IMG/VR virus record: IMGVR_UViG_3300034093_000979
Span: 1 to 32,376 of that record
Direction: 5' to 3' (one strand)
DNA: 32,376 nucleotides
Origin: a virus
A model generated the notes under the pieces. It saw only the letters and a list, made by a program, of their open reading frames with translations, did not search any database and had not been told where the DNA came from. The position numbers and the translations under genes were made by a program. Shown in pieces: positions 1 to 32,376 of this stretch (within the stretch, counting starts at the first letter, position 1; the number at the start of each line of letters is the position of its first letter).

Positions 1-1582
1 CCGTACTTGCCGCAGTTCCACCATTGGCAATAGCAACCGTCCCAGAGGTAATTGCCGAACCAGCAAGGGCGATTGAAGTATTGCCCGAAGCCGTGAGCCG
101 ACCCTTGCTATCCACAGTAAACGTGCCCACTTGCGATGCAGAGCCGAAAGAGCCAGCAGTAGCAGTTGTTGCCGCAAGGGTTGGGTCGGGGTAGGTACCT
201 GTAAGGTCGCCTCCAGCGGTGCCTGAAGGAGCAGCCGTTACGGTTGCGGAACCACCCAAAGAAATTGCTGAACCGTTGACTGTAACGGCGGAGTTAGTTA
301 GCCCAGCGTTAGGAATAGTGGCGACGGACCCAATTACACCACCAGAAGTTGTCGTGACATAACCTGCAGTAGTCAGGGGCGTAGTCACTGTTCCCGTAAA
401 AGTGGGTGACGCTAGTGGCGCTTTTGCGGCAAGGTCAGTAGTGAGGTTAGTGACCTGTGATTGAGCAACAGTAATCGCATCCGAACCACCAGAAGTGTGC
501 GTTGACGCGTGCGCAGTCGGGGTACGGGCATCCGTAAGGCGAGCATCGCTTGTCGTAACAAGGCCCGCCTGAGCTGCTGTTTGATTTTTCCACAAGCTGC
601 TTGTAGTGTCATACGCCAGCAAGTCATTATCGGCAGGAGTCGATGCGTATCCAGTTCCAATCAGGACGTTGTGTAACTCTTGTAGTTCAGGACCATTCTG
701 TGGCTTAACAAAAATCTCACCGTTGTTGGAATTTGAACGAGTAACGATTCCGATAAACACAAGGTGCGCTGGAGCAACGGGCTTGTTCGCAAGACCGTAA
801 ATAAGATTACCGCTTGTACCTAACCACACTGGGTCGCCAGCGGTTGCGGTTGAGGTATCAAGACCAGCGAGAAGACCTTCGGCTACCACCTTTACCTGGG
901 CATTGGTTGAGCCCCCCGCCTCCAACAAACCCATAGTTTTTGACGAGGTTGCTTCTGAAGCATTTGATGCCTTAGAGACAACTATGTTGGTGCCATCGGC
1001 AGATGAAACGTAGACGGCTTGACCCTTGGCAATCGCTTCACCAAGTTTTACGTCGTGCTTTATCTGCGCGGTGTAGCCAGCAGAGGGAGCGTTGGTTACA
1101 TCAATGTGAAGTTCGTTTAAAGCATCCTCGTATGTTACCGATGCGTTTGTGTGATTACTGTGTGTGAATAACGGCGCAACGTAGTCTTGAATTTCTTCTT
1201 GACTAAGTTGGTTAACCCACTCAACATCGTAGTTGGTGTTAGATGCCTTAGCCAGTAACTGCCCATCGGTACCTCCGATAGGGATGCCGTACTCAGTACC
1301 CCCTCCACCTCCCGCAGTTGCACTAGATGAGAACGTTCCAACCCAAACAGGGTACGACGGGTCTCCACCCTCGAACTGAACCCAGACACCAGCGCCAACC
1401 GCGGGCGTTGCTTCTGGAGCACCAGGGTCTCGTTTAGCCCATGCCCAGTCGGTTACAGCGTCCCCAAGAACCTGGGGTACCTGGACTCGTAGACGTCCGC
1501 GGGTAAGAGGGTCGCGGGTGTCAAATACAATTCCACGGTACAGCCCAGGAAATCTCCTGTTGCCGTAATCGTCTGTAAACAT
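1..1582 (-). CDS. gp5-like OB-fold spike fused to tail-fibre domains (3' end outside the window)
   Basis: The ATG at 1582 overlaps the stop of the upstream baseplate gene (TAATG). The frame stays open for 527 codons to the window edge, so the C-terminus is missing. Residues 14-85 resemble the OB-fold of gp5/VgrG-type spikes: YRGIVFDTRDP, then LRVQVPQVLGD, then GAGVWVQFEGGDPSYPVWVG. A glycine-rich linker follows at about 90-96. Residues 165-300 form a beta-rich domain (GEAIAKGQAVYVSS, GLLEAGG, GDPVWLG) of a type I associate with phage fibres. From about 345 come low-complexity fibre signatures: DARLTDARTPTAHASTH, APLASPTFTGTV, GGDLTGTYPDPTLA. The order hub, gp25-like, gp6-like, then this gene fits a baseplate central spike. 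Fusion of spike and fibre elements in one chain is inferred from the sequence. Family assignment is from memory of motifs. Confidence 0.8.
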   Translation of the reverse strand, partial: MFTDDYGNRRFPGLYRGIVFDTRDPLTRGRLRVQVPQVLGDAVTDWAWAKRDPGAPEATPAVGAGVWVQFEGGDPSYPVWVGTFSSSATAGGGGGTEYGIPIGGTDGQLLAKASNTNYDVEWVNQLSQEEIQDYVAPLFTHSNHTNASVTYEDALNELHIDVTNAPSAGYTAQIKHDVKLGEAIAKGQAVYVSSADGTNIVVSKASNASEATSSKTMGLLEAGGSTNAQVKVVAEGLLAGLDTSTATAGDPVWLGTSGNLIYGLANKPVAPAHLVFIGIVTRSNSNNGEIFVKPQNGPELQELHNVLIGTGYASTPADNDLLAYDTTSSLWKNQTAAQAGLVTTSDARLTDARTPTAHASTHTSGGSDAITVAQSQVTNLTTDLAAKAPLASPTFTGTVTTPLTTAGYVTTTSGGVIGSVATIPNAGLTNSAVTVNGSAISLGGSATVTAAPSGTAGGDLTGTYPDPTLAATTATAGSFGSASQVGTFTVDSKGRLTASGNTSIALAGSAITSGTVAIANGGTAAST

Positions 1583-3450
1583 TAGGTTCTAGTTACTACA
1601 ATCGTGTAGGTGCTGGTGGTCAGCCTGTCTTCGGATACGCACTTTACCGTGATGGTGTTTGCCCCCACCGCGAGAGGTATCACCGCGGTTGGGTTGTAAG
1701 AGTAAATGTTAGCTCCGACTCCAGCGGTAACGGTCATGCCCGTAATTCCACCAAGCGACAGTACCGTGCTAGCGGAAGAGGTTGCTCCCGTATACGCGTA
1801 CGTTGTCGAGGCAAAGGTAATTCCCGTTACGTTTGATAGCGCCAAACTCGAGGGAGTGGCGTCTGTAGACAAGGCGGAGAGAGTAGCGCTGTTTGCCTTA
1901 ATAATGGGAATTTCATTTGCCGCACACACTAGGGGAAGTCGAACAGCTGTCCCGCCCAAGCGGTTTAGTTGGGTAACGCTAACGTTTTTAATCCCAGGAA
2001 CATAACGGAGCCAGTACTCAATTTCCTCTGGGTAAAGAGTTTGTGCAAATGAGACGCTGTTGAATCCGTACTTGGCAGAAAGAATAGTCCGAATTGTAGA
2101 CTCAATCTCTGCCGCGGTGTACTGGTCCTCCTTGGAGTACTTAACCTCAAGGGTTACAGGAACGTACGTTGGGGGAGCAACCGTAACTGTTACTCCAATT
2201 TGCGTTTTATCCGTAAGCTCAGCCAGTGCCGCGGCGTAGACGTCGCCCCACACAACTGCGTTCAAGGCATCGGGGATAGTGTTTGCCGCAAACTCTGCTT
2301 CGTACGTAGTGGGGTCGTAACCTGGGTACGGGTCTTGCGCGCTGTCTTCTGCCGCGGGAGCGACGTAGGTAGTTACCGAGGTAAAGGTTTCTGCATAAGC
2401 ATTTGCCTTGCCAATGACGGTTGCCCCAAGCGCTAGATTTGCGTAATCCTCGAGCGCAACTGCTCGTTTCATTGCTCGAAGCGCGTACGGCGCGTTCTTA
2501 CGGACAGTAGACGAAGACTCGGGGTCACTACCACCAACGGCTGCGGTGTTAGTAATGGTAAGGCTACTTGCGATAGCGCTAAAGTTTGGTACGCCAGGAA
2601 TTCGGTAGATAGCGTTCAACGAGTTTGCGGGAATACGTCCCACAGACCCACCACCAACAACGTACTGAACTTTAATCAAAGCGTTAGTAGTTGGAATCTT
2701 TCCTGTAATTCCGTCTCCAAAAACTACATACACAAAGTTATTAGCGTCAGTGTACGTAGTAAAAACAGAGTCGGTATCGGCCCCGTCAATAAGGTTGGCG
2801 ATAAACGTCCATTCCTCGTACGCGTCATTGCGGAGCACGTATACGCGCACTGAATCTTCGACTACTTGATTTTCTAGTAGTCGGTATTCTTGGTTAGCAG
2901 AGCCGTCTGACGCACCAAGTGCCTCGCCCGACGTACCGTTTTCTTCCGCGTTACCAGGTCGTAGGGAGATGTTTTCTCCGTGAGAAGCGCTGACATCTAC
3001 AAAGCTGTTTGCAGGAACTGTTGCTACTGCCAACGTCTCAAAGATGATGTTGATTACGGTGTCGCCGTTCACATACTGGCCGCTCAACTGTGTTCCTATA
3101 GGAAGAACGATTGCCGATGCCGACGAGTTGGTGAATCGAACGGTACACGTTGCTGCTTGATACCCCGCGGGAGTGTATCCAAACATGCGCGAAATGTTAA
3201 GGATTGATTCTCGTTGATTGGCGGTATCTAAGGACAGTTCGTTAGCGACTCGGTCAATGTAGTACGACATAACGTCACCCATGTAGGCAAACGCCTCGAC
3301 TATTGCCATACCAAAGTCATTTGCGTCAGTTCCCTGCCACGCGTTATTGGTGCGGTCCTTGATTCTCTCAATCAACGCGGTACGGATAGAGTAAAAATCT
3401 CTATCTGTGTAATCAATCGTTGTAGGGATTACCTCTACTTCATTAGCCAT
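1582..3450 (-). CDS. Baseplate J / gp6-like wedge protein with C-terminal cadherin-like sandwich
   Basis: This 622-aa protein has the start typical of baseplate J-like proteins: TIDYTDRDFYSIRTAL, then DFGMAIVEAFAYMGDVMSYYIDRVANE, with NISRMFGY near residue 90. It would form part of the wedge ring that surrounds the hub and joins it to the fibres. The last 100 or so residues (about 521-622) look like a separate module, with LALSNVTGITFASTTYAY, then PLAVGANTITVKCVSED and a YTIVVTRT end. This pattern recalls the cadherin-like beta-sandwich seen on surface proteins. GAGG lies 7 bases before the ATG at 3450. The gene follows the gp25-like gene by two bases and its stop overlaps the start of the spike gene. 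The core assignment is strong; the C-terminal module is a pattern match. Confidence 0.88.
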   Translation of the reverse strand: MANEVEVIPTTIDYTDRDFYSIRTALIERIKDRTNNAWQGTDANDFGMAIVEAFAYMGDVMSYYIDRVANELSLDTANQRESILNISRMFGYTPAGYQAATCTVRFTNSSASAIVLPIGTQLSGQYVNGDTVINIIFETLAVATVPANSFVDVSASHGENISLRPGNAEENGTSGEALGASDGSANQEYRLLENQVVEDSVRVYVLRNDAYEEWTFIANLIDGADTDSVFTTYTDANNFVYVVFGDGITGKIPTTNALIKVQYVVGGGSVGRIPANSLNAIYRIPGVPNFSAIASSLTITNTAAVGGSDPESSSTVRKNAPYALRAMKRAVALEDYANLALGATVIGKANAYAETFTSVTTYVAPAAEDSAQDPYPGYDPTTYEAEFAANTIPDALNAVVWGDVYAAALAELTDKTQIGVTVTVAPPTYVPVTLEVKYSKEDQYTAAEIESTIRTILSAKYGFNSVSFAQTLYPEEIEYWLRYVPGIKNVSVTQLNRLGGTAVRLPLVCAANEIPIIKANSATLSALSTDATPSSLALSNVTGITFASTTYAYTGATSSASTVLSLGGITGMTVTAGVGANIYSYNPTAVIPLAVGANTITVKCVSEDRLTTSTYTIVVTRT

Positions 3451-3452
3451 TT

Positions 3453-3875
3453 CTATGCCTCGCTAATCGGGGAAGAACCAGAGATGTTGACTATTCCCAT
3501 TGTTGTTTCTGCTAAATTATTATTTGGAAGAAAGTAACCGACGGTTACGTTTAAAACGCCTGAACTGGTGTCAAAAGAAAAATCTACTGTATCAAGGCTC
3601 AACTTTTCAAGGTTATTGGCAAATGCAATCTCAATCTCTCTGGTGAGGATTTCGCGCGCCATAGACTCGGTATTGAACTCAATATCCGCAATAGCAACCC
3701 CGTACGTAGGGCGAAGTAAGCGCTCGCCAACGGATGTTCCTAAAGCGGTCTTTACTCGGTATTCCCAAATCTTTTCAGGGTCAGCGGTAGCGGCAACTGC
3801 TCCGCCACCAGTCAGGGCAAACGGAAGTTGAATCGCGCGTTCTGCGCGGAATGTAGACCTACTTAGTTCTGCCAT
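3453..3875 (-). CDS. gp25-like baseplate wedge protein
   Basis: The protein is 140 aa, the usual size for gp25/Afp9-like wedge proteins with a lysozyme-like fold that connect sheath to baseplate. The family signature is present: VKTALGTSVGERLLRP, with GERxxRPxYG at residues 50-59, followed by a helix with EILTREIEIAFANN and then a beta stretch ending in VGYFLPN. The start ATG at 3875 lies inside the last codons of the upstream hub gene (17-bp overlap), so translation is probably coupled. The following J-like gene begins two bases after its stop. The order gp25-like then gp6-like is conserved across contractile tails and injection systems. Confidence 0.88.
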   Translation of the reverse strand: MAELSRSTFRAERAIQLPFALTGGGAVAATADPEKIWEYRVKTALGTSVGERLLRPTYGVAIADIEFNTESMAREILTREIEIAFANNLEKLSLDTVDFSFDTSSGVLNVTVGYFLPNNNLAETTMGIVNISGSSPISEA

Positions 3876-5142
3876 TAGTCACTCCAGTCGCTTGCCATCG
3901 TGCGTTATCCTTACGGAATCCCGCGTCCTTAGGCCGTATCTGTGAACTTCCAATCCTTATGGATGGTTTCCACTGGGCACCTATTGCGGTACCCTTTTTG
4001 ATTGCTTCGGGAATGTTTACAGTTCCCTTTTCCCAATCAATTGCGGGCCTTAGATTTGTTTGGTTATTTTTGCCAGTGCCATCCGTAAGGATGACTGCTT
4101 CGATTTCGTATTCCCCGTTGGAACGGATGGTGTGTCTAGCCTCTTTGACAATCCAAAGACCGTCTGTCAGAGGGCCCGTTCCCAATACGCGTACTGGATT
4201 GAACGGGGAGATTCTAGGGTCTCCCTTACATTTTACCTTGGCGGGAGTATTGAATCTCGCCATAGTGGCGGCACCTTCTGCCAGGTCCCTAGCCGTTTGA
4301 GATGACTGAATTACCTGGTCGCTTCTAAACTCCTTGAACAAAACGTCTGCGTTAGAGTCGCGGAGCCCAACGCCCATGTCCGCGGGAGAGGCCGAGTTCT
4401 TTGTCACAACACTGGTGGTCGGATTTACTCCACCCGTTTGTTTCTCCGCGCGTTGCGCACCTGACGTTTCAACGTTGTCTCCTTTGAGAACCCTGAACGA
4501 CGCAAGTGTTTTGTCGTAGTGCTTAACTCCGCTGGAAACGTAGTTATCGTCAATGAATAGCAGGGCAGAGTTTGTTGCTCCCGCGTTTAGCGCACTATCA
4601 ACCTTTTTAAGATGAATGTTAGTTCCCTCGCAGTAGAGCGCGTATCCAATTTTCTTAGCGTGCTCAGACAGCCATTCCCAGTAAGAGTGGCCCGCCATGG
4701 TCAGTTGGGGAAATCTTGTTGGGTGGCTATCAGAAACCAGATTCATACCAAACTCGCCTGCAATAATTCGGGCGACATCGGGGATTGTCATGTTTGAGAA
4801 AGTGCGCGACGCCCGTTCCTTCAGGGGGTAACTAGCACCAACGCAATGCACCTGCATTGGTTTAGCCATTTTGGTTTGCACAGTCTTGGAAACGTGAGAC
4901 ACATACCCCACCCACTGCTTGCTGCGCCCCTGCTGTGCCCACTCAACTAAAATCGGAAGACCAGTAGGAATGTCTTTGAACCAAGTTTCTGAAGTACGGA
5001 TAAAGCTGACCACCAACACATCGTGGCAATACTGCTTTTGGTAGATGTCGATATACGCCGCTTTTTGTGTAAGGCTGGGCATCGTAGGAAACGACACCTT
5101 GAAAGTAGTGCCTCTGCGGAGTTTACCTGGCTCAGCCCGCAC
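3859..5142 (-). CDS. Baseplate hub protein (gp27 / VgrG N-terminal / phage D-like)
   Basis: The 427-aa protein uses a GTG start at 5142, chosen because GAGG lies seven bases upstream. The start overlaps the stop of the LysM gene by 11 bp. It resembles hub proteins of the gp27/gpD type: PILVEWAQQG and WVGYVSHVSK early, then the helical part TIPDVARIIAGEFGMN, the GHSYWEWLSEHAKKIGYALY segment typical of this fold, and a later beta domain with FNPVRVLGTGPLTDGLWIVKEARHTI. It would form the trimeric hub beneath the tube, carrying the OB-fold spike encoded at 1-1582. Hub and OB-fold are therefore on separate genes here, as in T4, rather than fused as in VgrG. No enzymatic motif was seen. Assignment is from motif pattern and gene order. 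Confidence 0.8.
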   Translation of the reverse strand: MRAEPGKLRRGTTFKVSFPTMPSLTQKAAYIDIYQKQYCHDVLVVSFIRTSETWFKDIPTGLPILVEWAQQGRSKQWVGYVSHVSKTVQTKMAKPMQVHCVGASYPLKERASRTFSNMTIPDVARIIAGEFGMNLVSDSHPTRFPQLTMAGHSYWEWLSEHAKKIGYALYCEGTNIHLKKVDSALNAGATNSALLFIDDNYVSSGVKHYDKTLASFRVLKGDNVETSGAQRAEKQTGGVNPTTSVVTKNSASPADMGVGLRDSNADVLFKEFRSDQVIQSSQTARDLAEGAATMARFNTPAKVKCKGDPRISPFNPVRVLGTGPLTDGLWIVKEARHTIRSNGEYEIEAVILTDGTGKNNQTNLRPAIDWEKGTVNIPEAIKKGTAIGAQWKPSIRIGSSQIRPKDAGFRKDNARWQATGVTNGRTK

Positions 5143-5410
5143 TTGGAATCCTCAAGGTAGTTCCAGGTTCAATAGACATTGGGTTAGGAAGTTCAGGGTT
5201 AAAGTCTAGAATCCTCCACCATTTTTCCGCATCACCGTAGAACCGAATAGCTAGCAAATCAAGTCGGTCATTTACGGTCCACGTGTGAGTAAAGTACTCG
5301 GTTGTTTGTGTTGGGAATACACGGGTAACAACTGCTTCGTAACTATTGTTAGCTCGTTTAAACGAACGGAAGATGTTTCCTTCGGCGTATCGGCTGTCTG
5401 AGTAAATCAT
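5132..5410 (-). CDS. LysM-domain baseplate protein (gp53/Afp7-like)
   Basis: A 92-aa protein with AGGAG five bases before the ATG at 5410. Residues 41-89 form a LysM-type module: HTWTVNDRLDLLAIRFYGDAEKWWRILDFNP.. is split as usual into two helices, followed by a closing IEPGTTLRIP strand. Proteins of this kind (T4 gp53, Afp7/Pvc7) sit in the inner baseplate and help clamp the wedges around the hub. They are not cell-wall enzymes in this setting. The gene lies between the 475-aa tail protein and the hub, as in other contractile systems. The N-terminal 40 residues are a beta-rich extension. Confidence 0.8.
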   Translation of the reverse strand: MIYSDSRYAEGNIFRSFKRANNSYEAVVTRVFPTQTTEYFTHTWTVNDRLDLLAIRFYGDAEKWWRILDFNPELPNPMSIEPGTTLRIPSAG

Positions 5411-5418
5411 TTGTTCTC

Positions 5419-6846
5419 CTAAACCTGATAGTCGGGAATGCGGTTAAAGGTGATGCTCACCGTAGAAAAGATGGGGACCATTCGTTCGTCGAAGATTCGG
5501 TGGGAAACAGAGATTGCTCCAATGTATCCCCAGTAACGAAGCTTGTGTCCCAAGTGAAGGTCGACGGGACGACCCGTAAGGAAGCCAATGTCTGAGGTAG
5601 TTCCGCGGAAACGGGTGTCTAGTTTGTACCCAAGAATTGTACTAAGCAAGAACTCTACGTCGTACATAGTTCCGTAGTTATAGATACGGCTCTGGTCCTC
5701 CTCGCTGGGCTGCACTGGTGCGTACGGGTTTCTGTCGCCGCGCCGTCCCGCCTTGAGCTTTCCATCGGTTCCGTAGTACTGGAAGTCAAAGATTCGGTTT
5801 AAAACCAGGTCAAAGGTAATCGTGCTCATGGTCTGTTCACCAAGCAAGTTAAACCGCTCAAGACCCGAGGATTCCATTGCCGTGTCTACGTCGGGACTTC
5901 CTGCCCACGCCATGTCTAGCGTGCCAGGATTGTAGTGAAATTGAAACGCCCAACGCTTAAACGTAGAGTCGTTTGGCCTTTGCGTTTCAGAGATAACGGT
6001 AAAGTTGTCTTTCTTTCCGCCGTCTGCGTAAAGCCAAATCATTCCCTTATTGCTACTGGCGTCTTTCCATAGCTCTTCGGCAGTAGTCACTGATGTCGGG
6101 GTATTTCCGCCCTTCATCAAGTTTGCAAGATTCTGAAAGTCTTTTCCAGCGGAGAAGTACGCTTCTTTGACCATTCCAACGTTGTATTTCAGAGCCTTGC
6201 TGCCGTAGTCGTAAATAAACGCGTTGGGGTCGGGAGTGTTGGGTGCAACTGTCGGAGTTGCCTCAATTTCGAAGCCCAACTTAGTTATCTGCTTTTCTGT
6301 TTCCGAAATTCCTGTAGAAAGTTCCTTGTTAACAATGTCTATGAAAGTAACACGTGCCAAGCGGTCTTTTCCTTTAAGTCCCTCGGGCCAGTACTTCCCA
6401 CTTTTTTTAGTTAAATTCTTATCCATGTATTTTTTAGTAAAGCTGACGGTCCTGTTGTACACAGGAACATAGCTTCCAGAAACTAAAGTTTGAGTATAAA
6501 ACTGTACGTCTAAAGCGGGCTTCTCCCCGCCGTTGGGAAAAAAATTGTCAAGAAACTTGGGAGTACTAACTGCAATGGCGTCGTCAAAAGCGTTAGTACT
6601 GTGGAGAGGGTAAACTTTAGAGCCAGTAACAAACGTAACTGCTTTGGGAGTACGCGACGTTCCAGAAACGTTAGCGGGACCCCAGGCTCGGTAATACGCC
6701 GCCAGAGCAATTCCCTCTTCTCGTTGGTTCTTTAGCTTTGTTCGCAGCGCGCGCAACTGATTTACTTTTAACTCTGCTAGTCCAGGGTAGGTTTGCCCAA
6801 CACGTGCGTAATCGTCAATGCGGTCGGGAATAGGTGTGAGTGCCAT
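5419..6846 (-). CDS. Tail/baseplate protein next to LysM gene, possible tube initiator
   Basis: A 475-aa protein whose ATG at 6846 overlaps the tape-measure stop (TAATG). The N-terminal half (1-260) has no motif that I recognise. The C-terminal half contains WAFQFHYNPGTLDMAW, then TMSTITFDLVLNRIFDF and VEFLLSTILGY, and ends in VSITFNRIPDY. This recalls proteins encoded just before LysM baseplate proteins in many Gram-positive phages, which build the first layer under the tube. The position between tape measure and LysM gene supports a baseplate or tube-initiator role. The long N-terminal half is unexplained and may be an inserted domain. Confidence 0.6.
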   Translation of the reverse strand: MALTPIPDRIDDYARVGQTYPGLAELKVNQLRALRTKLKNQREEGIALAAYYRAWGPANVSGTSRTPKAVTFVTGSKVYPLHSTNAFDDAIAVSTPKFLDNFFPNGGEKPALDVQFYTQTLVSGSYVPVYNRTVSFTKKYMDKNLTKKSGKYWPEGLKGKDRLARVTFIDIVNKELSTGISETEKQITKLGFEIEATPTVAPNTPDPNAFIYDYGSKALKYNVGMVKEAYFSAGKDFQNLANLMKGGNTPTSVTTAEELWKDASSNKGMIWLYADGGKKDNFTVISETQRPNDSTFKRWAFQFHYNPGTLDMAWAGSPDVDTAMESSGLERFNLLGEQTMSTITFDLVLNRIFDFQYYGTDGKLKAGRRGDRNPYAPVQPSEEDQSRIYNYGTMYDVEFLLSTILGYKLDTRFRGTTSDIGFLTGRPVDLHLGHKLRYWGYIGAISVSHRIFDERMVPIFSTVSITFNRIPDYQV

Positions 6847-9236
6847 TACATGCGTCCAATCTTCATAATGTCGCTGTCATCCTCAAGAGTTTCTTGTACA
6901 ATCTTGGCAAATCGTCGGGCCTCTGCTTCTGAGGCAGACTTGACATTTACATTGATGACGATTCCGCCTCGACCGCCGCGGCTTGGAGAAGAGCTAAAGT
7001 CAACCATCCCACCGCCACCAGTAGAGCCAAGACCGACTGCCGTAGGTCCGCCCTTACCCGTTTTCCCTGTCGAAGCGTCTTCTTTAGGGTCCATAATGCT
7101 TTTGAAAGTTCCAAAGATGTTTACGGTAGACGCAGGAGTAGTCAGGTACTCTGATGTGTCTGCCGCGCCAAACCCAAGAGTTGCAAGAATAGAGCTGCTG
7201 CCGTTGACGTTGGCGGACGTAGATGAACCAAACGTTTTTGCCGCACCGCCGTGCTTGCCCGAGTCAGTCTTTCCGCCTGTGCGCGACGTATTAGTAATTG
7301 TTGCTTTTACGGACCCGCCACCAAGACCAGGAACAACCGTTGCTGGGTCAATGTGTGCCCCGCCCTTGAGTACCTCAAAGTGAAGGTGGTTTCCTGTTGA
7401 AGTACCTGTCGTGCCCATGCTTCCAATACGCTGACCAGCAACAACGGTGTCACCTTTTTTAGCAATGAGCTTGGACATGTGGGAATAGGTAGTCACGTAC
7501 CCATCGCTGTGGTCAATCTTTATGTGCTGTCCGTAACCACCGCTTGTTCCAGAAAAACTAACTTTACCGTCCGCCGAAGCACCAATTGGCGTTCCTGCGG
7601 AATTGGCAATATCGACACCTTTGTGGAACGAGCTTGCGCCTTTAACTGGTGGGGTTCGAGGACCAAACCCAGAAGTAATACTTCCGCTAGCAGGTCGAAC
7701 AAACTTTGGCTTAGCGCCCTTTCCTGAAGCGGAGGTCTTAGTTCCAGAGGTATCTGTTGCCCCACCAATACCCTCATAGCCACCGCCTGTACCGCCCATC
7801 AGGGCACCAATACCTGATGACAGTAGTCCAATACTTCCACCGATAATAGCTCCAGGAACACCGAACATTGCGCCAGCAAGAGCTCCCGACGCAGTTGCCC
7901 CAAGAATGTTTCCTGCGACTCCCCAGCCGTCGCCCTTCTTTGCAGCGTCGTGCGCACCTACTGCCGACATACCGACACCCACTGCACCGCCTGCAACACC
8001 CAGCCCTTTAAGTGCAACACTTCCGACCTTGCCCGCTGCAGCCATTAGTCCCTTGCCCGCTGCGCCAGCCTTGCTTCCCAAATAACTTCCCGCCGCAGTG
8101 AGAGCTGCTCCGCCCAGCCCACTGCTGTCCAGGCTTTTAAGCAACCCCCCAGCAGCACCACCAGCACCCGTTGAGGTAATTGCGTCGACCGCGGCCTTGA
8201 GTCCTCCTACCGAAGCGGCAAGTCCTTCCATGCCCTTGTTCAAGGTCTCAATGATTGGAACAGCCGTTTTTAGTCCTTGAATGTAAGACGCTTGTCCTGC
8301 CTGCATAACGCCTTCTTCAGAGGCGGCAATGGCGTTAAGTTCCTGCTGGGGGTTGACAAGGCCCTTGGCTTCGAGGCCCTTCATGGCAGCGTCTACTTCT
8401 CGCCTGTTAGACAGGTCAAGTTCTTTACCAGAGTCGGCACGGTACAGTTCCGACAGGTAGTACATCTGTTGCTGGTCTTCGGACATTCCAGAGTTTTTAA
8501 GGAACGAACCTAAATTACCTCGACGGAAAGACTCTTGAACGTCGGTTACAGATGCCCCTGCTCGTCCAGCAGTAAGTCGGTTATGGATTTCTCCAAAGAG
8601 TTCTTTCTGTGTCTTTACCGCACCCGTACGAGGGTCAGCCGTAAAGATACCCATGGTACGAAGTAGGTTCATGGATTGTCCACCAGCGCCCGCTGTGAGC
8701 CCCTCTAACGCTGCCGCAGCGCGGTTGGTGTCCATGTTCAAATAACGAGCAGCGCCACCCACACCAGCCGTAAGCTGCGCCTCGTAGCCACCCCCCATGG
8801 TGACACCACGCTGACCGTAGAACTGCGCCAGTTGGGCTGTAGCCATAGGGCTCTGGATACCAAACTTGCCAAGACCGTTTTTGAGACGGTTGTACATCGC
8901 ACCCTGGCCCATGGTGGCGTTTCCGCCCTGCATGACCCCAGCGTTGTAGTACCCAGTAGCACGCTCAATTACAGACTGAGTAGAGGGAAGGGCTCCAAAA
9001 CCAGCCTTGAGGATGTCCCCGCCGATTGCCATGCCCATGCCAATTCGCTCGCCAGCGGACATCTTGCCCAGCGAGCCAGACATTTTATTGCCGCCATTGG
9101 TTCCCAGCGAAGAGGTAATCTTTCCAATGGTCTTTTCAATATCAGACCACGACTTAGCAACGCTTTTCAGCGCCTTGTCTTGCTGGCTTACTTCACCAGT
9201 AATCTGCTTCAGCGATACGCTGATATCTTTTGCCAT
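6846..9236 (-). CDS. Tape measure protein with embedded M23 peptidase
   Basis: This 796-aa protein is the longest in the window and sits directly after the tail chaperones, as tape measures do. It begins with a helical segment (KQITGEVSQQDKALKSVAKSW) and has a long glycine/alanine-rich hydrophobic region at about 355-485. Residues 515-635 form an M23 zinc endopeptidase domain: GSITSGFGPR, the ligands H538 and D542 (HKGVD), YSHMS near 585, and the HxH pair H617/H619 in GNHLHFE. All expected ligands are present, so it could cut peptidoglycan cross-links when the tail penetrates. A low-complexity Gly/Ser region follows to the end. AAAGAG lies six bases before the ATG. About 800 residues is short for a tape measure and predicts a short tail. 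Confidence 0.85.
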   Translation of the reverse strand: MAKDISVSLKQITGEVSQQDKALKSVAKSWSDIEKTIGKITSSLGTNGGNKMSGSLGKMSAGERIGMGMAIGGDILKAGFGALPSTQSVIERATGYYNAGVMQGGNATMGQGAMYNRLKNGLGKFGIQSPMATAQLAQFYGQRGVTMGGGYEAQLTAGVGGAARYLNMDTNRAAAALEGLTAGAGGQSMNLLRTMGIFTADPRTGAVKTQKELFGEIHNRLTAGRAGASVTDVQESFRRGNLGSFLKNSGMSEDQQQMYYLSELYRADSGKELDLSNRREVDAAMKGLEAKGLVNPQQELNAIAASEEGVMQAGQASYIQGLKTAVPIIETLNKGMEGLAASVGGLKAAVDAITSTGAGGAAGGLLKSLDSSGLGGAALTAAGSYLGSKAGAAGKGLMAAAGKVGSVALKGLGVAGGAVGVGMSAVGAHDAAKKGDGWGVAGNILGATASGALAGAMFGVPGAIIGGSIGLLSSGIGALMGGTGGGYEGIGGATDTSGTKTSASGKGAKPKFVRPASGSITSGFGPRTPPVKGASSFHKGVDIANSAGTPIGASADGKVSFSGTSGGYGQHIKIDHSDGYVTTYSHMSKLIAKKGDTVVAGQRIGSMGTTGTSTGNHLHFEVLKGGAHIDPATVVPGLGGGSVKATITNTSRTGGKTDSGKHGGAAKTFGSSTSANVNGSSSILATLGFGAADTSEYLTTPASTVNIFGTFKSIMDPKEDASTGKTGKGGPTAVGLGSTGGGGMVDFSSSPSRGGRGGIVINVNVKSASEAEARRFAKIVQETLEDDSDIMKIGRM

Positions 9237-9239
9237 TGA

Positions 9240-9383
9240 CTACTCTTTCATAAAAGCTTTGGCTAACTCAACCCAGTTCTTGCGCTCTCGGAATGAGAGG
9301 TTCTGGATTTCAGTCAGGGTCCAACCTTTGAACTTCTTGGTTAGAAACAACCACTCGCTCATGAGGTCGGTGTACTTATCCAC
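9240..9383 (-). CDS. Second tail-assembly chaperone ORF, possibly made as a +1 frameshift extension
   Basis: A short ORF of 47 codons from a GTG at 9383, or 40 from an ATG at 9362. Its end, GWTLTEIQNLSFRERKNWVE, resembles the C-terminal helices of tail chaperones (the T part of lambda G-GT). It lies just before the tape measure, where such an extension is expected. The GTG is one base after the stop of the 273-aa gene, and neither start has a well-spaced ribosome site. Two modes of expression fit: re-initiation at TAA-A-GTG, or a +1 slip at TTT-C (9394-9397 region) that joins the upstream frame to this one. The sequence alone does not decide between them. Confidence 0.6.
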   Translation of the reverse strand: MDKYTDLMSEWLFLTKKFKGWTLTEIQNLSFRERKNWVELAKAFMKE

Positions 9384-9384
9384 T

Positions 9385-10206
9385 TTAGATACGAAACAAC
9401 CTTCCGATGTTAATCGGAACCACCACCTCACCGTCGCACTCGGTGCAGGGAAGCTTGATGTCATCAAACTTTGGCCCAGCAATCCGTGCGGCGATTTCTT
9501 CTGCGATAATCTCACGGTCACGGAGACCGATGTCGAGAATCTGGCGGGTGTCGTAAACAGGCATTCCGTTAATTTTGTTGACCGTGTTGTGGAGAAGGAT
9601 TGTCGCCAATTCAGGACCAGTTTTGTCCAGGTTGGCAGTCATTTCTTTCTGAGCCTTCCCATTAGGGAGGCTTACTTCGTACTCTGTTCCCGTGCGACCT
9701 TTAACGGTAAACTCGCGGTCAGCAATGGGGTCTGCGAGCGTCTTGCGCTCAATATCCGCGACAAGGTCAACGGCAACGGTTTTGGGGGTATCGCATTCTA
9801 TGCAAAATCCAGATAGTTCAGCAGGGTTTCCAAATGTTACGCGGTAGATTCCAAGGAGGAGTTCATCTCGGTCCCCGCCCAGGACGAGGTCAAGAACAGC
9901 CTCGGTCACAGGTTCGTTACCAATCTTTACAACTCCGCGGGAAAGAATCATGTTGATTGCTCGGGGAAGACTTCCCGTGCGAGCAATCGCCTCCTCATCT
10001 CGTCCCGTCAGTTCCCGAACCTCGGCGGTCTTGACGAGCTCCCCAGCGGTGGTAATGTAGCCGCCAGGGAGTTCGACAAGAGTGTCCGAAGGGAACTTGA
10101 CTTCAACTTTTACTTCTTCGTCTTTTGGTTCAGCAAGAGCATCTTCAATCAGGGAATTAGCCAGATTTGGATTAGATGCCGCCTTGATGGTCTTTGTAGT
10201 GCTCAT
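9385..10206 (-). CDS. Tail-assembly chaperone with two CxxC pairs
   Basis: A 273-aa protein with AGGAG six bases before the ATG at 10206, between tail tube and tape measure. That position and the overlapping +1-frame ORF suggest the first tail-assembly chaperone, which coats the tape measure during tail assembly. It has two CxxC pairs, C135/C138 (FCIECD) and C254/C257 (PCTECD), each followed by a short beta strand, which could together bind one zinc ion. The middle is a mixed region with LTGRDEEAIA and VNKINGMPVYDTRQILDIG. Proteins of this layout are also annotated as baseplate hub assembly (gp26-like) factors. The zinc site and the precise role are inferences. Confidence 0.65.
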   Translation of the reverse strand: MSTTKTIKAASNPNLANSLIEDALAEPKDEEVKVEVKFPSDTLVELPGGYITTAGELVKTAEVRELTGRDEEAIARTGSLPRAINMILSRGVVKIGNEPVTEAVLDLVLGGDRDELLLGIYRVTFGNPAELSGFCIECDTPKTVAVDLVADIERKTLADPIADREFTVKGRTGTEYEVSLPNGKAQKEMTANLDKTGPELATILLHNTVNKINGMPVYDTRQILDIGLRDREIIAEEIAARIAGPKFDDIKLPCTECDGEVVVPINIGRLFRI

Positions 10207-10228
10207 GTAGTGCTCCTAGTGTTAGTTA

Positions 10229-10882
10229 TTACGCGTTGAACTCGGGGGCGTTTGAACTCAGGCTCGATGCCCAGTTTACGTCGAATCCTTCGTGAACAAC
10301 GGTCATCTGCTCAACGAAGATGGCGTTGTCACCAGCGTTTAAGTCCGAGTACGCGATGGCGGTAATCCATGCGTTGTAGACGTTGAAGCGCAAAGCAACG
10401 TGGTCATCCGAGGCAGCGTTTGCTCCAGCAGCGCCCGCTCCCGACCCAGGAATTGGGTGTGAGAGAACAGAGATTTCGATGTCGCAACGGAAGTTTCCGA
10501 TGATGTCATCTCCTGCGCCGTTGGTGAGTCCACCAGTACCTTGAACGGTCTGGAAGAGCTGACGCATCCAGTCCCAACCGTTACGGGTACCGACCTGCAC
10601 GCCACGCTGAAATGTCATGGGCGAGAACGAGGTCTGTCCAGGAATCTGGTGGAATGTGGTGTTGTACCCACCTTCACGGTAAGGGATGGAGTCGGTTGTC
10701 ACTGCGAGTCCCGAAACCGACGTGAATCCGTAGGTGACGTCTTTCATTCCCGTGGTAGCGGAACCTGCCCCAGCACCCGTACCAGTGTACGAGGCGTTTT
10801 GGGGCTTGAACGTTACGAGGAACCGAAAGTTACGAATCGGGTCGGTCGCGAGAGACGAGCGGTCGTTGATAATTGTTGGCAT
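10229..10882 (-). CDS. Tail tube protein (gp19-like)
   Basis: A 217-aa protein immediately downstream of the sheath gene, with AGGAG seven bases before the ATG. The start, DPIRNFRFLVTF, leads into YGFTSVSGLAVTTDSIPYREGG and TSFSPMTFQRGVQ. This is the pattern of gp19/Hcp-like tube subunits in contractile tails. The end, VHEGFDVNW, is also typical. It forms stacked hexameric rings inside the sheath, through which DNA leaves the head. A Gly/Ala-rich loop at about 35-45 and another at about 146-156 look like surface insertions. Assignment rests on motif and on sheath-tube adjacency. Confidence 0.9.
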   Translation of the reverse strand: MPTIINDRSSLATDPIRNFRFLVTFKPQNASYTGTGAGAGSATTGMKDVTYGFTSVSGLAVTTDSIPYREGGYNTTFHQIPGQTSFSPMTFQRGVQVGTRNGWDWMRQLFQTVQGTGGLTNGAGDDIIGNFRCDIEISVLSHPIPGSGAGAAGANAASDDHVALRFNVYNAWITAIAYSDLNAGDNAIFVEQMTVVHEGFDVNWASSLSSNAPEFNA

Positions 10883-10892
10883 GTCTTATCTC

Positions 10893-12386
10893 CTAGCTAA
10901 TCGTCTTTTGGCTGAGTGTGATGACCACGAATTCAGCAGGGTATTCGAGCGCAACACCGACCTCAATGTTGACCTCACCATTGGCGATGTCTTGAGCGAT
11001 GTTGTTCTCTGCGTCACACTTCACGAAGTAAGCGTCGGCGGGGTTTGCTCCGCGGAGCCCTCCCTGGTTGCGGTATTCGTTAAGGAATACACCCAGCACA
11101 GTTCGGACCTGCTTCCACAGAACTTCGTTGTTGTTCTCAAACACAGCGAACTGCGTCAAGTCGGTGATGCGCTTGCGCAGGTAGTTGAGCGAACGACGCA
11201 TTGCTACGTACTTGTTCGCGGTACCGTCCTGAAGCAGCGTGCGTGCTCCGTAGACAACCACGCCTGCACCAGGGATGCTGCGGATAGCGTTTACGGGGTA
11301 CTGGTTGGAGTTCAAGGCGTCAAGGTTAGCGGACGTCAAGATAACTTCGGGAGCGATAACTCCTACCATGCTTGCGCGAACACCTGCGGGAGACTTGAAC
11401 GGGCCAGCCTGACGGTCCGTTGACAAGATGATTCCTGCAACTGAACCTGACGGACCAATCTTTCGAAGCGCGGAAGCGCTACGTCCCAGAGGGTCTTGGA
11501 TAAAGATGTTCGGGTAGTACACTGCTGCGTACGAAGTACCGACGCCACCGTTCAAGCCAGCGGCGTACGACAGGGCCGAAGCGTTGCTCAGGCTCGGTGC
11601 GGTATCTATTACCAAGAACGAGTTGTTGACTTTGACCCAATCAATGAGCTCGTCGTATACGTCCGTGAGAGCTAGACCAGCCGCATCGGGAGCGAACATA
11701 ACCAGTGGTCGGTCAAGGTCCGAGTAGTTAGCCACGGCGGTACCAAAGTCGGCAGCCGCAATAGCTCCACCGTTCGCGCCAGACGTAAGTGGGAGGAGCG
11801 TCGTGTTAGGCGTTCCAGCGGGGCTTGCAACCGAGGTGTAGGAAATGTACTCCGAAAGCGCGAGGACTGTTCCAGCAAAATCCGCGGAAGTCTGGTCTGT
11901 GAATACAACGTTTTGCCACAGTTCCAGGACAATATCATCGGCTGAACCTACCGCGCCACCAACTTCTTGGTAGACAGTAACGTTGAAGTAGCCTGCGGTT
12001 GCCGAGCTCGACACCTGGACGCGAAGCTTGTTTCCGTCTGTTCCCAAGTTTTTTGCCGTAAAAGTACCCATTTGAACGGGAGTTGCAGCGGTGTTGTTGA
12101 GGATGACCGCAGCACGAACAGCGTCGCTTTTAAGGACACGTCGAACGTAGAGTTCTGTTCCGCCGTTCTGAAAGAACTGCGAGACACTGAATACTGCGGG
12201 GAAGGAGGTGTTGTAGCCTCCGAACTTCTTAGAGAAGTCGTACCACGATGTCACAAGAGTGACCGTGGTGGGCCCCTTTTCAAACGGTGCGATTACGGCA
12301 CCAGCTGCGTTAGCTGTTCCGAAAGACGCGATTTGAGAGGGGAGAGTGCGTTCACTGATGAAAACGCCAGGACGACCAATGGTCAT
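10893..12386 (-). CDS. Contractile tail sheath protein
   Basis: A 497-aa protein with AAGGAG five bases before the ATG at 12386. The start TIGRPGVFISERTLPS is typical of sheath subunits. YDFSKKFGGYNTSFPAVFSVSQFFQNGGTELYVRRV is split across residues 49-83 and matches the conserved N-terminal part. SIPGAGVVVYGARTL, NYLRKRITDLTQFAVFENNN and LWKQVRTVLGVFL form the conserved C-terminal region that makes the sheath mesh. This gene is the clearest evidence that the phage is a myovirus. The central part (about 100-250) is more variable and contains an Ala/Gly/Thr-rich insertion, probably on the outer face. The tube gene follows after ten bases. Confidence 0.95.
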   Translation of the reverse strand: MTIGRPGVFISERTLPSQIASFGTANAAGAVIAPFEKGPTTVTLVTSWYDFSKKFGGYNTSFPAVFSVSQFFQNGGTELYVRRVLKSDAVRAAVILNNTAATPVQMGTFTAKNLGTDGNKLRVQVSSSATAGYFNVTVYQEVGGAVGSADDIVLELWQNVVFTDQTSADFAGTVLALSEYISYTSVASPAGTPNTTLLPLTSGANGGAIAAADFGTAVANYSDLDRPLVMFAPDAAGLALTDVYDELIDWVKVNNSFLVIDTAPSLSNASALSYAAGLNGGVGTSYAAVYYPNIFIQDPLGRSASALRKIGPSGSVAGIILSTDRQAGPFKSPAGVRASMVGVIAPEVILTSANLDALNSNQYPVNAIRSIPGAGVVVYGARTLLQDGTANKYVAMRRSLNYLRKRITDLTQFAVFENNNEVLWKQVRTVLGVFLNEYRNQGGLRGANPADAYFVKCDAENNIAQDIANGEVNIEVGVALEYPAEFVVITLSQKTIS

Positions 12387-12427
12387 TTTTTCTCCTTAGT
12401 TAGGGTTGTACAGTAGGTAACGAGTAG

Positions 12428-13078
12428 TTACGAAATAGTGTCAGATAGTGTTCTGGTGAATGTTGTATCCCCAGGACGACCGTTTACGAATGTTTGTTGA
12501 GTGTTGATGTTGACGCTGAGCGTCTTGTAAAGTTCTACAAGAGCTCCCTGTACGACTTCCGAGGAAACTCGTACAGTAAAAGAGTTGATGAAGGTTCGCT
12601 TCTGATTTTCGGTCAGGTCGCGCTTTGCAACATCAAGCACATCTAAACGACGAACAGTTCCGTCGTCAAGTTCAAGGATGCCCGAACGGATTGGGAGACG
12701 CTCAGCCAAGAGCTGTCCAACCAACGCGCGGTCGTGGCGAGGGTGACGTGCATACGTCGTAATCTGGTAGTCAAGGCTAACGGGAATCGGCAAGTCAATT
12801 TCAAACGCCTGCGTCTCAGGGTCAAATCCTGCCGACAATCTACTTTCAAGATAGACTGGCGAAGCTTTGCCGCGCATCTCACGCTCAGGGTCACGACTAA
12901 TGTCAATCATGTCGATGGTGATGTACGGGTAATTCTGTGCACGAATTTCTTGGTCAGGTTGACCAAACCAAACTCCGACCTGCCGAGGAGTATCCGAACC
13001 GTCAGCTTTTTGGTCGTAGACAAGCATGCCCTGCATCTTTTCGCGCAGCGCCTTGTCCTCAGAAAGAAGAAATGCCAT
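12428..13078 (-). CDS. Neck / tail-completion protein
   Basis: A 216-aa protein whose ATG at 13078 overlaps the upstream stop (TAATG). It lies directly before the sheath gene, where tail terminator and neck genes usually sit. Visible segments are VWFGQPDQEIRAQNYPYITIDMI, read in two halves as QPDQEIRAQNYPY and ITIDMIDI, then PIPVSLDYQITTYARHPRHDR, LLAERLPIRSG and FTVRVSSEVVQG. The mixed alpha/beta pattern is consistent with a tail terminator that caps the tube before joining to the head. I cannot name a specific family with certainty. The ribosome site of the sheath gene follows, with a small inverted repeat (GTAAC/GTTAC) over the stop codon. Confidence 0.55.
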   Translation of the reverse strand: MAFLLSEDKALREKMQGMLVYDQKADGSDTPRQVGVWFGQPDQEIRAQNYPYITIDMIDISRDPEREMRGKASPVYLESRLSAGFDPETQAFEIDLPIPVSLDYQITTYARHPRHDRALVGQLLAERLPIRSGILELDDGTVRRLDVLDVAKRDLTENQKRTFINSFTVRVSSEVVQGALVELYKTLSVNINTQQTFVNGRPGDTTFTRTLSDTIS

Positions 13079-13389
13079 TAGTCGTTATCTCCCATGTGCT
13101 GAACAAAACGTTCTCCGAGGAACTTAGACATCGTGTCGGGAGTCGTGTCGTACTTACGGATGGTTGCCTTGGGGGTGTTGTCGGGGTCGCCATACTCGGC
13201 AATCCACGCCTGGTCCCCTACGGATGCGGGGAATCGCACGTTAAACTGCCCATCCTTATGGACAACGCGAAGCTTACGGACAACCTTGTCTTCCCAACCT
13301 TGCGCGCGTGCTCGCTCACGAAGGTCGGCAGTCATAAACAGCGCGGTATCTGTCGTCGCGCGTTCGTGTGCCCTATCGAGGTTGTACAT
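13078..13389 (-). CDS. Small head-tail connector-type protein
   Basis: The start is placed at the ATG at 13389, giving 103 aa, because the frame upstream is shared with the preceding gene and has no ribosome site. The first 17 bases overlap that gene. The protein begins YNLDRAHERATTDTAL, has a helix TADLRERARAQGWED, then a beta pair VRKLRVVHKDGQFNVRFP and DQAWIAEYGDPDNTP, and ends with a helix. It is neither membranous nor repetitive. Context, between small capsid-side genes and the neck protein, suggests a connector component. No family is recognised. Confidence 0.55.
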   Translation of the reverse strand: MYNLDRAHERATTDTALFMTADLRERARAQGWEDKVVRKLRVVHKDGQFNVRFPASVGDQAWIAEYGDPDNTPKATIRKYDTTPDTMSKFLGERFVQHMGDND

Positions 13390-13594
13390 CTGGCTTACCT
13401 GTGTGGGGTTTGACTGAAGTGAATGAGCCTCGAACGTAACCTGCGGCGTATTGACCAAGCATCGCTTCCATGCGATTGTTGGGTCTAAAGCCAACCGATG
13501 TGGCACCGCGGACGAACTCTTCACGTTCGTCAAAGCCATAGTAGTCGTTTGCACGCTCCCACCATGGTTGCCACTTATTCTTCGGAGCATTCAT
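13373..13594 (-). CDS. Small protein of unknown function before the neck genes
   Basis: A 73-aa protein starting at the ATG at 13594, beginning NAPKNKWQPWWERAND and continuing with YYGFDEREEFVRG, which is helical and rich in aromatic residues and arginine. No strong ribosome site is visible, although GGGATTTT lies upstream. The next gene starts inside its end. It is conserved-looking rather than random: codon use and the aromatic pattern fit a real product, and the gene is tightly linked to the connector genes. A structural or assembly role is a guess from position only. Confidence 0.55.
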   Translation of the reverse strand: MNAPKNKWQPWWERANDYYGFDEREEFVRGATSVGFRPNNRMEAMLGQYAAGYVRGSFTSVKPHTGKPDVQPR

Positions 13595-13702
13595 TTCGCA
13601 AAATCCCTATACAGGTACGCAGGTCCAGCCTAAGCTGGGTAGGCACCGCACGGTAACCTACTCTTCTAGAATAGGTAACTTACGAGGAAATGTCTGGGTG
13701 AA
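13595..13702. other. Short intergenic gap with imperfect hairpins
   Basis: About 108 bases without a gene, the largest gap inside the tail and small-basic-protein region. It holds a CCAGC-CTAA-GCTGG stem-loop (13624-13637) and an imperfect inverted repeat, GTAACCTA with TAGGTAAC (13652-13677). It may separate transcription of the small basic genes from the tail genes. No clear promoter or uridine-rich terminator was seen on the minus strand. Confidence 0.4.
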
Positions 13703-13924
13703 CTACTTGCGCTTAGCCTTGATGCCCTTGATAATCTTGGCATCAATCTTCTTGTCCTGCTGCATAGTTTTGGGCTTTGCCTTGGCAGCGTGCTTCTTGT
13801 CGGCTGCCTCAAACTTCTTCTTCTCCGCTGCAGACATGCCCTTCATCATAGCGGCGTCTTTCTTCTTGTCCTTGGCTTCGGTGTACTTGCCCTTTTCGTA
13901 GGACGGGGTCTTCTTTGCTACCAT
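13703..13924 (-). CDS. Very lysine-rich small protein (73 aa)
   Basis: The start at the ATG at 13924 is supported by AAAGAG about nine bases upstream, and it lies one base after the stop of the previous gene. About one third of its residues are lysine (24 of 73). SAAEKKKFEAADKKHAAKAK is a charged helix and the end is IKGIKAKRK. There is no hydrophobic core, so it is likely an extended helix or disordered. Strong positive charge suggests DNA or RNA binding, possibly inside the virion, but this is inference. It is the last of a run of five basic small genes. Confidence 0.65.
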   Translation of the reverse strand: MVAKKTPSYEKGKYTEAKDKKKDAAMMKGMSAAEKKKFEAADKKHAAKAKPKTMQQDKKIDAKIIKGIKAKRK

Positions 13925-13925
13925 G

Positions 13926-14171
13926 TTATTTACTCTTTCTGTAGTTAGCGGTTTTCTTTGCGACCTTCTTAGGCTGAGCAACAAATTGCTCACCCTTTTT
14001 ATTGCCCTTTGCTTTCGCGGCGTTTGTCGCCCGCTTTTCAGCGGGAGTCAGGGCTGCCCACGCTTTTTCTGGAAGATATCTCTTCTTACCTTTAGACGGC
14101 TTACCGTCTGAGGTAGTCCACTTTTCTTTAGTCCATTTATCTAAAGACTTCTGGGGTGCTGCCTTAGCCAT
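13926..14171 (-). CDS. Small basic protein with WTKEKW and YLPEKAWAAL motifs
   Basis: An 81-aa protein whose ATG at 14171 overlaps the upstream stop (TAATG). Motifs SLDKWTKEKWTTSDGKPSKG, KRYLPEKAWAALTPAEKRAT and KKGEQFVAQPKK resemble a small domain of unknown function known from phages and large DNA viruses (I believe DUF5872-like, from memory and uncertain). It is highly basic and has no transmembrane segment. Placed with four other basic genes after an HNH-like gene, it could bind nucleic acid. Its function is unknown. Confidence 0.65.
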   Translation of the reverse strand: MAKAAPQKSLDKWTKEKWTTSDGKPSKGKKRYLPEKAWAALTPAEKRATNAAKAKGNKKGEQFVAQPKKVAKKTANYRKSK

Positions 14172-14380
14172 TAGTTCTTGTAACCCCCGCCAGCCTTCTT
14201 GTATTCAGAGGCTAAGAGTTGTGCTTTGCGGGCAGACCATTCTCCTGGGTCGCCGCCTTTACTCCCAGCTTTAATCCTATTGAAGATAGTCTTGCGCAAA
14301 CCAGGCTTAGTGTAGTTTCCCGCAGAGTTTACCGTCGACTTAGCGGCGGGCTTCTTGGGGGCTGGCTTCTTGGCTGCCAT
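14171..14380 (-). CDS. Small basic protein with GEWSARKAQLLASEYKKAGGGY motif
   Basis: A 69-aa protein whose start overlaps the previous stop (TAATG at 14380). The N-terminus is a lysine/alanine/proline tail (KKPAPKKPAAKS) similar to histone H1 tails. The folded part is KPGLRKTIFNRIKAGSKGG followed by DPGEWSARKAQLLASEYKK. I recognise this second part as a recurring small motif in viral and environmental proteins but cannot give a function. The arrangement of disordered basic tail plus small helical motif fits nucleic-acid binding or packaging. This is inference. Confidence 0.65.
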   Translation of the reverse strand: MAAKKPAPKKPAAKSTVNSAGNYTKPGLRKTIFNRIKAGSKGGDPGEWSARKAQLLASEYKKAGGGYKN

Positions 14381-14688
14381 TACTTCTTCTTTGCCTTCAA
14401 GCGCTTTGACATTGCGGCAGCCTTACTCTTGGCATCTGCCTTTGAGGATGCTCCCCATGCTTGAAGGGAAAGAAGGAGACGAGTCGGCTCACCGTTAGGC
14501 TTGCGCTCGGGACCAGGCATTCCGCCCATTCGAGCAAGGAATGATGCCCGACGAGGATTATCGCCAGACTTTACAGGAGACTTAAGGTCAGAGCCAGGGT
14601 TAGCTTTCTCGTAGGACTTACGTCCCTTTTCGTTAAGCCCACCCTTGGGATTCTTGCCCGCCTTCTTTTGCCATGCCTCACTTGCCAT
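14380..14688 (-). CDS. Small basic protein with WGASSKADAKSKAAAMSKR motif
   Basis: The start is set at the ATG at 14688 (102 aa). An in-frame GTG at 14706 is possible but lacks a well-spaced ribosome site. Motifs are SEAWQKKAGKNPKGGLNEKG, then PRRASFLARMGGMPGPE and a C-terminal LSLQAWGASSKADAKSK. Proteins of this type (DUF6321-like as I recall, uncertain) occur in many environmental phages near structural genes. The pattern of glycine turns with lysine and arginine suggests a basic, partly disordered protein. Overlap of its stop with the next start points to co-translation. Function unknown. Confidence 0.65.
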   Translation of the reverse strand: MASEAWQKKAGKNPKGGLNEKGRKSYEKANPGSDLKSPVKSGDNPRRASFLARMGGMPGPERKPNGEPTRLLLSLQAWGASSKADAKSKAAAMSKRLKAKKK

Positions 14689-14720
14689 TGTCTTTGCCCC
14701 GTCCACAGGTGCAATTTCCG

Positions 14721-14849
14721 TTACACATTCTTGCTCCTTGCTTTTCCTAATGAGTTCTTCTTACGAGAGGGAAGCGACTGGTCGCGCTTCATGTTTGGGT
14801 TTTTAACCACAACCTTTTTAGGGTCTACAGGCTTACGCTTTGTTGGCAT
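14721..14849 (-). CDS. Tiny basic protein (42 aa)
   Basis: A short gene whose ATG at 14849 overlaps the stop of the HNH-like gene (TAATG) and which ends with TAA at 14721. It encodes 42 residues beginning MPTKRKPVDPKKVVVKN and ending in LGKARSKNV, with about one third Lys or Arg. It lies in the same coupled series as its basic neighbours and fills what would otherwise be a 130-base gap. Being so short, it could be a chance ORF, but the coupling and composition match the adjacent genes. Confidence 0.55.
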   Translation of the reverse strand: MPTKRKPVDPKKVVVKNPNMKRDQSLPSRKKNSLGKARSKNV

Positions 14850-15175
14850 TACTTCTTCCCCGCTCGTCGTTTGTTTTCTTTAGCAACATTGCTGCTCTTA
14901 GATATTGCCCTAAGATTACCAGACGAGTTATTGCTTTTGTTGTTATCTTTGTGGTCAACTTCGGTCTTTCGTGGAAGCTTTCCATTCTTAGATTCGTACT
15001 TGGCACGAGCCTCATTCTGAGAGGTTGTTTTCCATCCGTCCTTGGTTTTAACTTTGGTAACCATGATGGAACGTCCGCCATTAGCATCCGAGCCCTTGTA
15101 GGGACCGAATGTCTTTTTTGTGCCGACAGCTACTTTCTTTGTAGCTTTCTGCTGAGCTTTTGATTTAAAAGGCAT
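14849..15175 (-). CDS. Small HNH-like nuclease-type protein
   Basis: A 108-aa protein whose ATG at 15175 overlaps the stop of the beta-helix gene (TAATG). The start [11 protein letters not shown] is common on small phage structural-region proteins. Residues 72-98 carry an HNH/His-Me-finger pattern: D74-H75 in EVDHKDNN, N83, N87-L88 in SGNLRA and N96 in SSNVAKEN. The usual upstream cysteine pairs are absent. It may act in DNA packaging or be a homing-type remnant, but activity is not shown. It heads the run of small basic genes and is itself strongly basic. Confidence 0.6.
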   Translation of the reverse strand: MPFKSKAQQKATKKVAVGTKKTFGPYKGSDANGGRSIMVTKVKTKDGWKTTSQNEARAKYESKNGKLPRKTEVDHKDNNKSNNSSGNLRAISKSSNVAKENKRRAGKK

Positions 15176-16197
15176 TACGCTATTCCAAGGGTAGTTACAG
15201 TGCCCGAAGAGCCGCGGTACTTTAGAGCACCCGCCTCAACGTAGATGATTCCTCCACCAGAAAGGTTAGCCGCGGGGGCGGTACCATTTTGCATAAGAAG
15301 TCGGTCTGCGTTAATGTACTGGAAATAGTCGATAGAGCCCGCAGAACCACCAGTCCCCGACAAACCAACTAAAGTTGACGTTGGCTTATCAAAAACGCAG
15401 TTGATAATTGAATAGAAGCCCGACAAAGAAACTGGAGCAACGGTAGTCAGTGCTGAAGTCAAGAACTGGGAGTTAGCCAGGGTAACAACACTTGACGCGG
15501 AGGATGTAACCGCATTAGTTACAGCAGCCACAACTATAGAGTCCACGATACTCAGAGTACCCGCCGTTACTGCTGGAGCAACGCAAGACATAGCACTCTT
15601 AATAATAACGTTTGCACCAGCGTTATTTACTGTTACAAAATTAGGGTTGCCGTCATTGACGGTCACAAGCCCAGAGCCAGTAACGTTTAGAGCAGTGCCC
15701 ACATCACAGTTGTGAATGTCGGTAAAAGTTGCGTTCCCACTTTTAGTCAAAGTTCCAGTGATATTGCTGTTAATAATGTTTGGAACTCCAACGCCCGTTC
15801 CAGCAGTTATTGTAAGGTTTGTCATAGTTAAGCCAGCAATGGTACAGCCAACAGATGTGCTAACTGTTCCAGAAATAGCGGTGTTACCGCCTAGGGGTTC
15901 ATACGTAGTCAGTACCGTGTACTGAGCAGTTATAGAGGGACTTTCAGTGTAGGTTCCTGGGTGGATAACGATTGTTCTACGATTTCCAGTAACTAACGTC
16001 AACGCTTTAGTGATAGTAGCAACAGGGTTTAGAATGTCACCATTACCCGTAGTGTTATTTCCGTCTACTTGGCTAACGTGGATTTCGTAGTCGTAACCAG
16101 TGAAGTTTGCACCAGGCTTTGTGTCTAGGTAATCCAGGGCAGTGTTGAGGACTGTTCCCCAGTTGTTCTGGTCAATAGTTGGTTTTACAAGTGGCAT
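15175..16197 (-). CDS. Fibre-like protein with right-handed beta-helix character
   Basis: A 340-aa protein starting at the ATG at 16197 with GGAAAG upstream. Residues 45-100 match the entry of pectate-lyase-like beta-helices on phage fibres: [20 protein letters not shown], then [16 protein letters not shown]. After this come many short repeats with N, T, V and G ([33 protein letters not shown]), consistent with helix rungs. The end ([21 protein letters not shown]) resembles fibre tips. No catalytic residues are evident, so a binding or decoration role is more likely than depolymerase activity. Its position between neck-type and HNH genes is unusual for a baseplate fibre. Confidence 0.65.
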
Positions 16198-16199
16198 TT

Positions 16200-16808
16200 T
16201 TACTTTCCGTACTTTCCTGTGCCGTATCCGCCAGCGCCGTAGATGGCTGTACGAATGTCCGATATTGGAGGAAGAGCATAGTCTTGGAACTGCGGGTCGT
16301 TGACCAGCTCTTCGGGGTTAACCTGGTTGCAGTCGAGGGTGATGACTGCCCAGTGGGTGCTGAAGTGACCGCGAGGCATTACGATAGTGGGTCGGTAAAC
16401 CTGACCCTTGAACACAATGTGGTCCTTGATGTGCAATGACGGGTCTTTAGTTTCAAAGAACCCAGGGAATTTGTTATTCATTTCGTCAGCGTTAAGAACA
16501 AGGCGAAGAGTGTCGCTGGTGTAGAAACCGCGCGTGTTCATGACGTTGCCACCAGAAATAAAGCGAGCCATGACAACTTCAACCTTGATGGGGTCTTTCC
16601 ATCGACGGCCCCCGCTAGCGACTGAGCTGGATACGTCATAGATGTCGTCTACAACGGTAGAGAAGTTGTTGTCTAAGTACGTCTGGTCGAATTCCCACCA
16701 GTCAACTTGAACACCAACCATGTACCCAAGGTCTTCAGTGATTCCCTCGTAAATAGCAAGGGATTCGTATTCGACGTCAAAGCGTCCTTGCAGTCTAGTT
16801 CCACGCAT
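16200..16808 (-). CDS. Neck / head-completion-like protein
   Basis: A 202-aa protein. The start is set at the ATG at 16808, which overlaps the stop of the FN3 gene (TAATG); an in-frame upstream extension lies within the FN3 gene and is discarded. The sequence has [47 protein letters not shown] and [13 protein letters not shown]. The pattern of a beta-barrel with [12 protein letters not shown] resembles head-closure (stopper) proteins that seal the portal after packaging. This fit is from general pattern and gene position. It ends in a Gly/Tyr-rich tail ([13 protein letters not shown]). Confidence 0.5.
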
Positions 16809-18181
16809 TATCCAACAACCTTCCAGGCAGTGCCGTCCCAAACGTACATAGCGCCAAGCGTCCACGCCGAGGCTGTTCGAACGTAAACCTCGGAGGGAGC
16901 CCACGTCGTAGAGTTTATCCGAACAGGAGGACCCGCGGGCAGGGTGGTCTGCGTTGCGGTAGCAAAATCACTTTGAGTGGCGTTACTCGAGTTTAGGGCA
17001 GAAACACGGAAATTGTATTCGGAGTTAAAGGCAAGCCCCGTTACCGTATACGCGGACGTAGTTCCAGCGTAACCAGTGTCTGTCCACGTTGCGTCAGCCG
17101 AAAGTTTAAACTCTACTTTGTACGCTGTAAATCCAACGGGGTTGTCGTCCCAGTTTAGCTCCACCTCGTTTGCTGTAAACGAGACAACAGAAAGATTAGT
17201 AGGGGTAGACGGCAGGGTCGCTCGCGACAACGTGGCGTATCCACTAGAAAGAACATCCGTAGGGTTCTCAGTCAAAACACGGAAATCATAGATGGTGTTT
17301 TGAGTAAGGCCAGTTACTGTGTACGCTGACGTGGTTCCCGTGTACCCCGAGTTTACAAACGTTGGGTCAGCGGCTCGCTTGTACTCTACCTTGTACCGCT
17401 CAAGACTGGTTACTTGTCCATCCCAGTCCAAGGCAACAGTAGTTGCCGTAGCTGTTGCACCCGTTAAGTTAGTTGGTTGTGCAGGGGGAAGAACAGCCGT
17501 GGCAGACCATGGGCCGTTTCCGTCTACGTTTACTGCGCGTGTTTGGTAGTAGTATTTTTGGGTTGCGGTGAGTCCCGTGATGGTGGTCGCCGCGGGCGGC
17601 GTAGCCATAGTGACCGCTGTTGCACCAGAAAAACTTGTGGTCGTGCTTTGCTGGTACTGATAAGAAGTAATTGTTGCCGCGGGGGCTGCGGTGGGAAACG
17701 TTGCCGCCGCAGAAACTATGGTCGCGGTAGTGCCGCTAGTAGCGCGAGTAAGTGTGGGTTTTGCGGCGGGAGCATCGGGTGTACGAGTGAAGTCTGAGGT
17801 ATCGGTCGATGTTCCCGTGAGGTTCGGGGGGTCTACGTTATAGCTATTAGTCTGAGTGTCGTTTCGCCACCGCATTGTAAACGCCATTGACGGAGATGAC
17901 CCGTCCTGCTCATGGGTAATGGTAAAGTCTTTTGTGGTGACAATAATTATAGAGTTAAAACTGGTGGAGGTGTCCCAGTTATTGGCTGAAATGTTTTTTC
18001 TAACTCCGTTTAACTCAATGTATCCGCTTGAGTCCCAGTCAAATGCTCGGTTGTTTCCGTTACCCAAGTACAGGTCTACTCGAACAACGGATGTATTGGC
18101 GACCACGTCTGTCGAAAGCTCGTAAATCTGGGCACGCAAATAGTACCCTCGGGACGAGGTTCCGCCAGTGTACTGAGTCAT
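16808..18181 (-). CDS. Fibronectin type III repeat virion protein
   Basis: A 457-aa protein. Residues 1-135 form an unidentified beta-rich domain with RVDLYLGNGNNRAFDWDSSG. Three FN3 domains follow at about 137-230, 232-323 and 325-415. The second and third are close copies, sharing YKVEYKRAADPTF/YKVEFKLSADATW and the string TGTTSAYTVTGL, so a recent tandem duplication is likely. The end (APSEVYVRTASAWTLGAMYV, WDGTAWKVVG) resembles a small fibre-tip motif. FN3 domains on virions are thought to help adhere to cell surfaces or glycans. The ribosome site is weak and its start is nine bases after the preceding gene. Confidence 0.7.
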   Translation of the reverse strand: MTQYTGGTSSRGYYLRAQIYELSTDVVANTSVVRVDLYLGNGNNRAFDWDSSGYIELNGVRKNISANNWDTSTSFNSIIIVTTKDFTITHEQDGSSPSMAFTMRWRNDTQTNSYNVDPPNLTGTSTDTSDFTRTPDAPAAKPTLTRATSGTTATIVSAAATFPTAAPAATITSYQYQQSTTTSFSGATAVTMATPPAATTITGLTATQKYYYQTRAVNVDGNGPWSATAVLPPAQPTNLTGATATATTVALDWDGQVTSLERYKVEYKRAADPTFVNSGYTGTTSAYTVTGLTQNTIYDFRVLTENPTDVLSSGYATLSRATLPSTPTNLSVVSFTANEVELNWDDNPVGFTAYKVEFKLSADATWTDTGYAGTTSAYTVTGLAFNSEYNFRVSALNSSNATQSDFATATQTTLPAGPPVRINSTTWAPSEVYVRTASAWTLGAMYVWDGTAWKVVG

Positions 18182-18189
18182 CGGCTATC

Positions 18190-18564
18190 TTACGCCGTGA
18201 ACTTAATCCACACGTCGCCAACAGCGGGGCTGGCAGGACCAGTAGCGCCCGACTTAACAGTTACCTTGGGGTAAGACACGTGGGTGTCCGTGGAGCCCGT
18301 GTAGCGAGTAAACCCGCCCTGAAGAGAGAGCGTCCCCGAAGTCTCCGAGAGGGGAGTTGTCGTGCTTCCAGTAACAGCGGTAATGAGCGCGGCTGGGTTT
18401 GCGAAGGGAAGGGTTTCGTATACCGTCCCAGCAGCAACGCCAATTTTAAACTTACCCGCATCGGCTCCATCGGTTGTAATTCCGACTTCTCCAGGGGCAA
18501 GTACCACGCCTACCCAAGCGGCAGCGGTTCCACGGCGAAGTTGGATTTTAGTAATACGAGGCAT
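18190..18564 (-). CDS. Virion protein with Mtd-type N-terminal domain
   Basis: A 124-aa protein with AAGGAG six bases before the ATG. The first 55 residues match the N-terminal domain of major tropism determinant and similar fibres: TKIQLRRGTAAAW, then LAPGEVGITTDG, KFKIGVAAGTVYETLPFA. This domain forms trimers on fibre proteins. The remainder (60-124) is beta-rich and ends with GPASPAVGDVWIKFTA, a common fibre C-terminal pattern. No variable C-type lectin domain is present, so it is not itself a diversity-generating-retroelement target. It may be a short trimeric appendage of head or neck, given its neighbours. Confidence 0.7.
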   Translation of the reverse strand: MPRITKIQLRRGTAAAWVGVVLAPGEVGITTDGADAGKFKIGVAAGTVYETLPFANPAALITAVTGSTTTPLSETSGTLSLQGGFTRYTGSTDTHVSYPKVTVKSGATGPASPAVGDVWIKFTA

Positions 18565-18574
18565 TTATTTCTCC

Positions 18575-19900
18575 TTAAAGAATTGCAGTGTAGCTCTTAC
18601 GCGTAAAGAAGTCGCCACCAATGATTTCGATTTCTTCAGCAGTAATGGGGTCGACCCGCTCAACTTGCCACCAGCAACGGTTGGGAAGCCTAAGGGTTTC
18701 GTCGCGGGTCAACGCCAAGGTAGCGGTGTACGTCCACTCTCCGTCACGTGTCACCATGATTTCCAAGGCGCTAAGTGCAATGACGGTAGTGATTGTGTCG
18801 ACAAAAGTAAATGTAGTTCCTGATACCGCAGTGATTGTCTGTGCTTTTTCAGTAATCTTTTCAGCACCTGCAATGTACAGAACAGGCGTATCAGCGTCGT
18901 AAATCCACACTTTTTGCCCAACAGTAAAGCCGTGAGCACCGTCTGTTGTTACAACGGTTGTGCCGCTTCCTGCCGTGCGTGCAATCGCCGTGACAGTCCT
19001 TGTTGGTGCGGTGGACGTGACCGACAGGTCAAATTGCCTAACAACCTGGGCGCTGCCGCGTTGGGTAAGCAACTGGGCAATAAACTCGTAACCAGTGTAC
19101 GACCCAACAAAGGTCGTCGTGGCGCTGAAAGCAATGTCTTGGTGAGCGGTAAGCGCACTTGTCTCCGTAGGCCACGCAACGTTTGCGTCGCCGTAAGTGG
19201 GGTTGGAAAGCTCCACACGCTGGGAAACCGACTTGTCGTCGACCTCCTGCGGCTTGTACACGGGAACGTAGCGGTTGGTGGTCTTCGAGATTCGGCGCAA
19301 TGAAAATACATCGATGCTAAATAGACCGATGCCCAGCTGAGTACATAGTTCGCGGTACTGTTCTTTACGTGTTTGAATCATGTCCATCAATTGACGGTAA
19401 CGCTGTGCGCGCGGAATCATGACCCCGTCAGGGGCGGAGATGTCGATGTCAAAAGATGCGTCTGTTGCAAGTGTGTACAGCGCTAGAGTCGTTGCGTACA
19501 GAGATACGGGATACTCTTCAAGTGCTGGAAGGTTTTCGAGAGTGATTGTTCGACCTAAAGAGTCAACACGTTTTGCGGTGTGTTCTAGGACCGCCGTACT
19601 AACAAAACCCGAAATCTCAGAGTCTTTAAAGTAGCGGTAATGCGTTCCGTTGACTAGAAGAACGGCCCCCGCGGCGGGAACCGCAGCCAAGACAAGAACC
19701 CCCGTAGCCTCTTCTACCGTGGAAGTTGTCGTAACGTCAGTTCCGTTTACACTAACTTGTACGCTAGCCCCGTTAAGCGGGTTATAGGAAAGCTGGAATC
19801 GGTTAGTTGTGCCATCTGGGTACAAGCGCTCAACAAATGACTTGGCGATGTCACCCAGCTCTAGGCGAACGCGGTCAATAAGTGATTGGGTTGTAGCCAA
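18575..19900 (-). CDS. Head-tail adaptor-like protein with Ig-like C-terminal half
   Basis: A 441-aa protein that starts with TTG at 19900, supported by GGAGG five bases upstream. The first 190 residues begin with an adaptor-like helix (SLIDRVRLELGDIAKSFVER), then a beta insertion (RFQLSYNPLNGASVQVSVNG), and then helices with YATTLALYTLATDASFDI and RYRQLMDMIQTRKEQYRELC. That layout resembles gp6/gp15-type connectors below the portal. Residues 230-441 are two or so beta-sandwich segments, including AGSGTTVVTTDGAHGFTVGQ and FTFVDTITT. A fusion of a connector with a surface domain is inferred. It lies just beyond the terminator candidate that follows the capsid operon. Confidence 0.55.
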   Translation of the reverse strand: MATTQSLIDRVRLELGDIAKSFVERLYPDGTTNRFQLSYNPLNGASVQVSVNGTDVTTTSTVEEATGVLVLAAVPAAGAVLLVNGTHYRYFKDSEISGFVSTAVLEHTAKRVDSLGRTITLENLPALEEYPVSLYATTLALYTLATDASFDIDISAPDGVMIPRAQRYRQLMDMIQTRKEQYRELCTQLGIGLFSIDVFSLRRISKTTNRYVPVYKPQEVDDKSVSQRVELSNPTYGDANVAWPTETSALTAHQDIAFSATTTFVGSYTGYEFIAQLLTQRGSAQVVRQFDLSVTSTAPTRTVTAIARTAGSGTTVVTTDGAHGFTVGQKVWIYDADTPVLYIAGAEKITEKAQTITAVSGTTFTFVDTITTVIALSALEIMVTRDGEWTYTATLALTRDETLRLPNRCWWQVERVDPITAEEIEIIGGDFFTRKSYTAIL

Positions 19901-20020
19901 TGGGACCTCCGAAGTCTCACTCTAGTTTCTCGCAGAATACTGCAAAAATCAGCGCAAATAGGAAAACTCCCCCTGCTGGGAGGAGGGCGGGGACCAGCAG
20001 GGGGAGAACTTAACTAGGGT
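19901..20020 (-). other. Intergenic region between post-capsid gene and adaptor gene
   Basis: This 120-base stretch holds the strong terminator-like hairpin listed separately and the GGAGG ribosome site of the adaptor gene. The bases between, including a short A-rich run (19943-19947), show no good -10/-35 pair that I can point to. A promoter for the downstream neck and tail genes could lie here if the hairpin stops most transcripts. Confidence 0.4.
19967..20006 (-). terminator. Strong hairpin with TTTT on the minus strand: terminator candidate
   Basis: Arms CTCCCCCTGCTGG (19967-19979) and CCAGCAGGGGGAG (19994-20006) pair perfectly over 13 bp with a 14-base loop. In the minus-strand transcript the stem is followed directly by TTTTCC, a short uridine run. 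It sits 14 bases after the stop of the small post-capsid gene. It most likely ends or dampens transcription of the head operon before the adaptor gene. Confidence 0.7.
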
Positions 20021-20392
20021 TTATGCGCCCCAAGTGTACCCGAGCCGAGCCAGGTGAGCAGCAAGTTCAACAGGAACTCGGTACTTTACGCCCTGCTTAA
20101 AGCTGTAGTGGTTACCAACACCGTAAGTCATTTCTTCGATGTCGTGGGTGGTGCGGATAATGACCATGCCATCGTCCTTGAGTGCAACTCCTACTTCCTC
20201 AACCTCGTCAATCAAGAGTGGGACTGTAGGGTTCTTTGGGTCGAAAACGTCGTTCTCGAGACTTTCTGCTTCAATTCGTCGAGCAATTGAAATCTCGTCT
20301 TGACGTTCAGACAGTTCTTTTGCGCGTTCTTTGGCTGCCTTTTCGGTAGCTCGCCCTGTCGCGTCGGTGGGGCTAGTTGTGCTATTTGCCAC
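20021..20392 (-). CDS. Small protein after the major capsid gene
   Basis: A 123-aa protein with a GTG start at 20392 and AAGGAG nine bases upstream. The first 50 residues are a charged helix (EKAAKERAKELSERQDEISIARRIEAE), then a compact beta domain with VPLLIDEVEEVGVALKDDGMVIIR and KQGVKYRVPVELAAHLARLGY. Its position just after the capsid gene suits a head component, head-tail joining protein or capsid cement, but I recognise no family. It is the last gene before the terminator candidate. Confidence 0.6.
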   Translation of the reverse strand: MANSTTSPTDATGRATEKAAKERAKELSERQDEISIARRIEAESLENDVFDPKNPTVPLLIDEVEEVGVALKDDGMVIIRTTHDIEEMTYGVGNHYSFKQGVKYRVPVELAAHLARLGYTWGA

Positions 20393-20420
20393 GGTGTATT
20401 TCTCCTTAGTTTGTTTGTGT

Positions 20421-20448
20421 TGGGAGGGAGGCCGAAGCCCCCCTCCCA
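20421..20448 (-). promoter_or_regulatory. Stable hairpin with UUCG loop just after the capsid gene
   Basis: On the minus-strand RNA, UGGGAGGGGGGC and GCCUCCCUCCCA pair over 12 bp (with one G-U) around a C-UUCG-G tetraloop, an exceptionally stable loop. It begins 13 bases after the capsid stop. No uridine run follows, so it is more likely a 3' stabiliser, processing signal or partial terminator that keeps capsid mRNA abundant than a full terminator. Confidence 0.65.
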
Positions 20449-20461
20449 GAGGGTGTCAGAC

Positions 20462-21595
20462 TTAGTTGGTGTAAGCCTTGACGATTGCCTGGTCGGTGAT
20501 GATACCGAGGCCCCAGATGGCGTACCATGCGAGAGCGTGCTCACGACCGAAGTCGAGGACGCCACCGTCACGGAGCTCAACGGGCAGCGAAATCGCGTGT
20601 CCGAAAGCGTTGTCACCAATCATGAGCGACTCGTAGACATCAGCCGAGTTGCCAGTTGCCGAGGTGAGGTAACCCGCTTCAGCGGTGAAGTCCGTCGATG
20701 CGGGGTTTCCACCAGTACCAGGAGAGGTGTTGGCCTTGACGGGAACAACGCTTGCGTTGGCGGGAACGCCAACGTTGGTCGAGGTGGTGTACGTTCCCGA
20801 CGCGGCGAGCTTCTTGACCTGAGTCGTTTCGATGAAGACGACGTCGTAGAGACGACCGATTTCACCGAGCATGAAGTTACCAGGAGCAGCGTACTTCGTA
20901 ACTTCGATGAACTCAGGGTTCGAACGAAGGTCACGCGACTGCTTGGGGTGAACGAACATGACGTAGGTCTCACCAATGCGGGGGATGTTCTTACCAGCGA
21001 GGGTAAGAGCAGCGTCCTTGATGGTTCCCGTGGTCAGCTTGTGGTTTCCGTCGAGGTCCGAGATAGCCGTTCCAACCGTACCTTCAGCGTAGGTGTTGAA
21101 GGTTGTTGCAGCGGTGTAGCCCGAACGGTCGTAACCGAAGACAGCCGAGGTGGCAGCCGACAGCGTGTCGCGAGCCTGCTGGTCAAGGTACTGTGCCATG
21201 TGGCGACCGAGCAAACGCGAAGCCGATGCCATGATGTCATCGAACGACGAGTTGAGGAGGAGCTCCGAGACTGCCGTTGCGTAGCCGTGCTCTGCAACAG
21301 TGATGGCAATCTGCTCTGCGGTCAGAGCGTTCGTGGTCATACGGACACCTTCAGTGAGAGGAGTCGTGTCGACCGCGAAGTTCTTGTAACGCAAGAAGTT
21401 CACGCGGAGTCCAGGAGCAACACCGAGTTCCGTCTTCTTTACAGCGAACTGCTCGAAGCGGAGGATTGGCATAGCCTGGAAGAGGATTTCTTTAGACCAG
21501 ATGGTCTGGATTGCCTGCGAGAGCTGCGAGTTGCTGCCCGAGTAGGCTGTGGGAGCACCAGCAAGCTGGCCTGTCCCTGTAATAGCTGAAGCCAT
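20462..21595 (-). CDS. Major capsid protein (N4-gp56-like, HK97 fold)
   Basis: A 377-aa protein after portal and scaffold. Motifs of the N4-gp56 family of capsid proteins are visible: SQAIQTIWSKEILFQAMPIL near the N-terminus, TTPLTEGVRMTTNALTAEQI around residue 80, then AITVAEHGYATAVSE, LLGRHMAQYLDQQARDTL, and YVMFVHPKQSRDLR with LGEIGRLYDVVFIET further on. The size and order (scaffold, then capsid) fit. AAAGG lies upstream of the ATG within a short AGGTT/AACCT repeat (21597-21608). The hairpin after the stop may stabilise the message. Family membership is from motif memory, but the capsid role is well supported by context. Confidence 0.9.
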   Translation of the reverse strand: MASAITGTGQLAGAPTAYSGSNSQLSQAIQTIWSKEILFQAMPILRFEQFAVKKTELGVAPGLRVNFLRYKNFAVDTTPLTEGVRMTTNALTAEQIAITVAEHGYATAVSELLLNSSFDDIMASASRLLGRHMAQYLDQQARDTLSAATSAVFGYDRSGYTAATTFNTYAEGTVGTAISDLDGNHKLTTGTIKDAALTLAGKNIPRIGETYVMFVHPKQSRDLRSNPEFIEVTKYAAPGNFMLGEIGRLYDVVFIETTQVKKLAASGTYTTSTNVGVPANASVVPVKANTSPGTGGNPASTDFTAEAGYLTSATGNSADVYESLMIGDNAFGHAISLPVELRDGGVLDFGREHALAWYAIWGLGIITDQAIVKAYTN

Positions 21596-21640
21596 GAGGT
21601 TTCAACCTTTCTGTTTAATGGATGGGGTTGGTGGGTTAAA

Positions 21641-22414
21641 CTACCCGAAGAGTCCCTGTCCACGATTATTGCTTGCTCCACCGAGCAGTTTGCTGCGGTT
21701 CTTAGCGTAATCCGCCAGTGACATCTCTGCGATGTTTTCTGGCGAGTACGAGCGTGAGTCCGAGTCGTTGTCGAGGGGTCCCGATGCAGGAACCGTGATA
21801 CGGCTACCTTGCATCTCTTTCCTACTTGCCTGCGCAGCTTGCGCAACCGAGTCGAAAATGTTTGCCGACTTGGTCTTGAGAGCGTTAATGCTCTGTTCAA
21901 CCTCATCAACGTTGTTTCCCTGAACCATGTCAATCAGGTCAGGAATAATGTTGTCGCGCTCCTGCTCAACTCGCTGAGCGCGGTACTGCTGAAGTTCCTG
22001 GAACTCACGTTCACGGTCGAGAAGGGCAAATGCCTTTTCACGCTCGTTACGCTCTTCTTCCAGCTGAAGCTGCCATTCTGCTTCCTTCTTTGAGAGAAGG
22101 TCACGAAGCTCAAGAGTTTCTTCCTCTTCACGCTTCTTCTGCGCGGCTGCTTCTGCATCCCGCTGGCGGCGCTGCTCTTTGCGAGCATCCTCCTGGGCGA
22201 TGCGTTCCTGCTCTGCCGACTTCAAAGCTGCCAGTTCTTCGCGCATCTTTTCCATCTGAGGGTAGAGCTTGTTCTTTTCCTGTTCGCGAGCCTTTGCAAG
22301 TTTGTCTGCAAGTTCATCTCCCTGAACAGATACTGCTGCTACTGTCGAGATTGCCGCGTCTTCAACGTCGGTCGCGGGACTCGTAACCGCTTCTGTGATT
22401 TCGTTGTCCGTCAT
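21641..22414 (-). CDS. Capsid scaffolding protein
   Basis: The start at the ATG at 22414 gives 257 aa; AGGAAAGAG lies upstream, and the in-frame extension to 22474 is probably not used. Residues 32-155 are an almost continuous charged coiled coil (REQEKNKLYPQMEKMREEL, ERIAQEDARKEQRRQRDAE, RDLLSKKEAEWQLQLEEERN). The rest is polar, with a C-terminal DYAKNRSKLLGG segment that could bind the capsid shell. Position between portal and capsid, coiled coil and polarity are the hallmarks of a scaffold that shapes the procapsid and leaves before packaging. No protease domain is visible. Confidence 0.85.
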   Translation of the reverse strand: MTDNEITEAVTSPATDVEDAAISTVAAVSVQGDELADKLAKAREQEKNKLYPQMEKMREELAALKSAEQERIAQEDARKEQRRQRDAEAAAQKKREEEETLELRDLLSKKEAEWQLQLEEERNEREKAFALLDREREFQELQQYRAQRVEQERDNIIPDLIDMVQGNNVDEVEQSINALKTKSANIFDSVAQAAQASRKEMQGSRITVPASGPLDNDSDSRSYSPENIAEMSLADYAKNRSKLLGGASNNRGQGLFG

Positions 22415-22538
22415 GGATTTACTCTTTCCTGTGATAAGGGTCTTTTTCCGAATGTTCCCAGGGGAACGTGCCACGTGACCTTGTTACTTAATACCAGTGA
22501 ACCTGATATTAAAGTCCTTGTCATGCTAAACGTAATGT
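22415..22538 (-). other. Inter-gene region upstream of the scaffold gene with three inverted repeats
   Basis: Between portal and scaffold genes are 124 bases with GTTCCC-AG-GGGAAC (22454-22467), a stem AATATCAG-GTTCA-CTGGTATT in minus-strand RNA (22490-22510; 8 bp, one G-U pair), and CTAAAC-GTAAT-GTTTAG (22526-22542), which covers the portal stop codon. No convincing promoter pair is seen. The closely spaced stems suggest a control point that separates portal from scaffold and capsid expression. Confidence 0.5.
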
Positions 22539-24281
22539 TTAGTTATCCTTCTCAACGGTGCGTCGTTGCGGAATTCTAGTTCCATACGCCTCGGTGATAA
22601 GCTTCTCGCGCAATGCTTGCTCGTTCTGGTCGTCAAGCAGCGTCGTGTTGGTAAGTGGGTCACTGACTGATTCCTCAGTTTGCGGACCAACCACTCCGTC
22701 TCCGACCATGTCTCCATCGCCAAGCATTGTTGGTTCAAGGGGCATTGCCTGTCCGTCGGGACCTGGCATCATTCCCGTGATGTCCATAATCTGCTTTGTG
22801 ACCTGGGTCTGAATCATCTTGAGAGCACCATCGCTGGTAGCGTCGTCGATGAGTTCGGAGCGAATCTCTTGCAGCTTCTCTTCGGGGAACTCCTCGCCAA
22901 GTGCGCGCAGTGCGCCTTCCTTGGACTCAAGTCCCATCTGCATCTTCATCTGAATCTCGTTGAGGAGAACCAGCTTGTCGAGTGGCAGTGGCTGCGGGAA
23001 GTAGACCGATGTCTGGTACGTGAGTGGGTCATTGGGGTCGAGCTGCGTAAGCTGACCGTCTTTGAGTGGACCGTTGATGTCGGGGTTGTAGGAGAACGTC
23101 TCAGGCTCTTTGAGCGCAAGGTTGAGCATGATGAGCTCGTTAATCTTTTCGATACCAGAACCGTACTGCGCAACTTTTTGCGTCCAGCGGTTCATCAAGG
23201 GCTGGTACTGAATTGCCAGTGCAACACCCGAAGTGTTAGAGATGGACTGTACCTGACCAAGAGCGGTCTCAGGAATGTTCATGAGTTCGAACATTGAGCG
23301 CTTGAGGCTCTCCAGGAACTGCATAGCGCCAGCAAGACCCGACGCTCCGCCCTCGAGGTTAAACACCTGAGAGTCTTTAGGAAGTCCGCCCCAGACCTTC
23401 TTGGCACCCTTCTCGAGGTTGGACGCTTTGGCTCCGACAATTACCGTAACAGGGGCTGCGTGGTAGTTGACGATGTCCGCGATGTCCGTCGAGATTTCGT
23501 TGAACGAACGATTCAGGGAGATAATGTCGTGTGCGTCGGAAAGACCCCACGGGCTACCTGAAACTGGAATGTTAGGGATGTGTACAACGGGGATAAGTCC
23601 CAGTGGGTTGGGGCGGCTGTCGATGAGCTCATCGTTGATGTACTCTTCGATGATGTCATCCGTAAGGATTTCGGTGTAGGTAAATACCTGGCGAGTTCCT
23701 TCAAGGCTGGTTCCCCAGAAACGGTACTTCTGCTTGAAACGCAAAAGACGCGTACGGTCGTGGGGGTGAAACTCGGGGAAACAGAACGCTGGGTTCAGAG
23801 GAAGGATTCGGACACGACCTGGGTGATAACGCCCAATGCCGTCTTCATACGCTTCTTCGTACGCAACCTTGACAAACGTGTCGCCCGTGATTCCGCCAGT
23901 CTGCGCCATCTCCAGGAGAATGCGCTTCTTGTCGTTGTCTACTTCCCAGACGCGGTCAAGGAGGTCAGGAACGATTGCTTCCGTAACTTTGGGCGAACGG
24001 AAACGCACACCGCTACCAAAAGTAAATCGCGCAAGGTAGTCAAGCATAGCTCGGTAGTAATTGACCGAGATTTGCATCTCACCTTGTTCACGACGGTAGC
24101 CCCAGTGGTGACCGAGGTACATTGCCCAGTTAAGCGAGTAACGGTTAAGTCGTGGTCCGTGGACTTCGAATTCCTCATCAGCAAGTTCTACGAGCCCTAG
24201 GGGCGAGATGCTGATTGTGAGGTCCGAGGACGCCGCACGGTAGCTTGGGGGTGAGAAGTCGAAATACGATGCACCACTCAT
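22539..24281 (-). CDS. Portal protein
   Basis: A 580-aa protein downstream of the terminase, with AAAAGGAT before the ATG at 24281. It has the expected make-up: an N-terminal segment with NRYSLNWAMYLGHHWGYRRE and an early helical part (YYRAMLDYLARFTFGSGVRFRSP), then a wing region with DTFVKVAYEEAYEDGIGRY, and a stem region with LNRSFNEISTDIADIVNYHAAPV and SMFELMNIPETALGQ. This last motif is typical of portals in tailed phages. The C-terminal part is acidic and proline-rich (GMMPGPDGQAMPLEP, ESVSDPLTN). It would form the dodecameric DNA entry ring. No fused head-maturation domain was seen. Confidence 0.92.
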   Translation of the reverse strand: MSGASYFDFSPPSYRAASSDLTISISPLGLVELADEEFEVHGPRLNRYSLNWAMYLGHHWGYRREQGEMQISVNYYRAMLDYLARFTFGSGVRFRSPKVTEAIVPDLLDRVWEVDNDKKRILLEMAQTGGITGDTFVKVAYEEAYEDGIGRYHPGRVRILPLNPAFCFPEFHPHDRTRLLRFKQKYRFWGTSLEGTRQVFTYTEILTDDIIEEYINDELIDSRPNPLGLIPVVHIPNIPVSGSPWGLSDAHDIISLNRSFNEISTDIADIVNYHAAPVTVIVGAKASNLEKGAKKVWGGLPKDSQVFNLEGGASGLAGAMQFLESLKRSMFELMNIPETALGQVQSISNTSGVALAIQYQPLMNRWTQKVAQYGSGIEKINELIMLNLALKEPETFSYNPDINGPLKDGQLTQLDPNDPLTYQTSVYFPQPLPLDKLVLLNEIQMKMQMGLESKEGALRALGEEFPEEKLQEIRSELIDDATSDGALKMIQTQVTKQIMDITGMMPGPDGQAMPLEPTMLGDGDMVGDGVVGPQTEESVSDPLTNTTLLDDQNEQALREKLITEAYGTRIPQRRTVEKDN

Positions 24282-24284
24282 CGA

Positions 24285-24614
24285 CTAATCCTTTTTGTCT
24301 TGTTCATGTTTTCCGCCCTTTTCCATAGCTTTGGTCTTTTCAGACTTAGCCATGTGTTTGTGTTGTTCGTGTGCGTGCCTGTTCTTCATCAGTTTTGCAC
24401 GACGAGTTTCCTTGTTGTGTTCCGCAAACTGCCCACCGTGGTTGACATACTGGTCATGCACCCAGTGAGAAGCCGCTGGGTTTGGGTAGGTTTTGTACTT
24501 CATTCTTGCTTGGAGAACAATGAGCTTCCAAAGGCGAGGGTTCGTCGGAACGCGGTTCGAGTGACGAGTGTCTCCCGATGCGGCGTTTGCCGAGGCTCCT
24601 TGCACGAATCCCAT
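24285..24614 (-). CDS. Small basic His/Lys-rich protein between terminase and portal genes
   Basis: A 109-aa protein with AGGAG five bases before the ATG at 24614. Residues 20-65 look folded (RVPTNPRLWKLIVLQARMKY, HWVHDQYVNHGGQF). From about 65 the chain is a highly charged tail (KETRRAKLMKNRHAHEQHKH, KAMEKGGKHEQDKKD). Its place between terminase-linked genes and portal suggests a role in packaging or procapsid assembly, but no family is recognised. The region upstream carries a long inverted repeat (24631-24699). Confidence 0.6.
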   Translation of the reverse strand: MGFVQGASANAASGDTRHSNRVPTNPRLWKLIVLQARMKYKTYPNPAASHWVHDQYVNHGGQFAEHNKETRRAKLMKNRHAHEQHKHMAKSEKTKAMEKGGKHEQDKKD

Positions 24615-24630
24615 TATGTCTCCTGAAAGA

Positions 24631-24699
24631 CCTGGCGGGGGCCTACCCTGGCTACTACCTTAAGATACAGCCGTAAGTGGGCCAAAGCCCCCTGCCAGG
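24631..24699 (-). repeat. Long inverted repeat before the 109-aa gene
   Basis: CCTGGCGGGGGC (24631-24642) and GCCCCCTGCCAGG (24687-24699) pair over 12 bp with a single bulge around a 44-base loop. It fills most of the gap between two genes and ends just before the AGGAG of the 109-aa gene. No uridine run follows, so it is a weak terminator candidate; an attenuator or mRNA-end structure is possible. Confidence 0.6.
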
Positions 24700-24702
24700 A
24701 AA

Positions 24703-25098
24703 TTAGTCGTTTACGACAGTCGGGTTCATCCGCATGGTGCGAGCACCAGAGCGAACAACCACCTCGTGGGTCTGCTCGGCGTAGTTCGTGAACGAACCGT
24801 GAGCAAACTCACCGAGGAACGTCGGTGCTTCAATCCAGGCAGCCGAGCCAACGTGAGCGCGCTCTCCGAGCGTCTCAGCGGCAGGCTTCTGCCAGACGGG
24901 AGCGTTGCGGTTCGGACGGCCTGGAGCCGAGGCAAAGCCGCTTGCAATTCCCTTCTGGAAATCTGTGGGGACATCGGTGTCAGTCGCGAGACCTTCTTCA
25001 AAGCGAAGCGGTCCACGACGTTCTTCGTTTCCAGACATCTTAAGCTCGTAAGCCTGAGGTGCTCGTTCGGGGAAACCTGGTGCGGGGGCAATACCCAT
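24703..25098 (-). CDS. Protein of unknown function downstream of terminase
   Basis: The start is set at the ATG at 25098 (131 aa), because AAGGAG lies nine bases before it; the in-frame TTG further upstream would place that site inside the gene. The protein is polar, beginning GIAPAPGFPERAPQAYELK, with RRGPLRFEEGLATDTD, PVWQKPAAETLGERAHVG and ending in EVVVRSGARTMRMNPTVVND. The Pro/Gly-rich first half may be disordered. A virion or head role is likely from position only; no motif is recognised. A palindrome lies 20 bases upstream of its start. Confidence 0.55.
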   Translation of the reverse strand: MGIAPAPGFPERAPQAYELKMSGNEERRGPLRFEEGLATDTDVPTDFQKGIASGFASAPGRPNRNAPVWQKPAAETLGERAHVGSAAWIEAPTFLGEFAHGSFTNYAEQTHEVVVRSGARTMRMNPTVVND

Positions 25099-25119
25099 GT
25101 TTTCTAACTCCTTAGTCAA

Positions 25120-25137
25120 TAGAAATGCGCATTTCTA
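25120..25137. promoter_or_regulatory. Perfect 18-bp palindrome TAGAAATGCGCATTTCTA
   Basis: A perfect inverted repeat in the 88-base gap after the terminase gene, about 20 bases before the next start codon. A length of 18 bp without a spacer fits a dimeric regulator site or a packaging signal near terminase. No -10/-35 pair is clear around it. Confidence 0.5.
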
Positions 25138-25186
25138 CTTTCTAGTGTGCCCAACTAACGGGGGATTGTCAGCGTAAACGTAAATT

Positions 25187-26776
25187 CTAAAAGAATGGGT
25201 TGTTTGATGCCTCAATGGTAGGCATAACTAGGTCAACCGTCATGGAGCAGGCGAGAGACAACGAGTCAACAAAGTCGTCGTGGGCGTGCGCCTCGTCGGG
25301 CGCTTCTACAACGAACTGGTTGCCTTTGTACTTGATTTCTGCGTCAGTCATCTGCTGCATGAACCGCTTCCAAACACGAAGGCGACGGGTCTTTGCGTGA
25401 GCGGGGTAGCCAAGCATACGGCGCTGCATAAGCGCTTGAAGATGCTTGTACCGAGTAGATTGTTCCTTTTGGCTTGATGTAAGAGGAACTACCTCAGCGC
25501 GAGGCATGAGGACCTTAAGTCGTTGGGCTACTGCGTCACCAACGCCGTTTGCATCGACTCCGATAGCAAGTACGTCGTAGTTACTGAGGAAGTTAACAAT
25601 CTGGAAGTACTGCTCTTCCCAGTCTTCACCTTGAATTTCAAGCCAATTAAGAACGCGGTGGTCGTAATAGCCAAACTCGTCGGGGCGGTCCCAGTCAACC
25701 CACACCACAGTTATCACTGTAGAGTCAAGTTTACGGGCAGGGTCAATACCCACCACCACTGGAGTCTGGTGCCATTGTTTTACCAGTTCCTGCGACGTAT
25801 CTCCGAGCTCATCCATAAGACCTTGGGTAACGAACATACCGCGGTCGAGCAACCACTTGCAGCTGTACGACATCTGGAACTCGTCAGAGTCCTCGCCAAT
25901 GCGCAGCATTTCCTTACGGATGAACTTCTTGTAGTTTTCGTTGACCTTAGCAACGTCTTTCCAGTCCCACTGGAAGTGGTTCTGCCGTGCCCCGCGGGAA
26001 GTGGCGCGCCGCTTGTTTAACTGAATTGCTTTGTAGAAGTTGTTCTTAGAAGTAGTGGGGGTTCCAGTTTTAATCATGGTTCCTGCGTAGTACGCAAGCA
26101 TGGGCGAGATTGACTTGGAAACAACAAAGTCATCAGCTTCCTGGCACTCGTCGATAACGATGACGTGGAAGGACTTTGACTCAATCTTTGCGCGGGGGTT
26201 TGCCGTCATCATGGTAAGAAACGAACCAAGGCGAGTAAGTCGGATGGTTCGAGTAACCCCACCTACACGCTTTGCTTGGTCGTCAATTTCAGGGTCACCC
26301 AGTACTTCGGTGGCTCGCTCAGAAGTCAACCTAGATACCGCTCGACTAAACAGGGTTTCTGCCTGCGATTCGGTGGGGGCAAACATGCCCACCCATAAAC
26401 CGTCTTTGAATTTGCCCAGAAGCTCGGGGTACAGCTTTGCGAGAAGAGGAAGGAGAATCATGAGCGCAGCAAGCGTGTCGGCTACTGTCTCCGTTTTTCC
26501 TGACTGACGGGATGCGAGTGCAGTAATTTCTTCGCCATCGTTGATGATTACGGACTCGATGATTCGTCGGCTTAGCGGAAGCTGGTAAGAGTGCAAGCTG
26601 TGACCCACCAGCATGGTCATAAACTGCTGAATCTTGTCTATTAGACGGTTGACAAATTCAGGAGATAGTTGGTCATCTTCTGGTTCCTCAAACTCATCGG
26701 CATCCTCGTCGTCAAAGTTTTCGAAGAACTCAGGAGTAATCTCCTCAAATCTGTCATCGTCATACTCAGAAGTCAT
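25187..26776 (-). CDS. terL: Terminase large subunit
   Basis: A 529-aa DNA-packaging ATPase and nuclease. The Walker A-type motif SRQSGKT is at 89-95, the Walker B motif VIVIDE at 205-210, and the coupling motif TGTPTT at 237-242. The RNase H-like nuclease has acidic residues D345 (VVGIDPAR), D408 (IGVDANG), and D500/D501/D504 near the end (HAHDDFVDSL). All expected catalytic residues are present. The first 40 residues are unusually acidic (DDEDADEFEEPEDD) and may be a regulatory tail. The start overlaps the previous small gene by 11 bases. The protein fills the capsid through the portal at 22539-24281. No separate small terminase is recognised nearby. Confidence 0.96.
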   Translation of the reverse strand: MTSEYDDDRFEEITPEFFENFDDEDADEFEEPEDDQLSPEFVNRLIDKIQQFMTMLVGHSLHSYQLPLSRRIIESVIINDGEEITALASRQSGKTETVADTLAALMILLPLLAKLYPELLGKFKDGLWVGMFAPTESQAETLFSRAVSRLTSERATEVLGDPEIDDQAKRVGGVTRTIRLTRLGSFLTMMTANPRAKIESKSFHVIVIDECQEADDFVVSKSISPMLAYYAGTMIKTGTPTTSKNNFYKAIQLNKRRATSRGARQNHFQWDWKDVAKVNENYKKFIRKEMLRIGEDSDEFQMSYSCKWLLDRGMFVTQGLMDELGDTSQELVKQWHQTPVVVGIDPARKLDSTVITVVWVDWDRPDEFGYYDHRVLNWLEIQGEDWEEQYFQIVNFLSNYDVLAIGVDANGVGDAVAQRLKVLMPRAEVVPLTSSQKEQSTRYKHLQALMQRRMLGYPAHAKTRRLRVWKRFMQQMTDAEIKYKGNQFVVEAPDEAHAHDDFVDSLSLACSMTVDLVMPTIEASNNPFF

Positions 26777-26942
26777 TAGAACGTTTCTTCAATTCATTTA
26801 GGATTGCTGCGAGTGCCTCAGCGCCAACTAGCGCTTCGTCAAGAAGTGCTGAATCTTTAGACCTCATCCAACCAGTGGTTTCTTTCCCAATCACGAAAAG
26901 CGCGTTTTCCGCCCACGTCACCAGGTCGGGAGTCGAAATCAT
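26766..26942 (-). CDS. Small protein directly upstream of terminase (58 aa)
   Basis: The start is placed at the ATG at 26942 because GAGGG lies about six bases upstream, although the frame is open further to 27011. The protein (STPDLVTWAENALFVIGKET, DEALVGAEALAAILNELKKR) is helical. It overlaps both its neighbours: 86 bases with the upstream gene and 11 with terminase. A packaging partner is possible from position, but it lacks a clear DNA-binding motif, so it is not called as a small terminase. Confidence 0.5.
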   Translation of the reverse strand: MISTPDLVTWAENALFVIGKETTGWMRSKDSALLDEALVGAEALAAILNELKKRSNDF

Positions 26943-27255
26943 CGCTACCCTCTTCTCCAACTTCGATTGTTGGGGCTGGGGTCCAGCCTTTTTCTTCCAC
27001 GAAATCATCATAAGTTACATCCCGCCTTTCAATTGCCCGTGTTAGTGCTGCTTCTTCATCCTCCGCCTGCCCAGTCCAACGACCAAAAGCAAGCGCCTTA
27101 TGAAAGGGTAGTCTAAAGATAATGGGTTCCGCAGTGCGAAATGGTTCCTCAATTTCTTGAGTCCAACCACGCACCGCGAGCTTAGTGCCCCAGACTACAG
27201 GGAAATCTAGTAATTGTACGTATCTTTGTGTTCCGATGTTGTGTGCCTTAGGCAT
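26857..27255 (-). CDS. Small acidic protein of unknown function (132 aa)
   Basis: The start is the ATG at 27255, with AGGAG four bases upstream; an in-frame longer version would run into the upstream gene. The chain starts PKAHNIGTQRYVQLLDFPVVWG, then IIFRLPFHKALAFGRW, and has an acidic second half (EEKGWTPAPTIEVGEEGSDD). It carries no motif that I recognise. It overlaps the downstream small gene by 86 bases. The mix of beta-like segment and acidic tail suggests a soluble accessory protein near the packaging genes. Confidence 0.6.
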   Translation of the reverse strand: MPKAHNIGTQRYVQLLDFPVVWGTKLAVRGWTQEIEEPFRTAEPIIFRLPFHKALAFGRWTGQAEDEEAALTRAIERRDVTYDDFVEEKGWTPAPTIEVGEEGSDDFDSRPGDVGGKRAFRDWERNHWLDEV

Positions 27256-27262
27256 TGTGCTC

Positions 27263-28036
27263 CTATGTAACTCCGCCTGAGTATCTCTTCTGGCGGTAAC
27301 TTGGTCGTACGCTAACCTGGGTGGCGCGCGAAACTCGGTAAAGTTGTTCACGGATTAGTGGGTCAACCTGAGATACATCTGCGTATCCACGAGGTTTGCT
27401 TACAAACAGTCCGTCTGTCTTCTGTCGTCCGTTAGGAAATCCCCTGTTTAGCCAAGGAGAGCCCTTAGAGTACGAAGCGGAAAACGCTTGCCACTCTTGG
27501 GCTGAAACTTCATAGTAATTGTAAAACGTTCCGTCACGGAATACAACCGTCATTGTTTGACGTGAAGGGTCGTATCCCGCCGCAACGGTGCGCGGGCGAG
27601 CATAGTTTGTCGACGATGTAGGGACATCGGTAATGAGCACCGCATCAATCTCCCCAATACCTGCGGGAAGAATACCGAACTCGTCGCCTGCCTCGGAAGG
27701 GCCGCGGTTGATTAGTGCGTCGCGCTCCTGCGGGTCGTAGAACGTGCCTGCAGCCCCTGTGACGGCGTAGCGCCCGTTGGGTCCTTCGGCGGTAAGGCCG
27801 AGTGCCGAGAGGGCCGCCTCGTCGTCCCCGTAGCCCGCAGCAAGTCGCTTGTACTTTGCGTAACCTTGGTTAGACCCAAGCAACCGCTTTACTGCGGCAG
27901 CCGAGCCCTGCCCGTTTGGTGCTACGAGACCAGTAAGGTCCGCTCCCAAAGTTTGACGAACAGGGAAAGCCTGCCCAGAAGTGTTTAACTCCTGAGCAGG
28001 ACCCTGACTCGCTGGGAGCGGACCTACTCTAGCCAT
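27263..28036 (-). CDS. Protein with KTSC-like domain
   Basis: A 257-aa protein. Residues 152-200 match the KTSC-type pattern: AAGYDPSRQTMTVVFRDGT, FYNYYEVSAQEWQAFSAS, then YSKGSPWLN. KTSC domains are small, of unclear biochemical role and common in phage and bacterial proteins. The N-terminal 130 residues are Gly/Ala/Pro-rich and probably flexible, with TLGADLTGLVAPNGQGS. The C-terminus is basic (SVRPSYRQKRYSGG). The ribosome site is weak, with the start 13 bases after the previous stop, so re-initiation is likely. A virion role is a guess. Confidence 0.6.
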   Translation of the reverse strand: MARVGPLPASQGPAQELNTSGQAFPVRQTLGADLTGLVAPNGQGSAAAVKRLLGSNQGYAKYKRLAAGYGDDEAALSALGLTAEGPNGRYAVTGAAGTFYDPQERDALINRGPSEAGDEFGILPAGIGEIDAVLITDVPTSSTNYARPRTVAAGYDPSRQTMTVVFRDGTFYNYYEVSAQEWQAFSASYSKGSPWLNRGFPNGRQKTDGLFVSKPRGYADVSQVDPLIREQLYRVSRATQVSVRPSYRQKRYSGGVT

Positions 28037-28049
28037 TAGCTATCTTGGA

Positions 28050-28730
28050 CTAAGCGGCCCAAGGCGTGATGGTGATGGCTGCGCCGACGACCGTCGAGTT
28101 AGCACCAGCAGCAACCGACTGCGACTTGATGGTTGCAGCAGCACCCTTGAGGACAGTACCAGGAGTGATTGCACCCGTGTCAGCAACGGTCCAGCCAGTA
28201 CCCGCGATAACGAGGGTCGAGCCGCTTCCGCCCGTGACAGACCAAGTACCAACAAGTGCTGCGGGAATACCCGTACCAGCTGTGATGGTGACCTTGTTTC
28301 CAACTGCCCAAGTACCAGTTCCGCCAGCAATGGTGACCGTTGCAGCAGTCGTCGTTGTGACGTTAATCTGGGTGGGCTGGGTTGCCGTGTTGGTTGCACC
28401 AGCAGCAGTCGTAACGGTAAATCCGTCATCCACAAGGATGCGGCTTGCCAGTGCTGTGGCGACACCAAGAACGCTAGGAACGACAACATAGCCAGCTCCC
28501 TCGGGACCTGCTGTGCCTTCCAAGATACCGTCGTTGTCTGCGTCGATTACCAGCGGGTAGCCGTTCCAGTTTTGGTACGCGATTTCGTGATTGTCGAGCG
28601 CGGGGTTAAGTACTGTCCCGCCGTTCTCGAGGCGCTCGTCGTTCGGCTGGAGAGGGAAGTTTCCCCATACAAAGTCGACGGCGACGTTACCTGATGAATC
28701 AACCAGGTTTCCGTTTTCGTTATTTGCCAT
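28050..28730 (-). CDS. Beta-rich Gly/Thr/Ala protein, possible capsid decoration or structural protein
   Basis: A 226-aa protein with AAGGAAAATC before the ATG. The first 80 residues look folded and acidic: NGNLVDSSGNVAVDFVWGNF, and VIDADNDGILEGT with D63, D65 and D67 in a DxDxDG loop like calcium-binding sites. Residues 90-226 are a repeated beta pattern rich in Gly, Thr, Ala and Val (TVTIAGGTGTWAVGNKVTI, VTGGSGSTLVIAGTGW). It resembles small Ig-like or decoration domains in virions. The upstream gap has a palindrome and a hairpin, so it may be expressed from its own signals. Confidence 0.6.
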   Translation of the reverse strand: MANNENGNLVDSSGNVAVDFVWGNFPLQPNDERLENGGTVLNPALDNHEIAYQNWNGYPLVIDADNDGILEGTAGPEGAGYVVVPSVLGVATALASRILVDDGFTVTTAAGATNTATQPTQINVTTTTAATVTIAGGTGTWAVGNKVTITAGTGIPAALVGTWSVTGGSGSTLVIAGTGWTVADTGAITPGTVLKGAAATIKSQSVAAGANSTVVGAAITITPWAA

Positions 28731-28739
28731 GATTTTCCT

Positions 28740-28773
28740 TACATTCGAATGTAGTTGCCTACGGGGTAGGCAA
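28740..28773. promoter_or_regulatory. Palindrome and hairpin before the 226-aa gene
   Basis: TACATTCGAATGTA (28740-28753) is a perfect 14-bp palindrome, and next to it TTGCCTAC-GGG-GTAGGCAA (28755-28773) is an 8-bp hairpin. Both lie in the 84-base gap before the structural-like gene. Neither has a following uridine run on the minus strand. They may form a binding site plus a terminator or attenuator. Confidence 0.5.
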
Positions 28774-28814
28774 TTTCAGGTTATCAACCAACCAAGGTTA
28801 ATACCTGCTAAACG

Positions 28815-29063
28815 CTACTCGTAGTCTTCGTCGTCTTCGCAGTCGTGGTCATCCATCATGTATTCGTACATAATGTCTTTGCACTCTTTACAGCGGAAGA
28901 AACGGACGTCGTCAAGTGCTTCGTGCAGTGAATCTCCGTGGTATTCGGGTTCTTCTGCTTTGGGATTAGCCGCGTACAGTTCGGGCGGGAAGGGCCCATA
29001 TGCAGGGGCAGCCGTCGAGGGAACCCAATGTCCCTGGACGGCATGCCTCCTGATGATTGCCAT
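28815..29063 (-). CDS. Small zinc-finger-like protein (82 aa)
   Basis: Begins with AIIRRHAVQGHWVPSTAAP, and the second half carries a CxxC pair C58/C61 (FRCKECKDIM) with H73 and C75 later (DDHDCED), a likely four-ligand zinc site. It ends in an acidic run. The gene starts just after the tiny cysteine ORF and belongs to a run of three consecutive small cysteine-rich ORFs. The function is unknown; nucleic-acid or protein binding is possible. Confidence 0.65.
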   Translation of the reverse strand: MAIIRRHAVQGHWVPSTAAPAYGPFPPELYAANPKAEEPEYHGDSLHEALDDVRFFRCKECKDIMYEYMMDDHDCEDDEDYE

Positions 29064-29066
29064 CAG

Positions 29067-29150
29067 TTACTGGCAGCTCTCGCACTGCAATGCTTCCATC
29101 GGGTCGATGGGGCAGGCGTAGCCATCTACTGAATCACTCGTTGGGTTCAC
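29067..29150 (-). CDS. Tiny cysteine-rich ORF (27 aa)
   Basis: A GTG-initiated frame at 29150 with GAGG nine bases upstream, overlapping the end of the previous gene. It encodes 27 residues including YACPIDPMEALQCESCQ, with a single Cys plus a CxxC, then stops with TAA three bases before the next ATG. Cysteine spacing and coupling suggest a real micro-protein, but it is very short and uncertain. Confidence 0.4.
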   Translation of the reverse strand: MNPTSDSVDGYACPIDPMEALQCESCQ

Positions 29151-29424
29151 TATCTGTTACCTCTTCCGCTGTAGGCTCGTTTTCGTTAGAGTTCGAGTCT
29201 ACAACCTCCGCCTCTGGAGTGGAGTTGATAACAGTAGTTGTTTTTGACTTTTTGGCTGCTTTTGCTGCGGCGAGCTCTGTAGCGAGGCTTTCGTCGGTAG
29301 AAAGCGAGACCAGAAGAGGACGAACCGAACGCGGTGCGTCATCGGAGCAGTAGTAGATGTTCTGGACGTTGCTGATGCTGTAAACAAAGGTTGCATCATT
29401 GGCGCAGTTTGCACATTTAGTCAT
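29134..29424 (-). CDS. Small protein with N-terminal zinc-ribbon half (96 aa)
   Basis: The ATG overlaps the previous stop (TAATG). The first 30 residues carry C4/C7 (KCANCAND) and C26 (YYCSDD), like a treble-clef or zinc-ribbon segment in which the third ligand follows a beta hairpin. The rest is an acidic, serine-rich helix and tail (STDESLATELAAAKAAKKSK, NSNENEPTAEEVTDSEPNE). Function unknown; possibly a host-interaction or transcription-related factor. Confidence 0.6.
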   Translation of the reverse strand: MTKCANCANDATFVYSISNVQNIYYCSDDAPRSVRPLLVSLSTDESLATELAAAKAAKKSKTTTVINSTPEAEVVDSNSNENEPTAEEVTDSEPNE

Positions 29425-30014
29425 TACTTCATTCCTTGCTTGCTTCGTCGGGTCATTGCTGCGCGCTGTGAACCAGTTGCGCTGTTGTAGCCCTTGTGTT
29501 CTTTAGTTCCCGCTTCAAAAGGGTTTTTGGGGTGAGGGTTACGTGCGCTGTACTTTGTGGGCATGCGCGTTGTCGCGGGCGCTGCTGGCGCAGCGGCGGG
29601 AGTTGTTCTGGGCTGACGAGTACGGGGCTCTTTGAACTGCGTCATTGTTTTACCCGTTCCAAAGTCAATCTCTGTCCGAGCTACGCCGCTCTTTTTTGCC
29701 GCCATGTCTGCTTCAGACTTTAGCTCGCCAAACGTCGTTGCATTTTTTCGGGTTTGCTTACCCTCAGCCTTTACGACTTTAACCCGAGCTTTTCCCTCGT
29801 ATTTAATTCCAACAAGCTTGGCGGCCTCTTGAATCTTAGTCTTGTCCAGAGATAGCTGGCCCATAAATTGTTCGTGTGACATCTGCCGCCGACGCGCAAA
29901 GGCGTCGGCAACCTTTCCCATCCCGCTCTGCGCAGCTTCTCCAGCAGGATTGCTTTTTGAGGTCTGGTTCGTGCGGAACTCTCCGCTTGAACCCATGATT
30001 CCTGTTTCAGCCAT
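29424..30014 (-). CDS. Basic polar protein of unknown function (196 aa)
   Basis: Starts at the ATG at 30014, overlapping the upstream stop by eight bases. It has a helical section (SGMGKVADAFARRRQMSHEQ, LSLDKTKIQEAAKLVGIKYE) and a basic part rich in Lys, Arg, Pro and Ala (REPRT-like, TTPAAAPAAPATTRMP), with the end GYNSATGSQRAAMTRRSKQG. No domain is recognised. The composition suggests a partly disordered basic protein that could be in the virion or bind DNA. Confidence 0.55.
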   Translation of the reverse strand: MAETGIMGSSGEFRTNQTSKSNPAGEAAQSGMGKVADAFARRRQMSHEQFMGQLSLDKTKIQEAAKLVGIKYEGKARVKVVKAEGKQTRKNATTFGELKSEADMAAKKSGVARTEIDFGTGKTMTQFKEPRTRQPRTTPAAAPAAPATTRMPTKYSARNPHPKNPFEAGTKEHKGYNSATGSQRAAMTRRSKQGMK

Positions 30015-30345
30015 TTTTGTTTATTTCCTTTTCGAGGTGTTCGAAGCGAGCGTCGCCTTCAGCAAGGCGCTTATCGATTGACGATATCTTTCGCTCAATT
30101 CGGTCCAGAGAGTCCTTCATGGACCCTCCGCCATTCTTCTTGAATTGTCCGTCTAGGTTATTCAGGCGTTCCATCACGCCAGGTTCCTTGTCGTGCCCAG
30201 GACGAGCAGCCTCGCCTGACCAGTCTCGCATAAATACGTCCCAACTTCTCGTGAATTTAATAAACTTGTTCCACAGAGGGGCAATTATTACAATGGTCGT
30301 ACCGATAGTCGACGCGACCATTGTAACTAACGCCAGGGTGTCCAT
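30007..30345 (-). CDS. Single-TM coiled-coil membrane protein near lysis genes
   Basis: A 112-aa protein with one hydrophobic segment (ALVTMVASTIGTTIVIIAPL, about 4-25) followed by a cytoplasm-like charged region and a coiled coil (KDSLDRIERKISSIDKRLAE). This pattern resembles membrane proteins of actinophage lysis regions (DUF2746-like, from memory). It may modulate holin action or be a second holin. It lies directly after the two-TM protein. Confidence 0.6.
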   Translation of the reverse strand: MDTLALVTMVASTIGTTIVIIAPLWNKFIKFTRSWDVFMRDWSGEAARPGHDKEPGVMERLNNLDGQFKKNGGGSMKDSLDRIERKISSIDKRLAEGDARFEHLEKEINKNG

Positions 30346-30348
30346 ACG

Positions 30349-30633
30349 TTACTTCTGAGTGTCTTCTTCGAACTTCTTGACTGCGTCGTTTGCTGCGTCA
30401 GAAACGGTCTTCTTAGTAGCGCGTCCCGTAGTGGCAATTGCGTAACCAACCGCACCAACCACACCAAGCATGAGGGTTACCCACGCAATGAGGACACCAG
30501 TCATCGGGTCACCCGTGATTACGGCACCCGAACCTGCTGCACCACCAAGAATGAACAAGAAGATACCAAATCCGCGCCAGAGGATTTCTCCTACAACGCC
30601 GAGGAAGATGTCAAACTTTTCTTTGAAGGTCAT
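30349..30633 (-). CDS. Putative holin (two membrane segments)
   Basis: A 94-aa protein with two hydrophobic segments, at about 18-40 (LWRGFGIFLFILGGAAGS) and 44-69 (VLIAWVTLMLGVVGAVGYAI), then a charged C-terminal tail (TKKTVSDAANDAVKKFEED). Size, topology and position immediately after the endolysin are typical of a class II holin, which would release the lysin through the membrane. The start follows the lysin stop directly. Confidence 0.65.
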   Translation of the reverse strand: MTFKEKFDIFLGVVGEILWRGFGIFLFILGGAAGSGAVITGDPMTGVLIAWVTLMLGVVGAVGYAIATTGRATKKTVSDAANDAVKKFEEDTQK

Positions 30634-31878
30634 TTAGCCAACTGCTTTCCATGTTTTTGGGCCAACGATGCCATCTGCAACCAGCCCATTCTTTGTCTGA
30701 AATGCTACGACTGCTGCCTTAGTTTTTGGTCCAAAGTCACCGTCTGCGGTGATACCGAGCTTGTTCTGCAAGTATTTTACGTCAGCGCCTTTGGAGCCCT
30801 GCTTGACTGTAGCGCGGGCAGCTGGCGCGGCGGGAGCAGCTGTTGCTCCACCTTGCTGTGCGAGAAACGCTTCGTAGTCAAAGTTTCCTGCGCCGTTGAC
30901 GTGCTTACCGCCAATGCGGGCAGAGAGGTGGAGGTGGGGACCATACCCGCGCTCAGAGCCCTTGCCCGAAGCACCAGAAAGTCCAAGTACCTGACCTTGA
31001 GTCACGGCTTGTCCAGGGGATACGTCAACGCGGCTGAGGTGCAGGTAGTCGAAGTTGTATCCGTCTGTGGTCGTGTCGAGGTAGACCATACGCCCGCCAG
31101 CACCAGCAATAGACGTGGTCGTTCCCACGACTACACCGTCAGCAACTGCAACCACGGGGGTTCCAATACCGACAACGTAGTCAGTTCCAGGGTTGACTGA
31201 CTTGCGTGCCTTGTGTGCGTTGAAGTCGTCCGAGATGCCCGCGTTTACGGGACGAACGAATCGGGGTTTGGGAGCGGGCTTGGGAGCCTCTGCGACTACC
31301 TCGGCTGCCTTGGCGATTACCGCCGCTGCCTTAGCGCCAGCTTCGTCGTGAGTAGGCTCGGGAGCCACTGGGTCAGTCTCTTTGGCTTCCACAGGTGCGG
31401 TAGCAATGGACTTTTCCCACTTGATGAGTGCTTCAAAAAACTTTACAGGCTCGATGTAACCTTTGCCTGTTGCGCTCCATGTGTGCGACGTACCTTTGTG
31501 GAGTTCCCAGTGAAGGTGCTTGCCAGTCGACATTCCCGTCGAGCCCATCTTGCCGAGAGCAGTTCCTGCCTCGACTTTCTGGCCCTTCTTAACCTTGACC
31601 GAACCGTCTGCCATGTGAGCGTACAGGGTGGTGTACCACTGGCCCTTAATCTTGTGCTTAAGAGTTACGGAGTTACCGAATCCTGCGGGGTTGTTTCCCA
31701 CCGCAATAACCTTGCCCGCATACGGAGCTTCAATCACACACGGCGATTTGCCCGACCAAATGTCGGTTCCGTTGTGATGCTTTTTTGTTTTTGTTACTGG
31801 GTGGATACGCCACCCCATGTACGAGGTAACTTTCCAGGCTTTACCAGGCCGACCATCAATTGCAAACTGTGCAGTCAT
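30634..31878 (-). CDS. Endolysin with two M23 domains and a peptidoglycan-binding domain
   Basis: A 414-aa protein with AGGAG five bases before the ATG. Domain 1 (about 15-150) is an M23 zinc peptidase: H35 and D39 in HHNGTD, H88 in YAHM, and H121/H123 in KHLHWE. A linker rich in Ala, Pro and Glu follows (160-205). Domain 2 (about 205-340) is a second M23-like module with HLH at 315-317 and H280, but the first ligand is N229 in NPGTD instead of His, so it is probably inactive or altered. Residues 355-412 form a PG_binding_1-type domain (GADVKYLQNKLG, DGDFGPKTKAAVVAFQ). It would cleave host cell-wall cross-bridges with help from the holin. Confidence 0.9.
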   Translation of the reverse strand: MTAQFAIDGRPGKAWKVTSYMGWRIHPVTKTKKHHNGTDIWSGKSPCVIEAPYAGKVIAVGNNPAGFGNSVTLKHKIKGQWYTTLYAHMADGSVKVKKGQKVEAGTALGKMGSTGMSTGKHLHWELHKGTSHTWSATGKGYIEPVKFFEALIKWEKSIATAPVEAKETDPVAPEPTHDEAGAKAAAVIAKAAEVVAEAPKPAPKPRFVRPVNAGISDDFNAHKARKSVNPGTDYVVGIGTPVVAVADGVVVGTTTSIAGAGGRMVYLDTTTDGYNFDYLHLSRVDVSPGQAVTQGQVLGLSGASGKGSERGYGPHLHLSARIGGKHVNGAGNFDYEAFLAQQGGATAAPAAPAARATVKQGSKGADVKYLQNKLGITADGDFGPKTKAAVVAFQTKNGLVADGIVGPKTWKAVG

Positions 31879-31935
31879 CGTGACTCCTAACGTCTTTTCT
31901 AGTGTAGGTTAAATACCTGTTTTTTTCAGGGGAAA
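31879..31935 (-). other. Short gap before endolysin
   Basis: A 57-base gap holding the AGGAG of the lysin gene and a short CCTG-A7-CAGG element (31912-31931 region). No promoter is evident. Confidence 0.4.
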
Positions 31936-32151
31936 CTAGAAGGTGACGCCCCTCCGACGGGAAACAATGTTGCTAGGGTTGCTGCTTGCGTTAACGGATT
32001 CGCCCTGCACACCTCGACCTCGACGTGCGTAATTAAAGATTGACGGAGCGTTGTTAGACCGCGGGGCCTGGTAGGCAACGGAATCAACAAATGATTTGGC
32101 GCGACGATTCTGCACGGGGATGAGGGGCTTGCGAGGGACCATGGCGACCAT
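31936..32151 (-). CDS. Small basic protein, first gene of the leftward operon (71 aa)
   Basis: A 71-aa frame from the ATG at 32151 to TAG, starting MVAMVPRKPLIPVQNRRAKS and rich in Arg, Asn and Ser. An ATG three codons in is an alternative start, and no strong ribosome site is seen. It is the first gene downstream of the TATAAT-containing region on this strand. A longer overlapping frame in another phase (31926-32216) looks less protein-like. No function is recognised. Confidence 0.45.
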   Translation of the reverse strand: MVAMVPRKPLIPVQNRRAKSFVDSVAYQAPRSNNAPSIFNYARRGRGVQGESVNASSNPSNIVSRRRGVTF

Positions 32152-32216
32152 ACTTCTATGGTGACAGAAAGATTGGGGATAAGCTTGGCAAACATTGCGC
32201 GTTGTGGGGTCCTCAC

Positions 32217-32332
32217 CTGACTATGTAGTAGAGTTACTATTTAGTAGGATTATAAACAAGTAGGGAAAACAGTAGGGATATTGTGCTGCGCACATAAAAA
32301 TGTGTGGTAGTGTAACAACCAAAGGAGAGCAA
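32217..32332. promoter_or_regulatory. Divergent control region with AGTAGG repeats and a minus-strand TATAAT
   Basis: This is the only divergent junction in the window. On the minus strand, TATAAT is a perfect -10 (32249-32254); the -35 is poor. The plus strand has four copies of AGTAGA/G at 32227, 32243, 32259 and 32271 (spaced 16, 16 and 12 bases), the last two extended to AGTAGGGA. A CACAT-AAAA-ATGTG inverted repeat lies at 32291-32304. The repeats flank the -10 and look like activator or repressor sites that set timing of the leftward late operon. Confidence 0.6.
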
Positions 32333-32376
32333 ATGGAAGAACAAATTACCCGCATGATGGAGCTTGCCGAAATGAA
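32333..32376 (+). CDS. Start of a rightward gene (partial)
   Basis: An ATG at 32333 preceded by AAAGGAG five bases upstream opens a plus-strand frame of 14 full codons to the window edge, encoding MEEQITRMMELAEM. The strong ribosome site makes it a convincing gene start. The product is unknown because only the first residues are in the window. It diverges from all other genes and probably begins the early or regulatory part of the genome. Confidence 0.6.
   Translation, partial: MEEQITRMMELAEM

Follow-up and report, generated by a model that had tools for sequence, protein, structure and literature searches.

Introduction

The internal head proteins IPI, IPII, and IPIII of phage T4 are small, virion-linked, and diverse between relatives. 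T4 DNA harbors approximately 1000 molecules of these proteins, whose lysines contact its phosphates, and the proteins form a diverse anti-restriction set (PMC3012670). They also speed packaging (PMC7697877), and a targeting sequence carries proteins into the T4 prohead. The six genes described here, g1 to g6, likewise encode small, basic proteins, and some relatives of g3 that share its DUF6321 domain have a targeting start of the T4 type (MKT[FY]..[FY]..E). The g1 to g6 proteins differ from the T4 proteins in that they have no targeting sequence, are more basic, and show no homology to them, and their genes form one co-oriented cassette that comprises up to 16 genes in relatives. Because they have no targeting sequence, we do not file them as T4 internal proteins.

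Other described phages carry homologues of individual genes. g3 is a full-length member of the DUF6321 proteins (PHROG_4689, T4-GC_110-type cyanophage proteins) and has their GGLN and RRASF.ARM motifs, but it is a stand-alone 102-aa cassette gene, whereas in cyanomyoviruses DUF6321 is the C-terminal domain of 165- to 500-aa proteins. g4 and g5 are clear members of PHROG_17747 and PHROG_14910, found in HMO-2011-, CRP-, HTVC-, and MEP-type phages, and the pair has the same order there. However, those phages have the pair near the terminase or after capsid genes, while in this contractile-tailed phage the pair is located after tail-fibre-like and before neck/sheath genes. We report that g1 to g6 represent one form of a modular cassette of genes for small lysine-rich proteins, shuffled from phage to phage, in the virion-structure operon of aquatic tailed phages.

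Results

Six consecutive basic genes lie upstream of the neck and sheath genes

The window, meaning the whole stretch of DNA that was analyzed (32,376 nucleotides), is a 32-kb virus fragment. Its minus strand carries six tightly packed ORFs at 13703-15175 (Table 1), whose coordinates and lengths match those given in a preliminary description of this DNA. That description called all six Lys/Arg-rich, which the net charges of +12 to +21 bear out. Among the 35 called genes of the window, only g1 to g6 have a net charge of >0.12 per residue, and all six are consecutive, the longest run possible (permutation p = 5e-6). Lysine content is 18 to 33% in g1 to g6 compared to 1 to 13% in all remaining called genes; the protein described earlier as about one third lysine is g6 (33%). 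The genes were also said to be mostly joined by TAATG, and one-base overlaps of this kind occur at beta-helix/g1, g1/g2, g3/g4, and g4/g5; the g2/g3 and g5/g6 junctions have no overlap.

Past the cassette, the gene order is n0, n1, n2, tail sheath, and tube. We call n2 "neck" from its position, and family searches with n2 gave no match. The longest-ORF start of n1 (13590; ORF 13078-13590, minus strand) overlaps the conserved n0, so the n1 start is probably much further downstream. Scans of the region for sigma-70 promoters and terminators found sites no more numerous than in shuffled sequence. Elsewhere on the minus strand, two genes of unassigned family are moderately basic at approximately +0.10 per residue (24285-24614 and 29424-30014), and one of the two sits between TerL and the portal gene. 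The gene at 24285-24614 (k24) is present in 9 loci; its motifs are similar to those of g4, and it was rejected as a g4 homologue (hhalign probability 0.4%).

Table 1. Features of the cassette and its flanks in the window
Feature	Coordinates	Strand	Length	Net charge	Basis or remark
Beta-helix-like protein, upstream flank	15175-16197	-	340 aa		Weak tail-protein match, PHROG_4577 tail (5.6e-4)
g1, HNH_3 protein	14849-15175	-	108 aa	+21	Pfam PF13392
g2, basic protein	14721-14849	-	42 aa	+12	27 loci by iterated HMM
g3, DUF6321 protein	14380-14688	-	102 aa	+17	Pfam PF19846, PHROG_4689
g4	14171-14380	-	69 aa	+13	PHROG_17747 (1.6e-34)
g5, near-fixed g4 partner	13926-14171	-	81 aa	+18	PHROG_14910 (1.2e-35)
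g6, 33% lysine	13703-13924	-	73 aa	+16	112 loci by iterated HMM
Conserved structured RNA, between g6 and n0	13595-13702	-	108 nt		Covariation; not part of the protein set
n0, flank marker directly downstream of cassette	13373-13594	-	73 aa		W.PWWE......REEF.RG
n2, downstream flank, "neck" from position only	12428-13078	-			Synteny; tail sheath next
Tail sheath	10893-12386				PF17482 (5.9e-9)

The six ORFs are real genes

In comparison with a near relative (L295), dN/dS was 0.018 for g1, 0.029 for g3, 0.053 for g4, and 0.093 for g5, and the g6 protein was identical (dN/dS 0, dS 0.42); the same comparison gave 0.143 for the sheath and 0.098 for the tube. The preliminary description had staked its reading on these ORFs being conserved in relatives. 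Relatives were found for all six, and g1, g3, g4, g5, and g6 are under purifying selection. Given that all six have relatives and that dN/dS in these five genes (0 to 0.093) does not exceed that of the sheath or tube, g1 to g6 are real genes. The g3 protein is 92 to 97% identical in three further loci (L002, L307, and L005), with synonymous sites that are saturated or nearly so, and the sheath, where present in these loci, is 54 to 55% identical, a pattern that indicates constraint rather than recent transfer.

g1 has an HNH_3 active site, and g3 to g5 belong to named families

g1 matches Pfam PF13392 (HNH_3) at 3.4e-11 with 43 bits (curated cutoff 24.8). In an alignment with I-HmuI (1u3e) over residues 72-103, D74, H75, N87, and N96 of g1 each have their exact counterpart; this D, H, N, N quartet comprises the catalytic residues of I-HmuI. 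Previously described as an HNH-like leader with D-H and N residues in place, g1 can be upgraded to a protein with a complete HNH_3 active-site quartet. The D-H pair is kept in 46 of 48 g1-family representatives, and the exact spacing is kept in 41. The half-domain is all that g1 and I-HmuI have in common: the basic region at the N terminus (FGPYKGS.ANGGR) is particular to g1, which lies in no intron. Considered as a possible homing endonuclease, g1 occupies the same slot across the clade but is missing from some cassettes. HNH packaging proteins of other phages are linked to the terminase, whereas TerL of the window (25187-26776) is approximately 10 kb away from g1.

g3 aligns with PF19846 over its full length (positions 1-72 of 72; 1.8e-24, 86.6 bits, cutoff 28.5) and with PHROG_4689 at 1.4e-33. 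Its start is probably the ATG at 14688 rather than the GTG at 14706, since relatives begin with MASEAW. A literature search found no paper naming DUF6321. g4 has the core KAGSKGGxPGEWSARKAQLLAxEYKKAGGGY, with 13 invariant columns among 33 sequences. The histone-tail-like start noted earlier (KKPAPKKPAAKS) is not a feature of the g4 family; it is a variable N-terminal tail restricted to the window and its closest relatives. For g2 and g6, Pfam and PHROG searches returned no named family, and their loci were collected with HMMs iterated over the contigs of the collected loci. Relatives of g2 carry CSCGxCPACK..KNPNMKR.QSL..RKKNSLGKA, of which the Cys motif is lost in the window. g6 is usually the final strongly basic gene of a cassette.

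Structure prediction gave an all-helical AlphaFold (AF2) model for g3 (pLDDT 87) and a helical, medium-confidence model for a g4-g5 fusion (pLDDT 76). Fold searches with both found no PDB match at E ≤ 0.001, PDB profile searches with g3 and g4 found nothing significant, and neither Pfam nor PDB linked g3, g4, or g5 to histones, HU, or protamines. Pfam showed no link of g4 or g5 to DUF5872, and the literature on that family amounted to one algal-virus gene list.

The cassette is modular in related contractile-tail loci

We scanned IMG/VR with the window proteins and, together with other collected records, assembled 375 loci. In all loci that have the contractile-tail gene order, the set sits between tail-fibre/beta-helix genes and n1-n2-sheath, and its internal order varies. 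Using a simple gene caller, we found 4 to 16 small genes in this slot (median 9 genes, median 68 aa) among 57 distinct related regions. Of the 497 proteins of these cassettes, 89% carry a net positive charge, which is above +0.12 per residue in 387. They form approximately 100 protein clusters, 61 of them singletons, counts that are approximate because the clustering merges g5 with g6. All frequencies carry a bias, since these proteins served as bait in the search for loci. The g2 family (F13) occurs in 11 of the 57 cassettes, and a second HNH family of the zinc type (F15) occurs in 9, near n0 (e.g., L128:5243-5618). g4 and g5 form a near-fixed pair: g5 comes directly after g4 in 133 of 152 distinct loci, and the two are fused in 7. 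An alignment that combined the fused proteins with rows containing g4 or g5 alone was misaligned and was not used. A search for homology among the other cassette families was negative, with nothing beyond the g4 and g5 profiles, which have fused sequences in common.

A conserved RNA element separates the cassette from n0

The structured RNA between g6 and n0 recurs elsewhere (for example, at L250:3202-3310, L102:11609-11716, and L183:11213-11320) and is conserved while the adjoining cassette is reshuffled. A covariance model detected one copy at the same place in approximately 40 clade contigs and no copy in the tested loci without the clade gene order. In a set of 29 distinct sequences, canonical pairs fill 95% of the pair cells, two-sided changes occur in 12 of 17 pairs, and the covariation score is 0.439 versus 0.231 in shuffles (0/500), with the qualification that this alignment was fitted to the model, which favors structure; an 11-sequence MAFFT alignment gives the same picture. 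A hairpin-loop pseudoknot is probable, as 116 of 120 cells can form it. The outer helix has as its 3' strand the Shine-Dalgarno sequence of n0, which stands 6 to 10 nt before the start codon in 27 of 30 loci, and the n0 homologue likewise starts where the element stops in 27 of 30. In most copies, a terminator-like hairpin with a T run comes first; in the window it has decayed. Rfam has no match for the element, which is likely an unannotated translational cis-regulator of the neck/tail module.

The same families recur in virion modules of other phages

Among 140 distinct loci without the clade tail genes, g4/g5 lie near the major head protein in 53, near tail-fibre-like genes in 39, near TerL in approximately 30 (several unrelated TerL types), and near a head-tail adaptor in 10. 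F12 (PHROG_7595), a further cassette family, is also present within PHROG_220 ("minor head protein and DNA pilot") and within CL131 ORF012, where the portal and MuF domains flank it; ORF012 has been detected in virions of CL131 (PMC6293099). In 84,980 cellular genomes, DUF6321 was found at 66 loci, which are probably largely viral sequence because most are in metagenome bins, often on short contigs.

The loci near terminase genes bring up a role in packaging. HNH proteins beside the terminase in other phages help make or trim packaging ends; g1 might do the same, and the basic proteins might engage the DNA at either the terminase or the portal without needing to stay in the virion. TerL directly follows g4-g5 in 12 loci, g3-g4-g5 stand immediately before TerL in Methylophilales phage MEP402, and the DUF6321 protein of cyanomyoviruses is encoded between TerS and TerL, all of which would suit such accessories. 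However, the clade cassette lies approximately 10 kb from TerL, beside tail and neck genes, and outside the clade g4/g5 are located after the major head protein in more loci than at TerL. We consider a packaging role improbable.

Some DUF6321 relatives have virion or prohead-targeting evidence

S-CREM2 gp137, which matches DUF6321 at 3.5e-10, was detected in CsCl-purified virions by 4 unique peptides (4.1% coverage) that may lie outside the DUF6321 domain, and its lysine-rich neighbor gp136 was detected by 8 unique peptides (PMC10665884). S-SZBM1 gp192, a stronger DUF6321 match (5.9e-21), is absent from the 30-protein virion list of that phage (PMC9146016). S-SZBM1 gp190 was detected in virions, and its gene lies between TerS and TerL; it turned out to be distinct from the DUF6321 protein. 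The homologue in S-SM1 is annotated just as "hypothetical."

gp192 begins with MKTFKQYITEA, compared with MKTYQEFIAEA in T4 ipII and ipIII and MKTFKEF in ipI. T4-type starts occur in 5 of 83 DUF6321 ORFs and 16 of 1027 other ORFs (p = 0.016), an enrichment based on a small count; of the latter, 15 belong to one neighboring family that also looks targeted, and the lower value of p = 1e-5 depends on setting that family aside. None of g1 to g6 has a T4-type targeting sequence, as they start with MPFKSK, MPTKRK, MASEAW, MAAKKP, MAKAAP, and MVAKKT.

Two further proteins of S-SZBM1 (L378) were also recorded. gp191 represents a conserved gene beside DUF6321, also seen in L379, L384, L396, and L405, which is a candidate for another internal head protein of cyanophages because of its T4-type capsid-targeting start (MKSFKQFLSESVNISGDFNG...). 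gp194 (L378:8253-10376, minus strand) is a 707-aa lysine-rich protein encoded between TerS and TerL, with a C-terminal S-adenosylmethionine lyase domain (Pfam 6.8e-8) that would fit anti-restriction cargo.

That gp192 was not seen in virions would suit proteins that are not virion parts and instead bind nucleic acids late inside the cell, whether in host takeover or in RNA-binding regulation of the late operon, with their genes in a permissive insertion slot. The variable content and order of the cassette resemble an accessory-gene hot spot, and a basic protein could naturally target the structured RNA at its 3' end. Against this explanation, the families stay in virion modules across several unrelated phage types, constraint on them is equal to or above that on the sheath, and S-CREM2 gp137 was seen in virions; we regard this explanation as unlikely.

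Discussion

The preliminary description left a choice among DNA-condensing or packaging factors, internal virion proteins, and an uncharacterized nucleic-acid-acting set. The evidence from relatives favors virion- and DNA-associated proteins, and the histone-tail idea finds no support across the g4 family. Virion- and DNA-associated proteins are favored by the linkage to genes for the head, for packaging, and for the tail in unrelated phages, by a cassette domain inside portal/MuF proteins, by the T4-type targeting sequence on some DUF6321 relatives, and by one virion-proteome detection (S-CREM2), although the other cyanophage proteome missed its DUF6321 protein. Judging from these relatives, the cassette proteins are most likely inside the virion with the DNA; their tail-gene neighborhood would equally fit a role in the tail.

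Our best explanation, in which we place about even confidence, is that the cassette encodes DNA-associated internal head proteins that work like the T4 internal proteins without being members of that family. The proteins would be produced late and in concert with the capsid and tail proteins, through the translationally coupled start/stop junctions. Their charge would let them bind or coat DNA, and, like the T4 internal proteins, they would come to lie in the head along with the genome, neutralize the packaged DNA there, and enter the next cell together with it. In that cell, some might act on the arriving DNA or protect it, and g1 is predicted from its sequence to be a DNA-cutting or nicking member of this cargo. 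Because the g3 and g4-g5 folds match nothing solved, it is charge that points to DNA binding; from charge and the analogy to T4 we infer binding, neutralization, and delivery.

It is very unlikely that the cassette is instead a by-product of mobility, with g1 and the second HNH family acting as homing-type enzymes whose cuts shuffle their small neighbors: the I-HmuI-type quartet of g1 is intact, the cassette order is shuffled, and cassettes with any HNH family are larger (median 10 genes versus 7, p = 1e-4), but this size difference is confounded by lineage, 30 of the 57 cassettes have no HNH family yet are shuffled, and the strong selection on the basic proteins argues that they are not junk.

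Returning to internal head proteins, a broader and more tentative proposal, which we think somewhat less probable than not, is that unrelated aquatic tailed phages draw on a common pool of small lysine-rich domain families that constitute virion-delivered nucleoprotein cargo. The pool would hold dozens of families, reshuffled either as genes of their own or as fusions with portal and terminase-linked proteins, and the cargo would coat the packaged genome and act in the newly infected cell; the window would be one draw from it, with a nuclease member. Members of these families turn up in cyano-, pelagi-, roseo-, and freshwater phages, and nearly all are annotated as "unknown function." Should they prove to be head cargo, a large part of aquatic phage genomes that now lacks annotation could be interpreted, and condensing of DNA and protection of incoming DNA would be testable with a defined gene set.

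Follow-up and report, generated by a model that had tools for sequence, protein, structure and literature searches.

Repeated AGTAGR units in the divergent spacer of a BRock-related phage contig: a possible operator-like array

The phage contig presented here bears four closely set AGTAGA/G units between a leftward set of late genes and a putative rightward gene. We tentatively read these units as an operator-like array for a dimeric regulator, a reading that is favoured because the palindromes and half-sites are concentrated at a place where regulation would be expected. As a sequence feature the array is real but modest, and local duplication is a strong rival explanation.

Gene content and the divergent spacer

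The window, that is, the whole stretch of DNA analysed, is an IMG/VR virus contig of 32376 bases from an incomplete genome. It is related to Streptomyces phage BRock, its terminase being 52-53% identical to the terminases of BRock and its kin. Recognised leftward products are a terminase, a portal, a major head protein, a tail sheath, a baseplate protein, an endolysin and a holin-like protein, a gene set that looks like a late operon. An HNH endonuclease (Pfam HNH_3) is located within the structural gene block at 14849-15175 (minus), and the protein encoded at 18190-18564 (minus) matches Mtd_N, the N-terminal domain of the phage major tropism determinant (E-value = 1.3e-8). Pfam scans of 23 window proteins recognised no regulator, activator or initiator gene, which counts against an operator.

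Thirty-eight tiling minus-strand ORFs of at least 60 aa span 95% of the window, and 29 of 33 minus ORFs have a tblastn match in five relative records (all queries being from the minus strand). Only three plus-strand ORFs lie more than half outside minus ORFs; they are 62-90 aa long and established at 13923-14883, an area that also has small minus ORFs, among them 14380-14706, which corresponds to Pfam DUF6321. From the minus-ORF tiling and the matches in relatives we infer that 32152-32332 is the sole divergent spacer, and the original prediction of a single divergent region was accepted on this basis. The spacer has a GC content of 37%, compared with 48-55% in 2-kb steps of the window; its position and its low GC both argue for an operator. 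The features of this area are the following.

30634..31878, minus strand: endolysin with two M23 peptidase stretches and a peptidoglycan-binding domain
31936..32151, minus strand: first leftward gene, 71 aa, conserved in relatives
32220..32235, plus strand: unit 1, ACTATGTAGTAGAGTT, a 10-base palindrome ACTA-TG-TAGT, then AG
32236..32251, plus strand: unit 2, ACTATTTAGTAGGATT, with the palindrome TACTA-TT-TAGTA at 32235-32246; 81% identical to unit 1
32249..32254, minus strand: TATAAT, a possible leftward -10 without a -35, reading ATTATA on the plus strand
32254..32265, plus strand: unit 3, AAACAAGTAGGG, with AGTAGG at 32259-32264
32266..32277, plus strand: unit 4, AAAACAGTAGGG, with AGTAGG at 32271-32276
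32291..32304, no strand: CACAT-AAAA-ATGTG, an inverted repeat that precedes the rightward gene and is within chance expectation
32308..32313, plus strand: TAGTGT after TGG, a possible extended -10 for the rightward gene, picked by eye
32333..32376, plus strand: start of the putative rightward gene (MEEQITRMMELAEM), with AAAGGAG before the start and 14 codons up to the record end

No PHROG or Pfam family was found for the 71-aa leftward protein. Directly before the ATG of its gene stands TGTCACCATAGA (32152-32170, minus), and a ribosome-binding site is not evident there. A counterpart, TGTCATCATAGA, precedes the 71-aa homologues in two relative records (G001 and G002), and another form, TGTCACAATAAA, precedes a different gene of G001.

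The AGTAGR array

The original prediction had described four AGTAGA/G units with spacings of 16, 16 and 12 bases, and exactly these were found, AGTAGA at 32227-32232 and AGTAGG at 32243-32248, 32259-32264 and 32271-32276 (starts 32227, 32243, 32259 and 32271). The array consists of two different tandem pairs. Units 1 and 2 form a 16-base pair (81% identical) containing the palindromes ACTATGTAGT and ACTATTTAGT, and they are more aptly read as a tandem of two ACTA-N2-TAGT palindromes, a motif whose only two occurrences in the 32-kb window are these. Units 3 and 4 form a 12-base pair, AAACAAGTAGGG / AAAACAGTAGGG, neither of which is palindromic, a point against the operator. The same holds for helix phasing, since the spacings of 16, 16 and 12 bases do not bring all units to one face, while units 1 and 3, 32 bases apart, would share one. 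The CACAT/ATGTG repeat previously noted beside the array is present at 32291-32304; when the 116-base stretch 32217-32332 was shuffled 3000 times, 1325 of the products held some 5-bp inverted repeat with a loop of 3-8 bases. The best RNA fold of the spacer reached a z of only -1.41 against shuffles.

Within the spacer the array is rare. Shuffling of 32217-32332 produced at least four AGTAG (or CTACT) on one strand twice in 3000 trials. Of 2000 dinucleotide shuffles of the 181-base spacer, one placed some 5-mer four times within 60 bp, and a 4-2-4 palindrome repeated with the same arms within 40 bases appeared in none of 2000 spacer shuffles. The first and the last of these values argue for an operator. 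Over the whole window a word cluster this tight is not rare: two such 5-mer clusters were seen, and shuffling the window gave one in 4 of 20 cases, which counts against an operator. One other pair of 4-2-4 palindromes exists in the window (23623/23650), and a pair of this kind arose in a single one of 20 shuffled windows. The repeat had also been proposed as something to seek elsewhere; the four-unit array is unique in the 32 kb, while single AGTAGR words occur throughout and are mildly enriched (33 vs 24.8 expected; 5 of 100 shuffles reach 33).

These values bear directly on the strong rival, according to which two small tandem duplications, of 16 and 12 bases, arose in an AT-rich spacer and share AGTAG by chance, next to a chance TATAAT, with no functional unit. 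Such an origin is possible, if somewhat doubtful. It is supported by the clusters in shuffled windows, by the frequency of the 5-bp inverted repeat and of TATAAT itself (either strand, 411 of 3000 shuffles of 32217-32332), and by the output of Tandem Repeats Finder, which gives the 12-base pair only. On the other side, the cluster falls within the divergent spacer, for which shuffling produced it once in 2000, and the duplicated words are palindromic, which shuffling did not reproduce at all. Direct repeats within an AT-rich spacer may also recall the iterons of a replication origin, a very improbable reading here: neighbouring units alone reach 81-83% identity, only 5-6 bases are exactly shared among the units, the spacing is uneven, and an initiator was not among the proteins recognised in the window, although the record does not extend over the right side of the locus.

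Under the operator reading, the stretch would be a regulatory spacer between the putative rightward gene and a leftward late operon encoding the 71-aa protein, the endolysin, holin-like proteins, packaging and structure. The array would comprise two tandem ACTA-N2-TAGT palindromes 16 bp apart plus two half-sites, and its binder would probably be a dimeric DNA-binding protein, of phage or host. Once bound, this protein may cover the leftward -10-like sequences and so time or balance two divergent transcripts from predicted starts in the spacer.

The leftward TATAAT and late-type promoters

A leftward TATAAT without a good -35 had been reported, and this was borne out, as the place at 17 bases reads CCCTAC. 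The candidate -35 hexamers at 16, 17 and 18 bp are CCTACT, CCCTAC and TCCCTA, and a sigma-70 scan listed no site at TATAAT 32254-32249. Compared with sigma-70-type promoters, the spacer shares the TATAAT and lacks the -35 (TTGACA-like, 16-18 bp) in the leftward direction. Canonical TTGACA/TATAAT-like pairs number 0 in the window and 7 in 12 pieces of four relatives. The overlap of the array with the TATAAT, as well as with the spacer's best late-type promoter match described below, argues for an operator.

From the same TATAAT the original prediction had derived an activator-dependent late promoter, the repeats being activator sites around a -10 that lacks a -35. Part of this stands: the leftward gene set has the look of a late operon, with the TATAAT correctly oriented for it and flanked by the repeats, and partly palindromic repeats suit a regulated divergent spacer. 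The missing -35 as a hallmark of late promoters is not supported, since three other late genes (starts 31878, 25119 and 22474) have promoter-like two-box sites, and because these recur in relatives, the missing -35 is not the late-promoter rule of this phage. Furthermore, the repeats lie on both sides of the TATAAT, the initially transcribed stretch included, where activator sites are unusual; no activator was recognised in the 23 proteins, and TATAAT is common by chance in the stretch. An activator-dependent late promoter is therefore unlikely.

The late-type sites differ from sigma-70-type promoters in that their -10 ends in ACT; they have the form of a TGACA-like -35, 17 bp and this -10, and are located upstream of the three gene starts named above. 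Two of them are given here.

31901..31929, minus strand: candidate CTGAAA-N17-TACACT preceding the endolysin gene, with a counterpart in the relative G030 whose spacer is changed
25144..25172, minus strand: candidate CTGACA-N17-CACACT preceding gene 24703-25119, with counterparts in the same position in the relatives G030 and G031

For gene 24703-25119, G030 has the same CTGACA-N17-CACACT and G031 the form CTGACA-N17-CAAACT. Upstream of the gene starting at 22474, the window reads ATGACA-N17-TTCACT, G030 CAGACA-N17-TTTACT and G031 CAGACA-N17-TTAACT (the sites of the relatives being picked by eye). By the matrix described below, the late-type candidate at 22474-22540 (minus) scores 15.3 bits, and another at 19900-19970 (minus) scores 6.0 bits; both lie just upstream of gene starts.

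Across the group, 83 post-terminase spacers were collected (the best-80 kept loci, the window, G030 and G031) and merged where identical into 69. A[AC]ACT is present in 65 of the 69 distinct spacers, whereas 200 mononucleotide shuffles averaged 19 and reached at most 29, and a ribosome-binding site is recognisable in 82 of the 83. A promoter matrix was built from 65 distinct post-terminase windows, of which the window, G030 and G031 supplied three; because A[AC]ACT served as the anchor, the matrix is bound to be strong at that motif. On the window's minus strand, three positions scored at least 10, namely 25148, which is a training site, and 22500 and 31905, which are outside the training set and just upstream of gene starts; the single plus-strand score of at least 10 is the mirror of 31905. 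The three best minus-strand scores are 12.0, 15.3 and 27.5 bits, while shuffled minus strands gave 0.18 scores of at least 10 on average and one of 40 reached 16.2. G002 and G014 likewise have positions that score at least 8; the endolysin and 22474-gene sites of G030 are absent from scores at this level and were found by regex and eye. A regular expression for the late type matched 4 of the 83 spacers, within the range of its shuffles (mean 1.96, maximum 5), and therefore says nothing family-wide; the A[AC]ACT count and the matrix carry the claim. On these sequence comparisons, the late genes of the phage appear to have ordinary two-box promoters.

Many post-terminase spacers (in the window 25120-25186) also have a short hairpin between the promoter-like element and the ribosome-binding site. 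In 61 of the 69 spacers the last 60 bases contain an exact stem of 5 bp or more, a count without a shuffle control. In a 12-sequence alignment of the hairpin, two of five pairs have changed on both sides, with little covariation energy (-0.08).

The same matrix raises another explanation of the array, namely a degenerate late promoter from which leftward transcription would start, with the -35 AGCACA, 17 bp and the -10 CCTACT provided by unit 3 on the minus strand, the other units being decayed -10 copies and the TATAAT incidental. Specifically, the spacer's best matrix match is at 32263 (minus), 8th among window positions on both strands; unit 3 read on the minus strand places CTACT at the -10, and the score was reached in 22 of 1000 minus-strand shuffles of 32152-32376. 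This match is weak at 4.4 bits compared with the three best minus-strand sites, scores of at least 4 numbered 7 on the window's minus strand where 1.8 were expected per shuffled minus strand, and the units have only ACT in common with the -10, so that a degenerate late promoter seems quite improbable. Little credence can also be given to a combined form, in which an undescribed regulator uses the array as its operator to switch the divergent transcripts of a BRock-like phage and the motif is also a modified late -10, with the regulator acting directly on the -10.

Relatives, known systems and implications

Relatives were taken as the best 80 of 95 matches for the 71-aa protein, other lists being the best 80 of 110 (79 loci) and of at least 598. 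Among the best 80 of 95, one locus (L162, record G031) has the same divergent layout; its endolysin is 81% identical in the best segment and its terminase 86%. There a 71-aa-like gene diverges from a small gene, and the spacer bears a terminator-like hairpin and has no array; the lack of the array counts against the operator and is explained equally well by duplication. The closest relative among the matches listed is G030 (L161; endolysin 87%, terminase 93%), whose record ends inside the 71-aa gene, before the spacer. Concerning the other loci, 77 of 78 have a same-strand ORF whose end coincides with the match or lies no more than 135 bases upstream of it, and one is without upstream sequence; since these 77 lack this spacer, they say little about the array. 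The failure to find the array in relatives supports duplication, but for the same reason absence from most of those searched carries little weight.

Beside the divergent gene of L162, at about 1630-1710 (minus), a tRNA-Arg(TCT)-like remnant with a shortened D arm was seen by eye, although ARAGORN called no tRNA in this locus. In BRock, a tRNA-Arg(TCT) lies some 8 kb upstream of the terminase. The 53-aa counterpart of the rightward gene in L162 found no other relative in viral_contigs, and a degenerate search from the window's rightward codons gave 10 stretches with no convincing match. An Rfam PreQ1-like match at 31911-31958 was below threshold (16.9 bits vs a cut-off of 39, E-value = 0.83) and was rejected.

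The palindrome pair was found in 0 of 18 relative records, which weighs against the operator, ACTA-N2-TAGT was absent from 14 scanned pieces of five relative records, and the exact pattern over units 2-3 gave 0 matches in viral_contigs. A tight four-unit pattern matched 15 stretches, which were short tandem repeats or of other makeup with no visible kinship to the window and were set aside. Of 48 relative records, 6 contained the three-unit pattern and 4 its reversed control; all eight places of the pattern lie inside long ORFs (498-1013 aa), so none is a spacer array. Three AGTAGR within 50 bp were found in 10 of 159 other loci, by sequence as collagen-like or Glu/Val coding repeats and in one case inside the L100 terminase match. 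Sixteen-base tandem AGTAGGATTTTCAGTA repeats at L266 8943-8996 are iteron-like, and kinship with the window was not seen.

The palindrome-pair pattern matched nine stretches in viral_contigs, none of them a relative. Seven of the nine (L281-L285, L287 and L288) come from unrelated viral contigs, several of them nearly identical to each other, and carry ACTAATTAGTAGT palindromes in tandem, with an 18-base offset, in a spacer; six of these seven have a 258-aa ORF called directly downstream. Three ACTAATTAGT palindromes surround the start of this ORF in the seven stretches. Two scanned copies of the 258-aa protein had no Pfam match above the cut-off. Like the window, these contigs have two tandem ACTA-N2-TAGTAG palindromes in a spacer, an analogy that may speak for an operator; they differ in their 18-base period (vs 16), in a third palindrome at the start codon and in their unrelated genes, and where an upstream ORF (68 aa) is called it is on the same strand, so that the spacer is not divergent.

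Lambda-like divergent early/late switches are phage operator arrays with palindromic repeated sites in a divergent spacer. The window has palindromic repeated sites in a divergent spacer as well, but its palindromes are much shorter and come without a known repressor gene. BRock (Borockvirus) resembles the window in its terminase (52.0% identical over 93%) and in the gene order terminase, portal, major head protein and tail sheath. It differs in that every CDS annotated over 14 kb upstream of the terminase shares the strand of that gene, as two tRNAs do not, so that a divergent spacer like the one described here is not seen in that region. BRock is described as a myovirus of 52.3% GC, and the word "promoter" is absent from the accessible part of its paper (PMC7453282). 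For window 22001-32376 no similar DNA was found. In the parts seen of one open-licence literature collection, nothing was found on promoters of this group of uncultivated phages, and in the same collection nothing on late promoters of freshwater actinobacteria phages.

If the AGTAGR units are indeed an operator array, they would mark a control point between a lysis and head operon and an opposing gene in an uncultivated phage group. The more solid result, obtained as a side product, is the promoter-like element conserved after the terminase across the phage group, through which the late promoters of the group become testable in a reporter.
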